Origin: Levilinea saccharolytica
GTDB lineage: Bacteria > Chloroflexota > Anaerolineae > Anaerolineales > Anaerolineaceae
Direction: 5' to 3'
Length of the DNA stretch: 64,000 nt
Assembly (NCBI RefSeq): GCF_001306035.1
Contig: NZ_LGCM01000065.1
Coordinates: 248,001-312,000, forward strand
Part shown: positions 1 through 64,000 of the stretch, piece after piece
How positions within the stretch are numbered: position 1 is the stretch's first letter
Layout: each line of letters starts with the position of its first letter
Made by a program: the position numbers and the translations under genes
Notes under the pieces: model-generated
The model's database searches: none
Seen by the model: the letters and a program-made list of their open reading frames with translations, nothing else
Told to the model about the DNA's origin: nothing

Positions 1-134
1 GTCTTTCCGGCGCCGTTAGGCCCCAGAAAGCCGAAAATTTCCCCGCGGGGGACGTCTAAGGTCAGGCGGTCCACGGCCAGAACAGCGCCGTAGCGCTTGC
101 TCAGGCCGCGCGTTTGCAGCATGCAATCCGTCAT
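1..134 (-). CDS. ABC transporter ATP-binding protein, N-terminal part (cut by window edge)
   Basis: Only the first 44 codons are present and the gene continues beyond the left edge. The reading starts [18 protein letters not shown] and reaches the Walker A motif GPNGAGKT at the window boundary, preceded by the typical '[11 protein letters not shown]' strand. This is the nucleotide-binding domain of an ABC exporter of the ABC-2 (drug/lipid/antibiotic) type, which powers a separate permease not visible here. The ATG at 134 is the first start after a candidate minus-strand promoter at 175-203. The substrate cannot be inferred. Confidence 0.85.
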
Positions 135-174
135 AAAAAGTGTCCGTAGGGCAGGAATGAAGACAACAGAGCCT

Positions 175-203
175 ATTATACTGTCGGTATGAATTTTTCT
201 CCA
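175..203 (-). promoter_or_regulatory. Candidate promoter of the left-edge ABC gene
   Basis: On the minus strand a perfect -10 TATAAT (175-180) lies 17 bp from TGGAGA (198-203), a 4/6 match to the -35 consensus. The predicted start is near 168, giving a leader of about 34 nt. A separate plus-strand TATAAT at 220-225 could serve the divergent ClC gene, but I see no good -35 for it. Confidence 0.5.
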
Positions 204-298
204 AACGCGTGATCCAGCGTATAATCGGTGGGGATCTCAAAATCAAAATACCGCAGCCGGATCCCTTCATCACAGGAGGTTGTGCACCCGTTCGCTGA

Positions 299-1936
299 AT
301 GACCATGAAAAACGAAACCACCGCTTCACCCCCTTTTGACCGCGAAGAGGCAGATGCCCCCGCTCGTTCTGAAATTCAAGAATATCTGACCGCCCGGCAG
401 CAGCGCCGCTGGATCTTTCCGCGCGCCGCGCTGGTGGGGCTGTGCGCGGGCATCACCGCTTTGCTGTTCCGCGCGGCTTTAACCGGCGCGGATGCGCTGC
501 GCAATCAGCTCATCACCTGGGCACAAAGCCTGCCCGCGCTGGGGTGGCTCTTCCCGATGCTGTTGGCCTCACTGGGGGCTTTGATCTCCGTGGCGGTGAC
601 GCGCCGCTTTGCCCCCGAAGCCAGCGGCAGCGGCATCCCCCATCTGGAAGCTGTGCTGTACCGTTTTCGAAAATTGGATTGGAAGCGGCTCTTGCCGGTG
701 AAATTCTTGGGCGGCGTCGTGGCCATCGGCAGCGGGCTGGCCTTGGGGCGCGAGGGCCCCACCGTGCAGATGGGTGGGGCGGTGGGTGACGCGGTTTCGC
801 GTTTGCTGAAGGTTACGGAACGAGAACGCCTGACGTTGACCTCAGCGGGCGCGGGGGCGGGGTTGGCTGCGGCCTTTAACGCGCCGCTGTCGGGCCTCAT
901 CTTCGTGCTGGAAGAGGTGCGGCGCGATTTTCAGCCCATCGTCTTTGGGGCGGCCTTCGTGGCGGCTGTGCTGGCGGATATTGTGGCGCGGGTTGGCTCG
1001 GGGCAGTTCCCCATTTTCGCGGTCCCCAGTTACCCTGTGCCGCCTTTGCCCGCCTTGCCCATCTTCGCCTTGCTGGGAATCTCGGCGGGTTTGCTGGGCG
1101 TGGTGTTTAACCGCAGCCTGCTGACGGTGACGGCTTTGTACGCGCGCATCCCCGCGCGCTTCACCCTGGCCGCGGCTGCGCTGACGGGCGCGCTGGTGGG
1201 GTTGGTGGGATGGTTCTCGCCGGTGATGATCGGCAGCGGCCACACTCTGGCCGAAACCGCCCTGCGGGGGGATATGCTTTTGGGAGCCATTCCCCTGTTC
1301 TTTTTGATTCGCTTTGTGCTCACCGCTGCCAGCTATGGGACGGGCGCGCCGGGCGGAATCTTTGCGCCGATGCTGGTGTTGGGCGCGCTGCTGGGGCTGG
1401 CGGTGGGCGAGATTGCCCACCAGTTCTATCCAGCGGCCGTGCCTTTTCCGGCGGTTTTTGCGGTGGTGGGCATGGCGGCGTATTTCACCGCCATCGTGCG
1501 CGCGCCGCTGACGGGCATTATGCTCATTCTGGAGATGACCGGCAATTACAATCAGATGCTGCCGCTGCTGGTGGCCTGTTTCTGCTCCTACGCAGCGGCC
1601 GAGTTTATGAAGGACCTGCCCATTTACGAGGCGCTGCTGGAACGCGATCTGAGGCGCAGCCGCGAAGCGCATTTGCTGAAAGAACCCGCAGTGGTGGAGT
1701 TTATCCTCCAGGCGGGCGCGCCTTTTGTGGGGAAGGAAGTGCGCTTTTTGGGGCTGCCGCCGGGCTGCATTCTGGTGCGCTGCTCGGACGGCAAGCGCGA
1801 ATGGCTGCCCAAGGCCAATACGCGCCTGGGGGCCAATATGCGCATCACGGCTATGGTGGCGCCAGAGGCGGCCGACGGCCTGGAGATTTTGCGCCGGGGG
1901 TGTCAGGCCGGCGGCTCGGACGCGGCTGCGGAGTGA
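299..1936 (+). CDS. ClC-family H+/Cl- exchanger with C-terminal TrkA-C-like domain
   Basis: A polytopic ClC chloride transporter of 545 residues. The three selectivity signatures are present in order: GSGIP (about residue 113), GREGP (about 153) and GTGAPGGIFAP (about 350). The gating glutamate in GREGP is present. So is the internal proton glutamate in FVLEEVRRDF, and a tyrosine in DLPIYEALL at the place of the central tyrosine of E. coli ClcA. These residues argue for a proton-coupled exchanger rather than a channel. The last ~85 residues (EFILQAGAPFVGKEVRFL onward) resemble a TrkA-C/RCK-C regulatory domain, common on prokaryotic ClCs. An in-frame TGA at 296-298 fixes the start at ATG 299 or 305. 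The AGGAGG at 274-279 is rather far upstream. The likely role is chloride or pH homeostasis in the cytoplasmic membrane. Confidence 0.93.
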   Translation: MTMKNETTASPPFDREEADAPARSEIQEYLTARQQRRWIFPRAALVGLCAGITALLFRAALTGADALRNQLITWAQSLPALGWLFPMLLASLGALISVAVTRRFAPEASGSGIPHLEAVLYRFRKLDWKRLLPVKFLGGVVAIGSGLALGREGPTVQMGGAVGDAVSRLLKVTERERLTLTSAGAGAGLAAAFNAPLSGLIFVLEEVRRDFQPIVFGAAFVAAVLADIVARVGSGQFPIFAVPSYPVPPLPALPIFALLGISAGLLGVVFNRSLLTVTALYARIPARFTLAAAALTGALVGLVGWFSPVMIGSGHTLAETALRGDMLLGAIPLFFLIRFVLTAASYGTGAPGGIFAPMLVLGALLGLAVGEIAHQFYPAAVPFPAVFAVVGMAAYFTAIVRAPLTGIMLILEMTGNYNQMLPLLVACFCSYAAAEFMKDLPIYEALLERDLRRSREAHLLKEPAVVEFILQAGAPFVGKEVRFLGLPPGCILVRCSDGKREWLPKANTRLGANMRITAMVAPEAADGLEILRRGCQAGGSDAAAE

Positions 1937-1968
1937 GGCCGGGGAATGGGCTGATCGGAGGAGCGGAT

Positions 1969-2523
1969 ATGCCCGTGGAGATTGAACGCCTGGTGCTGTG
2001 GTTCCCCATTGTCTTCATGCTGCACGACTTTGAGGAACTGCTGCTGTTTGAACCCTGGCTGAAAAAGAACGCCGGGAGCATTTTGGAGCGTGTCCACGGC
2101 CGGGTGCCGCCCTGGGCCGAGGCCCAGCTGCACACCGTGCTGCACAAATCCACGCTGCAATTTGCCTTCCCCATCGGCCTGATCTTTGCCCTGACGGCGG
2201 CGGCCTCTTTTTTGGCGGTGCAGTTCCATTTTTACCCATTGTTCCTGACCGCCAGCAGCCTGTTCTTCCTGCACGGTTTCCTGCACATCGGTCAGGCGGC
2301 GGCGCTGCGCCGCTATGTGCCCTCGCTGCTGACCTCTGGGCTGCTGGTGCTGCCCTATGGGGGGCTTTTGTTCACACGGCTGCTGGCGGCGGGGGTGGTG
2401 ACGCTGCCTACCTTGCTGCTGTATTTTTTGGCGGCCGCTGTGCTGGCCGGGCCGTTGCTGCTGGGGATGCACCGCCTGGGCGAAGGCCTGTATGGTTGGG
2501 CGGCGCGCCGCTGGGCGGGCTGA
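1969..2523 (+). CDS. HXXEE domain membrane protein
   Basis: A membrane protein of 184 residues with several hydrophobic helices. Near the N-terminus MLHDFEELLLFEPWL carries the H-x-x-E-E signature that names the HXXEE family. The ATG at 1969 is preceded at good spacing by GGAGGAG (1957-1963), so the long upstream extension of the open frame is not coding. It lies 32 bp after the ClC gene and probably shares its transcript. The family's function is unknown. The conserved His/Glu residues suggest a metal site, but that is inference. Confidence 0.8.
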   Translation: MPVEIERLVLWFPIVFMLHDFEELLLFEPWLKKNAGSILERVHGRVPPWAEAQLHTVLHKSTLQFAFPIGLIFALTAAASFLAVQFHFYPLFLTASSLFFLHGFLHIGQAAALRRYVPSLLTSGLLVLPYGGLLFTRLLAAGVVTLPTLLLYFLAAAVLAGPLLLGMHRLGEGLYGWAARRWAG

Positions 2524-2557
2524 GCGAGCGCGGTGCGGCCGCGTGTGGAGGGTGACG

Positions 2558-3328
2558 ATGACTTCCCTGTTTTCGATTCCGTCTTCAGACCCAGCCCTGC
2601 TGGCCAAAGCCCGGCAGACGGCCCAGACCTTTGCCGACCCTTTGCGGATGGAAGGCGTGGTGGGGATTGTCTTTTTGGGCGCGGTGGCGCGCGGCTATTT
2701 TGACCCGGCGGCGGATATTGATATCGCCATTTTCAAGCGGCGCGGCACGGATCTGCCCCTGAAGGACAAGTTTTACCATGTGGACGGCTTTGAAATTCAG
2801 GTGTGGCTTTCGGATTACGAGGATGAGCTGACCAGCGAGTGGGACATGCCGCGGCGCTGGACCTACGCCCATGCGCAGGTCTACCACGACCCCCAGGGCG
2901 CGGCGGCGCGGCTGATCGCCGAGAAGGTGCCTTTGCGCGCGGAGGAGCGAAAATGGCTGGTGATGTCGGGGCTGACCCTCTCCGAATGGTACGTCAACCG
3001 CCTGACGCAGTTGTGGGTGGAGCGCGGCAGCCTGACCAGTGCGCACCACATGGTGGATCAGGGCCTGCTGTATTTTTACGACCTGCTCTTCGGCCTCAAC
3101 GATGCCCTGGTGGCGGATATGAAATGGCGGCTGTACTGCGCGGCCCAATTGGAGCGGCTGCCTGACCGCTTTGCGGAACGGATTCAGGAGGTGATGCTCC
3201 TGCGGGCCTTCACGGTGGAAGAGCTGCACCGGCGCAGGGATGCTTTTTTGGGCCTGTGGGAAGAAATGAAACCCGCGGCAGAAGCGGCCGCGGGCATGAG
3301 TTTTGCCGAAATGCTGGAGGTGGTCTGA
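2558..3328 (+). CDS. Nucleotidyltransferase-domain protein
   Basis: A soluble protein of 256 residues. The N-terminal part carries the polymerase-beta-type nucleotidyltransferase signature: GAVARGYFDPAADIDIAIF gives the G-[AS] loop and the D-x-D metal pair, and the 'GFEIQVW' strand could supply the next strand of the fold. The rest is helical and resembles the substrate-binding half of aminoglycoside/kanamycin nucleotidyltransferase-like proteins. The acceptor substrate is unknown, so I do not call it a resistance gene. The start is ATG 2558, with GGAGG at 2547-2551. The next gene is convergent and its stop lies only three bases away. Confidence 0.78.
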   Translation: MTSLFSIPSSDPALLAKARQTAQTFADPLRMEGVVGIVFLGAVARGYFDPAADIDIAIFKRRGTDLPLKDKFYHVDGFEIQVWLSDYEDELTSEWDMPRRWTYAHAQVYHDPQGAAARLIAEKVPLRAEERKWLVMSGLTLSEWYVNRLTQLWVERGSLTSAHHMVDQGLLYFYDLLFGLNDALVADMKWRLYCAAQLERLPDRFAERIQEVMLLRAFTVEELHRRRDAFLGLWEEMKPAAEAAAGMSFAEMLEVV

Positions 3329-3331
3329 GAC

Positions 3332-3973
3332 CTACAGATCGAGGCGCTCGAAGCTGCGGGCCGAAAGCCGGTAGGCCGCCAGGTTGAGCACGGCATAGAG
3401 GAGCACACCGGCGGCCAGCACCGCCATTTGCAGGGGGTGGTAGGCGGTGGTGTCCAGAGTCTGCTTAAGCGCGGGGGTCAGTTGAATGACAGCCTCGGCG
3501 GCCACCACCACCACGGTCATGGCCAGGACGGCCAGCAGATAGGGCGTGCCGGTCTTATAGCCGGAGCGGTAAAAGAGCGGCAGGAAGACCACGTTGAACA
3601 CACCGAACATGACCAGCACCAGCCCAAACAGGGCGGCGTTGGCGTCCATCCCGGCCAGGTTCTGGGTGGGGCTGATCTGGCAGCGCAGCACGGCAAAGGG
3701 CACAGCCAGCAGGATTTGCAGCACTTCCAGAGCGATCACGGTGAACAGGCGGGCCTGAACCACGTCCCGTTTGCGCACCGGCAGCAGGGTGGTGAAAAAG
3801 ACGTCGTTGGTGGCGCCGCCGTTCATGAAGGTGAAGAAGATTCCCAGGGTCTGGTAAAAGAACACCACGGCATAGGGGTAATTGGGGATGAGCAGCATGG
3901 CCCCCATGCTGAGGAAGATGTAGCCGGTGGGATGCACGGCCAGTTTCCATTCTTTATAGAGCAAGTTGAGCAT
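3332..3973 (-). CDS. ABC-2 transporter permease
   Basis: A permease subunit of 213 residues with about six hydrophobic segments (for example YAVVFFYQTLGIFFTF and LFTVIALEVLQILLAVPFAV) and the short ABC-2 permease architecture. It starts 3 bp after the stop of the ATPase gene, so the two are translationally close and form the membrane and motor halves of one transporter. Together with the AbrB-type gene upstream this forms a three-gene operon read on the minus strand. The substrate is unknown; related small exporters handle peptides or lipid-active compounds. Confidence 0.85.
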   Translation of the reverse strand: MLNLLYKEWKLAVHPTGYIFLSMGAMLLIPNYPYAVVFFYQTLGIFFTFMNGGATNDVFFTTLLPVRKRDVVQARLFTVIALEVLQILLAVPFAVLRCQISPTQNLAGMDANAALFGLVLVMFGVFNVVFLPLFYRSGYKTGTPYLLAVLAMTVVVVAAEAVIQLTPALKQTLDTTAYHPLQMAVLAAGVLLYAVLNLAAYRLSARSFERLDL

Positions 3974-3976
3974 CGC

Positions 3977-4819
3977 TTAGCCCCTTTCGGTGCAAACCAT
4001 GATGGATTCCAGATCGGCGGGGGTGACGGCCAGACCGTTGGCCCCCGCGGCGTCAGCGGCGCGCAGCAGCCCGCTGAACTCGCCCTTGCGCTCGTGCAAG
4101 CCGATGATGCGCTCTTTCAGGGCGGGGGGCAGGTCTTCACTGCGGCCTTCCACCTTGCGGTAGGAGGCCACGAAGGCGTCTTTGTCGCCGCTGGCGATGA
4201 TGTGCCCGTTCTGGATGTAGGTGATGTTGTCGGCGTTCTTGTCCAGGTCGGAGGTGATGTGGGTGGAGAAGAAAATGCTGGCGCCTTCGCGGTCCACGAT
4301 GTCCTCAAAGATGTGCAGCAGCTCATCGCGCGAGACGGGATCCAGGCCGCTGGTGGGTTCATCTAAGATGAGCAGCTCGGCGTGGTGCGAGAGGGCCAAC
4401 GTGAGGGCGAACTTGATGCTCATGCCCTGCGAGAGCTGCCGGATCTTCTTGTTGGGGTCGAGGCCGAAGCGTTGGAGATAGCTCTGGTAGAGGGGCTCAT
4501 CCCAGGTGGGGTAAAAGCGGCGGTAGACCGCGGCGATGGTTTTGAGCGCGCTTTGGGGGTAATAGTTGGCGGCGCCGAAGATGCAGGCGGTGCGCTGTTT
4601 GATGGCGAACTCGTGGGCGGGCATATCCAGGCCGAAGAACTGCACGGCGCCGCTGTCGGGGTGCACCAGGTTGAGGATGGATTTGAGGGTAGTGGTTTTC
4701 CCGGCGCCGTTGCGCCCGATGAAACCCATGATGCGCCCAGGCTGCACGCGGAAAGAGACGTCCCGCAGGTGAAAGCTGGGGTAGCGTTTTTCTAAATGGC
4801 TGACGGTGAGAGCGTCCAT
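3977..4819 (-). CDS. ABC transporter ATP-binding protein
   Basis: An ATPase of 280 residues. Walker A is GRNGAGKTTT (about residue 38), the signature is LSQGMSIK, and Walker B is LLILDEPTSGLDP, followed by an H-loop in FFSTHITSD. The start ATG at 4819 is preceded by AGGAG in a good position. The open frame runs further upstream, through the AbrB-type gene in another frame, and that extension is not coding. It pairs with the adjacent ABC-2 permease. The pattern (a regulator, an ATPase with an 'ITSDLDKNADNITYI' segment, and a permease) is typical of YtrB/EcsA-like exporters. Confidence 0.92.
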   Translation of the reverse strand: MDALTVSHLEKRYPSFHLRDVSFRVQPGRIMGFIGRNGAGKTTTLKSILNLVHPDSGAVQFFGLDMPAHEFAIKQRTACIFGAANYYPQSALKTIAAVYRRFYPTWDEPLYQSYLQRFGLDPNKKIRQLSQGMSIKFALTLALSHHAELLILDEPTSGLDPVSRDELLHIFEDIVDREGASIFFSTHITSDLDKNADNITYIQNGHIIASGDKDAFVASYRKVEGRSEDLPPALKERIIGLHERKGEFSGLLRAADAAGANGLAVTPADLESIMVCTERG

Positions 4820-4826
4820 GAGCGGG

Positions 4827-5084
4827 TCACTCCTGTTCTGAAGGTGGGGTGGGGGGTTCCGGCGGGCGGCCGCCCAGCAGGAACTGGAAGAATTCGGGGC
4901 TGCGCTCCAGCAGGGCTGAGGCTTTGATGAGGGCCAGGCCCTGTTCCAGATCGCCCAGGACGAGCAGCTTGTCGCCGACCTGGATGTTGAAATCGCGGCG
5001 GGCCTCGGCGGGGATGACGACTTGCCCGCGGTCGCTGACCGTGATGGCGCCGTAGAAGCGTTTACTGTCGGGAGGGTTGGGCAT
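4827..5084 (-). CDS. AbrB/SpoVT/MazE-type DNA-binding regulator
   Basis: A small protein of 85 residues whose central part ITVSDRGQVVIPAEARRDFN plus 'VGDKLLVL' is the swapped-hairpin AbrB fold. I chose ATG 5084 because the promoter on this strand (-35 at 5146-5151, -10 at 5124-5129) predicts transcription from about 5117, which makes the earlier in-frame ATG at 5123 untranslated. It is the first gene of the AbrB-ATPase-permease operon, stops 7 bp before the ATPase start, and probably regulates the operon. The C-terminal residues (FLLGGRPPEPPTPPSEQE) form a flexible proline-rich tail. Confidence 0.85.
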   Translation of the reverse strand: MPNPPDSKRFYGAITVSDRGQVVIPAEARRDFNIQVGDKLLVLGDLEQGLALIKASALLERSPEFFQFLLGGRPPEPPTPPSEQE

Positions 5085-5105
5085 GAGCAGATCCTCGCAA
5101 GATAA

Positions 5106-5151
5106 GTAAGATATACAAGACATATCTTACTACCCTTTGAGATTTTGTCAA
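5106..5151 (-). promoter_or_regulatory. Promoter with overlapping dyad operator for the AbrB-ABC operon
   Basis: On the minus strand a perfect -35 TTGACA (5146-5151) is 16 bp from TAAGAT (5124-5129). A perfect 9-bp inverted repeat, GTAAGATAT (5106-5114) and ATATCTTAC (5122-5130) with a 7-bp spacer, covers the -10 box and the start site. This geometry fits a repressor operator. Autoregulation by the encoded AbrB-type protein is the simplest idea but is inference. Confidence 0.7.
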
Positions 5152-5153
5152 GG

Positions 5154-5294
5154 GTGCGGCGGCTGAACGATATCGGCAAGAGCCCGTGGTGGCAGCTGTT
5201 CCTGCTGGTTCCGGTGGGGGGCATCGTTATCCTGGGGATTTTGTGGGCGCAGCCCGCCGTGAGCCTGCCGGAAAACGGCACACCCGCGGCGTGA
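5154..5294 (+). pseudogene. DUF805 membrane protein, C-terminal relic
   Basis: The plus-strand frame beginning at GTG 5154 reads VRRLNDIGKSPWWQLFLLVP and continues through one hydrophobic segment to a stop at 5292-5294. The R-R-L-x-D-I-G-K-S-x-W-W block is the hallmark near the middle of DUF805 (YhaH-like) membrane proteins, whose preceding ~70 residues with two membrane helices are missing here. The 5' part has been replaced by the promoter of the divergent AbrB operon. A strong terminator follows at 5329, as for a once-intact gene. A 46-residue product from GTG 5154 cannot be excluded. Confidence 0.65.
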
Positions 5295-5328
5295 ACGCGC
5301 CGGTTTTTTACCGGGGTTGACCCCAGGC

Positions 5329-5361
5329 AAGCGCCTTCCGTGCAGGAGGGCGCTTTGTTTT
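5329..5361 (+). terminator. Intrinsic terminator after the DUF805 relic
   Basis: An 11-bp stem, AAGCGCCTTCC (5329-5339) with GGAGGGCGCTT (5345-5355), contains one G-T pair. The loop is GTGCA and a TGTTTT tract follows. Confidence 0.8.
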
Positions 5362-5459
5362 GACGCTGGAATTGGGGAACAGGATTGATTCGCCCTGGCG
5401 GTGTCTGTATACTCTATTTGTTGATTCATTTCATCATGAATTCTTGAAGGGAGGTTGGC

Positions 5460-6209
5460 ATGCAGGAAACGAAATTTGCGCTGCGCAAGAAAAAGATCGG
5501 CTGTGTCTTTATAGGCTTATCGCTATTTTTTATCTTTGGCATCGTTGCGGCCGTCGCCAACATGATCCTGAATTTCTCCTTCAGCACCGTCCTCGGCAGC
5601 CTGGCGATCCTGCTTGTGTGCGGAGGTCTGGGGTATTTTTTGGTGCTGACCAGCCTTCTCAATAATCCGCCGACGGTCACCCTCAACGCGGATGGGATAG
5701 AGATCATCGGATTGGGAATGCTCGTCAGGCAAGCGGCTGCCTGGGCTGAAGTTGAAGCGGTGGAGGCTGTTTATCAGGAAATTCAGAAACAAAAAGCCCT
5801 CACGATTAAACTGCTGCCGCCCAAGGCGCCCCTCCTGATCCCAGAAAGCGCGGTGGACGATTTTGCGAATTTTTCGGCGGTGGTGAAAGCCCATTTTCTG
5901 GCTCATCAAGGCGCTGCGGTTCGGGCTGCGCAGGGAATCGCTATGAAAATGGAAAAGACCGATGTTTCTCCTGCCGGGAAACGCCCCACGAAACCATCGG
6001 GGGATGTGGTGTTTGATCGCGAGGAACGCATCGAGGCGCCGGAACTGGGGGCGACTTTTATCTATCAGATCTACACCGCTCCAGACGCCGCCAGCGCGCA
6101 GGCCTTCCTGGCAAAGACGCCTGTCCACGACGCACATGTGTACATCCTGGTGCACACGCCTGAAGGAATAACCTATTGCCGGGACGTGCAAGGGACGTAC
6201 ACGCAATAG
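5460..6209 (+). CDS. Hypothetical membrane protein with two N-terminal helices (PH-like core possible)
   Basis: A protein of 249 residues. Two membrane helices (about residues 15-38 and 45-65) are followed by a soluble part. That part begins TVTLNADGIEIIGLGMLVRQ and runs into AAWAEVEAVEAV, the strand order seen in small bacterial PH-like (STM3941-type) domains. The C-terminal ~60 residues (GATFIYQIYTAPDAASAQ onward) form a separate alpha/beta piece that I cannot assign. The start ATG 5460 has a strong AAGGGAGG at 5447-5454. It is monocistronic: a terminator lies on each side. No function can be named. Confidence 0.75.
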   Translation: MQETKFALRKKKIGCVFIGLSLFFIFGIVAAVANMILNFSFSTVLGSLAILLVCGGLGYFLVLTSLLNNPPTVTLNADGIEIIGLGMLVRQAAAWAEVEAVEAVYQEIQKQKALTIKLLPPKAPLLIPESAVDDFANFSAVVKAHFLAHQGAAVRAAQGIAMKMEKTDVSPAGKRPTKPSGDVVFDREERIEAPELGATFIYQIYTAPDAASAQAFLAKTPVHDAHVYILVHTPEGITYCRDVQGTYTQ

Positions 6210-6226
6210 AGATGGAATTTGAACCG

Positions 6227-6253
6227 AAAAGCCGCCAGCCTGGCGGCTTTTTT
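6227..6253 (+). terminator. Intrinsic terminator, first of a tandem pair
   Basis: The stem AAAAGCCGCCA (6227-6237) pairs with TGGCGGCTTTT (6241-6251). The loop is GCC and further Ts follow. It closes the 5460-6209 gene. Confidence 0.88.
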
Positions 6254-6262
6254 GGATCCGGA

Positions 6263-6294
6263 GACGCCGCGCAGAGGGGTGCGCGGCGTTTTTT
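6263..6294 (+). terminator. Intrinsic terminator, second of a tandem pair
   Basis: GACGCCGCGC (6263-6272) pairs with GCGCGGCGTT (6281-6290) and TTTT follows. It lies at the left border of the AT-rich island and insulates it from upstream transcription. Confidence 0.82.
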
Positions 6295-6406
6295 GCCCCC
6301 TTGACCCGGCCGATGATTGTATAATGAAGGGGTGGGGTGAGAGAAATTTTGACTCAAAGTGTGCTGAGAGATTCATAATCAGGGGATTGAAGGAAGCTAT
6401 CTTATT

Positions 6407-7156
<750 letters not shown>

Positions 7157-7169
7157 GGGAAATGCATCA

Positions 7170-8264
7170 ATGGAACCAAAAACGATACTCTGGCCGCTCG
7201 ATCCACATACATTGGGTAAGCATTCGGTTCTTCGTAATTATCTCAATGCCTGGTTTCCGATCCTCGGACAAAAAAACCAGCGTATTTTGATTATCGACGG
7301 CTTTGCAGGGCCAGGCCAGTACCAGGGCGGTGAAGATGGCTCGCCAATGATCGCACTAAAGGCGTTGGCCGATCATCGGGCGAAGAATTTAATCTCGTCC
7401 GAGGTTGTCTTTATGTTCATTGAAGAAAACCAAGAGAGGGCCAAACACCTAGAGAAACTAACTTCGTCATCAAATCTATGCTTACCTCCGAAATGTTCCA
7501 TCAATGTCATCAATGGAGTTTTTGACGAAACGATGACGCAAGCACTAGATCAGTTGGATGCCCAGGCAACACGATTTGATCCTGCTTTTGTCATGCTTGA
7601 TCCTTTTGGTGTCTCAGGTACACCAATGTCCGTCATTCAGCGAATCCTTCAGAATCCTAAGTCCGAGGTGTATATAACGCTTATGTATGAAGCGATCAAT
7701 CGTTTCAAATGCACACCAGAATTCGAGAAGCACTTGGATACGCTTTTTGGCACACCTTTGTGGCGTACTGGAATCAAGATTTCTGATCCAGCGATTCGGA
7801 AGAAATTTTTTTACGACTTATACGAAGCGCAACTTCGACAAGCAGGTGCAAAGAATGTGGTTCATTTTGAGTTGTATGAAGGGCAAAGATTAGTTTACGC
7901 GATATTCTTTGGTACACATTCTAATAAAGGTTGTGACTGTATGAAGCAGGCAATCTGGAAGGTCGCCCCGTTTGGAAACTTCAAGTTCTGTTCTTCCAAT
8001 ATAGGTCAGCTTCCCTTAAGTCCAGATTTCACCGATTTTTCCCAATTAAGGGACGCCTTACGAAAAAGCTTTTCGGGAAAAGGATGGGTCAAGATCGAAG
8101 ATGTTATGGATTTTGTTGCATCTGATCAGACAGACTTTCACACAGGACACTTGAAAAAGAAGGTTCTGGTTCCAATGGAAGATAATGGAGGAATTCTTAT
8201 TGATGCTTCTACCAGAAGTCGAAGACGCGTCTTTCCGGACGGAACAAAGCTGAGGTTTTTGTAG
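7170..8264 (+). CDS. tcmP: Three-Cys-motif partner protein TcmP
   Basis: A protein of 364 residues. PLDPHTLGKHSVLRNYLNAW and IDGFAGPGQYQGGEDGSP are the hallmark N-terminal blocks of TcmP, the conserved partner of DUF5131 three-Cys proteins. A further block, VMLDPFGVSGTPM, resembles a methyltransferase-like motif IV. The fold is probably Rossmann-like, but catalysis has not been shown. ATG 7170 is chosen over the longer open frame because it has AGGGGA at 7155-7160 and sits 13 bp after the DUF5131 stop. The pair probably acts together on a nucleic acid or nucleotide. Its island location suggests a mobile accessory, perhaps defensive, function (inference). Confidence 0.87.
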   Translation: MEPKTILWPLDPHTLGKHSVLRNYLNAWFPILGQKNQRILIIDGFAGPGQYQGGEDGSPMIALKALADHRAKNLISSEVVFMFIEENQERAKHLEKLTSSSNLCLPPKCSINVINGVFDETMTQALDQLDAQATRFDPAFVMLDPFGVSGTPMSVIQRILQNPKSEVYITLMYEAINRFKCTPEFEKHLDTLFGTPLWRTGIKISDPAIRKKFFYDLYEAQLRQAGAKNVVHFELYEGQRLVYAIFFGTHSNKGCDCMKQAIWKVAPFGNFKFCSSNIGQLPLSPDFTDFSQLRDALRKSFSGKGWVKIEDVMDFVASDQTDFHTGHLKKKVLVPMEDNGGILIDASTRSRRRVFPDGTKLRFL

Positions 8265-8304
8265 GATCACAATGTTAGGCTTGATTCACTAGAGTACAAA
8301 TAAG

Positions 8305-8456
8305 GTGTACTGTCCGAGGCTGATTTCAGCCGTCTTGATGGAGATTAATGAGGTGTGGCGGATTGGAAAAAAGTATTGTTCTGGCAAGTCATTCTATTGG
8401 AAAAGAACGATGGATGTTTCTGACTCGAATTTATAGAAAAAGAGCTACGCGATCAA
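8305..8456 (+). mobile_element. Left copy of a 152-bp IS256-like transposase-derived inverted repeat
   Basis: This copy is the reverse complement of 11701-11852 with 143 of 152 positions identical and no indels (hand alignment). In the plus frame from 8305 it reads VYCPRLISAVLMEINEVW and continues to a TAG, while the other copy has TGG there. The peptide matches the C-terminal 'RL..A.LMEINEEW..G++Y' segment of IS256/Mutator-type transposases. It is a remnant, not a functional transposase. The rest of 8265-8528 shows only a TATAAT at 8470-8475 and a ribosome binding site for the next gene. Confidence 0.65.
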
Positions 8457-8528
8457 CATCGAAAGTCTGTATAATTAATAGTTAGGTTGGTTGTTCAGAA
8501 ATATCAATGTTATTAAACGAGGGGCTAA

Positions 8529-9443
8529 ATGACAATTAATCTTTCGCCATTAACAGAAATAGTTATTATTTTTCTGTTTATTTATCTATTGGTTGCCATG
8601 TTCAGCCGCGAGGATTTTGAAAGATCTTTTTCAAAAATACGAACATTATATCAGGAGGCTTCTCTAAGGGTATCGAATTTAATTGTGGCCCCCTTTGCCC
8701 AAATTGTGAAATATTTCGACGCTACTGATTTGGAAATCAATGAGCGCATAAATAAGAATACAAGTTGGGAAGTAATTGCAAATAATATCTCCACGCTTGA
8801 CATTGCAAAAACAGATGAGCCATTAATTGCCAATCAAATTAAAATTGAAAAGATAGTCGGTAGCACGTTAGGCACTATAATATTTTTAGCAATGATTTAC
8901 GTAAACTCTTTGGAACTTACAGAAGCATTAAATAATATCGGTATCGAAGAAAATCCTCCTTCATTTCTAAGATTAGAGATGACCTATCGTGTAATGATTC
9001 ATACTTTTGGGATAGCAGTATCTAACGGAATCTATATTTCTGATCTCCTAAATAATACCAGCTTTACTAGCGCATCACATAACAGAGGGAGAATTAGGAA
9101 ACTGTTATTATTTTTGAGAATAGTTTGTATTGGGTTTACCTTGATCGTTTTGTTGTTGTTGACCATGAAAGATTCGACAATCCCATATTATGCTTTGGCT
9201 TTCCTTCAAATCCCATTAATGCTTACGTTAATGTTATCAGCGAATTACATCCACACAGGAGTAATTGTTCTATTTTATATTCTATTCTATGTCATAAGGT
9301 TATTGTTGTTTCTTTGGAATTTAGCAATATTTTTTACCTTTTGGGTAATGGAATCCCTGTTATACCTTCTTTTGATCCCTCTTCAAAAGATCGTTCATTC
9401 CTCTGGTAGATATCTATCAAAAATCATCAACAAAAAAGGGTGA
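8529..9443 (+). CDS. Uncharacterised multi-pass membrane protein paired with Roco GTPase
   Basis: I do not recognise the family of this 304-residue protein. It has an N-terminal helix (about 9-25), a soluble stretch (about 26-115) and a helix near 118-133. A second soluble part with polar and charged residues follows (about 134-190). Then come at least three closely spaced, strongly hydrophobic segments (about 198-216, 222-240 and 243-290). Start ATG 8529 has GAGGGG just upstream. The gene ends 7 bp before the Roco gene, so the two are almost certainly co-transcribed. It is AT-rich like the rest of the island. A membrane effector or sensor controlled by the GTPase is plausible, but that is inference from adjacency. 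Confidence 0.72.
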   Translation: MTINLSPLTEIVIIFLFIYLLVAMFSREDFERSFSKIRTLYQEASLRVSNLIVAPFAQIVKYFDATDLEINERINKNTSWEVIANNISTLDIAKTDEPLIANQIKIEKIVGSTLGTIIFLAMIYVNSLELTEALNNIGIEENPPSFLRLEMTYRVMIHTFGIAVSNGIYISDLLNNTSFTSASHNRGRIRKLLLFLRIVCIGFTLIVLLLLTMKDSTIPYYALAFLQIPLMLTLMLSANYIHTGVIVLFYILFYVIRLLLFLWNLAIFFTFWVMESLLYLLLIPLQKIVHSSGRYLSKIINKKG

Positions 9444-9450
9444 TTCCATT

Positions 9451-11529
9451 ATGGAAAATTCGGTTGCCGAACTAATAATGCAAGCAAAAGATGGTAATCA
9501 TGGCTTTTTGTCCCTTAAGGGCAAAAAACTAAATGAATTCCCCCTTGATATATGCACTTTAACAAGTATCCATATGTTGGACATTTCAGACAATAATATT
9601 AAAAGTATACCTGCTGAGATTCAAAATTTGACTAATTTAGTAGAGATAAATGCTAACGGAAACCAGATAGAGAATATTCCTACGGAACTCGGAAACCTCA
9701 AAAAATTAAAACGTCTCTTCCTAAAAGGAAATCCAATTCAACAATTACCTTCATCATTACGGGCACTCAAATTAGAACAAATCGACCTTCAAGGGAGCAA
9801 TCTTGGTATTCCCCCTGAAATTCTCACAAAGTCTACAAGTGCCGTTAGCCTTTTTGATTATTATTTTTCCAACGAAACACTCCCCTTGCGTGAAGCAAAG
9901 GTCATACTTGTTGGACAAGGTTCAGTAGGAAAAACATCCCTAGTAAATCGCTTGGTAAATGGAACATATAATCCACAAGAAGGCAAAACAAATGGCATTG
10001 GAATTACAAAATGGCGAGTTGATGTACAGCCAGAAAACAGAGAATTGTCCGAAACCATAAGTCTCAACATATGGGATTTTGGTGGACAAGAGATCATGCA
10101 CGCTACGCATCAATTTTTTCTCACAAAACGCTCACTTTATTTGCTAGTATGTAATGCAAGAAACTCGGAGTCAGATAACAAATTAGATTACTGGTTAAAA
10201 ATAATTCGTTCTTTTGGTGGAAACTCACCTGTAATAATTGTCGGTAATAAAATTGATCAGCACTCATTTGACATTGATAGACGTGGTTTGCTCAATAAAT
10301 ATCCCCAAGTAAAAGCAATTATTGATACTTCTTGTATTGACAATAGTGGTATTTCGAAATTGAAGGAGGCAATTTCTCAAGAAATTGCGAATTTATCTCA
10401 CATTTTTGATTTGGTACCGAAAAAGTGGTTTGATATCAAGGATAAACTTTCTGCCTTGGGTAAAAGCTATTTACCTTATGATGAATACAAGAAAATCTGT
10501 ATGAAAGAAGGAGTTTCATCCGTTACAGATCAACATACACTTATTGGATTCTTGCACGATTTAGGAACGATGATCTATTTTCAAGAAGAACCTCGTCTAC
10601 AAGAATTAGGTATTTTAGATCCCGAATGGGTTACAAATGGTGTTTACCAAATTATTAATTCCAATTCACTGTTTCAAACTTATGGCATTTTGAGTTTGAA
10701 AGATCTGGAAAGTATACTACCGCCAAGCGTATATTCCCGATCTCAATATACCTTTATTATTGATATTATGCAAAAATTTGAATTATGTTATCCTTTTGAC
10801 AATGACGCCAATCAATACTTAATACCAGATCTATTACGGAAGGATGAACCTGATACTGGTGATTGGCAAAATGCATTGACCTTTCAGTATCAATATAGTG
10901 TGCTTCCGAGCAGCATATTATCGCGTTTCATTGTTAGGATGCACCCATTAATAAGTAAAAATACAGTCTGGAGGAATGGAGTTGTTCTCATTGTTGATGA
11001 CCGACGTATAAGAGTTAAAGCAGATTATGATTTATCAAGAATAACTATAGAAATTGAAGGCGACGGTCTTAAGAGGGATGCCTTACAACAGATTCGCTCA
11101 CAACTTAAAGCAATTCACGAAACCATTCCCGGACTAGAAGTAACAGAGCAAGTACCAATTCCTGGTCATCCTGATATTTTTGTCACTTACAAATTACTTC
11201 TCAACCTAGAAAGTCGCAAAGATTTTAAACATTTTGTTGATAAATTAAATGATTATATTGATGTTCGAAATTTACTTGATGGGGTTGTATCGCCAATGAG
11301 TCAAGAAAGGCAGCACCCGCCAATCACTCGTCAAAAAATTTGGATATCTGTTTTGACATCCCCTAAACATTTTGGACAATTTGCTCTAGATATTTTTGGA
11401 CGTAGTGACGCAAAAGAATCTACGTCAATAATTGTCGGTTGGCTAATAATAATCGTAGTAATTCTCATTTGGACAGGCGTAATCTCGATTCAGACGATTG
11501 AATCTATTTGGCGTTTGTTTTTTCCTTAA
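9451..11529 (+). CDS. Roco-family protein: LRR-Roc-COR GTPase with C-terminal membrane anchor
   Basis: A protein of 692 residues. Residues ~18-130 are leucine-rich repeats (for example LDISDNNIKSIPAEIQNLTN). The Roc GTPase follows: Walker A GQGSVGKTS (155-163), switch II DFGGQE (209-214) and NKID (266-269). Residues ~330-560 form the COR dimerisation domain, with its characteristic LPPSVYSRSQYTF...MQKFELCYPF block. A last hydrophobic helix (about 657-678, SIIVGWLIIIVVILIWTGV) would anchor the C-terminus, with a short tail after it. Bacterial Roco proteins are G proteins activated by dimerisation. This one probably works at the membrane with the preceding gene product. The pair is bracketed by inverted IS-derived repeats and has low GC, which suggests horizontal acquisition. 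Confidence 0.93.
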   Translation: MENSVAELIMQAKDGNHGFLSLKGKKLNEFPLDICTLTSIHMLDISDNNIKSIPAEIQNLTNLVEINANGNQIENIPTELGNLKKLKRLFLKGNPIQQLPSSLRALKLEQIDLQGSNLGIPPEILTKSTSAVSLFDYYFSNETLPLREAKVILVGQGSVGKTSLVNRLVNGTYNPQEGKTNGIGITKWRVDVQPENRELSETISLNIWDFGGQEIMHATHQFFLTKRSLYLLVCNARNSESDNKLDYWLKIIRSFGGNSPVIIVGNKIDQHSFDIDRRGLLNKYPQVKAIIDTSCIDNSGISKLKEAISQEIANLSHIFDLVPKKWFDIKDKLSALGKSYLPYDEYKKICMKEGVSSVTDQHTLIGFLHDLGTMIYFQEEPRLQELGILDPEWVTNGVYQIINSNSLFQTYGILSLKDLESILPPSVYSRSQYTFIIDIMQKFELCYPFDNDANQYLIPDLLRKDEPDTGDWQNALTFQYQYSVLPSSILSRFIVRMHPLISKNTVWRNGVVLIVDDRRIRVKADYDLSRITIEIEGDGLKRDALQQIRSQLKAIHETIPGLEVTEQVPIPGHPDIFVTYKLLLNLESRKDFKHFVDKLNDYIDVRNLLDGVVSPMSQERQHPPITRQKIWISVLTSPKHFGQFALDIFGRSDAKESTSIIVGWLIIIVVILIWTGVISIQTIESIWRLFFP

Positions 11530-11700
11530 TGTAGTATTCCAGTATCCACAACTTAGCAAAGTGTGAACTTGATTGGCGGGAACTTGTAGCTTTTGAAAAA
11601 TCAAAAACATTATCCAAGTCCACCTTCCATATCAATCACTTGCTCCAGTTACAAGCAAAGGATCACTATTTGTAATTGTCCACCATTTATATTTATTCTC

Positions 11701-11852
11701 TTGATCGCGTAAATCTTTTTCCATAAATTCGAGTCAGAAACATCCATCGTTCTTTTCCAATAAAATGACTTGCCAGAACAATATTTTTTTCCAATCTGCC
11801 ACTCCTCATTAATCTCCATCAAGACGGCTGAAGTCAGCCTCGAACAGTACAC
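11701..11852 (-). mobile_element. Right copy of the 152-bp IS256-like transposase-derived inverted repeat
   Basis: This is the inverted partner of 8305-8456. In the minus frame it reads VYCSRLTSAVLMEINEEW followed by QIGKKYCSGKSFYWKR, the C-terminal end of an IS256-type transposase. The open frame continues on both sides (11649-11936) but without transposase similarity and without a plausible start. The rest of 11530-11950 holds no gene that I can support. A TATAAT at 11928-11933 probably serves the next gene. Confidence 0.65.
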
Positions 11853-11950
11853 ATCAAAACCGCGTAATGCAACCCTTTCTCGCCTGATTGAACACCAGCC
11901 GAATCCCCCACTTTCCCTCACTCGGCCTATAATCAAAGCATGGAGACCGT

Positions 11951-12529
11951 ATGACCTTCTTCAAAATCGCTTACTGGCTGGGACTGTTCGTTGAAATGGG
12001 GGTGCGCGCCCCGCTGCGCAAGACCTGGAAAAGCAGCGTCAAAGTGGATTCGCGCGTGTCGGCCACCGAGAAAATTCTGCTGGGCCTGCTCTCGGTGTTC
12101 ATGTTCTTCCTGCCGCTGGTGTACGCGCTGACCCCCTGGCTGGATTTTGCCAATTACACCCTGCCGGGGTGGATGGGCTGGGCCGGGGTGGTGATTTTGG
12201 CGGGGGCGCTGTTCGTGTTCATCCGTGCCCACCGCGATTTGAAAGCCAACTGGTCGCCGTCGCTGGAGATCTTCCAGGAGCACAGCCTGGTGACGGGCGG
12301 CATTTACGGCCTGATCCGCCACCCCATGTACGCCAGCCAGTGGCTGTGGGTCATCGCCCAAATTCTGCTGCTGCAAAACTGGCTGGCCGGGCCTTTGGAC
12401 CTGGTGTTTTTCATCCCCTTTTACTTCCTGCGCGTGCGCGCCGAGGAAAAGATGATGCTGGACACCTTTGGCGAGTCCTACCGCGCTTACATGCGCCAGA
12501 CCGGCGGGGTGCTCCCCCGGCTGCGCTGA
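11951..12529 (+). CDS. Isoprenylcysteine carboxyl methyltransferase (ICMT/PEMT-like) family protein
   Basis: A protein of 192 residues with about four or five membrane helices. The C-terminal SAM-binding block of the ICMT/phospholipid methyltransferase superfamily is clear: GIYGLIRHPMYASQW, then RVRAEEKMMLDTFGESYRAYM. In bacteria these membrane enzymes methylate varied small or lipid substrates, so protein prenylcysteine is not implied. ATG 11951 has GGAG at 11942-11945 and a TATAAT at 11928-11933, giving a leader of only about ten bases. GC content returns to the host level from this gene on, marking the right edge of the island. Confidence 0.83.
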   Translation: MTFFKIAYWLGLFVEMGVRAPLRKTWKSSVKVDSRVSATEKILLGLLSVFMFFLPLVYALTPWLDFANYTLPGWMGWAGVVILAGALFVFIRAHRDLKANWSPSLEIFQEHSLVTGGIYGLIRHPMYASQWLWVIAQILLLQNWLAGPLDLVFFIPFYFLRVRAEEKMMLDTFGESYRAYMRQTGGVLPRLR

Positions 12530-12550
12530 TTTTTGACGAAAGGAAGCGGT

Positions 12551-13084
12551 ATGTTGGATCATCTAATCCTGCGCAATGAGACCCCGGCGGATATTCAGGC
12601 CATCGGGGAGGTCACCGAGGCCGCCTTTGCCACCCTGAAATCTGAAAATATTACGGAACATTTCATCGTCGAGACGCTGCGCGCCGCGGGCGCGCTGGCC
12701 GTCTCTCTGGTGGCCGAGCTGGACGGCCGCCTGATTGGGCACATCGCTTTTTCCCCGGTGGTGCTTTCCGACGGCACGCCGGGCTGGTACGGGTTAGGGC
12801 CGGTGTCGGTGCTGCCCGAATTTCAGCGCCAGGGGGTCGGCCAGGCCCTGATCCGTGAAGGGCTGGCGCGGCTGCGCGGCCTGCACGCCCGCGGGTGCTG
12901 CCTGGTGGGGCATCCGGAGTATTACCCCAAGTTCGGGTTCGTCAACGTTCCCGGGCTGGGGCATGAGGGCGTGCCGCCGGAGGTCTTTTTCGCGCTGTCG
13001 TTTGACGGGCACTATCCCCAGGGGACGGCGGTTTTTCACCCCGCTTTCGCCGCCCAGGGTCATCCCCCAGACAGCGCTGTGTGA
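12551..13084 (+). CDS. GNAT N-acetyltransferase, YhbS-like
   Basis: A protein of 177 residues. The acetyl-CoA loop follows the strand LGPVSVLPEFQRQGVGQALI (Q-R-Q-G-V-G-x-A). The next block, GCCLVGHPEYYPKFGF, is the typical C-terminal motif of the YhbS branch of GNAT enzymes. Start ATG 12551 has AAAGGAAG upstream; an in-frame TTG at 12533 is less likely. It lies 21 bp after the methyltransferase gene. The acetyl acceptor is unknown. Confidence 0.88.
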   Translation: MLDHLILRNETPADIQAIGEVTEAAFATLKSENITEHFIVETLRAAGALAVSLVAELDGRLIGHIAFSPVVLSDGTPGWYGLGPVSVLPEFQRQGVGQALIREGLARLRGLHARGCCLVGHPEYYPKFGFVNVPGLGHEGVPPEVFFALSFDGHYPQGTAVFHPAFAAQGHPPDSAV

Positions 13085-13145
13085 TACAATTCACATTGCG
13101 GAGGGCGGGCCGCCGATTTTTGCAGACCCAAATGGGAGAAATTGG

Positions 13146-13616
13146 ATGACAAAACCTGAAATTACAAACGCCGCGGGCGAAGAGCAAAACGCCAACTACC
13201 TGCCCATGCAGGTGGGCGCCATGACCCTGGAGCAGATTGTTTCGGTCTTCACCCACCTGCCGGTGGACGTGACCTTTGTGGATGAGGGCAACGATGTGCG
13301 CTTCTATTCGGGCGGGCCGCACCGCATTTTTGAGCGCACCCCGGACGTGATCGGGCGCAACGTGATGAGCTGCCACCACCCCGACAGCGTGCACATCGTC
13401 TACCAGATTCTGGAAGATTTCCGCGCTGGGCTGCGCGACACGGCTGAATTTTGGATCCAGACCAAACCGGAGCAGGGCAGCCGCTTCATCCATATCCGCT
13501 ACTTTGCGGTGCGCAGTCCCCAGGGCAAATTTCAGGGGACGCTGGAAGTGACCCAGGACGTCACCGAGATCCGCAAGCTGGAAGGTGAACGCCGCCTGCT
13601 GGACGAGCTAAAGTAA
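13146..13616 (+). CDS. PAS-domain protein related to the C-terminal part of DUF438 proteins
   Basis: A protein of 156 residues made of essentially one PAS domain (about residues 28-150). VTFVDEGNDVRFYSGGPHRIF starts the core, CHHPDSVHIVYQILEDFRAG is the characteristic DUF438-type PAS helix, and IHIRYFAVRSPQGKFQGTLE with VTQDVTEIRKLEGERRLLD ends it. In DUF438 proteins this domain follows hemerythrin-like and DUF1858-type parts, which are absent here, so this is a free-standing PAS module. It may bind heme, flavin or a small ligand and signal through a partner. It is followed by a terminator. Confidence 0.82.
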   Translation: MTKPEITNAAGEEQNANYLPMQVGAMTLEQIVSVFTHLPVDVTFVDEGNDVRFYSGGPHRIFERTPDVIGRNVMSCHHPDSVHIVYQILEDFRAGLRDTAEFWIQTKPEQGSRFIHIRYFAVRSPQGKFQGTLEVTQDVTEIRKLEGERRLLDELK

Positions 13617-13638
13617 GGCCCATCCTCTGTCAGAATCC

Positions 13639-13668
13639 AAAGCGCCCCCAATGCATGAGGGCGCTTTT
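13639..13668 (+). terminator. Intrinsic terminator after the PAS gene
   Basis: AAAGCGCCC (13639-13647) pairs with GGGCGCTTT (13659-13667). The loop is 11 nt and one further T follows. Confidence 0.72.
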
Positions 13669-13696
13669 CATACCAATAATCGAGCCGGAGGGGAAC

Positions 13697-14548
13697 TTAT
13701 TCCACCGGCGGCACGCTGCGCATGTGAATTTCGGGAAGATCTGAGGGGCGGCGGGCGATGAGGCGGATGATTTCTTTGAATAAGCCCTGTAACACGACGC
13801 CCAAAGAAAAGCTGTTGACCAGCAGGCCGGTCTTGCCGTCGGTGGCGGACGAAGCCGCCCAGACCGCCTTACGGGCCGGGTAATCTGGTTTGCGGCCCAG
13901 AATGCGCAGCACTGCGGGAAAGGCCTTCAGGCGGTGTTCATGGCCCTGGACGACATCGAACTGGGTGAGCATGTCGGTGATGACCATGCCGGGGCTGAAA
14001 TTAAGGATGTCCACGCCGCTGTCGGCGTACTCCTGCGCCAGCGCCTTGGTGAAGGACAGCACCCAGGCTTTGGAAGCCCCGTAGGCGTTTTGGTAGGGGG
14101 CCGGGCTTTTATAGCCCTTCCCGACCATGTTGATCAGTTTGCCGGAGCGTTGGGGCAGGAACAGCTGCAGGGCGGTTCGTGAGCCGTGATAAACCCCCAG
14201 GATGTTGGTCTGCACCACTTTGGTGAAATCTTCCGCGGAATAGCTCATGGTGGGGCCGTAAGCCGTTTCGAGCCCGGCGTTGTTGAACCAGATGTCCACC
14301 TTGCCAAAGGTCTGCACCGCCAGTTGGGCCAGCGCCGAGACCTGCTCCGGCTGCGAGACATCACAGGCCAGGCCGGCCGCCCGGTATCCCGCTGCCTGCA
14401 AGCGCTGGACGGCCGCGTCCACCGCCGCCTGCGTACGGGAGGAGATCACCACCGCCGCGCCTTCGCGGGCATAGGCTTCTGCAATTGCCAGGCCGATGCC
14501 GCGCGTGCTGCCCGTAATCACCGCTATTTTTCCATCCAGAGTACCCAT
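13697..14548 (-). CDS. SDR-family NAD(P)-dependent oxidoreductase
   Basis: A short-chain dehydrogenase/reductase of 283 residues. It has the Rossmann cofactor motif TGSTRGIG, the NNAG motif in FNNAGLE, and the catalytic Y-x-x-x-K in AYGASKAW. At the place of the usual catalytic serine, about 13 residues before the tyrosine, the sequence is NMVGKGYKS, so a glycine appears there. A serine lies eight residues before the tyrosine. The enzyme may therefore be atypical. I chose ATG 14548 (MGTLDGKIAVITG) because GGGAG lies at 14553-14558. The in-frame ATG at 14578 would add ten residues. It is divergent from the MarR gene, which suggests control by MarR. The substrate is unknown. Confidence 0.87.
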   Translation of the reverse strand: MGTLDGKIAVITGSTRGIGLAIAEAYAREGAAVVISSRTQAAVDAAVQRLQAAGYRAAGLACDVSQPEQVSALAQLAVQTFGKVDIWFNNAGLETAYGPTMSYSAEDFTKVVQTNILGVYHGSRTALQLFLPQRSGKLINMVGKGYKSPAPYQNAYGASKAWVLSFTKALAQEYADSGVDILNFSPGMVITDMLTQFDVVQGHEHRLKAFPAVLRILGRKPDYPARKAVWAASSATDGKTGLLVNSFSLGVVLQGLFKEIIRLIARRPSDLPEIHMRSVPPVE

Positions 14549-14599
14549 ATTCGCTCCCATTGGATATAATTCATCCATACATATTATTCACTGGTGTTA

Positions 14600-14628
14600 A
14601 CTATAATCCTGTTGAGGTTTTCTGTCAA
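14600..14628 (-). promoter_or_regulatory. Promoter of the SDR gene, in the SDR/MarR divergent region
   Basis: On the minus strand TTGACA (14623-14628) is followed after exactly 17 bp by TATAGT (14600-14605). The predicted +1 is near 14593. A short dyad TGGAT (14561-14565) and ATCCA (14573-14577) lies just downstream and could be a MarR operator (weak). Confidence 0.75.
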
Positions 14629-14656
14629 TTCTGGCACCGGAAGGGAGAGGCCGCGT

Positions 14657-15088
14657 ATGGAAACCGAAGAATTTTCACAGAGCTTGCTGGACGGCACAGC
14701 GCACCTGATGCGCATTTCGCTCCAGGATCTGATGGGCTTTATGCACCTGAAAGGCCTCTCGATGGCGCAGATCAACGTTCTGTACCAGCTCTATTACCGC
14801 GGGCCGTGTGAGGTGTTGGCCTTCACCCGCGTGCTGGACCTTTCCCCGGCGGGGGCCAGCCAGTTGATTGAACGCATGGTGCGGCAGGGCTGGGTGGAGC
14901 GGGTGGAAGATCCGGCCGACCGGCGGGTGCGGCGCGTGCACCTGACCGAGCCGGGCCGGCAGTTGGCCGCGGAGAGCATCGCCGCGCGCAACGAATGGAT
15001 TGCCCGCTTCAGCGCGCGACTGACCGGCGCGGAAAAGCAGCAGGTGGCGCAGGCCTTCCGGCTGCTGGCGGAACGAATGGAAAGTTAA
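14657..15088 (+). CDS. MarR-family transcriptional regulator
   Basis: A winged-helix regulator of 143 residues. The recognition region LSPAGASQLIERMVRQGWVE and the wing EDPADRRVRRVHLTEPGRQL are typical of MarR. ATG 14657 has AAGGGAGAGG at 14641-14650. Its position divergent from the SDR gene and upstream of an MFS exporter suggests that it controls one or both in response to a small aromatic or toxic compound (inference from family and context). Confidence 0.9.
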   Translation: METEEFSQSLLDGTAHLMRISLQDLMGFMHLKGLSMAQINVLYQLYYRGPCEVLAFTRVLDLSPAGASQLIERMVRQGWVERVEDPADRRVRRVHLTEPGRQLAAESIAARNEWIARFSARLTGAEKQQVAQAFRLLAERMES

Positions 15089-15105
15089 TCCGCAGGTTTT
15101 TTAGG

Positions 15106-15142
15106 AACACCCCCGCTCCGGCTGGAAAGGGGGTGTTTTTTT
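15106..15142 (+). terminator. Intrinsic terminator after marR
   Basis: AACACCCCC (15106-15114) pairs with GGGGGTGTT (15129-15137) and a run of Ts follows. It separates marR from the MFS gene. Confidence 0.85.
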
Positions 15143-15336
15143 ATGTGCTGACCGCAAAAAAGGTTATACAAAAGCTATACTTCATTTCTGCGGCGCAGTA
15201 TAAGCGTAGAGGTTGTGGTGACGGCTGATGGATTCACCCTTCAGGCCGGGCTCAATTGAAATGGGCATGCCAAAACTGAACGGGCCACAAACCAACCGCA
15301 CTTCATATTCTTAAGGGATGTTGAATAGGAAACCCT

Positions 15337-16599
15337 ATGAAAAACTCACGCTTACTGACGATTTTCTTGATTGTCTTTGTGGATCTGTTGGGCTTCAGCC
15401 TGATCCTGCCGCTGCTGCCCTATTATGCCGAATCTTTCGGCGCCACCGCCGCGGTGGTGGGGCTGTTGGTGGCTTCTTATGCGGCGGCTCAGCTGGCAGG
15501 GGCGCCGCTGTTGGGCCGCCTATCCGACCGGATCGGCCGCCGCCCGGTGCTGCTGCTTTCGGTGGCGGGCACCTTCCTGGGTTTTCTGCTGTTAGGCCTG
15601 GCCGCCCCGCTTGGCCGCTGGATCGCCGGGTTCACGGCGCCGCAAGCCGTGAATTGGATCATCCTTGGGGTGCTGTTTTTAAGCCGCATTCTGGACGGGC
15701 TGACGGGCGGTAACATCTCTGTTGCCCAGGCCTATATCACCGATATCACCGATGAACAAAACCGTGCCAAAGGCCTGGGCATGATCGGCGCTGCGTTTGG
15801 GCTGGGCTTTATCATCGGCCCGGCTGCGGGCGGTGCGCTCAGCCAGTGGGGGTACAACGTTCCGGCTTTTGTGGCTGCCGGTGTATCCATGTTGAACTGG
15901 TTGGCCATCTTTTTCTTCCTGCCCGAAAGCCTGACCTCCGAGCAGCGCGCGGCGATGGCCCTGCAGAAACGCCCGCCCTTCACATTCAACGCCTTGCTGC
16001 AGGCGCTCAACCGCCCGAAGGTGGGCCCTCTGCTGCATGTGCGCCTTTTTTATGGGATGGCTTTTGCCACTTTCCAGACCATCTTCTCCCTGTATGCCCA
16101 GTCCATCGGCCTCAGCTCTCGCTCCACGGGCTTTGTGCTGGCGTATGTCGGCATCCTTTCGGTGATCACCCAGGCGGGATTGATTGGGGCGCTGACCCGC
16201 CGCTTCCGGGAAAACTGGCTGATGATCAACGCGCTGTGGCTGATGGCTTTTGCGCTGCTGGCCTGGGCCTTCACCGCGCAGCTGTGGATGCTGCTGATCG
16301 TCATGCTGCCCCTGGCGCTTTCCGGCGGTGTGTTGAACACGGTACTGCAAAGCAGCATCAGCAAATCGGTGGGGCGGGATGAAGTTGGGGGGATCCTGGG
16401 GATCGCCTCCTCGCTGGAAGCCTTCACCCGCGTGATTGCGCCGTCGGTCGGCGGCTTTCTGTTGGGTTCTTTGGGCCGTTGGGCGCCGGGGGTTTTTGCC
16501 GCGCTGCTGATGATCTGGTCCATCAGTTTTGCCTATCGGCGCATTATCCTGCCCGGGCGCAAGGAGAATCTGGCAGCTTCGGCCGCATCCGGTCAGTAA
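15337..16599 (+). CDS. MFS transporter, DHA1/TetA-like
   Basis: A 12-helix major facilitator protein of 420 residues. Motif D-like FVDLLGFSLILPLLP in helix 1 and motif A GRLSDRIGRRPVLL between helices 2 and 3 place it with drug:H+ antiporters of the TetA type. The helix 5 segment GLGFIIGPAAGGAL matches antiporter motif C. The upstream region 15143-15336 holds no gene. It has a TATACT/AGTATA pair (15176-15181, 15197-15202), but I could not define a convincing promoter. The substrate is not predictable; tetracycline resistance should not be assumed. Confidence 0.9.
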   Translation: MKNSRLLTIFLIVFVDLLGFSLILPLLPYYAESFGATAAVVGLLVASYAAAQLAGAPLLGRLSDRIGRRPVLLLSVAGTFLGFLLLGLAAPLGRWIAGFTAPQAVNWIILGVLFLSRILDGLTGGNISVAQAYITDITDEQNRAKGLGMIGAAFGLGFIIGPAAGGALSQWGYNVPAFVAAGVSMLNWLAIFFFLPESLTSEQRAAMALQKRPPFTFNALLQALNRPKVGPLLHVRLFYGMAFATFQTIFSLYAQSIGLSSRSTGFVLAYVGILSVITQAGLIGALTRRFRENWLMINALWLMAFALLAWAFTAQLWMLLIVMLPLALSGGVLNTVLQSSISKSVGRDEVGGILGIASSLEAFTRVIAPSVGGFLLGSLGRWAPGVFAALLMIWSISFAYRRIILPGRKENLAASAASGQ

Positions 16600-16639
16600 T
16601 CAGCGTGTGCCGCGTACTGCGGCCCTCCATGAAGTGAAC

Positions 16640-16685
16640 ATCGCGCGTTGTGCAGCCTCCACGGATGTGCCGCACAGCGCGCGAT
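16640..16685. repeat. Long inverted repeat downstream of the MFS gene
   Basis: ATCGCGCGTTGTGC (16640-16653) and GCACAGCGCGCGAT (16672-16685) pair over 14 bp with one G-T pair. The loop is 18 nt and no T-tract follows. It could stabilise the MFS mRNA 3' end or act as an imperfect terminator. Confidence 0.6.
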
Positions 16686-16709
16686 GGCGTTGTCCGCTCG
16701 TTTTGCGCC

Positions 16710-16737
16710 TTGAAAAGCACCGGGGGGTGGGTATAAT
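16710..16737 (+). promoter_or_regulatory. Promoter of the DUF4256 gene
   Basis: TTGAAA (16710-16715) and TATAAT (16732-16737) are separated by 16 bp. The leader would be about 65 nt. Confidence 0.72.
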
Positions 16738-16807
16738 AAAGACAGTTGAAATCAGATAAAAATCATCCGATATTAACCGATCGGCACACACCTCAGGAAA
16801 AACAACG

Positions 16808-17377
16808 ATGGACACTCCCCTTGAACAAACCTGGTCCGAAGCGCAGCGCGCGGCGCTGCTGAACACCTTGAAAACCCGTTTTGAACGCCACCCGGCGCGC
16901 CACCCAGGCCTGACCTGGGCGGAAGTGCAGGCCCGCCTGGAGGCCCAGCCCGATTCGCTGCGCGCGCTGCACGGCATGGAAATCACCGGCGGCGAGCCGG
17001 ACGTGGTGGGCGCGGACGCGGCCACGGGCGCAATGCTCTTCTTCGACTGCTCCGCCGAAACCCCAGCGGGCCGCAGAAACCTGTGTTACGATGGCGAGGC
17101 GCGCGAGGGTCGCAAGAAGTTTCCGCCGGAAAGCAGCGCCGTGGAGATGGCAGAGAGCATGGGCATCACCCTGCTGAGCGAGGCGGATTTTGCCCACCTG
17201 CAAAGCCTGGGAGAATTTGATACCAAAACCTCCAGCTGGCTGCTGACCCCGCCGGAGGTGCGCAAATTGGGCGGGGCGCTGTTTGGCGACCGCCGCTTTG
17301 GGCGTGTGTTCGTGTATCACAACGGCGCGGATTCGTACTACGGCGTGCGCGGCTTTCGCGGCTGGCTGAAGGTTTAG
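16808..17377 (+). CDS. DUF4256 domain protein
   Basis: A soluble protein of 189 residues covering the whole DUF4256 family. Recognisable blocks are GLTWAEVQARLEAQPDSLRA, MEITGGEPDVVG, FFDCSAETPAGRRNLCYDGE and WLLTPPEVRKLGGALFGDRR. The function is unknown. The gene has its own promoter, an AGGAAAA ribosome site, and a convergent neighbour (ung) 10 bp beyond its stop. Confidence 0.85.
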   Translation: MDTPLEQTWSEAQRAALLNTLKTRFERHPARHPGLTWAEVQARLEAQPDSLRALHGMEITGGEPDVVGADAATGAMLFFDCSAETPAGRRNLCYDGEAREGRKKFPPESSAVEMAESMGITLLSEADFAHLQSLGEFDTKTSSWLLTPPEVRKLGGALFGDRRFGRVFVYHNGADSYYGVRGFRGWLKV

Positions 17378-17387
17378 CCGCCGAAGG

Positions 17388-18059
17388 TTACAGGTCGGGG
17401 AGCTGCCAGTCAATGGGCGGCAGCCCGGCGGCGGTTAGCGCTGCGTTGGTCTTGGAAAAGTGGCGGCAGCCAAAGAACCCGCGGCTGGCGGAAAGCGGCG
17501 AGGGGTGGGGGGCCTTGAGCACGGTGTGGCGGGTGGGGTCAATGCCTTCGGCCTTGCGCTGAGCGTAACTGCCCCACAGCAAAAATACCACCCGGCTGGT
17601 TTTGGCGTTGACCGTGCGCAGCACGGCGTCTGTGAAGGTTTCCCAGCCTTTGCCCTGGTGCGAATTGGCCTGGTGGGCGCGTACAGTCAGCACGGCATTG
17701 AGCAGCAGCACGCCCTGTTCGGCCCAGGGGATCAGGCAGCCGTGGTTGGGCACGCGAAAGCCGACGTCCGTTTGCAGCTCTTTGTAGATGTTGCCCAGGG
17801 AAGGGGGGATGGGCACCCCCGGCTGCACCGAGAAAGACAGCCCGTGGGCCTGATTTTCGTCATGGTAGGGATCCTGGCCGATGACCACCACGCGCACACG
17901 CTCGAAGGGCGTATAGCGCAGGGCGTTAAACACATCCGGCCCAGGCGGATAGACCTTGTATTTGCGGCGCTCTTCGCCGATGAATTGATACAGCTGCTGG
18001 TAATAGGGCTTGGTGGTTTCGCTTTCCAGCGCAGGAAGCCAGCTTTCGGGTATGGGCAT
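17388..18059 (-). CDS. ung: Uracil-DNA glycosylase, family 1
   Basis: Removes uracil from DNA to start base excision repair. The 223-residue length is normal for family 1. The catalytic water-activating motif [18 protein letters not shown] carries the aspartate, NAVLTVR holds the uracil-binding region, and [14 protein letters not shown] carries the catalytic histidine and DNA-intercalation loop. It is encoded alone on the minus strand, between DUF4256 and a divergent decarboxylase gene. Confidence 0.96.
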
Positions 18060-18185
18060 GGGGCGCTCCGATCCAGATGCCGCCGCGTGGGATGGGCGGG
18101 TGGGTTGGCTTCATTTTACAATGGTTTCGATTTTTTATTGCCGCTCCGCGGGGCTGAGACGGGGGAATCATGCTATGATACGCAC

Positions 18186-19583
18186 ATGCACACACCTTTA
18201 GCTCAGGATGCTGCCCAGATGGACGCCGTTCTGGCGGAGACGCTGGCCGAAGCCGCGCGCTTTTTGGCGCAGATCGAGGCGCGGCCCGCGGGGGTGTGCG
18301 CGCCGCGCCTGGAAGCAGCCCAACTGCCGGAAGAGGGCCTGGGCGCGCTGGGCAGCCTGGAGGAATTCAAGGCGCGCTTTGCCCCCTGGCTCAGCGGCAG
18401 CGCCGGTCCCCGCTATTACGGCCTGGTGACCGGCGGGGTGACCCCGGCGGCCCTGGCGGGCGACTGGCTGGTGAGCGTGTACGACCAGAACACGGTGGGG
18501 TCGGATGAGAGCATCGCCCCGCAGATTGAGCTGGAAACCATCGGCCTGCTGCGCCAGTTGTTTGGCCTGCCGGACGAATTTTCGGGGGCCTTTGTCACCG
18601 GCGCCACCATGGCCAATTTTGTGGGGCTGGCCCTGGGCCGCCAATGGGCGGGGCATCAGCTGGGGGTGGACTGCGCTGCGCAGGGGCTGTGGGGCCTGGA
18701 ACCGCTGCGCGTGTTCAGCGCCTGCCCGCATTCCAGCGTGTATAAAGCCCTGGCCATGCTGGGGATGGGGCGCGAGGCGCTGACGCTGACACCCTGCCTG
18801 CCGGGGCGCGAGGCCGCGGACGTGGGCCGCCTGGAAGAGCACCTGAAGCGCCAGGAGGGGCGGCCCTGCGTGGTGGTGGCCAACGCCGGCACGGTGAACA
18901 CGGTGGATTTTGACGACCTGCGAGCCGCAGCCGCGCTGCGCGCGCGCTACCCCTTTTGGCTGCATGTGGACGCGGCCTTTGGCGGCTTCGCGGCCTGTTC
19001 GCCGCGCTATGCGCCGCTGGTGGAGGGCTTGGAAGCCGCCGATTCGATCACCATTGACGCTCACAAGTTCCTGAATGTGCCCTACGACGCGGCCATGCAG
19101 TTCACCCGCCGCACCGATTTGCAGGCCGAGGTTTTCCAAAACGCGGCGGCCTATCTGGATGCGCAGGTGCGCGCGGACCAATACATTCACCTCACGCCGG
19201 AAAATTCGCGCCGCCTGCGGGCCTTGCCCAGCTGGTTCACGCTGACCGCCTATGGGAAACAGGGATACGCCGAGATGGTGGAACGGCTGTGCGCGCTGGC
19301 GCAGTGGCTGGGAGCGCAGATTGAGGGGGCGCGGGAATTTCACCTGTTGGCGCCGGTGCGGCTGAACGGGGTGTGCTTTGCCCTGGCAGACGGGGCGGGC
19401 TGCGTTCCGATGGAAGGTGTGCGCCGCTATCTGCGCGGGCTGCAGGCGGACGGCGGCGTGTATTTGACCCCCACGGTCTACGCAGGCGTGCCGGCGGTGC
19501 GCGCCTCGCTGACCAACTGGCGCATCACCCAAAAAGATGTGGAACAGGCCTGGGAAGCCATGCTGCGCGGCGCGCAGCGCTGA
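18186..19583 (+). CDS. PLP-dependent group II decarboxylase-family protein
   Basis: An aspartate-aminotransferase-fold enzyme of 465 residues. The cofactor lysine is K294 in DAHKFLNVPYD, with the PLP-contacting aspartate D262 in HVDAAFGG and a cofactor-phosphate segment VTGATMANF. It resembles the glutamate/aromatic amino acid decarboxylase group, but the actual amino acid cannot be told. An extended -10 (TGC TATGAT, 18171-18179) lies so close that transcription should start at or next to ATG 18186. No ribosome binding site precedes it, so the mRNA is probably leaderless. Much longer in-frame extension through the ung gene is not coding. Confidence 0.88.
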   Translation: MHTPLAQDAAQMDAVLAETLAEAARFLAQIEARPAGVCAPRLEAAQLPEEGLGALGSLEEFKARFAPWLSGSAGPRYYGLVTGGVTPAALAGDWLVSVYDQNTVGSDESIAPQIELETIGLLRQLFGLPDEFSGAFVTGATMANFVGLALGRQWAGHQLGVDCAAQGLWGLEPLRVFSACPHSSVYKALAMLGMGREALTLTPCLPGREAADVGRLEEHLKRQEGRPCVVVANAGTVNTVDFDDLRAAAALRARYPFWLHVDAAFGGFAACSPRYAPLVEGLEAADSITIDAHKFLNVPYDAAMQFTRRTDLQAEVFQNAAAYLDAQVRADQYIHLTPENSRRLRALPSWFTLTAYGKQGYAEMVERLCALAQWLGAQIEGAREFHLLAPVRLNGVCFALADGAGCVPMEGVRRYLRGLQADGGVYLTPTVYAGVPAVRASLTNWRITQKDVEQAWEAMLRGAQR

Positions 19584-19594
19584 GGAAAGGGAAA

Positions 19595-20002
19595 ATGGAA
19601 AACGCATCCGTACGTTTTGACAATATAGATGATTACATCGCCTCATTTCCAGAGGCGGTGCAGCGGGTATTGCAGGAGCTGCGCGCAACCATCCGCGCAG
19701 CGGCGCCGCAGGCCGAGGAGAGGATGGCCTACGGCATGCCCACCTTTACCCTGCACGGGAATTTGATCCACTTTGCTGCCCACAAAGCCCACATCGGTGT
19801 GTACCCCACCCCCAGCGGCATTGAAGCCTTTCAAGAGGCCCTGGCCGGGTACAAAAACGCCAAAGGCTCGGTGCAGTTCCCCCTGGATCAGCCCCTGCCG
19901 CTGGAGCTGATCCGCCGCATCGTGGAATTTCGCGTGCAGGAAAACCTGCAAAAAGCGGCCTTGAAAGCGAAACCGAAGAAAAAAAGCCCGCCCGCGCCTT
20001 GA
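19595..20002 (+). CDS. DUF1801 / YdhG-like protein
   Basis: A protein of 135 residues. It has the family blocks IDDYIASFPEAVQRVLQELR, AAPQAEERMAYGMPTF, FAAHKAHIGVYPTPSGIEAF and KGSVQFPLDQPLPLELIRRI. This family includes YdhG/frataxin-like 'iron chaperone' annotated proteins, but a biochemical role is not established. It starts 11 bp after the decarboxylase stop with an AGGAAAGGG site, so it is probably co-transcribed. It ends in a lysine/proline-rich tail. Confidence 0.85.
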   Translation: MENASVRFDNIDDYIASFPEAVQRVLQELRATIRAAAPQAEERMAYGMPTFTLHGNLIHFAAHKAHIGVYPTPSGIEAFQEALAGYKNAKGSVQFPLDQPLPLELIRRIVEFRVQENLQKAALKAKPKKKSPPAP

Positions 20003-20045
20003 GCGGCGCGGAGGACTGATTCCAAGCAGAAAGGGTTGAGGGACT

Positions 20046-20582
20046 GTGTTCACGTTTAAAATCGAACCCGATATTGTCATGCGATTATTCGAACGGCGCC
20101 ACGCGGCGGAACTGTGCGCGTTTTTTACCGAGAACCGCGAGCATCTGGGGCTGGAGCTGCCCTGGCTGGCGGAGCCTTTCGACGAGGGGGATGTGGGCGA
20201 GTACATTCAGGCCGGGTTAGACCGCTTGGCGGCCAATCAGGGCTTCCGCGCGGGGATTTGGCAGCGAGGGGCGCTGGCGGGCTGCGTCAGCCTGCACGGT
20301 GTGGATTGGAACGACCGCAAGGCCAGCCTGGGCTATTGGGTGGGGCAGCACTACCAGGGCCGCGGCTTGGTGACGCAGTGCCTGCAGGCGGTCATCGCCC
20401 ATGCCTTTGACGACCTGGGCCTGGAACGGCTGGAGATTTTGTGCGCGGCGGATAATGAGCGCAGCCGCAAGGTGGCCCTGCGCCTGGGTTTTCAGGAAGA
20501 GGGCGTTTTGCGCCGCTCCTGGCTGCGCCAGGGGCAGTGGGTGGATCAGGTACTGCACAGCCGCCTGCGCGAGCGCGGATGA
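20046..20582 (+). CDS. GNAT acetyltransferase, RimL/YdaF-like
   Basis: A protein of 178 residues of the RimJ/RimL branch. It has LGYWVGQHYQGRGLVTQCLQ (acetyl-CoA loop Q-G-R-G-L-x-T) and LEILCAADNERSRKVALRLGF (the N-x-x-S helix). The start is GTG 20046. Members acetylate ribosomal proteins, peptides or small amines; the target here is unknown. It lies 43 bp after DUF1801. Confidence 0.88.
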   Translation: MFTFKIEPDIVMRLFERRHAAELCAFFTENREHLGLELPWLAEPFDEGDVGEYIQAGLDRLAANQGFRAGIWQRGALAGCVSLHGVDWNDRKASLGYWVGQHYQGRGLVTQCLQAVIAHAFDDLGLERLEILCAADNERSRKVALRLGFQEEGVLRRSWLRQGQWVDQVLHSRLRERG

Positions 20583-20621
20583 TATAATCTCTTCAAATTG
20601 ACCCTTTGTGGAGGAACCCTC

Positions 20622-21029
20622 ATGCCCCTTGAACTTGGAATGACCCATGAAACGACCCTGATTGTGCAGGAAACGGACACCGCGCGCGCTTCGGGCGGCG
20701 AAACCCTGCCGCTGGTGCTGAGTACGCCGCGCATGATCGGCTACCTGGAACGCACCGCCCATCAGGTGCTCCTGCCGCATTTGCAGGCCGGGCAAAGCAG
20801 CGTGGGGGTGGTGGTGAACGTGCGCCACCTGGCGGCCACGCCGGTGGGCATGGCGGTGCGCTTCCGCGCTGAACTGCTGGAAGTGGACGGCCGCCGCACG
20901 CGCTTTAAGGTGGAAGCCTGGGACGTCGTGGAAAAAATTGCTGAGGGCGAACACGAGCGCTTTATTATTGATCAGGCGCGCTTTGACGAACGCCTGGCGA
21001 AAAAACAGCAGCAGAACCCGGCGGCTTAA
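20622..21029 (+). CDS. Hot-dog thioesterase, fluoroacetyl-CoA thioesterase (FlK)-like
   Basis: A single hot-dog domain of 135 residues. RMIGYLERTAHQVLLPHL carries the conserved glutamate helix, and VGVVVNVRHLAATPVG carries the strand with the conserved histidine, as in FlK-type thioesterases. It probably hydrolyses a small acyl-CoA. ATG 20622 has GGAGG at 20610-20614. A TATAAT at 20583-20588 inside the end of the GNAT gene may start transcription here. It is followed after 6 bp by the PxpC-like gene. Confidence 0.82.
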   Translation: MPLELGMTHETTLIVQETDTARASGGETLPLVLSTPRMIGYLERTAHQVLLPHLQAGQSSVGVVVNVRHLAATPVGMAVRFRAELLEVDGRRTRFKVEAWDVVEKIAEGEHERFIIDQARFDERLAKKQQQNPAA

Positions 21030-21035
21030 TCTCGT

Positions 21036-22031
21036 ATGTCTGCTCAAGCGATCGCCGCGGGCCTGGGCGTGCTGGACGCGGGAACCCTGACCACCGTGCA
21101 GGACGCGGGGCGTTGGGGCCTGGAGCGTTTTGGCGTGCCGGTGGGCGGGGCGATGGATGAATTTGCCCTGGCGGCGGCCAACCGGCTGGTGGGCAACCCG
21201 CCCGATGCGGCCGCGCTGGAATGTGTGGGGGCGGGGCCGCTGCTGCGGGCCGGGCGCGATACGCTGGCGGCTGCGGGCGGGGCAGGTTTTGCCCTGGTGG
21301 TGGAGGGGCGCCGTTTTCCGCTGTGGATGGCGGTGCGCGTGCGGCGCGGGCAGCGTGTGGGGCTGAGCGCCCTTTCGGACGAAAACGCCCCGGGGGTGTG
21401 GGGGGTGCTGGCCTTCGCGGGGGGCGTGGATGTGCCGCCGGTGCTGGGCTCGCGGACCACCTATCTGCGCGGCGGGTTCGGCGGTGTGCAGGGGAGGGCG
21501 CTGCAGGCGGGGGATATTCTGCCGCTGGGGCGGCCTTCTCTGGGCGCATGGGAGCGGGCGGGGGACTGCCTGCCCGAAGGTGCGCGCCCAGCCTACAGCC
21601 TGGAGCCGGTGCTGCAGGCCGTGGTGGGGCCGCAGGCCGAGGCCTTTCAACCCCAGGCGCTGGAAGTGTTCTTCCATTCCTCCTATCAGGTGCTGCCGGC
21701 CAGCGACCGCATGGGTTACCGCCTGGCGGGGCCCAGGCTGATTCACGCGGGCGCGGCGGACATGCTTTCGGAAGGGTTAGCGCGCGGCGCGGTGCAGGTT
21801 CCGGGCGACGGGCAGCCAATTGTGCTGCTGGCCGACCGCCAAACCACGGGCGGCTACACCAAAATCGCGGTGGTGGCTCGCGCCAGCCTGCCGCTGCTGG
21901 TGCAGTGCCCGCCGGGGCGCGGACGGGTGCGCTTTCAGCCGGTGGAGGCCGCCCAGGCCCAGCAAAGCTGGCGGCAGCTGTGCGCGGCCTGGGAGGCGCG
22001 GGAAGAAGATGCGCTGCTGACCCCGGTGTAA
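21036..22031 (+). CDS. Biotin-dependent carboxyltransferase-family protein, PxpC/KipA-like
   Basis: A protein of 331 residues. The blocks GTLTTVQDAGRWGLERFGVP followed by VGGAMDEFALAAANRLVGNP, and GSRTTYLRGGFGGVQGR, are diagnostic of the KipA/PxpC subunit of 5-oxoprolinase (allophanate hydrolase subunit 2 family). The partner subunits PxpB (KipI) and PxpA are not in the window, so the protein is an orphan here and its substrate is uncertain. It is co-oriented with and close to the thioesterase gene. Confidence 0.88.
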   Translation: MSAQAIAAGLGVLDAGTLTTVQDAGRWGLERFGVPVGGAMDEFALAAANRLVGNPPDAAALECVGAGPLLRAGRDTLAAAGGAGFALVVEGRRFPLWMAVRVRRGQRVGLSALSDENAPGVWGVLAFAGGVDVPPVLGSRTTYLRGGFGGVQGRALQAGDILPLGRPSLGAWERAGDCLPEGARPAYSLEPVLQAVVGPQAEAFQPQALEVFFHSSYQVLPASDRMGYRLAGPRLIHAGAADMLSEGLARGAVQVPGDGQPIVLLADRQTTGGYTKIAVVARASLPLLVQCPPGRGRVRFQPVEAAQAQQSWRQLCAAWEAREEDALLTPV

Positions 22032-22126
22032 GCCCCGCGGCTGGTTGGATTGGGGGAAGCGGTATTTTTTCAGGAACCGGCCGGGTTTGGGCGTATAATG
22101 GGCCTATCCTTCCCTTTAGAGGTGCT

Positions 22127-23605
22127 ATGCAAGTGACGTCTTCCGCACCGGCGGACAACCGCAAATGGTTTGCCCTTTCGGGGCTGGGCCTGGGGGTTTT
22201 CATGGCCACCCTTGACTCCAGTATTGTGAACATATCCCTGCCGACCCTGGTGGAGGTTTTTCATACCGATTTCACCACCGTACAGTGGGTGGTGCTGTCC
22301 TATTCCCTGGTGCTCACCGCCCTGATCCTCAGCGCGGCGCGCCTGGGGGATATGCTCGATAAGCGCAAAATTTACCTGACCGGCCTGGTGCTTTTCACGT
22401 TGAGCTCGCTGCTGTGCGGGCTGGCCGACAACATCGGCTGGCTGATAGGTGCGCGCGCCCTGCAAGGCCTGGGCGCCACGATGATGCAGGCCCTGGGCAT
22501 GGCGATGGTGACCGAGGCTTTTCCAGCCAAAGAGCGCGGGCGTGCGCTGGGCATCATGGGTTCCATCGTCTCCATCGGCATCGCCGTGGGGCCGCCCCTG
22601 GGGGGGCTGCTCATCGGCCTGGTGGGCTGGCGGGCGGTTTTCCTGGTGAATGTGCCCGTGGGCATCCTCACCTTCCTGGCGGTGACGCGCTTTGTGGCTC
22701 CTTCCAATCCGCGGCCCAATCAGCGTTTTGACCCGGCGGGGGCGGTGATCTTATTCATCACCCTGGCCTGCTACGCCTTCGGCATGACCCTGGGGCAGCG
22801 GGTGGGCTTTGGCGCTCCCCTGACGCTGGGGGTGCTGGGCGCGGCGGCCCTGGGATTCACCGCGCTCATTGCAGTGGAATCGCGCCGCGACCAGCCCATG
22901 ATTGACCTCAGCCTGTTTCGCAACCGCCTGTTCAGCCTGAATTTGCTGATGGCTTTTCTGGTGTTTGTGGTGCTGCCGGCTTCGTTTGTGCTGCCCTTTT
23001 TCCTGGAACTGGTGAAAGGCTACCCCGCCCAACAGGTGGGGCTGATGCTGATGTCTTTTCCGGTGGCGATGGGGGTGGTGGCGCCGGTGGCGGGCTGGCT
23101 TTCGGACCGTTTTGGCTCGCGGGTCATCAGCCTGATCGGTCTGGTGATCATCATCGGCGGCTGCCTGGCCATGTCTACCCTGACGGTGGAGGTGGGCCTG
23201 TGGGGCTTCATTGTGCGCATGGCCCCGGTCGGTATCGGCATGGGCATGTTCCAATCGCCCAATAACAGCGCCATCATGGGATCGGTTCCCAAAGAACGCC
23301 TGGGGATCGCCTCGGGGCTGATGGTGCTTTCGCGCACCCTGGGCAACACCACCGGCCTGCCGCTGATGGCAGCCCTGTTCAGCGCACAGGCGCTGGCCCT
23401 GGGCGGGCTGCCCGCGGGGACGGACGCCACAACTGCCCCGCCCCTGGCCATGGCGGCTGCCGTGGCGGGCACTTACCGCATCGCCGCCGGGTTGATTGTG
23501 GTTTCGGCTGTGCTGGCTGTGTTGGCGTACCGCGTGGACCGGCGCGAGCGGGCGCAAAAAGGCGCGGCGCAGCCCTCTGCGGTGGAGCAGGGTCAGGAGG
23601 TGTAA
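22127..23605 (+). CDS. MFS transporter, DHA2 (EmrB/QacA-like)
   Basis: A protein of 492 residues with about 14 helices. Its signatures are FMATLDSSIVNISLPTL in helix 1, a motif A-like ARLGDMLDKRKIYLTG, ARALQGLGATMMQALGMAMV, and motif C in GIAVGPPLGGLLIG. It is probably a drug:H+ antiporter of broad or unknown specificity. ATG 22127 is supported by AGAGG and by a TATAAT at 22094-22099; a much longer open frame upstream overlaps the PxpC gene and is not coding. Confidence 0.92.
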   Translation: MQVTSSAPADNRKWFALSGLGLGVFMATLDSSIVNISLPTLVEVFHTDFTTVQWVVLSYSLVLTALILSAARLGDMLDKRKIYLTGLVLFTLSSLLCGLADNIGWLIGARALQGLGATMMQALGMAMVTEAFPAKERGRALGIMGSIVSIGIAVGPPLGGLLIGLVGWRAVFLVNVPVGILTFLAVTRFVAPSNPRPNQRFDPAGAVILFITLACYAFGMTLGQRVGFGAPLTLGVLGAAALGFTALIAVESRRDQPMIDLSLFRNRLFSLNLLMAFLVFVVLPASFVLPFFLELVKGYPAQQVGLMLMSFPVAMGVVAPVAGWLSDRFGSRVISLIGLVIIIGGCLAMSTLTVEVGLWGFIVRMAPVGIGMGMFQSPNNSAIMGSVPKERLGIASGLMVLSRTLGNTTGLPLMAALFSAQALALGGLPAGTDATTAPPLAMAAAVAGTYRIAAGLIVVSAVLAVLAYRVDRRERAQKGAAQPSAVEQGQEV

Positions 23606-23607
23606 GC

Positions 23608-23982
23608 ATGGCGGGTTCACGCAGAGCTTCTGATGCGCTGATGGAGGTGTTGGCCTGGGTGCTGTACGGCTTCGCGGGGGCTAACCTGGCGGGTGGGGCT
23701 GTTTTGGTGTGGGGTTTGGTGCAGTTTGCCGCCTCTTTGCCCAACCGGCTGATGGGCCTGTTTGTTCTGGGGGGTGAAGCCTTGAGCCAGATTCTGATGG
23801 GCCTGCTGCGGCCGGCCCTCACCACCGCTGCGGTGGCGGCAGCCCTGTGGACGGTGGCGCTGAGCCTGCTGCTCTTCACCGCGGGACGCCTGATGCAGCG
23901 TTCGCTGCGCACGACCCAACGCCTGGAGCGGCTGGAAGCCCTGGCAGACAATTGGAAAGCCTCCGCGCCTGGCGAGGATTGA
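23608..23982 (+). CDS. Small hypothetical membrane protein
   Basis: A protein of 124 residues with two clear hydrophobic stretches (about residues 11-40 and 63-88) and a charged C-terminal helix (QRSLRTTQRLERLEALADNW) that may be a coiled coil. It begins two bases after the MFS stop, with GGAGG at good spacing, so it is co-translated with the exporter and may be an accessory subunit (inference). I do not recognise the family. Confidence 0.7.
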   Translation: MAGSRRASDALMEVLAWVLYGFAGANLAGGAVLVWGLVQFAASLPNRLMGLFVLGGEALSQILMGLLRPALTTAAVAAALWTVALSLLLFTAGRLMQRSLRTTQRLERLEALADNWKASAPGED

Positions 23983-24037
23983 TGCGTACGGGCGTAGTCT
24001 ATCCTTCTTCAAACCTACCATAAAGGAGTTTGACCGC

Positions 24038-24823
24038 ATGAATTCCACGCTTGAACTGCTGGCCAACCGCCATTCTGTGCGTGCCTTTTCGGAGCAGCCC
24101 ATCACCCCTGAAGAGCGCCAGGCGATTTTGCAGGCCACCTATCGGGCGCCCACGGCGGGCAACCAGATGCTGTACGCAATCATCGAGGTGGACGACCCGG
24201 CCGTGAAGCAGCGCCTGGTGGAGACCTGCGACCACCAGCCCTTCATCGCCAAGGCCCCCCTGGTGCTGGTATTTTTGGCCGATTACCAGCGCTGGTTTGA
24301 CGCTTTTATTCACGGCGGTGTGCGCGAACGCTGTGCGGCTGTGGGCCAGGAATTTCGCATGCCGGGGCCGGGGGATTTGTTCCTGGCGAGCTGCGACGCC
24401 CTCATCGCGGCTCAAACGGCGGTGATCGCGGCCGAGTCGCTGGGAATTGGCTCGTGCTACATCGGCGACATTCTGGAAAATTATGAGATCCACCGCGAGC
24501 TGTTTCACCTGCCGCGCTATACTTTCCCGGTGACGATGGTGTGCTTTGGCCATCCCGCCCCGCTGACCCACCAACGGCGGATTCCACGCTTTCCAGAGGA
24601 ATTCATCCTGCACCGCAACACTTACCGCCGCTTTGGGCCGGAGGAACAGGAAGCCATGTTCCAGCCGTTGATGGCGGCCCGACCCAGCGGCCATGCCTTC
24701 CCTGAAGGTGTGGAGAACATTGCCCAGAGCCTGTTTTTCCGCAAGTATGTGGCGCCCTTCTCGTATGAGATGACCCGCTCGGTGGAAGCCATGCTGAAAA
24801 ATTGGACCCCTGAGGAAGACTAG
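24038..24823 (+). CDS. Nitroreductase-family FMN oxidoreductase
   Basis: A protein of 261 residues. The FMN-binding RHSVRAFSEQPITPEERQ, the APTAGNQ motif (RAPTAGNQMLYAII), and the second FMN segment AAESLGIGSCYIGDILEN are those of NfsA/FRP-like nitroreductases. The natural substrate is unknown; quinones, flavins or nitro compounds are typical. ATG 24038 has AAAGGAG upstream. A strong terminator follows. Confidence 0.9.
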   Translation: MNSTLELLANRHSVRAFSEQPITPEERQAILQATYRAPTAGNQMLYAIIEVDDPAVKQRLVETCDHQPFIAKAPLVLVFLADYQRWFDAFIHGGVRERCAAVGQEFRMPGPGDLFLASCDALIAAQTAVIAAESLGIGSCYIGDILENYEIHRELFHLPRYTFPVTMVCFGHPAPLTHQRRIPRFPEEFILHRNTYRRFGPEEQEAMFQPLMAARPSGHAFPEGVENIAQSLFFRKYVAPFSYEMTRSVEAMLKNWTPEED

Positions 24824-24845
24824 ACCGTCAACTAATCCATGAACG

Positions 24846-24880
24846 GCCGCTGGCGCATCTTACGCCAGCGGCTGTTTTTT
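24846..24880 (+). terminator. Intrinsic terminator after the nitroreductase gene
   Basis: GCCGCTGGCG (24846-24855) pairs with CGCCAGCGGC (24863-24872), followed by TGTTTTTT. Confidence 0.9.
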
Positions 24881-24921
24881 AACCCCGGCCAACGCGAGAC
24901 CGGGCCGTGCGGCTTGAGCAG

Positions 24922-24949
24922 ACTCTGATTTGTAAATCGGAGTGTTTTT
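24922..24949 (+). terminator. Second hairpin with T-tract upstream of the beta-helix cluster
   Basis: ACTCTGATT (24922-24930) pairs with AATCGGAGT (24935-24943) with one T-G pair, followed by GTTTTT. It is either a further terminator or an early attenuator of the first beta-helix gene. The rest of 24950-25030 carries GGGAAAATCGTATTGG, which recurs upstream of the other two copies. Confidence 0.55.
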
Positions 24950-25030
24950 GTGTAATATTAGGAGGATAGGTTTTGATCAGAGGGAAAATCGTATTGGTGA
25001 TTAAGGGTAAGGTGATCAGGAGGTGATCTC

Positions 25031-27598
25031 ATGCAATCCCGTGTGATTTGGGTCCGATGGATGCTGGCGGCTGTGCTGCTGTGGGTCAGTTTTCTGCCGC
25101 AGTTCCCGGTGCAGGCACAAAGCGAGCCGCCCGGCGGAGAAGTTGACGCCGAGGCCGCTTTTTACCCCGACCCCGGCGCTTACTTTAAGGTGGGCAGCAC
25201 GGCCTATGCGGTTACCGCCGCGGACTGCGACCCGCTGACGGCAGGCGAGCAGGTCTGCGATAACCCGCTGCAGGCGGCGGTGGAATTTTTGACGGCCCAA
25301 AACCTGACCCCCGCGGGCGGCAAGATTATCCTGGGCGCGGGGGTGTACAACCTGGGGGGAGCCACTAACCCTGGGCCCAATTGGAACATTGACGGCGCCG
25401 TTTGGACGGCCTACCCGCCCAAACTGACCCTGGTGGGCATGGGTTCGGCCCTGGGCGGGGCAACGACCACGCTGCTGCAAGGGTATGTCAGCCTATCTAA
25501 CCTCGGCTCGCTGACGATGTCGAATATGCTGATCCAAGGGGGCAGCATCGGCACCGGCAACACCAGCGGGCAGATCACCTTGGATCGGGTGCAGGTGCTC
25601 AACAGCCCCAGCACCTGTATTTCGATTGCCGGCCACCAGGGGTCATTGACGGCGTCGCAGGTGCTGGTGAACGGCTGCGCGGCGGGGGGCGACGGATTTT
25701 CTGCGGATGTGACCGGCGGAGTGAAGATGATCGCCAGCCATGTGAACGCCGCTGCGAGCGATGGAATCTATTTGATCGCCGGGGAACCAGTGACACTGCT
25801 GAACGTTTCCAGCCATATCAACGCAGGGTATGGGCTGTACATTCAAAACCGGCCGGATACCGCCCCGCGCGTTTCGCTGACGGGGGTGAGCATCACCCGC
25901 AATACGAGTGTCGGCGCGCATATCGCCACCCCCAACGCGGTATCGGTGGACCGCAGCAACTTTGCGAATAACAGCTCCACGGGTTTGGTGGTGTTGAACA
26001 TCGAGCCTGGTTCGGCTCCGCCGGTGACCCTTCTGCGCAGCCAATGGATCCGCAACAGCTCAAGTATCTACATACAATCTGCCGGGCGCATCCTGGTGGA
26101 CGGCATCCGCAGCGAAGCCAATATCGGAGGCGCGAACATTGCGCTGTTGAATACAGCCGGCACGCAGCCCATCCAGATCAGCAGCCGCCTGGGCCCCAAT
26201 ACCTTGTTGAATAACGTCGGCGTCTTCATCATCCAAAGCGGTTCCAAGGTTTCGGTCACCGGCCTGAACGCGGTGAGGAGCCAGGGCCTCCAGATCACCG
26301 CGCCGAATTCCTCGGTGACGCTGGCGCGCAGCAGCATCATCTACAGTCTGGATTATCCGGGGCTGACGATCACATCGGGCGGGGCGACCACCCTTTCGGA
26401 TGTGCGGGTGAACCGCAACAGCGGCGATGGAGCGTTTCTGAATATCACCAGCGCTGCCGGCCCCACGCGCATTCTGCGCAGCCAGTTCAACGGGAACAAC
26501 GGCCTGGGGATCAGCCTTGCGACCCTGGGGCGTACCCAGATCAGCCAGGTGGAAGCTTCGAATAACGCGGGATTAGGGATGCAAGTGGTGAATACCGCGG
26601 GTAACCCCACGGGCTGGTGGGTGACGGTGCAGCAGAGCGTCTTCAACGCCAACGCCGGCGGCTCTGGTTTGAAAGTGACTTCGAACGGCGGTGTTCAGGC
26701 CAGGAGGATTTCGGCTTTGGACAACAATACATTCGGCATGGAGGTTGAATTCAGTGCCCCGGTTCCCTTTCAATTGACTGGCAAGCCGGGGGACAACCGG
26801 TTTGTGGGCAACCTCGGTACGGGGCTGTCTGCGGTGGGGATGAGCAGACTGGTGGTTTCTGGGGTAGACGCCAGTCAAAACAACGTGATGGGCGTGCGGG
26901 TGGACGGCCCCGCAGCGCAGGAGTTCCAATTCACCAACGTTCAGGCGAACGGCAACAGCTTTATTGGCGTTTATGCGACCGGAAGTGGGAGAATGCTGTT
27001 TAAAAACATCGCCGCCGATAACAACGGAAGAGGTCTGTTCACCGGCACCTACTATTCGGCAGATGTCAAACAGGACATTTCGATCCTTTCCAGCCATTTT
27101 GATGGGAATATTGATCTGGGGCTGGACCTGCGCACCAGCAGGCCGGTGCTGCTGAACGGCGTTTCCGCTTCTCATACCCAGGTCGGCAGCGGCGCGGCCA
27201 TCACCGATTACGGCGGCCCGAACGTGACGGAGAAGGTGGAAATTTTAAGCACGTTGGGCAAAAATTACTTTGACAACAATGCCGTGTCGGGCATTGAGGT
27301 GACCAACACCCGGTCGTTCACCGCCAGCTACCTTTCGGCACGCGGCAACGCCCGGAACACCACCCAGCCTGGGGTTTACCTGAGCGGACCGGATGCCCCC
27401 GTGACGCTGACCTGCGCGGTGGTCACCGGCAACCCGGCGGACGGCCTGAAGACGGAGACCGGCGCTGCTCTGGTGAAGATTGTCAACGGCATGCTGGACG
27501 GCAACACGCGTTTGAATCCCAGCTTGTATGCCAATATCCGCTTGACCAACCCCGCGACCACCCTGGATTACAAACCCGGGTTGTGCAGCGGCTGGTAA
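25031..27598 (+). CDS. Secreted right-handed beta-helix repeat protein, copy 1
   Basis: A protein of 855 residues. The signal peptide covers residues ~1-31 (MQSRVIWVRW, hydrophobic core, cleavage after PVQA). An N-terminal block with paired cysteines (TAADCDPLTAGEQVCDNPLQ) and GKIILGAGVYNL begins the helix. The rest is a long array of 20-25-residue parallel beta-helix turns with N-x-G-x-G patterns, for example FNGNNGLGISLATLGRTQIS. It ends DYKPGLCSGW, conserved in all three copies. The start has a near-perfect AGGAGGTGA. It is probably an extracellular or surface protein. Such helices often bind or cut polysaccharides, but I see no catalytic motif. Confidence 0.85.
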   Translation: MQSRVIWVRWMLAAVLLWVSFLPQFPVQAQSEPPGGEVDAEAAFYPDPGAYFKVGSTAYAVTAADCDPLTAGEQVCDNPLQAAVEFLTAQNLTPAGGKIILGAGVYNLGGATNPGPNWNIDGAVWTAYPPKLTLVGMGSALGGATTTLLQGYVSLSNLGSLTMSNMLIQGGSIGTGNTSGQITLDRVQVLNSPSTCISIAGHQGSLTASQVLVNGCAAGGDGFSADVTGGVKMIASHVNAAASDGIYLIAGEPVTLLNVSSHINAGYGLYIQNRPDTAPRVSLTGVSITRNTSVGAHIATPNAVSVDRSNFANNSSTGLVVLNIEPGSAPPVTLLRSQWIRNSSSIYIQSAGRILVDGIRSEANIGGANIALLNTAGTQPIQISSRLGPNTLLNNVGVFIIQSGSKVSVTGLNAVRSQGLQITAPNSSVTLARSSIIYSLDYPGLTITSGGATTLSDVRVNRNSGDGAFLNITSAAGPTRILRSQFNGNNGLGISLATLGRTQISQVEASNNAGLGMQVVNTAGNPTGWWVTVQQSVFNANAGGSGLKVTSNGGVQARRISALDNNTFGMEVEFSAPVPFQLTGKPGDNRFVGNLGTGLSAVGMSRLVVSGVDASQNNVMGVRVDGPAAQEFQFTNVQANGNSFIGVYATGSGRMLFKNIAADNNGRGLFTGTYYSADVKQDISILSSHFDGNIDLGLDLRTSRPVLLNGVSASHTQVGSGAAITDYGGPNVTEKVEILSTLGKNYFDNNAVSGIEVTNTRSFTASYLSARGNARNTTQPGVYLSGPDAPVTLTCAVVTGNPADGLKTETGAALVKIVNGMLDGNTRLNPSLYANIRLTNPATTLDYKPGLCSGW

Positions 27599-27617
27599 GC
27601 TGCGCTAAGAATTCAGG

Positions 27618-27655
27618 ATCGGGCGCAGTCCGTCACCGGGCTGCGCCCGATTTTT
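27618..27655 (+). terminator. Terminator of beta-helix copy 1
   Basis: ATCGGGCGCAGTCC (27618-27631) pairs with GGGCTGCGCCCGAT (27638-27651), followed by Ts. Nearly the same hairpin follows copy 2. Confidence 0.9.
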
Positions 27656-27700
27656 GACTCTTGCCTATTCTCAGAGCTGCAGGGGCGGGATTGAGGCCGG

Positions 27701-27774
27701 TTTTCGATTGTCAGCCGGGGGATCTTTGAGTAAGATCATAGCAGCGGTTTTAACCGGGGGAAATTGTATTGGCG
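27701..27774 (+). promoter_or_regulatory. Duplicated upstream region, beta-helix copy 2
   Basis: The stretch from TTTTCGATTG to TTGGCG aligns with 30480-30554 upstream of copy 3, sharing TTCGAT, TCAGCCGGGGG/TCATCGGGGG, GTAAGAT and GGGGGAAA. Retention of this block suggests a shared promoter or operator. I could not define standard -35 and -10 boxes in it. Confidence 0.45.
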
Positions 27775-27806
27775 CACATGGGCTTTTTGATTCAGGAGGC
27801 GTGGTT

Positions 27807-30374
27807 ATGCAATCTCGTTTCACTTTGATCCGGTGGCTGGCGGCGGCTGTGCTGCTGGTCAGTTTTCTGCCGCAGTTCCCCGCGCAGGCGCAAAGCGAAC
27901 CCCCCGGCGGCGACCTGGAGGCTGAGGCCGGTTTTTACCCCGACCCCGGCGCGTATTTTAAGGTGGGCAGCACGGCCTACGCGGTTACTGCCGCGGACTG
28001 CGACCCATCCCTGGCGGGCGAGCAGGCCTGCGACAACCCGCTGCAGGCAGCTGTGGAATTTTTGACGGCCCAGAACCTGACCCCCGCAAGCGGCAAGATC
28101 TACATCGGTGCGGGGGTGTACGACCTGGCGGCGGCCACAAACCCCGCGTCGAATTGGAGTATTGATGGGGGCATTTGGACCGCCTATCCGCCAAAGCTGA
28201 CGCTGGTGGGCATGGGTTCGGCCCTGGGCGGAGCGGCGACCACCGAGCTGCGCGGCAATATCAGCCTGTCTAACCTCGGCGCGCTGACGGTATCGAATCT
28301 GCTGATCCAAGGGGGTAGCCTCGCCACCGGCAATACCAGCGGGCTGATCACCTTGGATCGGGTGCAGGTGCTCAACAGCCCCGGCACGTGTATTTCGATT
28401 GGCGCTCACCAGGGATCGGTGGCGGCGTCGCAGGTGCTGGTGAACGGCTGCGCGGCGAGCGGCAGCGGCATTTTTGCCGACGTGACCGGCGGATTGAAGA
28501 TGACCGCCAGCCATTTGAATGCCGCCACGGGCGAGGGGCTCTTTTTGGTTGCCGGTGAGCCGGTAACTTTGCTGAACGTCTCCAGCCATATGAATGGAGG
28601 GGGCGGGATCGTGATTCAAAGCCGGCCGGATTCGGCCCCGAAAGTTTCCCTGACGGCGGTGAACATTACCCGTAATGAGGGTACGGGGGTGCAGATCGGC
28701 ACCCTTGGTGCGGTATCGGTGGACCGCAGTGTCTTTGCGAATAATAGCGGCATGGGATTGATGGTGATGAACATTAATCCCGAATCACCTGCACCGGTGA
28801 ATATTTTCCGCAGCCAATGGATCCGCAACAGCGGAGGCCTGATGGTGCAATCCGCCGGGCGCATCCTGGTGGACGGCATGCGCAGCGAATTTAACCAAGG
28901 ATCCCCGGTGATGTCGCTGGATAATATGGCTGGCTCACTGCCTATCCAAATCAGCAACCGCCTGGGAGCCAACACGTTGGCCAATAATGACGGCCCTTCC
29001 TTCATCATGAGCAATTCCAAGGTCGCGATGACAGGCGTGAACGCGGTGCGGAGCCAGGGTTTCCAAATCACGGCGCCGAATTCCGCTGTGACGGTCATGC
29101 GCAGCAGCATCACCGACAGCCAGTCGCATCCGGGGCTGATCATTATTTCAGGTGGGGCGACCACCCTTGCGGATGTACGGGTGAACAAGAACAACAGCGT
29201 GGGGGCATCGCTGGTGACCGCTGGTGCAGGCGGCTCCTTGCGCATCCTGCGCAGCCAGTTCAACGGGAACAGCGGCCCGGGGGTCAGCATCTCGACGCTG
29301 GGCCGCACGCAGATCAGCCAGGTGGAAGCATCGAATAACTCGGCGTTGGGAATGGAATTGGTGAACAACGGGGTTAACCCTACGGGCTGGTGGGTGACCC
29401 TTCAGCAAAGCACCTTCAACGGCAACAGCGGCGGTTATGGTTTGAGAGTGGCTACGACCGGCGGTGTTCAGGCCAAGAAGATTTCGGCTTCGAACAATAC
29501 CTCATACGGTATGCAGGTTGAATATATCGAACCGGCCCCCTTCCAGCTGACCGGCAAGCCGGGGGATAACCGGTTTGTGAGAAACGGTGCTATGGGTTTG
29601 GCCGCGTTGGGGGTGAGCAAACTGGTTCTTTCGGGTGTGGATGCCGGCCAAAATAATTCTTTCGGCGTGCAGGCCATAGGGGCAACCACGCAGGACTTCC
29701 AAATCACCAATGTTCAGGCGAACGCCAATAACAGTACCGGCATTTTGGCCATCTCAGGCGGGAGAATGCTGTTGAAAAATGCAGCCGCGGACGCCAACTC
29801 TGAAAAAGGGCTGATCGCGCAAACGAATTATTCCGACACGGCCAAACTGGACCTTTCGATTCTGTCTTCCCATTTTGACGGCAATGGGGTCAATGGGTTG
29901 GATCTGCGCACCAGCGGGCCGGTGCTGATGAACGGGGTATCCGCTTCTCATTCTGCGCTGGGCAGCGGCGCGGTCATCGCCGATAATGGGGGGCCGAATA
30001 TGACGGCGAAGGTGGAGATCTTGAGCACCTTGGGCCAGAACTACTTTGACAACAACGCCATGTTGGGCATGGATGTGGTCAACGCCCAATCCTTCAGCGC
30101 CAGCTACCTCTCGGTGCGCGGCAACGGCAAAAACAGCAACGTCCCGGGGCTTTTCCTGCGCGGGCCGGACGCTCCCGTGACGCTGACCTGTGCGGTGGTC
30201 ACGGGCAACCCGGCGGATGGTCTGCAAACGGATACCGGCGCCGCTCTGGTGAAGATTGTGAATGGGATGATGGACGGCAACACGCGCCTGGATCCCAGCA
30301 CATATGTAAATATCCGCTTGTTCAGTCTCGCAACCACCCTGGATTACAAACCCGGGGTGTGCAGCGGCTGGTAA
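27807..30374 (+). CDS. Secreted right-handed beta-helix repeat protein, copy 2
   Basis: A protein of 855 residues, the same length as copy 1 and alignable from end to end without obvious large gaps. The signal peptide is MQSRFTLIRWLAAAVLLVSF with cleavage after PAQA. Conserved elements include ADCDPSLAGEQACDNPLQ, GGVQAKKISASNNTSYGMQV, LTGKPGDNRFVRNG and the terminal DYKPGVCSGW. ATG 27807 is preceded by CAGGAGG (27793-27799); the open frame upstream of it is the intergenic region. It is a tandem duplicate of copy 1 that carries its own leader and terminator. The function is unknown, presumably on the cell surface. Confidence 0.85.
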   Translation: MQSRFTLIRWLAAAVLLVSFLPQFPAQAQSEPPGGDLEAEAGFYPDPGAYFKVGSTAYAVTAADCDPSLAGEQACDNPLQAAVEFLTAQNLTPASGKIYIGAGVYDLAAATNPASNWSIDGGIWTAYPPKLTLVGMGSALGGAATTELRGNISLSNLGALTVSNLLIQGGSLATGNTSGLITLDRVQVLNSPGTCISIGAHQGSVAASQVLVNGCAASGSGIFADVTGGLKMTASHLNAATGEGLFLVAGEPVTLLNVSSHMNGGGGIVIQSRPDSAPKVSLTAVNITRNEGTGVQIGTLGAVSVDRSVFANNSGMGLMVMNINPESPAPVNIFRSQWIRNSGGLMVQSAGRILVDGMRSEFNQGSPVMSLDNMAGSLPIQISNRLGANTLANNDGPSFIMSNSKVAMTGVNAVRSQGFQITAPNSAVTVMRSSITDSQSHPGLIIISGGATTLADVRVNKNNSVGASLVTAGAGGSLRILRSQFNGNSGPGVSISTLGRTQISQVEASNNSALGMELVNNGVNPTGWWVTLQQSTFNGNSGGYGLRVATTGGVQAKKISASNNTSYGMQVEYIEPAPFQLTGKPGDNRFVRNGAMGLAALGVSKLVLSGVDAGQNNSFGVQAIGATTQDFQITNVQANANNSTGILAISGGRMLLKNAAADANSEKGLIAQTNYSDTAKLDLSILSSHFDGNGVNGLDLRTSGPVLMNGVSASHSALGSGAVIADNGGPNMTAKVEILSTLGQNYFDNNAMLGMDVVNAQSFSASYLSVRGNGKNSNVPGLFLRGPDAPVTLTCAVVTGNPADGLQTDTGAALVKIVNGMMDGNTRLDPSTYVNIRLFSLATTLDYKPGVCSGW

Positions 30375-30394
30375 ACTGCATCTGAGATGGGCGG

Positions 30395-30433
30395 TCGGGC
30401 GCAGTCCGTCACCGGGCTGCGTCCGATTTATTT
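30395..30433 (+). terminator. Terminator of beta-helix copy 2
   Basis: TCGGGCGCAGTCC (30395-30407) pairs with GGGCTGCGTCCGA (30414-30426), then TTTATTT. It is homologous to the terminator of copy 1 apart from one G-T pair. Confidence 0.85.
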
Positions 30434-30479
30434 ACCGCTCGCCTGACCCCCAGGGCCGGCAGACGATCTGTTGCCCGCT

Positions 30480-30554
30480 TTCGATTTGTCATCGGGGGTG
30501 GTTTTGGGTAAGATTATAAGGATGTTTTTTGGCTGGGGGAAAATCGTAACGGCG
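30480..30554 (+). promoter_or_regulatory. Duplicated upstream region, beta-helix copy 3
   Basis: This aligns with 27701-27774. It contains GGGTAAGATTATAAGG and GGGGGAAAATCGTAACGGCG. The second element also matches 24985-24999 upstream of copy 1 (GGGAAAATCGTATTGG). Confidence 0.45.
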
Positions 30555-30586
30555 TATTCAGGTTGGATGGTTCAGGAGGCATTTTG

Positions 30587-33151
30587 ATGCAATCCCGTTT
30601 CACTTCGATGCGATGGCTGTTGGCAGCTGTGCTGGTGTGGGTCAGTTTTCTGCCGCAGTTCCCGGTGCAGGCGCAAAGCGAACCCCCCGGCGGAGAGATG
30701 GACGCTGAGGCCGTTTTTTACCCCGACCCCGGGGCTTTCTTTACGGCGGACGGCATGACGTACGCCTTTACACCGGCGGACTGCAACCCGCTGGCGGACG
30801 GCGAACAGCCTTGCGATAACCCGCTGCAAGCGGCGGCAAATGCACTTTTGGGCCTGAACCTGACACCCGTGGGCGGCAAGATTTACATCGGCGCGGGGGT
30901 GTACGACCTGGAGGGGGCCGCAGACCCTGGGCCTCACTGGGTGATCAACGGCACCGGCTGGACCTCTCTGCCCTCCAAGCTGACCCTGGTGGGCATGGGC
31001 TCGGCGGTGGGCAGCCCGATGTCCACGGAGCTGCGCGGCATCGTCAACCTCACCAACCTCGGTTCGGTGACGGTGTCGAACCTGCTCATCCGCTCCGGCG
31101 GTCTGGTGACCAGCAACATGACGGGAACGCTGAACCTGGAGCGCGTGCAGGTGATGGACGGCCCCGCCAACTGTGTGTTTATCGGCAGCCAACAGGGTGC
31201 GGTGACGGCGGCCCAGGTGGTGATCAACGGCTGCGGCGCGATTGGCATTTTTGCTGAAGCGACCGGCGGGCTGAAGATGACGGCCAGCCATATCACCGGC
31301 GCGGGCGGGAGTGGGATCAATTTAATCGTTGGGAATACGGTGACGATGCTGAATGTCTCCAGCAGTTCCAACGTCGGCGACGGCCTTTATCTGGTCGGCA
31401 TGCCGGATACCGCCCCGCGCGTCTCGTTGACGGCCGTCAGCACCGTCCGCAATCAAGAAGAAGGCGCTCAGGTCATCACCCGCGGCGCGGTTTCGGTGGA
31501 CCGCAGTGTCTTTGTGGGCAACGCGGGCGTGGGGCTGCTGGTGGATAACAGCGGGCCCGACATCAGCCAGCCGGTGACGGTGCTGCGCAGCCAATTCCTG
31601 CGCAACGCTGCGAGCGCGAACATTTATTCCAGCGGGCGCATCCTGATGGACGGCATTCGCAGTGAGGCGAACAGCGATTACCCCAACATCGTGCTGAACA
31701 ATTCCTGGGGCACCCAGCCCATCCAATTCACCAACCGGTTTGGTCCGAACGTACTGGCCAATAACGAAGGCACGGTGTCGTTATTCACGCAGGGGCAGGC
31801 CACGGTGACGGGCGTGAGCGCCGTGCACAGCCAGGGGATTGATATCGGCGCGTCGAACGGGTCTGTGACGGTCTCACGCGTCAGAATTACTGCCAGCCAG
31901 TCGGCCCCGGGGTTGGCGATCAATTCGGGCGGCAGGACCACCCTGGCGGATGTGCAGGTGAACCGGACCAACAGCGTGGGAATCACCGTCCTGGCCAGCA
32001 ATGAAAATGCCCCCATGCGCATCCTGCGCACCCAATCCAATGGGAACTCCGGCCCAGGATTCAGCCTGAACAACCCCGGCCGGGTGCAGATCAGCCAGGT
32101 GGAGGCCTCGAACAATGGAGCGTATGGAATGCTCCTGTCCAGCACTCCTTCGCAGCCCAAGGGCTGGTGGGTGACTGTGCAGCAGAGCAGCTTCAATTAC
32201 AACAAACCCGGTTTCGGTTTGAACATCGGCTCAACCGGCGGCGTACAAATGAAGAAAATATCGGCTTCGAATAACGGAGCCCAGGGTGCGCGGGTCGAAA
32301 TTCCAACGTCGGCGAATTTCCAGATGAGCGGCAAGCCGGGCGACAACGTGTTTCAGGGCAACGGCGGTGCGGGCCTGAGCGTGGCTGGCGTGGGCAAGCT
32401 GGTGTTGGCGGGGGTGGACGCCAGTTATAACACCGCGATGGGCGTGGAAGCGGCGGCCACATTACCGCAGGACTTCCTGCTGACCAACGTTCAGGCGAAC
32501 GCCAACGGTGTGGTGGGACTGTCTCTGAACACGGCCGGAACGATGCTGTTGAAGAATGTGGCGGCGGACGCGAATAACGTTACGGGGCTGTCTGCGGTCA
32601 ACCCGTATACGGCGGACACCCGACAAGGCGTCACCCTCCTCTCCAGTCACTTTGATATCAACCAAATCTTTGGGGCACAGATTGTGACCAACGGTCCGGT
32701 GCTGTTGAATGGGGTTTCGGCATCCTACACCAGAGAGCGATTTGGTCTGCAAGTTATCTATAGTAATCCGGAGGTCCCCGTTGAGAAGGTGGAATTCTTG
32801 AGCACCCTGGGCAAAAACTACTTTGACGGCAACGGCAGCAACGGACTGCTGGTCCTCGGCGCGAAATCCTTCACCGGCAGTTATGTGTCGGTGCGCAATA
32901 ACGGCCAGTTCATAGCCACGCCGGGCATGGGCGTTAGTGGGGTGGACGCCCCGGTGACGCTGACCTGCGCGGTGGTGACGGGTAACCCGGCAGACGGCAT
33001 ACAGGTGTCCATTGGCGCGGCTTTGCTGAAGATCGTGAACGGTATGGTTGAAGGCAACGCGCGGCTGGACCCAGACTTGTTTCAAAACGTCCGTTTGAAC
33101 GACCCGGGTACCACGTTGGATTTGAAACCCGGAGTGTGCAGCGGCTGGTGA
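30587..33151 (+). CDS. Secreted right-handed beta-helix repeat protein, copy 3
   Basis: A protein of 854 residues and the most divergent of the three. The signal peptide is MQSRFTSMRWLLAAVLVWVS with cleavage after PVQA. The N-terminal block is changed (FTADGMTYAFTPADCNPLAD) but keeps the C-x-N-P-L-A/x and NPLQAA pattern. Beta-helix turns run to the C-terminal LDLKPGVCSGW. ATG 30587 follows TTCAGGAGG. The divergence from copies 1 and 2 suggests an older duplication, with copies 1 and 2 separating later. Confidence 0.85.
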   Translation: MQSRFTSMRWLLAAVLVWVSFLPQFPVQAQSEPPGGEMDAEAVFYPDPGAFFTADGMTYAFTPADCNPLADGEQPCDNPLQAAANALLGLNLTPVGGKIYIGAGVYDLEGAADPGPHWVINGTGWTSLPSKLTLVGMGSAVGSPMSTELRGIVNLTNLGSVTVSNLLIRSGGLVTSNMTGTLNLERVQVMDGPANCVFIGSQQGAVTAAQVVINGCGAIGIFAEATGGLKMTASHITGAGGSGINLIVGNTVTMLNVSSSSNVGDGLYLVGMPDTAPRVSLTAVSTVRNQEEGAQVITRGAVSVDRSVFVGNAGVGLLVDNSGPDISQPVTVLRSQFLRNAASANIYSSGRILMDGIRSEANSDYPNIVLNNSWGTQPIQFTNRFGPNVLANNEGTVSLFTQGQATVTGVSAVHSQGIDIGASNGSVTVSRVRITASQSAPGLAINSGGRTTLADVQVNRTNSVGITVLASNENAPMRILRTQSNGNSGPGFSLNNPGRVQISQVEASNNGAYGMLLSSTPSQPKGWWVTVQQSSFNYNKPGFGLNIGSTGGVQMKKISASNNGAQGARVEIPTSANFQMSGKPGDNVFQGNGGAGLSVAGVGKLVLAGVDASYNTAMGVEAAATLPQDFLLTNVQANANGVVGLSLNTAGTMLLKNVAADANNVTGLSAVNPYTADTRQGVTLLSSHFDINQIFGAQIVTNGPVLLNGVSASYTRERFGLQVIYSNPEVPVEKVEFLSTLGKNYFDGNGSNGLLVLGAKSFTGSYVSVRNNGQFIATPGMGVSGVDAPVTLTCAVVTGNPADGIQVSIGAALLKIVNGMVEGNARLDPDLFQNVRLNDPGTTLDLKPGVCSGW

Positions 33152-33184
33152 GCTTTGGCCTGAAAGCGAAATAAAAGCAAAAAT

Positions 33185-33216
33185 GAGCGCAGTTCGGTGA
33201 CGGACTGCGCTCGTTG
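33185..33216 (+). terminator. Terminator of beta-helix copy 3
   Basis: GAGCGCAGTTCG (33185-33196) pairs with CGGACTGCGCTC (33201-33212) around a GTGA loop. An imperfect T-tract follows. It may also serve the convergent gene that ends at 33219. Confidence 0.72.
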
Positions 33217-33218
33217 AT

Positions 33219-34286
33219 TTATTCTGCCGGTTTGCGCCGGCGGCGCAGGCGCAGGAGAAGGCGCTGCCCCCAGGCACGGGCCCAGGCGCGCTGCGCGGCG
33301 CGCACAGCGGCGGCGCTGGGCGGGGTGCGGCGGTAGGCGGCGTGGATGTAGACCTGCACGGCCAGGCGCAGGGCAGTGGCCAGGCGCGGGTAGGCTTGCA
33401 GGTGCGGCTCGGCACGGCGCAGGGTTTCCCAGGGGGTCAGGTGGGCGGGCACATCCACACCGGCGACGGTCAGTTCCCGGCGCAGGGCGGCGTACAGGCG
33501 GGCGGCCTGGGCGGCGGGGGAACGGTCAGGGGGGATGCGCCAGCGGCGCAGGGCGGCGAAGACGGCGGCCCCCAGCAAAACAGCCCCCAGCAGCCAGCCC
33601 CAGGGGGTCTTCTGAGTCTGCGCGGCGCTTTGCGGGTGGGGGGTGGGGCTGGGCTGGCGGTTAGCGGAGGGCGGCTCCGGGTAGACGGGCGCCGGGAAGG
33701 CGGCGGTCGGCTCAAACTCCACCCAGCCGTAGCCGGGGAAATAGACTTCCACCCAGGCATGGGCGGCCGAGGCGGGCACGCGGTAGGCGCCGCGCTCAAA
33801 ATCGTATTGGCCCATGGCATAGCCGCTGACCACGCGGGCGGGGATGCCCTCGGCGCGCAGCAGGACGGTCATGGCGCTGGCGGCGTAGCTGCAAAAACCG
33901 GCGCGGGCGTCGAACAGGTAGTAATCCACCGCATCCTGATCGGGACCGGGCAGGGGGGTATCCAGGGTGTAGGGAAAAGCGCGCAGATAAGCCTGCACGC
34001 GCAGCACGCGGTCGTAGGGGAAGGGGGGATCCTGGGCGGCCAACTGCGAGGCCAGGTTCACCACCCGCCGGGGCAGGCTGGGGGGCAATTGCAGGTAGCG
34101 CGCCTGAATCTCCGGCGGGTAGCGATTTCCGGCGAAGCGCAGCTGCGTTGCGTCCAGTTGGAGGGTGTGGGAGAGGACGGTGTATTGGAGAGCCGTGCCG
34201 CGCACCCGCTGGGCGCTGCCGTCGGCCAGGGGCTGCAGGGCGGCCGCGCCGCTGAGCACCTGCACGGGGTCGTTGGCAGCGAACAA
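33219..34286 (-). CDS. TgpA-like transglutaminase, C-terminal half (5' part displaced)
   Basis: This is the C-terminal half of a membrane transglutaminase. The catalytic triad region is complete: Cys in RAGFCSYAASAM, His in AAHAWVEVYFPGYGW, Asp/Glu region in FEPTAAFP. A membrane helix (WGWLLGAVLLGAAVFAAL) and a C-terminal DUF4129-like helical domain follow. The open frame has only a TTG start at 34286; similarity to TgpA begins about there (GDLFAANDPVQV). The N-terminal membrane half expected before it is not here but lies at 35200-36160 on the opposite strand. It is therefore probably a broken gene, or a product of misassembly. Confidence 0.8.
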   Translation of the reverse strand: MFAANDPVQVLSGAAALQPLADGSAQRVRGTALQYTVLSHTLQLDATQLRFAGNRYPPEIQARYLQLPPSLPRRVVNLASQLAAQDPPFPYDRVLRVQAYLRAFPYTLDTPLPGPDQDAVDYYLFDARAGFCSYAASAMTVLLRAEGIPARVVSGYAMGQYDFERGAYRVPASAAHAWVEVYFPGYGWVEFEPTAAFPAPVYPEPPSANRQPSPTPHPQSAAQTQKTPWGWLLGAVLLGAAVFAALRRWRIPPDRSPAAQAARLYAALRRELTVAGVDVPAHLTPWETLRRAEPHLQAYPRLATALRLAVQVYIHAAYRRTPPSAAAVRAAQRAWARAWGQRLLLRLRRRRKPAE

Positions 34287-34384
34287 GTCGCCGCTGGAGC
34301 GCCAGCACAGAATGCCGCCAGCGGGGAATTTTTCGCCTGGGGCCCTGGGAACTGCGCAGCGGCGACCCTTTCGGCCTGTTCAGC

Positions 34385-35203
34385 GTGCGTCAGGTGACGG
34401 CTGACCCCCTGGAAATTGTGGTTTACCCGCCCCTGGCCCACCTGCCCCCCGATCTGCTGCGTCCGCGCAGCGCACCCGGCAGCCAGCGCCCCCTGCGCCA
34501 GCCGCTCAGCGCCGAAACCACCCAGGCCAGCACCACCCGTGATTACGCCCCCGGCGACTCTTTGCGCCGCGTGCATTGGCCCACCACCGCCCGCCGCGAA
34601 AAATGGTCGGTGAAGGAATTTGACCCCGAAGCCGCCGCACGGGTGTGGCTGATCGTGGACAGTCAGGCTGGCGTCCAGCGCGAGGCTGAGGGCCGCAGCA
34701 GCCTGGAAGATCTGATCATCACCGCCGCCAGCCTGAGCAGCCATCTGCTGCGCAGCGGTCTGGCGGTGGGCATCCTCGCCGCCGGAAACGCCCCCCTGCC
34801 GCCGCGCCCCGGCCCCCACAGCCTGTGGGTTCTGCTGCGCGGTCTGGCCGGTCTGAACGCAGGGCCCACCTCCCTGGGCAGCGCCCTGCAAGCGTTCCAA
34901 CCTCTGCTGCTGCCGCAAGACCTGTGCGTGGTGCTGACCCCCTCGCTCGACCCCGCCTGGAGCCGCCCGCTGCGCCTGTTGGCCCATCCCCAGGCCGTCC
35001 TGTGGGCCGCCGACCCCTGCCCGCCCGAGGTCCAATCCGCGCGTCTGCGCCTGACCGCCCAGGGCATCCCCACCGAGATTCTGCTCAGCCCCCAGATTCG
35101 CGTCATCCCCGCCGCCTACGGTGCGCTGCGCCGCTGGGAATTTCGCGCCACCGGCACCGGCCGCGTGGTGGTGCAGGCCCGCCCGCGCGAGGTGCAGCCG
35201 TGA
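34385..35203 (+). CDS. DUF58 domain protein, 5'-truncated
   Basis: This is the C-terminal ~270 residues of a DUF58 protein. The family core reads TTRDYAPGDSLRRVHWPTTA followed by KWSVKEFDPE (the R-x-Y-x-x-G-D-x-x-R-x-I/V-x-W signature), then a vWA-like part starting VWLIVDSQA. DUF58 similarity actually extends upstream of GTG 34385 to about 34310 (RGIFRLGPWELRSGDPFGLF), but there is no start codon there. The N-terminal membrane helices are missing. The frame breaks where the oppositely oriented TgpA C-terminal half begins. DUF58 normally sits in a moxR-DUF58-tgpA operon, as the overlapping GTGA with the next gene shows. Confidence 0.8.
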   Translation: MRQVTADPLEIVVYPPLAHLPPDLLRPRSAPGSQRPLRQPLSAETTQASTTRDYAPGDSLRRVHWPTTARREKWSVKEFDPEAAARVWLIVDSQAGVQREAEGRSSLEDLIITAASLSSHLLRSGLAVGILAAGNAPLPPRPGPHSLWVLLRGLAGLNAGPTSLGSALQAFQPLLLPQDLCVVLTPSLDPAWSRPLRLLAHPQAVLWAADPCPPEVQSARLRLTAQGIPTEILLSPQIRVIPAAYGALRRWEFRATGTGRVVVQARPREVQP

Positions 35204-36228
35204 AAGCCGCCCTGCGCGAACGCTGGCTGCTGTGGCTGCTGCTGGTGGCGGTGTGCCTGCCGATCAGCCTCAGCCTGGGCGACACCCCCGGCTTGTCATC
35301 TCCCCCCGCGGCGCTCAGCGGGCTGTGGCTGGGCCTGCTGGTGGGCGTTTTGCTGACCTATACCCGTTTTTCCGGCTGGGGGGCGGCCGCCTACAGCCTG
35401 ACCTTGGGGTTTGCCGCCGCCGCCCAGGCCGCCGGGCGCGTGCTGCCGCCGCTCAGCGCCTGGGTGCTGCCCCTGGGCATGGACCGCCTGACCTGGCTGA
35501 ACCTGCGCGTGACGGCTTTCGGTGTGCGCATGGGCGGCTGGTGGGGTGATCTGCTCGCCCAATCCGTTCCAGACCGCGGCCTGTGGACCTTCCTGGCCGC
35601 CTGGGGACTGTGGTGCCTGGCGGTGTGGCTGGTCTGGTGGGTGCTGCGCCGTCAAAACGCCTATGCCGCCCTGCTGCCGCTGGGGCTGGCCCTCATCTTC
35701 CAAACCGTCCGCCAAGGGCAAAGCGCTAACTTGTTGTGGGCCTTCGGGTTGGCGGCCCTGGCCCTCATCGCCCACTGCGCCTTTCTCCGCCAGGCCGCCG
35801 ATTGGCAGCAGCGCGGCCTGGATACCCTTTCCGAATTCAGCGATTGGGCCCTGGGGACCGTTGCCGCCCTGGTGCTGCTGGCCGGGCTGGCGCGCCTGAC
35901 CCCCCTGGCGGCTACCCCCCAGGGCTGGGACCAAATTCGCGATTTTTTCAACCCCCCGCCTGCCCCCAGCGCATCCTGGAGCAGTTTACCCGCGCAGGCC
36001 GCCCAGGCCCTCACCCCCATTCGTCTGGAAGCCATCGGTCACCCCCCCCCGCAGGATGAAGGCGTGGTGCTGTGGGTGCGCCTCAGCGACCCGCCCCCGC
36101 CGCCCCCCGAAGCCGGAACCGCCGCGCAACCGCCCCGCCGTTACTGGCGCAGCGCCGTGTACTTTGGTCGAACCGGCCATCCTCGAAGAAGAAGAAGAGG
36201 ACGACGCGAGCGGCGACAAAAAGGATAA
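35200..36228 (+). CDS. TgpA-like transglutaminase, N-terminal membrane half fused out of frame to nusA tail
   Basis: It starts at GTG 35200, overlapping the DUF58 stop (GTGA). About seven membrane helices follow (for example ERWLLWLLLVAVCLPISL and LWTFLAAWGLWCLAVWLVWW), then a periplasmic start that ends in PPRRYWRSAVY, the conserved segment before the TgpA 'Y-T-G-x-G-W' block. At about 36160 the sequence changes abruptly: the last ~22 codons (GRTGHPRRRRRGRRERRQKG) are an out-of-frame reading of the nusA 3' end. The transglutaminase half lies at 33219-34286 in inverse orientation. The product, if made, would be an inactive membrane fragment. Confidence 0.75.
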   Translation: MKAALRERWLLWLLLVAVCLPISLSLGDTPGLSSPPAALSGLWLGLLVGVLLTYTRFSGWGAAAYSLTLGFAAAAQAAGRVLPPLSAWVLPLGMDRLTWLNLRVTAFGVRMGGWWGDLLAQSVPDRGLWTFLAAWGLWCLAVWLVWWVLRRQNAYAALLPLGLALIFQTVRQGQSANLLWAFGLAALALIAHCAFLRQAADWQQRGLDTLSEFSDWALGTVAALVLLAGLARLTPLAATPQGWDQIRDFFNPPPAPSASWSSLPAQAAQALTPIRLEAIGHPPPQDEGVVLWVRLSDPPPPPPEAGTAAQPPRRYWRSAVYFGRTGHPRRRRRGRRERRQKG

Positions 36229-36352
36229 GAAGGGTTCTAAGAAGAAAAAGAAGAAACAGGTGGTCATTTCCTATGACCCCGACCGCGATATGACCATCGT
36301 CCGCAAGAAGCACAAACGCGGTGACGGAGATTGGAGTGATTGGGAGGCCTAA
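36161..36352 (+). pseudogene. nusA: NusA, C-terminal tail only
   Basis: The frame ending at the TAA 36350-36352 reads TLVEPAILEEEEEDDASGDK, a lysine run, then VVISYDPDRDMTIVRKKHKR and GDGDWSDWEA. This acidic/basic tail with 'YDPD.D....KK.KRG...W' is the C-terminus of NusA in Anaerolineae-like bacteria, and nusA is the expected neighbour of ylxR-infB. All core domains (NTD, S1, KH) are missing; the sequence 5' of 36160 is tgpA. So nusA is interrupted by a rearrangement breakpoint, or the contig is chimeric here. Confidence 0.75.
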
Positions 36353-36372
36353 CGCCAGGCGGCGAGCGTACT

Positions 36373-36717
36373 GTGGCTAAGAAAACGCTGAAGAAAGTCA
36401 AACATGTTCCGCAAAGGACCTGCGTCGGCTGCCGGTCTGTGCTTCCCAAGCGAAACCTCATTCGCCTGGTGCGCACACCCGAAGGCGTGCAGGTGGACCC
36501 GAAAGGCAAAATGGCCGGGCGCGGTGCCTATCTGCACGACCAACGCTCTTGTTGGCTGCGCGCCCTAAAAGGCCCCCTGGCTAACGCCCTCAAGGTCGAA
36601 CTCTCCCCAACGGAACGAGCCGCTCTGCTTGCGTTTCTAGAAACCTTGCCAGAATCGGATGATGATCCCCTCTCGGGCCCGTCTTCTGCTGAAAGTCCCA
36701 GCAGTATGACACCCTGA
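36373..36717 (+). CDS. ylxR: YlxR/RnpM family RNA-binding protein
   Basis: A protein of 114 residues. HVPQRTCVGCRSVLPKRNLI and GRGAYLHDQRSCW are the hallmark blocks of YlxR, the protein encoded between nusA and infB; in Bacillus it was described as an RNase P modulator (RnpM). I start it at GTG 36373 (VAKKTLKKVKHVPQR), 20 bp after the nusA stop. A TTG at 36340 overlapping nusA is the alternative. The C-terminal ~30 residues (Ser/Pro/Asp-rich) are longer than usual. Confidence 0.88.
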   Translation: MAKKTLKKVKHVPQRTCVGCRSVLPKRNLIRLVRTPEGVQVDPKGKMAGRGAYLHDQRSCWLRALKGPLANALKVELSPTERAALLAFLETLPESDDDPLSGPSSAESPSSMTP

Positions 36718-36832
36718 CCCTCGCTGAATGGCGCGCCTCCCCCGCGCCACCTCTGCGACCCCAGGCCGCCCGAGTACGCTCTCGCAATCACCGGCTGGCA
36801 GGCCAAATGGGGTGCAATGAAGGAGGTATTTT

Positions 36833-38617
<1,785 letters not shown>

Positions 38618-38646
38618 GCGCCGTTTTGTCTGTGGAGTATTAAGTT

Positions 38647-39030
38647 ATGCCGTCTAAAGTTCGTCTTACCCGTATCGCCGACCGCATCCGTCAGGACCTG
38701 TCGGAAATGCTGATTCGCGAAGTGCAGGATCCCCGCCTCAGCGGAATTTCCATCACCGACGTCAAGGTGGATCGTGAACTGACCTTCGCCGATATCTATG
38801 TGTCTGCGGTGGAAGGCAGCGAGCGCAGCAAAGAGATTCTGGAAGGCCTGCAAAGCGCCTCCGGCTTCCTGCGCAGCCAGCTGGCCGCCCGCATTGACCT
38901 GCGCGCCTTCCCGCGCCTGCGCTTCCATTGGGATCCTACCCCCGAACGGGCCGATCACATCGAGCGCATTCTGGCCTCCCTGCGCCAGGAACCCGCCGCC
39001 CCACAGGAAAAGCCGAGCGATGAATCCTGA
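38647..39030 (+). CDS. rbfA: Ribosome-binding factor A
   Basis: A protein of 127 residues, a KH-type fold that matures the 16S rRNA 5' end. It has the typical N-terminus RLTRIADRIRQDLSEMLIRE, the VQDPRLSGISITDVKVDREL segment and the C-terminal FHWDPTPERADHIERIL. It overlaps the next start by 11 bp. Confidence 0.96.
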   Translation: MPSKVRLTRIADRIRQDLSEMLIREVQDPRLSGISITDVKVDRELTFADIYVSAVEGSERSKEILEGLQSASGFLRSQLAARIDLRAFPRLRFHWDPTPERADHIERILASLRQEPAAPQEKPSDES

Positions 39031-40033
39031 GCAAGCCCAGCAGGCCGCGCTGATCGGCGAGCGCATCCATGCCGCCTCGCATTTCACCCTCGTCTCGCAC
39101 GTCCGTCCGGACGGAGACGCGGTAGGCTCTTTGCTGGGTCTGGGGCTGTCGCTGCAGGCCGCGGGCAAAACTGTAGAAATGGTGCTGGCCGACGGTGTGC
39201 CCGACAGCTTCCGCCACCTGGAAGGCGCCAATCAGATTGTGCGCACGGCTTCGCATACCTCCGGTCTGACCGTCGTGCTGGATTGCTCCGATCTGGTCCG
39301 CACCGGCGGCGTGCTGGCAGCGCGCATTCCTGACCTGGCCTTGGATCACCACGCCACCAATCCGGGCTTTGCCCGCTACAATTTGGTTTGGCCCCAGGCC
39401 GCCGCCACCTGTGAGCTGCTGGCCGACTGCCTGCCCTTGTGGAATTTGCCCATGCCCCCTGCCGTCGCCAGCGCGCTGCTCAGCGGCCTGCTCAGCGATA
39501 CCATCGGCTTCCGTACCCCCAACGTCACCCCCCTGACCCTGCGTCTGGCCGCCGACCTGATGGAAAAAGGCGCGCCGCTGGCCAGCCTGTACCACCAGGC
39601 CCTCATCAGCCGTTCACTGGAGGCCGCCCATTTCTGGGGCGCCGGTCTGGAATTGGGCCGCCTGCAGCAGCAGGGGCGCGTCCTGTGGACCGTGCTGACC
39701 CTCTCTGACCGCAAGCAAGTCGGGTACCCTGGAAATGACGACGCCGATCTGATCAACCTCATCGCCAGCGTTGAGGGCGCCGATGTGGCCTTGATTTTTG
39801 TGGAGCAGAAAAACGGTAAAATCAAGGTCAGTTGGCGCGCCGTCCCCGGCATTGACATCTCCAAGGTTGCGCTCCAGTTTGGCGGCGGCGGACACGCTGC
39901 CGCGGCGGGCGCTGAACTCAACGGGTCCTTAGAATATGTGCAGCAGCAAGTCTTAGAAGCGACCCACCAATATCTGTCCAAACTCAACGGTCATTCAACC
40001 CAACCGGTTATGAATAAGGGGAAAGGAAAATGA
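39020..40033 (+). CDS. nrnA: DHH-family phosphoesterase, NrnA-like (nanoRNase / pAp phosphatase)
   Basis: A protein of 337 residues. The DHH domain has SHVRPDGDAVGSLLGLG (D-x-D metal motif), DCSD and DHHATN; the DHHA1 domain has the glycine-rich substrate loop in FGGGGHAAAAG. NrnA-type enzymes degrade 2-5 nt RNAs and pAp, and the gene is typically placed between rbfA and truB. The start ATG 39020 overlaps rbfA. It ends at ATGA overlapping truB. Confidence 0.93.
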   Translation: MNPEQAQQAALIGERIHAASHFTLVSHVRPDGDAVGSLLGLGLSLQAAGKTVEMVLADGVPDSFRHLEGANQIVRTASHTSGLTVVLDCSDLVRTGGVLAARIPDLALDHHATNPGFARYNLVWPQAAATCELLADCLPLWNLPMPPAVASALLSGLLSDTIGFRTPNVTPLTLRLAADLMEKGAPLASLYHQALISRSLEAAHFWGAGLELGRLQQQGRVLWTVLTLSDRKQVGYPGNDDADLINLIASVEGADVALIFVEQKNGKIKVSWRAVPGIDISKVALQFGGGGHAAAAGAELNGSLEYVQQQVLEATHQYLSKLNGHSTQPVMNKGKGK

Positions 40034-40941
40034 GCGATAATCACGGTGTAGATATAAAAAGTGCCATCTCCGGCGTTCTGGTGATTGACAAACCCGTGCG
40101 CATGACTTCGCATGATGTCGTCCAGGCCGTCCGCAAAGGCACCAACATCCGCCGTGCCGGTCACACCGGCACCCTCGATCCGCGCGCATCCGGCGTTTTA
40201 GTGGTACTCATCGGCCCCGCCGTGCGCCTGAGCGAATACGTCTCCGCCTCCGACAAGCGCTATCAGGCCATCATCCAGTTAGGCTCCTCCACCGACACCT
40301 ACGATGCCGACGGGCGAGTCATGCAGACCTCGCCGGTGGACATCACCGAGCAGCAGTTTGAGGAAGTCCTCGACACCTTTGTGGGCGAAATCGAACAGGT
40401 TCCCCCGCCCTACTCCGCCATCAAAGTCAAAGGCCGCAAAGCCTATGAAATGGCCCGCGAAGGCGAAGAGGTGGATCTGGCCCCGCGCAAGATTCAGGTT
40501 TACAGCCTGGAGCTGCTCGAATGGGCGCCCCCAGAAGCTGTCATTGATGTGTACTGCTCTTCCGGCACCTACGTGCGCTCGCTGGCCCACGACCTCGGTC
40601 AAAAACTGGGCTGCGGGGCCCATCTGGTGGGACTGCGCCGCACCAAAAGCGGCCGCTTCACCCTGCGCGACGCCGTGCCCCTGCGCAAGCTGCGCGACGC
40701 CTTCGATTCGGGCAACTGGTACCAGTACCTCATCCCTGCCGCCGAAGCCCTCTCCGATTGGCCCGCGGTGGAACTGGATCAGGAAGCGATGGACACCATC
40801 CGCCACGGCCACCGCATCCCCGCCGATGAAGGCTCCAAGGGCATGGCCCGCGGCATCAGCGAACAGGGCGAGCTGGTGGCTCTGCTTGAGTTTGATGAAG
40901 ACACCAAAGAGTGGCAGCCGCGTAAGGTCTTTTTCTCCTAA
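40030..40941 (+). CDS. truB: tRNA pseudouridine(55) synthase
   Basis: A protein of 303 residues. GVLVIDKPVRMTSHDVV starts the catalytic domain; the catalytic aspartate is in GHTGTLDPRASGVL. KRYQAIIQLGSSTDTYDADG and VPPPYSAIKVKGRKAYEMAR are further TruB signatures, and a PUA-like C-terminal part (LSDWPAVELDQEAM onward) follows. It makes pseudouridine in the T-loop of tRNA. Translationally coupled to nrnA by a 4-bp overlap. Confidence 0.97.
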   Translation: MSDNHGVDIKSAISGVLVIDKPVRMTSHDVVQAVRKGTNIRRAGHTGTLDPRASGVLVVLIGPAVRLSEYVSASDKRYQAIIQLGSSTDTYDADGRVMQTSPVDITEQQFEEVLDTFVGEIEQVPPPYSAIKVKGRKAYEMAREGEEVDLAPRKIQVYSLELLEWAPPEAVIDVYCSSGTYVRSLAHDLGQKLGCGAHLVGLRRTKSGRFTLRDAVPLRKLRDAFDSGNWYQYLIPAAEALSDWPAVELDQEAMDTIRHGHRIPADEGSKGMARGISEQGELVALLEFDEDTKEWQPRKVFFS

Positions 40942-40982
40942 ACGGCAGCCCACATTCCAGGCACACCTACGCCCGCGGTCTG

Positions 40983-41912
40983 ATGCAGCAGTTCTCTTCT
41001 CTGGACACCCCTTGTCTCCTGGCCTCCTGGGTGGCGGTTGGCGTCTTTGACGGCGTCCACCGCGGTCATCAGGCTCTGCTGACGCACTTGGCCGCCGGGG
41101 CGCATGCCGCCGGTCTGCCCGCCGCCGTGGTCACCTTTCACCCCCATCCCGCCGTCGCCCTGGGTAAGGTGCAGCCTCCCTTTTACCTCACCAGCCCGCA
41201 GCAGCGGGCTGAACAGCTTTCCAGCCTGGGCATTGACGCCCTGGTCACTTTGCCCTTCAACGCCAGCCTGGCACAGGTGGAGGCCGAAGCCTTCATGCGC
41301 CAGCTCATCCGCGCCCTCGGCCTGCGCCGTCTGCTGGTAGGCGAAGGCTTTGCCCTGGGGCGCGGCCGCCAGGGGGATATCCCCACCCTGCAAAAGCTGG
41401 GGGAGACCCTGCGCTACAGCCTGGAAGTCGTCCAACCCCAGCAGTCTGCCGATGAGATCATTTCTTCCAGCCGCGCCCGCGCCCTGCTGACCCAGGGGGA
41501 CCTGCCCCAGGTGGCCGCGCTGTTGGGCCGTCCCTACCGCATCGCCGGGCCGGTGGTGCACGGCGACGGCCGCGGGCGCACCCTCGGCATCCCCACCGCC
41601 AACATCGCCCCCTGGCCCGAACAGCTCCTGCCCCCGGCGGGCGTGTATGCCACCTGGTTCACCCTCAAAAACCAACGTTACCCCTCGGTCACCAATATCG
41701 GCTACCGCCCCACCTTCCTCGCACAAGCCCCCTCCCCTCGCGTGGAGACTCTCGTCTTTGATTTTGAGCGTGACATCTACGGAGATGATGTAGAATTAGA
41801 TTTCATCACCCGTTTGCGCCCTGAGCAGCGTTTTCCCAGCCCAGCGGAGCTCATCGCTCAGATCCAGCGGGATATCCAAAACGCACGGGAGACGCTTTCT
41901 CATGACTCATAA
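40983..41912 (+). CDS. ribF: Bifunctional riboflavin kinase / FAD synthetase
   Basis: A protein of 309 residues. The N-terminal FMN adenylyltransferase domain has VGVFDGVHRGHQALL, then TFHPHP and VGEGFALGRGRQGD. The C-terminal kinase domain has GDGRGRTLGIPTANI, GVYATW, TNIGYRPTF and FERDIYGDDVELDFITRLRPEQRF. It converts riboflavin to FMN and FAD. It overlaps the next gene, a ThyX homologue that would need FAD, by 11 bp, a sensible pairing. Confidence 0.96.
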   Translation: MQQFSSLDTPCLLASWVAVGVFDGVHRGHQALLTHLAAGAHAAGLPAAVVTFHPHPAVALGKVQPPFYLTSPQQRAEQLSSLGIDALVTLPFNASLAQVEAEAFMRQLIRALGLRRLLVGEGFALGRGRQGDIPTLQKLGETLRYSLEVVQPQQSADEIISSSRARALLTQGDLPQVAALLGRPYRIAGPVVHGDGRGRTLGIPTANIAPWPEQLLPPAGVYATWFTLKNQRYPSVTNIGYRPTFLAQAPSPRVETLVFDFERDIYGDDVELDFITRLRPEQRFPSPAELIAQIQRDIQNARETLSHDS

Positions 41913-43332
41913 CCCTCGCCAGGTTTATCTGCTCGATCCGCAAAAGCTGCCCCCCGAAACCATCGCGGTGGCCTTTGCCAAGACCTCGCGCTCTCCCCAA
42001 TCTTTTCAAGAAATCGCTGCCGAACTCACCGAAGAAAAAAGCGCCGAATTCCACGAACGCTGGGTGGTGGGTTACGGCCACGCCTCCGTGGCCGAACACG
42101 CCGTGCTGCACATCGCCGTGGAGAATATCTCCCGCCTGGCGGTGGAAGTGCTGGAATCGAACCGCCTGGCCTCTTACACCGAAAAATCCACCCGCTACCA
42201 AACCTGGACCCCTGACGGCTACTACATCCCTGAGGAGCTCAGCGCCCCCCCCTTGCGTAAAACCTACGCGGATGTCTGCCGCCTGCTCTTCGACACCTAC
42301 CAGCGTGCCCTGCCTGCCGTGCGCGAAGTGATCCGCCGGGAGAACCCACCCCAGCCCGGCGAATCCGAAGCCGCCTGGGACCGCCGCCTGCGTTCAGCTT
42401 ATGTGGATGTCTGCCGTTTCCTGCTTCCGGCGGCCTCTCTGGCCAACGTGGGCGTCACCATCAACGCCCGCGCCCTGGAACACGCCCTGCGCAAGATGAT
42501 CTCGCACCCTCTGGCCGAAGTGCGCGCCGCCGGGGAGGAGATGAAAGCCGTGGCCCAGGCCCAGGCTCCCACCCTGGTCAAATATGCCGATGCCCAGCCG
42601 TATCTGCAGCGTCTGCCCGAATTCTTCGGTGAAGCCGCCGCCGAGATTCCCACCCCCGATTCATCCGCCGCGGATTGGTGCGCGCTCATTTCCAGCGATC
42701 CCGACGGCGAAAACCGTGTGCTGGCCGCTGCCCTCTACCGCTTTGGCCAATACAGCTATCCGCAGATATTGGCCCATCTGCGCAGCCTGAACGCCAAAGG
42801 CCGCCGCGAATTGGCCCACCTGCTGCTGGACGGCCTGGAGCGCCACGATATCCCCCTGCGCGAGCTGGAATATTGCAGCTACACGGTGGATCTGACCCTG
42901 GATCAGGGGGCCTATTTTGAGCTGAAGCGCCACCGCATGATGACCCAGACCGCCCAACCCCTCAGCCCCCATCTGGGCTACGCCGTCCCCCGCCGCATCC
43001 GCACCGCTGGGATTGAGGAAGATTACCGCCGCGCCATGCAGGCCGCCGCCCAGGCCTATGAGCACCTGGCCGCCTGGAACCCGCAGGTGGCTTCTTACGT
43101 CATCCCCAACGCCTTCAACCGCCGCGTGCTGCTCCAGTTTAACCTGCGCAGCGCCTTCCATCTGGTTAACCTGCGCACCGCCGAAAACGCCCATTTCTCC
43201 ATCCGCCGCGCCGTGCTGCGCATTGCCGAACAGATCCAGGCCGCCCACCCCTTGCTGGGGGCTTATCTGCGCCTGCCCGCGGGGGAGACCTGGAAAACGG
43301 TAGAAGACGCCCATTTCGTGCAAACCGCCTGA
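41902..43332 (+). CDS. Tandem-domain ThyX-like (FAD-dependent thymidylate synthase-like) protein
   Basis: A protein of 476 residues, about twice the usual ThyX size, with two ThyX-like halves. The first half has GYGHASVAEHAVLHIAVENI and SNRLASYTEKSTRY (86-99). This aligns to the ThyX motif R-H-R-x-x-S-x-N-E-x-S-x-R-Y but lacks R-H. The second half has the R-H-R (343-345) in RHRMMTQTAQPLSPHLGY but lacks the Ser/Glu/Arg residues after it. The two halves thus look complementary, as if one chain forms a pseudo-dimer active site. Whether it makes dTMP is unproven. It overlaps ribF by 11 bp and ends the translation operon. Confidence 0.82.
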   Translation: MTHNPRQVYLLDPQKLPPETIAVAFAKTSRSPQSFQEIAAELTEEKSAEFHERWVVGYGHASVAEHAVLHIAVENISRLAVEVLESNRLASYTEKSTRYQTWTPDGYYIPEELSAPPLRKTYADVCRLLFDTYQRALPAVREVIRRENPPQPGESEAAWDRRLRSAYVDVCRFLLPAASLANVGVTINARALEHALRKMISHPLAEVRAAGEEMKAVAQAQAPTLVKYADAQPYLQRLPEFFGEAAAEIPTPDSSAADWCALISSDPDGENRVLAAALYRFGQYSYPQILAHLRSLNAKGRRELAHLLLDGLERHDIPLRELEYCSYTVDLTLDQGAYFELKRHRMMTQTAQPLSPHLGYAVPRRIRTAGIEEDYRRAMQAAAQAYEHLAAWNPQVASYVIPNAFNRRVLLQFNLRSAFHLVNLRTAENAHFSIRRAVLRIAEQIQAAHPLLGAYLRLPAGETWKTVEDAHFVQTA

Positions 43333-43358
43333 ATTTGCCCCAAAAGCAAAGTCATCTC

Positions 43359-43386
43359 TTGACAGAAGCAGCGTTTTGCCTATAAT
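43359..43386 (+). promoter_or_regulatory. Consensus promoter of the trpS-trpB2 operon
   Basis: TTGACA (43359-43364) and TATAAT (43381-43386) match the consensus fully with a 16-bp spacer. The predicted start is near 43393, at the beginning of the T-box leader. Confidence 0.88.
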
Positions 43387-43392
43387 CATACA

Positions 43393-43740
43393 AAATCATA
43401 CAGAAAGACTGTGATGAGGACGAGTACACATCGCCCCGGCGGTACAGAGAGCAGTGAATGGTGAGAGACTGCCCGTACAGTGATGTGGAATGGACCTCGG
43501 AGTTGCAGGGCAAACGCGAAAGCCAGTAGCCCGCGCCGGAGCTGCCACCGTTATCCAGGCAAAGGGTATCGCGACCTTCGGGTCTGCCGTACCCCAAAGA
43601 GTGAGGCTGGCCTTTTTCCCCTTGTGGTGCATCACCGCAGGGGATTTTTGTTAACAAGGCGCACAACAGCCTAATGTGGGTGGCACCACGGACCTGATCC
43701 AGCGTTCGTCCCAACAGGGATGAACGCTGTTTTGTTTTAG
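43393..43740 (+). promoter_or_regulatory. T-box leader (tRNA-Trp sensing riboswitch)
   Basis: The leader has the full T-box order. Stem I starts near 43405, with the GATGAGGACGAGTAC region typical of its lower internal loop. The likely specifier is TGG (43491-43493) in the context GAATGGACC, followed by the usual purine. The T-box sequence AATGTGGGTGGCACCACGG lies at 43673-43691. The terminator is a 13-bp stem, CAGCGTTCGTCCC (43700-43712) with GGGATGAACGCTG (43717-43729), followed by TTTTGTTTT. Uncharged tRNA-Trp should stabilise the antiterminator and allow transcription of trpS and trpB2. Family knowledge: T-boxes act mostly on aminoacyl-tRNA synthetase and amino acid genes. Confidence 0.93.
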
Positions 43741-43755
43741 ACGAAAGGAGACACC

Positions 43756-44805
43756 ATGCCAACCGAAACCATCCTCACCGGGCACCGCCCCACCGGCCCC
43801 CGTCATCTGGGCCACCTGGTCGGAACCCTGCACAACTGGGTCGCCCTGCAGGACACGCACACCTGCTTCTTCCTGGTAGCCGACCTGCATGTGCTCACCA
43901 CCGATTATGAGCATCCCCAGCGCATCCCCGCCAATATTATGGATACGGTGCTGGATTGGCTCGCCGCCGGCATTGACCCCTCCCGCGCCACCCTGGTGCT
44001 GCAGTCGGCCGTCCCCGCCCACGCCCAGTTTGCCGCCCTGCTGGGTATGCTGGTCACGGTTGCCCGCCTGGAGCGCGTCCCCACCTACAAAGAGCAGACG
44101 CGCGAATTGGGCCTGACTCCCTCTCTGGGGCTGCTCTCCTACCCCGTCCTGCAGGCCGCCGATATCCTGCTCTACCGCGCCTCGGCTGTGCCCGTCGGCG
44201 AAGATCAGCTGCCCCATCTGGAGCTTACCCGCGAACTGGCACGCCGCCTGAACCAGCTCTACGACGCCGATTTTCCTCTGCCGCGCCCCCTGCTGGCCGC
44301 CCAGCCGCGCCTGCCCGGCGTGGATAACCGCACCATGCACAATTCCTACGGCAACGCCATTTATCTCAAGGACACCCCCGAGGAGACCACCCGCAAAGTC
44401 ATGCACATGTACACCGATCCCACCCGCCTGCGCCCCAGCGACCCCGGCCATGTGGAGGGCAACCCCGTGTTCACCTATCTGGACGCCTTCGACCCCCAGC
44501 CCGAAGCCCTGCAGGCGCTGAAAGCCAGCTACCGCGCCGGCAAGGTGGGAGATGTGGCCGTCAAGCAGCATCTCGCCGCCGTGCTGAACCAATATCTTGA
44601 ACCCCTGCGCCAGCGCCGCAGCGAACTGGCCCGCCGCCCCCAGGACGTGCTGGACATCCTGCAAACCGGCTCTCAGCACGCCGCCAGCGCGGCCCAGGAA
44701 ACCCTGGACAGCGTTCACCAATATATGGGCCTTTCCTTAGGCCAATCGTTCAATCGCATTTCCACCCCGGTCGAAATCGCGCCTCTGGTCGGCGCTTTCT
44801 GCTAA
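43756..44805 (+). CDS. trpS: Tryptophanyl-tRNA synthetase
   Basis: A class I synthetase of 349 residues. The HIGH-type motif is RPTGPRHLGHLVG; the tryptophan/adenylate pocket includes VLQAADILLY and VPVGEDQLPHLELTREL. At the KMSKS position the sequence is NRTMHNSYGNAIYL (T193-M-H-N-S197), so both lysines are absent although the SYGN that follows is kept. Such a variant is unusual and may lower the rate or be compensated. Start ATG 43756 has AAAGGAG. It lies directly after the tRNA-Trp T-box, which fits the assignment. Confidence 0.93.
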   Translation: MPTETILTGHRPTGPRHLGHLVGTLHNWVALQDTHTCFFLVADLHVLTTDYEHPQRIPANIMDTVLDWLAAGIDPSRATLVLQSAVPAHAQFAALLGMLVTVARLERVPTYKEQTRELGLTPSLGLLSYPVLQAADILLYRASAVPVGEDQLPHLELTRELARRLNQLYDADFPLPRPLLAAQPRLPGVDNRTMHNSYGNAIYLKDTPEETTRKVMHMYTDPTRLRPSDPGHVEGNPVFTYLDAFDPQPEALQALKASYRAGKVGDVAVKQHLAAVLNQYLEPLRQRRSELARRPQDVLDILQTGSQHAASAAQETLDSVHQYMGLSLGQSFNRISTPVEIAPLVGAFC

Positions 44806-44836
44806 CCATCCCAATCATCTTTAGGAGGAATTCACC

Positions 44837-46216
44837 ATGTCCGAACAAACCCGTTTTCTCTTGAGCGAAAATGATATTCCCAAGACCTGGTACAACATCA
44901 ACGCCGACAGCCCTGTGGCCCCGGCGCCCGTTCTGCACCCCGGCACCTTAGAGCCGGTCACCCCCGATTTCCTCAGCGTGCTCTTCCCCATGGAATTGAT
45001 TCTGCAGGAGATCAGCACCGAACGCTATATTGACATCCCCGAACCCGTGCGCGAGGTCTACCGCCTGTGGAGGCCCACCCCCCTGATCCGCGCCCTGCGG
45101 CTGGAACGCGCCCTGGGCACCCCCGCCCATATCTACTACAAGTACGAAGGCGCCTCCCCCTCCGGCAGCCACAAATCCAACACGGCCGTAGCCCAGGCCT
45201 TTTACAACAAAGCCGCCGGAACCCGAGCCCTGACCACCGAAACCGGTGCCGGGCAGTGGGGTTCGGCTCTCTCCATGGCCTGCCAGTTCCTCGGCCTCGA
45301 TCTGGAAGTGTACATGGTCAAGGTGTCGTATGACCAAAAGCCCTACCGCCGCTTCCTGATGGAAACCTTCGGCGCGCAGGTCTTCGCCAGCCCCACCCAG
45401 CGCACCCAGTCCGGCCGCAGCATCCTGGCCGCCGACCCCAACAGCCCCGGCTCCCTGGGCATCGCCATCTCTGAAGCGGTGGAAGTGGCCGCAGCCTCCG
45501 GCGGGGCCAAAAAATACAGTCTCGGCTCTGTGCTCAACCACGTCCTCCTGCACCAGACCGTCATCGGCGAAGAATCCCTCAAACAAATGGATCTTGCCAA
45601 TGAATACCCGGACGTGGTCATCGGCTGCGTCGGCGGCGGCTCCAATTTCTCCGGCATCGCCTTCCCCTTCCTGCGCGAAAATCTGCGCAATGGCCAGCGC
45701 ACCCGCCTGGTGGCGGTGGAACCCGCGGCCACCCCGTCCCTCACCCGCGGCCTGTACGCCTTCGATTACGGCGACACCGCCCGCATGGCGCCGGTGGTGA
45801 AAATGCACACCCTCGGCCACGATTTTATCCCCCCTTCCATCCACGCCGGCGGCCTGCGCTACCACGGCATGGCCCCCACCCTCTCCGCGTTGGTGGATGC
45901 GGGTCTGGTAGAGGCTGTGGCCGTGCGCCAGCTGGAGACCTTTGAAGCTGCCCGCCTGTTTGCCCACACCGAAGGCCTGGTGCCCGCCCCCGAATCGGCT
46001 CACGCCATCCGCACCGCCATTGACGAGGCCTTGCAGGCCAAAGCCCTTGGCGAAAAGCGCGTCATCCTTTTCAACCTCTCCGGTCACGGCAATTTTGACC
46101 TGGCGGCCTACAACGCCTTCAACTCCGGTGCGTTGGAAAATGACGACCTGTCCGAGGAGGACATCGCCAACATCCCCGCCCGCCTGCCCCAGGTGAACCT
46201 CTCCATTCCCGCCTGA
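44837..46216 (+). CDS. trpB: TrpB2-type tryptophan synthase beta-like enzyme
   Basis: A protein of 459 residues. It has the extended N-terminus and insertions typical of TrpB2 ([40 protein letters not shown] with the PLP lysine at K113, and the PLP-phosphate loop [16 protein letters not shown]). TrpB2 converts indole and serine to tryptophan, usually without a tight TrpA partner. No trpA is present here. It lies 31 bp after trpS with AGGAGG, under the same T-box, so it answers to tryptophan charging. A hairpin terminator follows. Confidence 0.94.
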
Positions 46217-46237
46217 GGGCACACCGTATAACAAAAA

Positions 46238-46286
46238 ACACCCCTGGATCTGAGCTGAAAGCCCAGGTCCAGGGGTGTCCTCTTTT
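46238..46286 (+). terminator. Terminator of the trpS-trpB2 operon
   Basis: ACACCCCTGGA (46238-46248) pairs with TCCAGGGGTGT (46268-46278), followed by CCTCTTTT. Confidence 0.8.
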
Positions 46287-46305
46287 CTGGCTTATGCCGC
46301 GGCGG

Positions 46306-47472
46306 CTATCCGGCTTCGACGCCGATCAAGACCACCTGAATCTGCTGGTTCAGGGCTTGCGGAGGCTTTTCGGAGAGGGTGCGCACCACCTGACCCAGCG
46401 TGTACGCGCCCGCCAGCGGGATCTGCTTGCCCACCACCCCCTGTACGGCTTCCAGAAAGCGCGGCGATTGGCTTTCGAATAAATACTGCCAGCTCACGTC
46501 CGCAAACACCAGCGCCGCCGCCGGGGACGCCCCGCCCAACATGGTGACGGCCTCTTCCGCCGCGCTTTGCGCCGCGCGCACGCAGGCCTCGGGGTCTCCC
46601 ACCATCAGCCGCGCCATCACCCCCGCTTCCACGGGCGCGTTCATGCGCAGCGAGCCGTCGGCCTCCATGCGCACCGGCGTGCGGATGCTCAAATCGGCGC
46701 TGCCCGGGAATTCTTCAATTCCCAGCGGGTACAGCCGGATCAAATCCGCCAACGGCGGCCTGCGCCAATCCTGCAAACTGGCCCCGAACACGCTCTCATA
46801 CACCTCCGCCGGGGTGCGCCCATCCATGCGCGTCACGCGCAGCCCCTCCACGCGCTCCACGGTGAAGCTCAGGCCCACATCCCGCCAGCCGCTGCCAATT
46901 CCCACCCCCAGGCGCGCCCGTCCCCCCAGTTCCAAAGCGCTCAAGGCCCCGCCCGCGGTTTGACCGGAACCGATCAATTCACACAATTCTCCATTGGTGG
47001 GAACCGCCAGCCCCCCCGCCAGCGCCACAGGCAGCTCGGTCAGCGCGCCGCACACCGCCGCGCAGTCGCCCTGCACCCCATCCGCAGCGATCAGCACCCC
47101 CGCGCTGCTGGAACCGGCCATCTGCATGCCAATCTGCGCCGCGGCGGTCTTCCCGTCCTTGCCGTAATTGGCCAGCCAGATGCCACGCGCGCGCAGCTCC
47201 GCCCCGCCCAGCAGCAAAACCGCCGCCCGCCGCGGGTGATCCTGATTGCCGTGCAGAATCCGCGGGCTGCCGAAGCCCCACAGGGGGATATTTCCCAACA
47301 CCCCGCTGATACCGTGCACCAGCTCGCTGCCGTCAAATTCCTGTGAAAACAGCACCACCCCAGCCGCGGGCCGTTGGGTTCCCAGGGCGTTCAACGCCTT
47401 CTGAACCGCGTCTAAACCAGCCTCGCGTCCGTCTAACCCTTCGCCAATCCCCAGCGCCGCGTTGTTTGCCAA
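46306..47472 (-). CDS. FIST-domain signal protein
   Basis: A soluble protein of 388 residues with an N-terminal FIST domain (about 25-215) and a C-terminal FIST_C domain (about 225-370). Recognisable blocks are GVVLFSQEFDGSELVHGISG, GWRDVGLSFTVERVEGLRV, and near the end GKQIPLAGAYTLGQV. FIST domains are thought to be ligand-binding sensors of small molecules such as amino acids. It begins 18 bp after the stop of the histidine kinase gene, so it is co-transcribed and likely a sensory partner of that kinase. Confidence 0.86.
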   Translation of the reverse strand: MANNAALGIGEGLDGREAGLDAVQKALNALGTQRPAAGVVLFSQEFDGSELVHGISGVLGNIPLWGFGSPRILHGNQDHPRRAAVLLLGGAELRARGIWLANYGKDGKTAAAQIGMQMAGSSSAGVLIAADGVQGDCAAVCGALTELPVALAGGLAVPTNGELCELIGSGQTAGGALSALELGGRARLGVGIGSGWRDVGLSFTVERVEGLRVTRMDGRTPAEVYESVFGASLQDWRRPPLADLIRLYPLGIEEFPGSADLSIRTPVRMEADGSLRMNAPVEAGVMARLMVGDPEACVRAAQSAAEEAVTMLGGASPAAALVFADVSWQYLFESQSPRFLEAVQGVVGKQIPLAGAYTLGQVVRTLSEKPPQALNQQIQVVLIGVEAG

Positions 47473-47489
47473 GCCATCCTCCCCGCGGC

Positions 47490-50400
47490 CTACTCAGCCA
47501 CTGGTACGGTAAAGTGGAACGTCGTCCCCTTGCGGAATTCACTCTCAAACCAGATGCGCCCCCCCTGCATTTCCACCAGGCTCTTGGTGATGTTCAGCCC
47601 CAGGCCCGTTCCCGGCGATTTGCGTGTTTCGGCGTCTTCCGAGCGGAAGAACTTCTGGAAAATCTTCTTCTGATCCTCTTCATTGATGCCAATGCCGGTG
47701 TCCCGCACCCAGAAATGCACCACCTGCGGCGCGCCTTCCGCATCCCAGCGGTTCTCGCAGGCTTCGGCCGAAACGTACACATACCCGCCGTTGGGCGTGT
47801 ACTTGTAAGCGTTGCTCATCAGGTTGGTGATCACCTGCAGCAGCCGTACCCGGTCGCCCCACACCGGAGGCAGATCCTCCGGCATAGTGATGTCCAGCAC
47901 CTGGCCCTTATCCTTGATCTGCTGCTGAAGCGAGCGGGACACCTCGTCCACCACGTCGCGCAGCACCGTGGACTTGAATTCCAGCTTCAAGCGTCCCGCC
48001 TCAATGCGCGACACATCCGCCAGATCGGTCACCAGGGTGGCCATGCGCTCCACATTGGAACGGATCGTGGCCAGGAAGTTGGCCTGGGCGTCGTTGATCG
48101 GCCCCACCGCCCCCTTGGCCAGCAGTTCGCTGTAGCCTTTGATGGAAGTCATTGGATTCTTCAGTTCGTGAGACACAAAAGACACAAATTCGCTCTTGGC
48201 CACGTTGGCCGCCTGCACCGCCGCATACAGCTGCGCGTTGGAAATGGCGATGGCGGCATGGTCGCACAGACGGTCTAAAAATCCCAGTCGGTCGGGGTTC
48301 AGCGCGCGTTCCTCGCGGCTTTCCAGCATCAAAATGGCGGTCGTGCTCGTCTCCCGCCGAATGGGCAGCAGGGTTATCCACTTGCCGCCCGCCAGCAGCC
48401 CTTGTTCCACATCCTTGCCCACCGCCAGCGAACGCACCTCGCCGCTTTCGGCGGTATCGCCCAGCGCATAGCGGCTGAGGGGGATCAGTTCCTCCTGGTA
48501 GGGTTCCAGCTCGCCCTGGTAACCTTCGGAGGCCATCACCTGCACGCCCTCCTCATGGATCACCCCCACCAGCCCCGCCTCACATTTGGACTGGCGCAGC
48601 GCCCATTCCAGGGTGATGCGCATCGCCCGCCCGGGTTCCAGGCTGGTGTTCAGCTCGCGGTCCACGCGCTGCATGATGGAAAGCTCTTCCACACGCGCCG
48701 CCAGGGCCTGATCCGTCAGCGTGTACAGGCGCGCATTTTCCAAAGCCACCGCCGCCTGGGCCGCGAAAGCCGAAAGCAAATCCTGGTCGTCGCGGTCAAA
48801 GGGTGAGCCGTCGCGCTTGTTGATGACTTCAATCACGCCCAGCACGGTGTCTTTCACCATCAGCGGCACAGCCAGCAGGCCGCGCGTGGTAAAGCCGGTC
48901 TGCTTATCCGTCTGCGGCGCCCACACTTCGGATCCCTGGGTGGAGTTGACAATCACCGCCTGGCGGTTCACCACCGCCTTACCCACCACGCCGCTGCCAG
49001 GGGGCAGGCGCTTGTTGATCAAATCGCTGGCCACCGGACCGACGGTGACTTTAAACACAAGTTCATCCGTCTGATCGTCCATCATGAACAGGCTGCCGGC
49101 CTCACATTCCAAAATGTCCACCGCCGACTGCAAAATGTTTTGCAGCAGGGGTTCGGTCTCCAGGGTCGAGGTCAGTTGGCGGGTCACGTCATTCAGCGAA
49201 GCCAGCTGCCGCGCGCGCCGCTCTGTTTCCTGCAGCAAGCGCGCCTTCACAATCGCCCCCGCCACCTGATCGGCAATCGCCTGCAGAAGGTTCAACTGCT
49301 CGCGGGTAAAGGTTCCGGCCGCGTCTCGCCGCGCCAGGCTCAGCGAACCGATGGTCTCCGCTCCCGCGTTCAGCGGAACCCCCATCCAGGCGTACAGGCT
49401 CCTGCGCGTCACGGCGATGCCGTGCTGGCCGCATTCGCGCGCGTAGTCGTCGGTCAAAATTGCCCGCCGCTGCCGGATAATTTCCTGCTCCAAAACCTGC
49501 CCGGCCTCGATGGGCTTGTTCTCCTTCTGTGGGTAGCGCTCGTCGTTCTCCACGCAGAAGATTTCCACCAAGGCCCCGCTCTCGCGGTCAAACAGCAGGA
49601 TGTGAAAATCATCCGTGCGCAAAATCTGGGTGGTCTGGGCGTAAATCAGCTCCAAAATATCGTCCAACGTCAGGGTGATGTTGATCCCCTGGGCCACGCG
49701 CGTCAGCACGTTCATTTCGCGCACGCGGTTTTCCATGTTGGCCACCACCTGAGCGCGCTCAATGGCCAGCGCGGCCTGATCGTTCAAGGCTTCCAGAAAG
49801 TTGACCTCGCGCGAGGTGTAGGGTTCGCCCGAGAGCCGCGCTCCCAAAGCCATCCAGCCCGCCAGGCGCTGCCGCCCCGGCAAGGGGATAAAGAGCTGCG
49901 CCTGCAAAAGCTGCAAGCGCGCCTGCTCCGTGCGCAGTTCCACCGGCAGGGCGCGCAGGTCGTTCAGGAAAAAGGTGGCTTTCTTGCGGTTCAAAGCGCT
50001 CACCAGCGGGCTGTGCGCCGGAAAGCGCAGATCGCTGGTGTTGCGGTTGTTTTCGTCCGGCGTCGCCAGGTACATCTCGCTCAGCGGATCGTACACGAAC
50101 AGGTGCAGCTGGCTGGGCATCACCGAGCGGTTCACGTACTCGCGCAGGGTGCGGATAATCTGGTGAACTTCAATGGTGGAGGTCAGTTCACCGCTGAAGG
50201 TTTGCAGCCGCTCCTGAAAGGCCTGTTCCCCGCGGAAAAACAGGGTATCCACCGAGCGTTCCATCGCCTGATACAGCGGTTTAAAGGCCAGCGCCAGCAG
50301 GAAGAACACCAGCGCGTTCAACAGCACCTGGCTCCCCACCCAGCGCTGAAAGATCATCCCCAGGCCGGTCACCAGCAGGGCGTAGCCCGCGCTGACCAGC

Positions 50401-51233
50401 ACCGCCAGGGTGGCATACAGTACCGTGCGGCTGAGGATAAAATCGGTGTTCAGCATGCGGAAGCGCTGCAGAATATAGGTGGATACCATCGGGTACACCA
50501 CCATCGGCGCCAGCAAAAACGGCGAAAATTTCAGCGGCCAGAAACGGCTGGTCACAAACCACAGCCCCAGCGGGGCCAGGGCGATCACCAGCGCCCAGGT
50601 CATCAGCCGCACCTGCTCGCGGTCCACGGTGGAGCCCAGGCGCATGCGCCGCAGCCTAAGCCAAACCGCCAGCCCGGCCAGCCCCAGCGCCGCAAAGACC
50701 GTCGCCAGTCCGCGCAGCCAGGGCTGCGCCCCCAGCACCACAGCCGCCGCTCCCAACCCCAGGCCCAGCCCGTACACCAGCCAGGTCAGCGGGGGGAAAT
50801 GCCCCACCAGCGCGTCATCCTGCGGGAAGCGCAGCATCAAATCCACCGCCCCCGCCCCTGTCAGCGCCAAAGCCAGCGTCCAGCCCGCTGTCCACTGCTG
50901 GGTGTTGTAGGCGTCAAACAAACCCGCGCACACCCAGGCAATGGAGACCGCCAGCATGGTAAAGGCCCGTCCGCTGGGATTCGCCCGCCGCACCAAAAAC
51001 ACCCAGGCCCCGCTCACCAGATAGACCACGCCCACCAGATAGGCGAACAGGCGGTAAGGCGGCCCAAAACTGCCCCCTGGCTGCATCTCGGCTGTCCCCG
51101 GCCAACGTACCGCCTGGCCAAAATACAGCGCAAAGGCGGCCAGGGCGGCCAGCAAGTAAACAAATACCAGTCCTTGCAGGATGAAACTGCGGTCTAGGGT
51201 TTGACGGCGGAAGAAGGGGCGCACTTCGTTCAT
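47490..51233 (-). CDS. Membrane histidine kinase with about ten helices and several GAF domains
   Basis: A protein of 1247 residues. Residues 1-~325 form about ten membrane helices. Then follow about four GAF-type sensor domains (roughly 335-500, 515-670, 685-845 and 860-1000). One of them has ILECEAGSLFMMDDQTDELV followed by PPGSGVVGKAVVNRQAVIV. A HisKA domain comes next, with the phospho-acceptor H1022 in FVSHELKNPMTSIKGYSELL. The ATPase domain follows, with N-box LLQVITNLMSNAYKYTPNGG, G1 DTGIGI and G2 GTGLGL. No receiver domain or response regulator gene is adjacent. ATG 51233 has an AAAGGAT site. It heads a two-gene unit with the FIST gene. Confidence 0.93.
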   Translation of the reverse strand: MNEVRPFFRRQTLDRSFILQGLVFVYLLAALAAFALYFGQAVRWPGTAEMQPGGSFGPPYRLFAYLVGVVYLVSGAWVFLVRRANPSGRAFTMLAVSIAWVCAGLFDAYNTQQWTAGWTLALALTGAGAVDLMLRFPQDDALVGHFPPLTWLVYGLGLGLGAAAVVLGAQPWLRGLATVFAALGLAGLAVWLRLRRMRLGSTVDREQVRLMTWALVIALAPLGLWFVTSRFWPLKFSPFLLAPMVVYPMVSTYILQRFRMLNTDFILSRTVLYATLAVLVSAGYALLVTGLGMIFQRWVGSQVLLNALVFFLLALAFKPLYQAMERSVDTLFFRGEQAFQERLQTFSGELTSTIEVHQIIRTLREYVNRSVMPSQLHLFVYDPLSEMYLATPDENNRNTSDLRFPAHSPLVSALNRKKATFFLNDLRALPVELRTEQARLQLLQAQLFIPLPGRQRLAGWMALGARLSGEPYTSREVNFLEALNDQAALAIERAQVVANMENRVREMNVLTRVAQGINITLTLDDILELIYAQTTQILRTDDFHILLFDRESGALVEIFCVENDERYPQKENKPIEAGQVLEQEIIRQRRAILTDDYARECGQHGIAVTRRSLYAWMGVPLNAGAETIGSLSLARRDAAGTFTREQLNLLQAIADQVAGAIVKARLLQETERRARQLASLNDVTRQLTSTLETEPLLQNILQSAVDILECEAGSLFMMDDQTDELVFKVTVGPVASDLINKRLPPGSGVVGKAVVNRQAVIVNSTQGSEVWAPQTDKQTGFTTRGLLAVPLMVKDTVLGVIEVINKRDGSPFDRDDQDLLSAFAAQAAVALENARLYTLTDQALAARVEELSIMQRVDRELNTSLEPGRAMRITLEWALRQSKCEAGLVGVIHEEGVQVMASEGYQGELEPYQEELIPLSRYALGDTAESGEVRSLAVGKDVEQGLLAGGKWITLLPIRRETSTTAILMLESREERALNPDRLGFLDRLCDHAAIAISNAQLYAAVQAANVAKSEFVSFVSHELKNPMTSIKGYSELLAKGAVGPINDAQANFLATIRSNVERMATLVTDLADVSRIEAGRLKLEFKSTVLRDVVDEVSRSLQQQIKDKGQVLDITMPEDLPPVWGDRVRLLQVITNLMSNAYKYTPNGGYVYVSAEACENRWDAEGAPQVVHFWVRDTGIGINEEDQKKIFQKFFRSEDAETRKSPGTGLGLNITKSLVEMQGGRIWFESEFRKGTTFHFTVPVAE

Positions 51234-51580
51234 GAAGATCCTTTATTGGCTAGGTTGTCTGCCGTGTTCATTGCGAATCCGTCCGGTCTCCTTGCCGCAG
51301 CGCCGCACGTTCGCTGATTTTTTACTGGGTTCACTTACACGTTCCATGCCAGACAGCATCTGCGAGAAAACCCGTTGGCTCCCGTCCAGCCTCCCCACCG
51401 TCAGGAGATCTGCGGTGGTGGCGTTAACTGGATTAACCCGCAAGTGCGGAAAAGGCTTCCACACCGCGGGCCTCAAGCTGCCGTCACAGCGTTCCTTCGG
51501 TTGGCGATCAGCGGTTTACCGGTCCACCAGCGTGCCATGCTCCTGGAAATCTCCCAAAAATCCGAGATGAGTCTGGCTTT
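51234..51580 (-). promoter_or_regulatory. Long, possibly structured 5' leader of the histidine kinase gene
   Basis: A minus-strand extended -10 (TGGTATAAT at 51587-51595) predicts a start near 51580, which leaves about 345 nt before ATG 51233. The stretch holds no believable gene. It has several GC-rich complementary segments, but I could not match it to a riboswitch family that I know. A second region, 51621-51741, shows nothing recognisable. Confidence 0.4.
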
Positions 51581-51586
51581 GGTTGT

Positions 51587-51595
51587 ATTATACCA
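51587..51595 (-). promoter_or_regulatory. Extended -10 promoter of the kinase-FIST operon
   Basis: The minus strand reads TG-G-TATAAT at 51595-51587 (ATTATA on the plus strand at 51587-51592). I see no good -35, which fits an extended -10 promoter. Confidence 0.5.
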
Positions 51596-51741
51596 ACTGC
51601 CGTGCCCAGATGCTCAGCCCCCACCCCCATTTGGCTCACCTGCAAATAACCTGTAAGGCCGGGCAGCCCTATTTTTCCAGCCTCACCCTCTCCCGCCTCA
51701 ATTGGGGGTGAACACAATCTGGTAATTTATGATCAAATCAC

Positions 51742-51747
51742 TATACT
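51742..51747 (+). promoter_or_regulatory. -10 box of the 51758 gene (leaderless or near-leaderless)
   Basis: TATACT at 51742-51747 puts +1 at about 51754, four bases before GTG 51758. No ribosome binding site is visible. Confidence 0.4.
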
Positions 51748-51757
51748 TATTAACAAC

Positions 51758-54001
51758 GTGAAAACCACCCTGTCCTATTACCCTCCCACCGCGCCCCCAG
51801 CGGAACTGCCCCTGGGCCGCTATTTGCCGCCTGTCCCCGCCGGGCTGGCGGCTGGCTGGCTGCGTGAAAACCTGCCCCCGGGCGCCTGGGTGCTCGACCC
51901 CTTGGGCGCATCGCCCAGTTTGGCCCTGGAGGCCGCCGCGGCGGGCTTTCGCGTGATGGCGGTGTGCAACAACCCCGTGCTGGCTTTCCTGCTGGAGACC
52001 CTGGCCAGCGCCCCCAGCCGCGCCGAATTCCAAAGCGTTCTGGCCGATCTGGCCTCCGCCCGCCGCGGCGACGAGCGCATGGAAGTCTACATCAACGCCC
52101 TCTACGCCTCGCAGTGCCCCAACTGCGGCCTGTCCCTGCCCGCGCGCAGCTACCTGTGGAAGCGCGGCGAGGCCCAACCCTTTGCCCGCCAGATCGTCTG
52201 CCCTCAATGCGGCGACCTGGGCGACCTGCCACTGGCGGAGATCGACCTGGCCACGTTGACCGCCCTCGGCCCCGATTCCCTCCACCGCGCCCGCGCCGTG
52301 CAGCGTCTGAATCTGGAGGATTCTGACGCGCAGGAAGCCGCCCAGGAGGCCCTGCAAACCTATTTGCCCCGCCCGCTGGTCACTCTCTTTTCGCTGATCA
52401 ACAAAGCCGAAGGGCTCAACCTGACCCCGCGCCGCCGCCAGTTACTGCAGGCCCTGCTGCTCAGCCTGTGCGACCAGGCCTCGGCCTTGTGGCCCTTCCC
52501 CGCCGGCCGCTCCCGCCCCCGCCAAATCACCCTGCCAGCCCAATTCCGCGAGGTTAATCTATGGTCCGCCCTCGAGGCCGCCCCCGACCTGTGGCCCGCC
52601 GCTCTCCCCGTGCCCTGCCTGCGCTGGCCAGAGCTGCCGCCCCCCTCCGGCGGCATCACCCTTGTCCCCGCCCGCCTCAAGTCCGTCTTACCAGTCCCCA
52701 TTGATTTTCAGGCCGCCGCCGCCGTGCTGCCCCGCCCCAACCAGGCGTTTTGGACCTTTTCGGCCATCTGGGCGGGCTGGCTGTGGGGCGCTTCGGCCAC
52801 CCAGCCCCTGCGCACCTCGCTGGAACGCCGCCGCTACGACTGGGCCTGGCATGCCGCGGCCCTCCACCGCAGCTTTCAGGCCATGAGCACTCACCTGCCG
52901 CCCAAACTGCCCTTTTTCGCCCTGCTGCCCGATCTGGCCCCTGGGTTTCTCTCCGCCGCCTTCCTATCTGCCGCCGCCAGCCGCCACACCTGCCTGGATC
53001 TGCGTCTGGAACCGGACGCCGATCTGGCCCAGGCCCTGTGGCGCATGCCCGAAGCGCCCGCCCCCGCGGCAGACAGCAGCCCCACCCACGCCTACCTGCG
53101 CACCACCGTCCAAACGGCTGTGCTGACCCACCTGCGCGAACGTGCCGAGCCAGCCCCCTACATCGTGCTGCATGCCGCCGCCCTGCAAAAGCTGGAAAAA
53201 GAGGGTCTGTTGGCCGCCTCTGACCGCAAACAGCTCACCAGCCGCCTGGCCGATGTGCAAACCAGCCTGAGCGCCGTCTTTCAGATGGAAAACGGCCCCC
53301 TGCGCCGTCTAGACGCGGCTGCTCCTGTCATCGAAGGCGGTCTGTGGTGGTTGTCCGACCCGCCCAAGCCCGAAGGCGAGCCGCTCAGCGATCTGATTGA
53401 ACGCGAAGTCATCCGCGTGCTCAGCGGCGGCCAACCCTGGACGCTGCCAACCCTGCACGCCGCCCTGGCTGCCCGTTTTGCGGGGCTGTTCTCCCCCTCC
53501 GATGAATGGTTATCCGCCTGTTTGGAATCCTATGCCGCCCCCGCCCCCCAGGCCCCCCAGACCTGGGTGATCAAAGCCCAGGAGACCCCGCGCGAACGCC
53601 AATCCAGCCTGCGTCAGGCGCGCGCGCAGCTCACCCGCCTGGGGCAGCGCCTGGGGTATCAAGTCAGCGGCTCCACGCCCGTCCTGTGGAGCGAGCACCA
53701 GCAAGCTGAATATGCCTTTTACCCCTTTGCCTCCAGCATTCTCAGCCGCCACCTTTTCGCCCCGCCCGCCGCCCGCCACAACGTGCTGGTCTTTCCCGCC
53801 AGCCGCGCGCTGCTCATCCTGCGCAAGCTGGAATTCAACCCCCAGCTGGCCCAGGCCGCCGCGGGCTGGCACTTCCTCAAGCTGCGCCACCTGCGCCGCC
53901 TGGAACAATCTCCGGTCGTTACCCGCGAATCCTTTCCAACCCTGCTGGATCAAGATCCGCTGGGCTGGGAAGAGGCCGTGCAAATGTCGATGTTTGATTA
54001 G
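51758..54001 (+). CDS. Uncharacterised protein with SAM-methyltransferase-like N-terminus and zinc ribbon
   Basis: A protein of 747 residues. Residues ~30-75 (GAWVLDPLGASPSLALEAAA followed by GFRVMAVCNNPVLAFLLE) look like Rossmann motifs I and II of DNA methylases related to the DUF1156/COG1743 group. CPNC (about 119) and CPQC (about 148) form a zinc ribbon inserted as in those methylases. I do not see a convincing N/D-P-P-Y/F catalytic motif; the nearest is LSDPPKPEG. It may therefore be a non-catalytic or diverged methylase-like protein. The remaining ~550 residues are alpha/beta with no recognised domain. The start is GTG 51758, with a -10 immediately upstream. Confidence 0.62.
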   Translation: MKTTLSYYPPTAPPAELPLGRYLPPVPAGLAAGWLRENLPPGAWVLDPLGASPSLALEAAAAGFRVMAVCNNPVLAFLLETLASAPSRAEFQSVLADLASARRGDERMEVYINALYASQCPNCGLSLPARSYLWKRGEAQPFARQIVCPQCGDLGDLPLAEIDLATLTALGPDSLHRARAVQRLNLEDSDAQEAAQEALQTYLPRPLVTLFSLINKAEGLNLTPRRRQLLQALLLSLCDQASALWPFPAGRSRPRQITLPAQFREVNLWSALEAAPDLWPAALPVPCLRWPELPPPSGGITLVPARLKSVLPVPIDFQAAAAVLPRPNQAFWTFSAIWAGWLWGASATQPLRTSLERRRYDWAWHAAALHRSFQAMSTHLPPKLPFFALLPDLAPGFLSAAFLSAAASRHTCLDLRLEPDADLAQALWRMPEAPAPAADSSPTHAYLRTTVQTAVLTHLRERAEPAPYIVLHAAALQKLEKEGLLAASDRKQLTSRLADVQTSLSAVFQMENGPLRRLDAAAPVIEGGLWWLSDPPKPEGEPLSDLIEREVIRVLSGGQPWTLPTLHAALAARFAGLFSPSDEWLSACLESYAAPAPQAPQTWVIKAQETPRERQSSLRQARAQLTRLGQRLGYQVSGSTPVLWSEHQQAEYAFYPFASSILSRHLFAPPAARHNVLVFPASRALLILRKLEFNPQLAQAAAGWHFLKLRHLRRLEQSPVVTRESFPTLLDQDPLGWEEAVQMSMFD

Positions 54002-54007
54002 CGGGTT

Positions 54008-54652
54008 TTACTTCTTTTGACCGTAGGTCTTAAATTTCTCGCCCACCACCGCCATCTCTTCATCCGAAAGGATCACCGGATTGCCGATGCAGCGCGCCTG
54101 GTAATAAATGCGCGCCACCAGCTCAATTTCTTCCGCGGCGGCAAAGGCCGTGGCCAGGTTCGGGCCCACCGTCACCAACCCGTGGTTGGCCATCAAGCAG
54201 GCGTTGTAATGGCCAATCGCCGCCGCAATGTGGTCAGCCAGCGCCTGCGTGCCAAAGGTGGCGTAGGGGGCTAGGGGTACTTTGTTGCCCGAATACCCCA
54301 CCAGGTAATGCACCGCAGGCAGCTCCCAATTGAGGCACGCGATGGTGGTGGCATACACCGAATGGGTATGCACTACCGCGTTGATCTCTGGGCGGGACTG
54401 CAGCAGCCCCAGGTGAAAATTCACCTCGCTGGAAGGCTTCTTGTCCCCTTCCACGATGCGCCCCTCCGGCGTCATCACCACCACATCCTCCGGCTGCATC
54501 TCAAAGTAATCCACCCCCGAAGGCTTAATCGCGATCAGGTTGGCTTCGCGGTTCATCACGCTCAAATTCCCCCCCGAGCCGGTGGTCAATTGGGAGGTGA
54601 TCAATTTTCGGCCAAAGGTCACAATGGCTTCACGTTCTTTTTCTAAAAGCAT
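54008..54652 (-). CDS. Class II aldolase/adducin-family protein, L-fuculose-phosphate aldolase-like
   Basis: A protein of 214 residues. It has the phosphate-binding TTGSGGNLSV, the catalytic glutamate in KKPSSEVNFHLGLL, zinc ligands in VVHTHSVYAT, and the third histidine in LMANHGLVTVG. This matches zinc-dependent class II aldolases acting on fuculose-1-phosphate, ribulose-5-phosphate or methylthioribulose-1-phosphate; length and motifs favour the FucA-like group. It is convergent with the preceding gene (6 bp apart). The 136 bp to the PBP gene hold nothing I recognise. Confidence 0.9.
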   Translation of the reverse strand: MLLEKEREAIVTFGRKLITSQLTTGSGGNLSVMNREANLIAIKPSGVDYFEMQPEDVVVMTPEGRIVEGDKKPSSEVNFHLGLLQSRPEINAVVHTHSVYATTIACLNWELPAVHYLVGYSGNKVPLAPYATFGTQALADHIAAAIGHYNACLMANHGLVTVGPNLATAFAAAEEIELVARIYYQARCIGNPVILSDEEMAVVGEKFKTYGQKK

Positions 54653-54788
54653 CCTCGTTCTCCTTCTGGTGTCGTCCGCTCAGGTTTCGGCTCCGCGCCG
54701 TGCTCCTCCCGCGCCGGGGGGCAGCCAAAAGCGGGCTGCGCCGCGCACAGGGCCGCTCAGCCCGCTGAAATCTGCCCGCTTCTCACCC

Positions 54789-57700
54789 TCAGGGGGTGGG
54801 CGTCTCGCTGGGAGTCGGCGTGGGTGTTTGCGACGGCTGCGGGGTGGTCGTGACGGTGGCCGTGGCGGTCGGCGTCGGCGTCAGGGTCGGCTCATTGGTG
54901 GCCGTACGCGTCACCGTCACCGTGGGGGTGATGGAAGGAACCTGCATATTGATGCGAATGCGCCGTTCCGCGTAGGTTCCCTCCGTACTTTCCATGTAAA
55001 TCCGCAGCGTCACCGTCCCTGTGGGCGGCTTGCGCAGCGGCCAGGTGTAAATCCGCTCCGGCTGCTTGTACTGGTTCTTCACCCCTTCCACCAGCACCCG
55101 CCACTCCTTGGGGTCGTCTCCGGCGCCCCACTCCAGGCGAAATTGCTTAAAGTTCGCGCTGGCATACACCACCGCGTAAATATCCAACGGCCCGCTGGAG
55201 ATGGTCTGCCCGTCGTTGAGGCCCGCAAACAGGATGGTTGGCCGCGGGTCCCCCTCTTTACATTCCCGTTTGGGGGTAAAGATCACCGGATCCTCAAAAC
55301 CTTTATCCTGTGCCCAGGCGCGCCCTGCATCCGTCTCGCGCAGCCACTTGATCGCCCACGGGTCGGTCACGTTCATAGTGAACTTCTCGTCGGTGTAGTC
55401 CGCGCAGAACGGCGATTCGCGCAGCTCCGTCCAGGTGTCAATCTTGGTGCGTTTCCACAGGTCTTCTTCCTTGGGCAGCGGCGGCTGATCCATCGCGAAC
55501 AGTTCGTTGCGCTGCGACGGGCACCATTCCGAAGGCTCAGCCCCCGAAACCGAACAGATCACCCGCTCCACCACCCCCTGAGGCCGCGAAAAGCGCGTGG
55601 GGTTGCCGTTGGCCCAGCGCTGAATGCCAAACTGCATAAATTCCGACCAGATCGGGGCGGCCCCCGTCAGGCCGGTGGTGTTCTCCATCGGCGTGTAATC
55701 CGCGTTGCCCACCCACACCCCCACCACCAGGTCGGGCGTGTACCCAATCGTCCAGTTGTCGCGGAAATCGTTGGTGGTTCCGGTCTTCACCGCCGCTTCA
55801 AAGGGCAGGTTCAGCACGGAATTGGCCCCAAACATAGGCGTGCGCGCCTCGTTGTCCGAAAGGATCGAGCTGATCAGGTAGGTATGCTCCGGCCGCAGCA
55901 CCTGCTCCCCCTGCGGTGGGCGGTATTCGTACACCACATTGCCCTGATAATCCAAAATCTTGGTGATGGCCACCGGCGGGACGCGCAGACCGGCGTTGGC
56001 GATGGTGCCGAAGGCCGCGGTCAGTTCCAACAGGCTCACATCCCCGCCGCCCAACGTCAGCGCCAGGCCGTAATCCGTGCGCGTCAGGGTGGTGATCCCC
56101 AAGCGCTGTGCAAAATTGATAAAGCCGTCCGGGTTGGGCGTTTTGGGGTCGTCGTACACGCTCACAAAATTCAGCGTCTTCACCGCCGGAACGTTGTAGC
56201 TGTTGGCCAGCGCCGAACGAACGGTCACCGGCCCGTGAAAACGCCCGTCGTAATTCACCGGTTGATACACCGGCGCCGGGTCGTCCTCGCGCCCCGAAGG
56301 CGGAAATTCACTTTCCACGTCCCAAATCAGGGTGGCCGGCGTCCAGCCCTTCTCAAAAGCGGCCAGGTAGGTCAGCGGCTTGATGGAAGACCCCGGCTGG
56401 CGCGGGCTGACGGCCATGTTCACCTGCCCGGAGATGGCGTCATTATAAAAATCCGCCGAACCCACCATCGTCAGAATTTCTCCCGTGGCCGGGTCCATCG
56501 CCACCAATGCCCCGTCTGTGGTGCGCCGGTCTGCCAGGGCCAAGACCTGTTCCTTCACCATCCGCTCGGCTTCCTTCTGCATTTCCGGGTCCAGGGTGGT
56601 GTACACCGTGAAGCCAGAGCGGTAAATCTGCTGCGAGTCATACTGCTCTTCCAGCAGGCCGCGCACATACGTCACCCAATGTGGGAAGCGCATCATCTGC
56701 CGTTGGGGCTTGAATTCATAGGCTTCCATCTCGCGCGCCGCCTGGGTAGCCGCCGCCGCATCCACGCACACCGGCTGGACGCTGTTGGAAACATCAATGC
56801 AGTTCTTTTCCAGGCTCAGCTGGTACATCAGCCCCAACACCTGCTTGTTGCGCACCAGGGTTTGATCGCGGTTGGTGTAAATGTCATACACCGACGGCGC
56901 CTGAGGCAGCCCCGCCAGGAAGGCCGACTGCGACAGGGTCAAATTGGCCGCTTGCGTGCCAAAATAGGACTCGGCCGCGGCTTGAATGCCGTAAGACATG
57001 TTGCCGTAGAAATTTTCATTTAAATACAGTTCAAGGATCTCGTCCTTGGAGTACAGGCGGGTAATTTCTGCCGCCAGCACAATCTCACGCGTCTTACGCT
57101 CCACCGAACGTTCGAAGCGTTCCGAAGGGTCCATCAACAGCGTGCGCGCCAGCTGCTGGGTGATGGTGGATGCCCCCGAAACCACCTCACCGCTGGTGTA
57201 GTTCTGCCAAAAGGCGCGCAAAATCCCCACCGGGTCAAAGCCGGGGTGGTTGTAAAACTCCTTGTCCTCGGTGGCCAGAGTGGCCGCCACCAGATAGGGT
57301 GAAATCTTCTCCAGCGGCACATAGGTGCGCCGCCCCGCGTTGGGGTCTAAGATTTCATAGAGCACATCCCCATTGCGGTCCAGAATGCGCGTGGTTTCAA
57401 ACTGCGAAGCCCGCTCGCGCAGGGTTTTCACATCCGGCAGCGTGGCGCGAATGGAGAAATAGCGCACCACCACGATGGACAGCAGGCCAATCACCACCAA
57501 AACGCCCACAAACAAACTGCCCACCAGCACCTTACCCAAACAGCCCAGCGATTTTTGCCACGAACCGCCCCCGGAAGAAGGCCGTTTGCGCGGCGGACGG
57601 GGCGGTTGGGTCGGAGGGCGCTGAGCAGGCGGCCCGTAGCTGGGGCGCTGCGGCGGGTAGCTGGGCGGCGGCGGATAGCTGGGTTGAACCGGCTGGGTGC

Positions 57701-58241
57701 TGCGCGGCGGCGGGGGGTAGCTGGGCGGCGGCGCGCCGTAGGCCGTTGGGCTGACCTGGGTGGCGTAAGGATCCACCTCGTTCACCCGCCGCGGCAGAAC
57801 GCCGGGGCCGTTGCGCGGTGGGGCGGGCGGAGTAGGCTGCGCATTGGGGGGGGTAGCCCCCAGCGGCTGAACCGGTGAAGCCACAGTCGCCGCGGCGTTC
57901 GCCGGGGGGGCCGTGGGCGGCTCCTGACTGGCGGGCTGAACCGGCCCAGCCTGGGTCTTCAGTTCCGCGTACCACCCGCCGGTGGCGTCCGGCGTGCCGG
58001 TGGGGTGATGATCCAGCGCCTGGGCCTGGGTTTGGAACTCAGCGTACCACCCGCCGGTGGCGTCTGTCTCGCCAGTGGGGTGCCGCGACAGGTGCTCCAG
58101 GGCTTCTTCAGCATTTTCCGCCTCAGAAAGCAGGCGGCGCAGACGTTCGCCGGGACGGTTGGGCTGGGTGTCGCCGCTGGCCGCAGAGGGCTTTTGCGGG
58201 TCTTCACCGGCAGGTTTCGGGTCGGTCGGGTTCTCGTTCAT
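54789..58241 (-). CDS. Class A penicillin-binding protein (transglycosylase/transpeptidase)
   Basis: A protein of 1150 residues. The N-terminal cytoplasmic ~225 residues are proline-rich and carry two copies of HPTGxxDATGGWYAE (about 54-73 and 79-98). A membrane helix (about 238-262) and the GT51 transglycosylase domain follow (about 285-465; catalytic Glu in ATEDKEFYNHPGF, and GASTITQQLARTLL). The transpeptidase has S618-x-x-K621, S681-Y-N683 and K819-T-G-T822. A beta-rich C-terminal domain and a threonine/proline tail (TPTPTATATV) end it. It synthesises and cross-links peptidoglycan. ATG 58241 is chosen because MNENPTDPK starts the repeat region; an extended -10 (TGCTAGAAT, 58339-58347) lies upstream on this strand. 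Confidence 0.93.
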   Translation of the reverse strand: MNENPTDPKPAGEDPQKPSAASGDTQPNRPGERLRRLLSEAENAEEALEHLSRHPTGETDATGGWYAEFQTQAQALDHHPTGTPDATGGWYAELKTQAGPVQPASQEPPTAPPANAAATVASPVQPLGATPPNAQPTPPAPPRNGPGVLPRRVNEVDPYATQVSPTAYGAPPPSYPPPPRSTQPVQPSYPPPPSYPPQRPSYGPPAQRPPTQPPRPPRKRPSSGGGSWQKSLGCLGKVLVGSLFVGVLVVIGLLSIVVVRYFSIRATLPDVKTLRERASQFETTRILDRNGDVLYEILDPNAGRRTYVPLEKISPYLVAATLATEDKEFYNHPGFDPVGILRAFWQNYTSGEVVSGASTITQQLARTLLMDPSERFERSVERKTREIVLAAEITRLYSKDEILELYLNENFYGNMSYGIQAAAESYFGTQAANLTLSQSAFLAGLPQAPSVYDIYTNRDQTLVRNKQVLGLMYQLSLEKNCIDVSNSVQPVCVDAAAATQAAREMEAYEFKPQRQMMRFPHWVTYVRGLLEEQYDSQQIYRSGFTVYTTLDPEMQKEAERMVKEQVLALADRRTTDGALVAMDPATGEILTMVGSADFYNDAISGQVNMAVSPRQPGSSIKPLTYLAAFEKGWTPATLIWDVESEFPPSGREDDPAPVYQPVNYDGRFHGPVTVRSALANSYNVPAVKTLNFVSVYDDPKTPNPDGFINFAQRLGITTLTRTDYGLALTLGGGDVSLLELTAAFGTIANAGLRVPPVAITKILDYQGNVVYEYRPPQGEQVLRPEHTYLISSILSDNEARTPMFGANSVLNLPFEAAVKTGTTNDFRDNWTIGYTPDLVVGVWVGNADYTPMENTTGLTGAAPIWSEFMQFGIQRWANGNPTRFSRPQGVVERVICSVSGAEPSEWCPSQRNELFAMDQPPLPKEEDLWKRTKIDTWTELRESPFCADYTDEKFTMNVTDPWAIKWLRETDAGRAWAQDKGFEDPVIFTPKRECKEGDPRPTILFAGLNDGQTISSGPLDIYAVVYASANFKQFRLEWGAGDDPKEWRVLVEGVKNQYKQPERIYTWPLRKPPTGTVTLRIYMESTEGTYAERRIRINMQVPSITPTVTVTRTATNEPTLTPTPTATATVTTTPQPSQTPTPTPSETPTP

Positions 58242-58426
58242 AGGCGTCTCAGTTCTTCTCCTCATCACCGGCCGCGCACAGGCGCAGGGTGTCCGCTCTT
58301 TTAACGATACAGGAGCAAGCTTCGTTCCCGTTTCCTCGATTCTAGCACAAACCCCCCGCTCCCGCTTCAATTCGATTCTGCGCCGCTTGCCGCCTTTTTT
58401 CGGTTGCGCTGTACAATAAGAGTGTC

Positions 58427-60847
58427 ATGCTTCCGCTGGAACTCCCATTGACCCCTCCCGTTGCCGTGCCTTTGGCCGCCGACCAGCGTCTGAGCCGCCC
58501 GGAATATCCCAACGATATCGTCTGGGAACTGAGCGCCGCGGGCCAACCCCCCGCCCTCAGCCTGCACACCACCTTCGGTCTGCGCGCCCATTGGATGCGC
58601 CTCTTCCCGCGCTTTGTCACCCCGGGCGCCGCCGTGCAGGATCCGCAGGCCTTCGCAGCCCCTGCGCGCCTCACCTTCCTGTCGCCCGGCTTTGTGCGCC
58701 TGGCCTTTGCGCCCTTGCCCTCCGTTGATGCCGTACTAGAAATCCGCGTGCCCACCTCACAAATTCTGGCGGGGCGCTTCACCTTTAAGAACCCTTCCGT
58801 CCTGCCCCAACGCTTCACCCTGGAATGGTGTGCCGTGCTCAGCCCCCTGCCCGGCGGCCAGAGCATGGCCTTTCTGCCCCTCCAGCTTTCCCCCGCCCTG
58901 CAAGGCCGCAGCGCCAACCTTGCGCCAGTGTGCTTTCTGGCGGGCGGGGCCGCCGCCAGCCAGGGGCCTTACCCAGGGTTGGCCCTCAGCGTGGATCTGC
59001 CCCCCGGCGTCGAGCGCAGCTTCACCTGGGCGCTGGCCGCCCTGGCCGACCCGCAGGCCTCTTTTGAAGCCGCCCGCGCTGCCGCCGACAGCCCCTGGGA
59101 GGCCGAAACCGCCCGTGCCGAGCTGCTCCACGCCGCCCAAACCGTCTCCATCCGCACCGGCAGTCCCGATTGGGACGCCGCCCTGGCCCTCAGCCAACAC
59201 ATCGCCCCTGCCCTGTTCCTCCCTGCCTCAGCCCATCTGCCCCACCCTTCCGCCGTTCTCAGCCGCCGCCCCGACCAGGGCCATTCTCTGCGCGGCGACG
59301 GCAGCGACTACGACCACCAGTGGAACGGCCAGCCCAGCCTGGATTCGGCCTACCTGGCCGCTCTGCTGGGCCCCGGCGGGGTAGATTTGGCCCGCGGTCT
59401 CCTCCTCAATTTCCTCGCCGTGCAGCAGGAAGACGGCTTCATTGATTGGAAACCCGGCCTGGCCGGCCAACGTTCGCGCCATTTGGCCCAACCCCTGCTC
59501 TCGGTGCTGGCCCTGGAGCTGCACCGCCAACAGCCCGATCTGCCCTGGCTGGAGCCGCTCTATCCCCAGCTGCGCCGCTTTTTCCTGCGCTGGTTTGCCC
59601 CCGACCGCGATCGCGATCAGGACGGTTGGCCGGAATGGGATCATCCCCTGCAGACCGGCCTGGAAGATTCCCCTCTCTACGACCGCTGGAACCCCCACGC
59701 CCAGGGTGTGCCCCCCGCCCGCCTGGAATGTCCCTCCCTGGCCGCCATGCTGTACCGCGAAGGACAATCCCTGGGCCAGATCGCTGCCCTGCTGGGGCGC
59801 ACGGAGGATCAGGCCGCCCTCCAGCCGCGCCTGAACACCCTGCGCCAGGCGGTGGAATCCACCTGGGATTCCAAGGCCCGCACCTACCGCTACCGCGACG
59901 CCCTCACCCACACCACTCGCCCCGTCCGCCTGCTGTTCACTTTCCAGGGCAGCGGGCTGCACCGCCTGCGCAAATCCTTCAAACAGCCCACCCGCCTGCA
60001 TCTGCACCTTTACACCCCCCAGGAGATCACCCAGCCAGTACTGCTAATCCTGGAAGGCGAAGGGGAAGACGGCCCCCTCAGCGAAGAGATCAGCGCCGTG
60101 CAGTTCACCTGGAACCAGGGCCACGCCCGCTGGACCTCGGAAAAGGCCTACAAAAAGCTGCACACCCTGGCGGTCAAGAACATTTCCCCCCAAACCACAG
60201 GCCGCCTGGAAGCCCCCGACACTTCGCAGGACGACCTCAGCCTGCTGCTGCCCCTGTGGGCGGGCATCCCCTCACCGCGCCGCGCCCGCGAATTGGTGGA
60301 AACCACCCTCATCCCGCGCTACCTACAGCCCTTCGGCCTGGCTCTGGCCCCCCCCGACCGCTGCCCCCCGGCCCCCAGCCGCGCCTGCGGGGTTTCCCCT
60401 CTGTGGAATGCGCTCATCGTGGACGGCCTGCTCCAATATGGATATTTCGATCTGGCCGCGGAGATTCTCACCCGCCTGATGAACGGCATCGCCGCCGCCT
60501 TGCGCGCGGGCGGCACCTTTCGCGAGATTTATCCCGCCGCCCCCGGCCAGCCCTGCCTGGGTGAAATGAACCCCCTGCGCGGCCTGCCCCCCATTCATCT
60601 CTTCCTGCGCCTGGCGGGCGTGCACCAATTTGTTAAAAATGGGGTAATTGTGCATGGTTTTAATCGATTTTTTACTCCAGTTACGGTAAAATATCATCAG
60701 ACATTGATATCCTGTCAACCCAGGGAAACTGAGGTTCGCTTTGCCACCGGCGAATCCATCATCATCCAAGACCCTGGCTCACACCGTGTCCAATTGGATG
60801 AAGAACCGCAGTCTCCCAATCTTGAAGAAAGGAGGAACTTGCCCTGA
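58427..60847 (+). CDS. GH63-like (alpha/alpha)6-barrel glycoside hydrolase-family protein
   Basis: A protein of 806 residues. An N-terminal beta-rich part (about 1-220) is followed by an (alpha/alpha)6-type barrel. The block DRDQDGWPEWDHPLQTGLED then SPLYDRW is the characteristic acidic motif of GH63-type enzymes, which include glucosidases and mannosylglycerate/glucosylglycerate hydrolases. Further barrel blocks are SLRGDGSDYDHQW, FRFT-like RLECPSLAAMLYREGQSLGQ, and YGYFDLAAEILTRLMNGIAA. The substrate is unknown. A TACAAT at 58412-58417 would put +1 near the ATG, so the mRNA may be leaderless. The stop overlaps the next start (TGATG). Confidence 0.7.
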   Translation: MLPLELPLTPPVAVPLAADQRLSRPEYPNDIVWELSAAGQPPALSLHTTFGLRAHWMRLFPRFVTPGAAVQDPQAFAAPARLTFLSPGFVRLAFAPLPSVDAVLEIRVPTSQILAGRFTFKNPSVLPQRFTLEWCAVLSPLPGGQSMAFLPLQLSPALQGRSANLAPVCFLAGGAAASQGPYPGLALSVDLPPGVERSFTWALAALADPQASFEAARAAADSPWEAETARAELLHAAQTVSIRTGSPDWDAALALSQHIAPALFLPASAHLPHPSAVLSRRPDQGHSLRGDGSDYDHQWNGQPSLDSAYLAALLGPGGVDLARGLLLNFLAVQQEDGFIDWKPGLAGQRSRHLAQPLLSVLALELHRQQPDLPWLEPLYPQLRRFFLRWFAPDRDRDQDGWPEWDHPLQTGLEDSPLYDRWNPHAQGVPPARLECPSLAAMLYREGQSLGQIAALLGRTEDQAALQPRLNTLRQAVESTWDSKARTYRYRDALTHTTRPVRLLFTFQGSGLHRLRKSFKQPTRLHLHLYTPQEITQPVLLILEGEGEDGPLSEEISAVQFTWNQGHARWTSEKAYKKLHTLAVKNISPQTTGRLEAPDTSQDDLSLLLPLWAGIPSPRRARELVETTLIPRYLQPFGLALAPPDRCPPAPSRACGVSPLWNALIVDGLLQYGYFDLAAEILTRLMNGIAAALRAGGTFREIYPAAPGQPCLGEMNPLRGLPPIHLFLRLAGVHQFVKNGVIVHGFNRFFTPVTVKYHQTLISCQPRETEVRFATGESIIIQDPGSHRVQLDEEPQSPNLEERRNLP

Positions 60848-61185
60848 TGTACACGAAGGATCCTCACTTAATGCTCATTGCCGTGGTTCAGGCCCAGGAT
60901 ATTGAAAACGCGCATAACAGCCTGGAACAAGCAGGCTTGGTCGCCGAACGTCTCCCCAGTGTCGGTGGTTTCTTAGGCCGCCGCAATGCCACCCTTCTAA
61001 TTGTTCTCCCCAAAAATCGTCATCAAGAAGCTGTAGATATTCTCACCAGCACCTGCCGCCAGCGGGTGGAGTATATCGCCGTGCCGTTGGAAAGCGCCCC
61101 CCTGCCCCTGCCCACCCCCACCCCCATCACCATCGGCGGGGCTACGGTTTTTGGTCTGGATATCGAACATTTTGAGGAGTTTTAG
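60847..61185 (+). CDS. Cyclic-di-AMP receptor (DarA/PstA-like), variant copy
   Basis: A PII-like protein of 112 residues. It has the family core LMLIAVVQAQDIENAHNSLE, then SVGGFLGRRNATLLIVLPKN, where the usual S/T-G-G-F-L-R-R-G is altered to V-G-G-F-L-G-R-R. A long T/P-containing loop follows and the C-terminal strand is GGATVFGLDIEHFEEF. Members bind c-di-AMP and signal, often about osmotic or potassium status. The ATG overlaps the GH63 stop (TGATG), so the two are translationally coupled. The altered loop may change nucleotide binding. Confidence 0.85.
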   Translation: MYTKDPHLMLIAVVQAQDIENAHNSLEQAGLVAERLPSVGGFLGRRNATLLIVLPKNRHQEAVDILTSTCRQRVEYIAVPLESAPLPLPTPTPITIGGATVFGLDIEHFEEF

Positions 61186-61187
61186 CC

Positions 61188-61454
61188 ATGAAGCTCATAA
61201 TTACCATCGTACCGGATTCGGATACCGATGCCATTTCCAGCGCTCTCACCAGCGCGGAACTGCGCGTCACCACCATCGCCTCCACCGGTGGTTTCCTGCG
61301 CCGCGGCCATTCCACCCTTCTGATCGGCCTGGAGGATGAACAGGTGGAGCAGGCGCTCCAGATCATCCGCACCACCAGCGGCAAATCCAACGAGCCTGCC
61401 AACCGCCGCGGGGTGATCTTTGTCCTGAAAGTGGATCAATATTTCCACCTCTAA
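61188..61454 (+). CDS. Cyclic-di-AMP receptor (DarA/PstA-like)
   Basis: A protein of 88 residues, close to the minimal DarA family. MKLIITIVPDSDTDAISSAL and ASTGGFLRRGHSTLLIGLED match the canonical c-di-AMP receptor motif (T-G-G-F-L-R-R-G). It ends in the strand GVIFVLKVDQYFHL. It begins two bases after the previous receptor stop. Two adjacent receptors of the same fold, one canonical and one variant, suggest heteromers or separate ligands (inference). Confidence 0.9.
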   Translation: MKLIITIVPDSDTDAISSALTSAELRVTTIASTGGFLRRGHSTLLIGLEDEQVEQALQIIRTTSGKSNEPANRRGVIFVLKVDQYFHL

Positions 61455-61489
61455 GAACAGGCGGCTTCTGGCCTGTTGATAATGTTGAT

Positions 61490-61510
61490 CCAGATTATGC
61501 TATAATCTGG
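61490..61510 (+). promoter_or_regulatory. Extended -10 promoter within a perfect dyad (DUF4870 gene)
   Basis: TATAAT (61501-61506) is preceded by TGC, an extended -10. It lies inside a perfect 9-bp inverted repeat, CCAGATTAT (61490-61498) and ATAATCTGG (61502-61510), with a 3-bp centre. TTGATA at 61476-61481 is a possible but distant -35. A regulator binding here would block the promoter. Confidence 0.6.
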
Positions 61511-61561
61511 CCATTCCATTTTGTAATTCCTAAACTTGGCAATATCTAAGGAGAATCCATT

Positions 61562-61882
61562 ATGTCCGAACAGCCGTCTACCGTTCAGCCCACCAGTGAT
61601 GAAAAACTTTGGGCCATCCTGTCCTATCTCCTCGCTCCCTGGGTTTCCCTGGTCATCATGCTCTTCGTAAAAGAAAAAGCGGAAAGCCCCTTCATTCGCT
61701 ATCATCACATTCAAGCCCTGGGATGGGGTGTGGTGGGTCTGGTCATCTCCCTCCTCACCGTTGGCTTCTGCGGTATTATCTGGCTGATCGGCAGCATCTA
61801 TTTCGCTGTCAAAGCCAACAACGGCGAATACGTGGTCATCCCCGTCCTCACCGACCTGATGAAAAAGCAAGGCTGGCTCTAA
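61562..61882 (+). CDS. DUF4870 membrane protein
   Basis: A protein of 106 residues with about three helices. It has the DUF4870 signature LWAILSYLLAPWVSLVIMLF, then KEKAESPFIRYHHIQALGW and the C-terminal GIIWLIGSIYFAVKANNGEY. The function is unknown. It has a good ribosome site (AAGGAG) and its own promoter. The hydrophilic N-terminus is short. Confidence 0.88.
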   Translation: MSEQPSTVQPTSDEKLWAILSYLLAPWVSLVIMLFVKEKAESPFIRYHHIQALGWGVVGLVISLLTVGFCGIIWLIGSIYFAVKANNGEYVVIPVLTDLMKKQGWL

Positions 61883-61902
61883 TCGCCTCTCCACAAACAG
61901 AA

Positions 61903-61936
61903 ACGGCGGGGTTTGCGCTTGCGCCCCGCCGTATTT
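61903..61936 (+). terminator. Hairpin terminator after the DUF4870 gene
   Basis: ACGGCGGGG (61903-61911) pairs with CCCCGCCGT (61924-61932). Only a weak T-tract (ATTTCT) follows. Confidence 0.6.
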
Positions 61937-62007
61937 CTGAGTATAGTATTCTCAACCCTGTAGGCATGTTTACCCACAGTCTCAGCTCATAGATAAGGAG
62001 GACAGGC

Positions 62008-62658
62008 ATGGAATTCGGTCAGGCTTTTTCATACGTTTTCAAGGACCCTGAGTGGTTCAAAAAAGTCGCCCTCACTGCTCTCATCTCCCTCATCCCGGTC
62101 ATCGGTCAATTTTATGTCATGGGATGGGGCCTGGAAATCACCCGGCGCGTCATCACCCATGACCCCGACTTGCTCCCCGGGATCGACTTCGGCGGTTTCC
62201 TTGGCAAGGGCTTCAAAGCCTTCATCGTCAGTTTTGTTTACAGCCTGCCGATGATCCTCTTTGTGCTGCCCATCCAGCTGGTTGCGCCCATCGGCGTCGC
62301 CGTGGAGCTGGACCAGGAGACCCTGGGCATCGTCATGATCGCCGTCTCCGTGTGCTGCGGCGGTCTGGCCCTCATCTACGGCATTCTCATGGCCTTCCTC
62401 ATCCCCGCCGCTTTCGGCAACCTGGCCGCCAAAGGCAACATCGGCGACGGCCTGCGCTTTGGGGAAGTCTTCGGCCTGGTGAAAAAAGCCCCCGTGGCCT
62501 ACTTGCTGGTGCTCCTGGGCGGCCTGATCGGCGGCTTCATCGCCCCCCTGGGCTCCATCGCCTGCGGTATCGGCGTCTTGCTCACCACGGTTTACGCCGC
62601 CACCATCACCGCCCATCTGCAAGGTCAAGCCTACAAACAGGCCGCGGGTATCCTCTAA
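62008..62658 (+). CDS. DUF4013 membrane protein
   Basis: A protein of 216 residues with about five helices. MEFGQAFSYVFKDPEWFKKV and ISLIPVIGQFYVMGWGLEIT are the standard N-terminal blocks of DUF4013, followed by LPGIDFGGFLGKGFKAFIV. The function is unknown. AAGGAGGACAGG precedes the ATG at good spacing. A terminator follows. Confidence 0.9.
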   Translation: MEFGQAFSYVFKDPEWFKKVALTALISLIPVIGQFYVMGWGLEITRRVITHDPDLLPGIDFGGFLGKGFKAFIVSFVYSLPMILFVLPIQLVAPIGVAVELDQETLGIVMIAVSVCCGGLALIYGILMAFLIPAAFGNLAAKGNIGDGLRFGEVFGLVKKAPVAYLLVLLGGLIGGFIAPLGSIACGIGVLLTTVYAATITAHLQGQAYKQAAGIL

Positions 62659-62709
62659 GCCTGTTTTGCCTTCACCTGTTTCCTGGAGAAGCAGGGACGC
62701 CCTTCAATA

Positions 62710-62748
62710 AGCGCTTTCCGGCATACCACCGGAAAGCGCTCCCTTTTC
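62710..62748 (+). terminator. Intrinsic terminator after the DUF4013 gene
   Basis: AGCGCTTTCCGG (62710-62721) pairs with CCGGAAAGCGCT (62729-62740), followed by CCCTTTTCTC. In the reverse direction it may also serve the convergent gene that ends at 62773. Confidence 0.82.
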
Positions 62749-62772
62749 TCCCAGTATGGAACCTTCTCAGGT

Positions 62773-63354
62773 TTAAATTTGCCCTTCGTGGAATTCCTCC
62801 ACCTGATACACCCCCACGCGCAGCTTACGCCGCCGCCAGGTGTCTGCCGGTGCGCCCATTTTCATACACAAATGCGCCAAAAACTCCTCTGGATCGGGCA
62901 GCTTTTCCCACACCTGCGGTAAAAACGTCGCTCGCCGCCCTCCATCCCACAAAATAACCCCATCCACCCCAGGGCGCAGCCGCGCCGCCAGATCGGCCCC
63001 GTCGCTGTATTCCAAGATCTGCGGCGCGGTCAGGATCGAAATTTCGATGTGCAAACTATCCACCTCTTCGGGCCTCACGGGGTAAAAACGGTAATCCTCG
63101 CTGGCCGCCGCCGCGGCGTGCTCGCACACATCTTGCACCAAAGGCTGGTAGGCTTCCAACGCACCGATGCACCCGCGCAGATCTCCATCCGCCGTGGTCA
63201 GGGTCACAAAAGACGCACCCCAGGCCTGCAGCGCGGGTGAATAGTCCTCCACCCGCACATTCACAGTCTGTCGGCGCGCCGTGCGCGCCACCGTCTCACG
63301 TGCCAGCCGCAGCAAAGTGCGGCGCTCATCCAGAGTCAAAGTCGTTGAGGTCAT
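62773..63354 (-). CDS. amrA: AmmeMemoRadiSam system protein A (AMMECR1 domain)
   Basis: A protein of 193 residues. It has the AMMECR1 signature LRGCIGALEAYQPLVQDV, then FYPVRPEEVDSLHIEISILT and VDGVILWDGGRRATFLPQVW. In other genomes AmrA-type proteins occur with a Memo protein and a radical SAM enzyme; those are not in the window. The molecular role is not settled. The start ATG 63354 overlaps the flavin reductase stop (TGATG), so they are coupled; a GTG at 63357 is an alternative. Confidence 0.9.
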   Translation of the reverse strand: MTSTTLTLDERRTLLRLARETVARTARRQTVNVRVEDYSPALQAWGASFVTLTTADGDLRGCIGALEAYQPLVQDVCEHAAAAASEDYRFYPVRPEEVDSLHIEISILTAPQILEYSDGADLAARLRPGVDGVILWDGGRRATFLPQVWEKLPDPEEFLAHLCMKMGAPADTWRRRKLRVGVYQVEEFHEGQI

Positions 63355-63836
63355 CACCCGATCGTATGAAACTTCCGATCCAAATACACCAAAGGCCGCC
63401 CATCCGCGCCCAGCTGAACCTGGAGCACTTCGCCCACCAACAGGGTCGATTCGGCCATGTCGTAGCGGTGTACCACCTTGCAGTCCAAAAAGGCCAGCCC
63501 GCCTGCCAAAAGCGGCGCACCGCTGGCCGCCTCAGCCCAGGTCAAACCCGCAAAGCGGTCCCCATCCTCAGGGATGCGCCCCGCGAAACGCTCCGCCGCT
63601 TCCAACTGATCCTCACGCAGAATGGTAACGGCGAAAATGCCGCTCTCTTCCACCATACGGAAGGTGCGCGTCCGCCGCGCCAGAGTCACCACCACCCGCG
63701 GTGGGTACAGCGATACCGAAGTAAAAGAATTCACCGTCATGCCGTGCCGCGCGCCGTCCAATTGACTGGTCAAAATGGCCACGCCTGTGGTCCAGTGCCG
63801 CATGGCGCTGCGCAGGTCTTCACCGCCCACACTCAT
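63354..63836 (-). CDS. Flavin reductase-family FMN-binding protein
   Basis: A protein of 160 residues. The flavin reductase-like split-barrel signature is clear: MRHWTTGVAILTSQLDGARH, GMTVNSFTSVSLYPPRVVV, and a C-terminal block AFLDCKVVHRYDMAEST with VGEVLQVQ. These proteins reduce flavin with NAD(P)H or act as FMN oxidoreductases. It is first in a two-gene unit with amrA and has a promoter at 63876-63905. Confidence 0.9.
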   Translation of the reverse strand: MSVGGEDLRSAMRHWTTGVAILTSQLDGARHGMTVNSFTSVSLYPPRVVVTLARRTRTFRMVEESGIFAVTILREDQLEAAERFAGRIPEDGDRFAGLTWAEAASGAPLLAGGLAFLDCKVVHRYDMAESTLLVGEVLQVQLGADGRPLVYLDRKFHTIG

Positions 63837-63875
63837 TGTGTTTTCAAAGCCTCATATTTTTCTAAAGTTAATTCA

Positions 63876-63905
63876 TTTATACAACGCTCCTTAACCCCGC
63901 GTCAA
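63876..63905 (-). promoter_or_regulatory. Promoter of the flavin reductase-amrA unit
   Basis: The minus strand carries TTGACG (63900-63905) and TATAAA (63876-63881) with an 18-bp spacer. The leader is about 33 nt. Confidence 0.62.
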
Positions 63906-63930
63906 GTCGCGCCTATATCCAGAAAAAGGC

Positions 63931-63959
63931 TTGCCGGAATTCCTCAAATTGAGTACTAT
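63931..63959 (+). promoter_or_regulatory. Promoter of the right-edge gene (leaderless)
   Basis: TTGCCG (63931-63936) and TACTAT (63954-63959) are 17 bp apart. The predicted +1 falls at or next to ATG 63967. Confidence 0.45.
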
Positions 63960-63966
63960 CATCAGT

Positions 63967-64000
63967 ATGAATAATTCGATTCCTTCTCGCCCCGCTCCGC
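63967..64000 (+). CDS. Unidentified gene start, cut by window edge
   Basis: ATG 63967 begins MNNSIPSRPAP and runs off the window. The support is the promoter-like pair just upstream and the position at the predicted +1. Eleven residues are too few to identify the product. Confidence 0.35.
   Translation, partial: MNNSIPSRPAP

Follow-up and report, generated by a model that had tools for sequence, protein, structure and literature searches.

Apparent inversion of a transglutaminase gene in a Levilinea saccharolytica draft genome very probably reflects an assembly chimera of two separate loci

With regard to the arrangement of tgpA, DUF58 and nusA, the draft genome of Levilinea saccharolytica (Anaerolineae, Chloroflexota) raises the question whether a chromosome was rearranged or a contig was assembled wrongly. 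The window, i.e., the whole stretch of DNA that was analyzed, comprises 64,000 nt of the 313-kb contig C1 of this genome, which amounts to 4.23 Mb in 65 contigs with a completeness of 97.65% and a contamination of 4.94%. A preliminary description had reported TgpA halves in opposite orientation together with a DUF58 gene and a nusA gene that both lack their 5' ends, and had attributed this either to a chimeric join introduced during assembly or to one inversion accompanied by deletions. The described layout is indeed present in the sequence and both joins exist, while the breakpoints, originally placed at ~34310 and ~36160, have to be shifted slightly (Table 1). Classification as TgpA-like is backed by the succession of a long N-terminal part, the hydrophobic character of which was judged by reading of the sequence, and a C-terminal half bearing the Transglut_core and DUF4129 domains. 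The name TgpA itself was not found in the texts returned by a literature search on this protein.

Table 1. Features around the two joins (positions refer to the window; falsity of the joins as judged in the text)
Feature	Position	Strand	Remarks
End of left block: beta-helix gene (+) and TgpA C-terminal half (-)	30473-34291	minus	reverse-collinear with G001:C11 11770-15593
TgpA C-terminal half	33219-34291	minus	open frame; Transglut_core 2.1e-25, DUF4129 9.3e-08
Join 1, very probably false: reversed TgpA C-terminal half to DUF58	34291/34292		window equals C20 from 34292 on and differs before
Inverted microhomology at join 1	34292-34299		about 8 bp, CGCTGGAG
Overlap with C20 3' end	34292-34418	plus	100% over exactly 127 bases
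Middle block: DUF58 3' part and TgpA N-terminal half	34292-36161	plus	1,870 bases
DUF58 3' part (C-terminal part)	34292-35203	plus	
TgpA N-terminal half	35200-36161	plus	
Join 2, very probably false: TgpA N-terminal half to nusA tail	36161/36162		window equals C22 from 36162 on and differs before
Overlap with C22 3' end	36162-36288	plus	100% over exactly 127 bases
nusA 3' end (C-terminal tail)	36162-36352	plus	followed by ylxR, infB
Right block: nusA 3' end, ylxR, infB, rbfA-like gene and onward	36162-64000	plus	

When the organism's own genome was searched with positions 33219-36352 of the window as the query, two perfect matches of 127 bases were obtained, apart from the match of the window to itself and a small number of weak matches. 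One of them constitutes the last 127 bases of contig C20 (C20:52457-52583), with the 128th base no longer matching, and the other constitutes the last 127 bases of contig C22 (C22:41438-41564), where the match likewise stops at 127. At both joins, other contigs thus end with exactly k bases that are identical to the interior of C1. Among the 119 contig ends that were read in this genome (the 3' end of C45 and ten ends reading N being left out), none but these two lie within the 64-kb window. Co-terminal pairs of contig ends had 127 bases in common in 56 of 75 cases and mostly 126-130 in the others, and this dominant length is the signature of a de Bruijn graph with k=127. Contigs derived from such a graph meet at branch points by sharing 127 bases, and both joins are therefore graph branches at which C20 and C22 represent the other choice.

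The alternative paths restore the genes that are broken at the joins. C20 carries the 5' part of DUF58 that is missing from the window, so that the N-terminus for which a search elsewhere in the genome had been recommended is located at the 3' end of this contig. Bridging C20 with the window from 34292 onward yields an uninterrupted DUF58 gene of 437 codons without frameshift or stop, the product of which (437 aa) shares 92% identity along its entire length with that of the sister genome introduced below. In the same manner, C22 carries the missing 5' part of nusA, and its connection to the window from 36162 onward results in an uninterrupted frame of 636 codons, again without frameshift or stop and 93% identical to the sister sequence over the 569 residues covered in the compared locus. 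In well-studied bacteria, nusA is essential or near-essential, and a second copy had been considered in the preliminary description. A search for the NusA family in the organism's own genome gave a single match; it resides on C22, where the frame stays open up to the last bases of the contig, and is devoid of the C-terminal tail. As this single match is completed by bridging, there is neither a second nusA nor a truncated essential gene, and the option of a further copy was ruled out. The repaired locus exhibits the standard order nusA-ylxR-infB-rbfA with intact nusA and without any notable difference from this well-known operon. TgpA is restored as well, except for a stretch that is absent from the assembly.

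The sister genome, Levilinea sp. isolate D180_maxbin.003 (G001), stems from the same genus but from a different species and strain, and its assembly, named k141, was built with another k. On its contig C11 (JARKPO010000080.1) the last 6 kb of C20 are found collinear at 3919-9900, and the middle block follows at 9774-11644 with no break from C20. The reversed left block is encountered from 11770 onward, i.e., after the end of C20, the middle block and a gap, and collinearity extends down to window position 1, albeit with gaps in synteny. On another contig, C72, the last 5.9 kb of C22 (27117-32863) and window positions 36162-64000 (32864-60668) lie end to end, such that the end of C22 continues into the right block with base-exact collinearity. 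The sister species therefore follows the alternative path via C20 and C22 and not that of the window contig, with DUF58-TgpA intact on one contig and nusA-ylxR-infB on another. Judged from these alignments, the right block would truly follow C22, while the middle block would follow C20 and precede the TgpA C-terminal half after about 136 missing bases; the end of the left block would belong, as its reverse complement, directly after the TgpA N-terminal half.

Both TgpA halves reside in one open frame of 916 codons in the sister genome, to which the C-terminal half from the window is 92% identical, and seven more distantly related genomes (G008, G013, G015, G022, G030, G036, and G046) likewise have them joined in a single frame. 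The missing middle amounts to 136 bp in the sister, where it encodes a proline- and alanine-rich linker and has a G+C content of 77% vs. 61% for the window. The gap of roughly 40 residues proposed in the preliminary description is thereby confirmed as such and extended to about 45 residues (about 136 bp, judged from the sister genome). A search of the organism's own assembly with the corresponding sister stretch did not reveal the missing middle; only its flanks matched.

The repaired DUF58-tgpA locus is an ordinary pair as also present in intact form in the sister genome; the DUF58 and transglutaminase genes adjoin in the bifidobacterial PFNA cluster, too (PMC8430577). It differs from the known gene pair in that no moxR AAA-ATPase gene is situated directly upstream. 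Instead of the moxR that had been expected there, long reverse-strand frames occupy this site both on C20, where they comprise 934 and 898 codons, and in the sister genome, and these frames show DNA similarity to the beta-helix genes of the window. The latter, two adjacent beta-helix repeat genes at 27654-33151, have more distant DNA matches on C20 upstream of DUF58 and match one single gene in the sister (C11:12841-15593; 79% and 74% DNA identity), which suggests a putative tandem duplication in L. saccharolytica or a loss in the sister species.

Further differences between the two species are apparent in the left part of the window. Positions 3362-5295 and 6340-11911 have no collinear match in the sister genome and, as their flanks are matched on its contig C11 with 86-91% identity, represent species-specific insertions or losses. 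Within this part, inverted repeats of 152 bp (8305-8456 and 11701-11852, 94% complementary) flank a gene for an LRR-Roc-COR GTPase (9451-11529) and a membrane-protein-like frame (8529-9443). Copies of this repeat, 78-81% identical, also lie elsewhere in the same genome, often at contig ends, as well as at several sites of the sister genome, where the stretch between the repeat arms has no match; this stretch is possibly a mobile or repeat-bounded island. It is adjoined by a gene for a 391-aa protein without Pfam match (7089-8264), which by eye appears to resemble three-Cys-motif partner proteins.

Taken as it stands, the contig would describe a natural inversion fixed in the organism, with tgpA, DUF58 and nusA pseudogenized, and block order and strands conform to such a scenario. 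The supposedly lost 5' parts, however, are present in the very same genome, their last 127 bases being the same as in the window; bridging leads to intact frames, and a cell of this kind would have no complete nusA, because the sole NusA match is the one on C22 that lacks the tail. Nor is a single inversion enough, since DUF58 and nusA remain without their 5' parts upon re-inversion, these being located on C20 and C22, and since the sister genome carries the respective regions on two distinct contigs. A fixed inversion is thus next to impossible and was ruled out, as the DUF58 and nusA 5' parts on C20 and C22 fit to the base. Of the two original explanations, the chimeric join is the one that is upheld, because the joins fall, with single-base precision, where C20 and C22 have their 127-base ends and because the arrangement is intact in the sister, while one inversion plus deletions finds no support. 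We are nearly certain that the layout is an assembly chimera in which two separate loci, represented by window positions 1-34291 and 36162-64000, were merged via two false joins.

A minority strain, or one co-existing with others, could also harbor a real rearrangement, with other cells keeping the ancestral layout and the graph holding both paths. The 127-base overlaps do show both graph paths at each join, as mixed strains would give, and a strain-private rearrangement would be compatible with a comparison genome that belongs to a sister species and another strain. On the other hand, such an event needs two non-homologous joins plus the loss of about 136 bp, must link regions for which the sister genome has separate contigs and breaks nusA, DUF58 and TgpA at once; moreover, reciprocal joins would be expected from a balanced inversion, whereas C20 and C22 simply stop. 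We consider it very unlikely, and a subpopulation in which the tgpA and infB regions are linked and a 5'-truncated nusA exists beside the normal form is most improbable. No mobile element was seen in the join sequences, where the sole similarity consists of 8 bp at the left join, common to reversed TgpA and DUF58 when the sister genome serves as proxy for the missing bases, and of 1 bp common to TgpA and nusA at the right join. A biological end-joining event could show common sequence of this kind, too, and a fold-back chimeric fragment would likewise produce a join that is inverted and has short microhomology.

With the assembly chimera as the preferred explanation, C1 would constitute a chimeric path through the k=127 assembly graph, on which the assembler chose a wrong edge on either side of the DUF58/TgpA-N block of 1,870 bases. 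The true first locus would then lead from C20 via DUF58, the TgpA N-terminal half, ~136 bp with ~77% G+C and the TgpA C-terminal half into the reverse complement of 34291 to 1, and the true second locus from C22 via nusA, ylxR and infB, corresponding to the window from 36162 onward. The true edge was probably lost because the TgpA linker, with its very high G+C content, was poorly covered, and the false edges may stem from infrequent chimeric reads or fragments, one of them a fold-back at the 8-bp inverted match. We infer that the true edge across the linker would form a contig as short as about 390 bases, a size at which contigs are commonly excluded from bins.

Metagenome-assembled genomes are well documented to contain local assembly errors as well as chimeras (PMC7111523), while a literature search for read-level inverted chimeras provided nothing directly usable. 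As in known chimeric contigs of this type, false adjacency appears at graph branch points with flanking contigs sharing the 127-base k-mer, and genes are broken exactly at the joins while they are intact in relatives. The case described here differs in that two false joins flank one short block and thereby mimic an inversion inside a single gene. Its value is one of quality control only: in a draft genome that scores well, a 313-kb contig very probably joins two unrelated loci, gene neighborhoods across window positions 34291-36162 must not be used, and looking for k-base contig ends in the interior of other contigs provides a simple test for chimeras that works without reads. For the organism itself, the chimeric assembly would mean that no gene is split, truncated or inverted.
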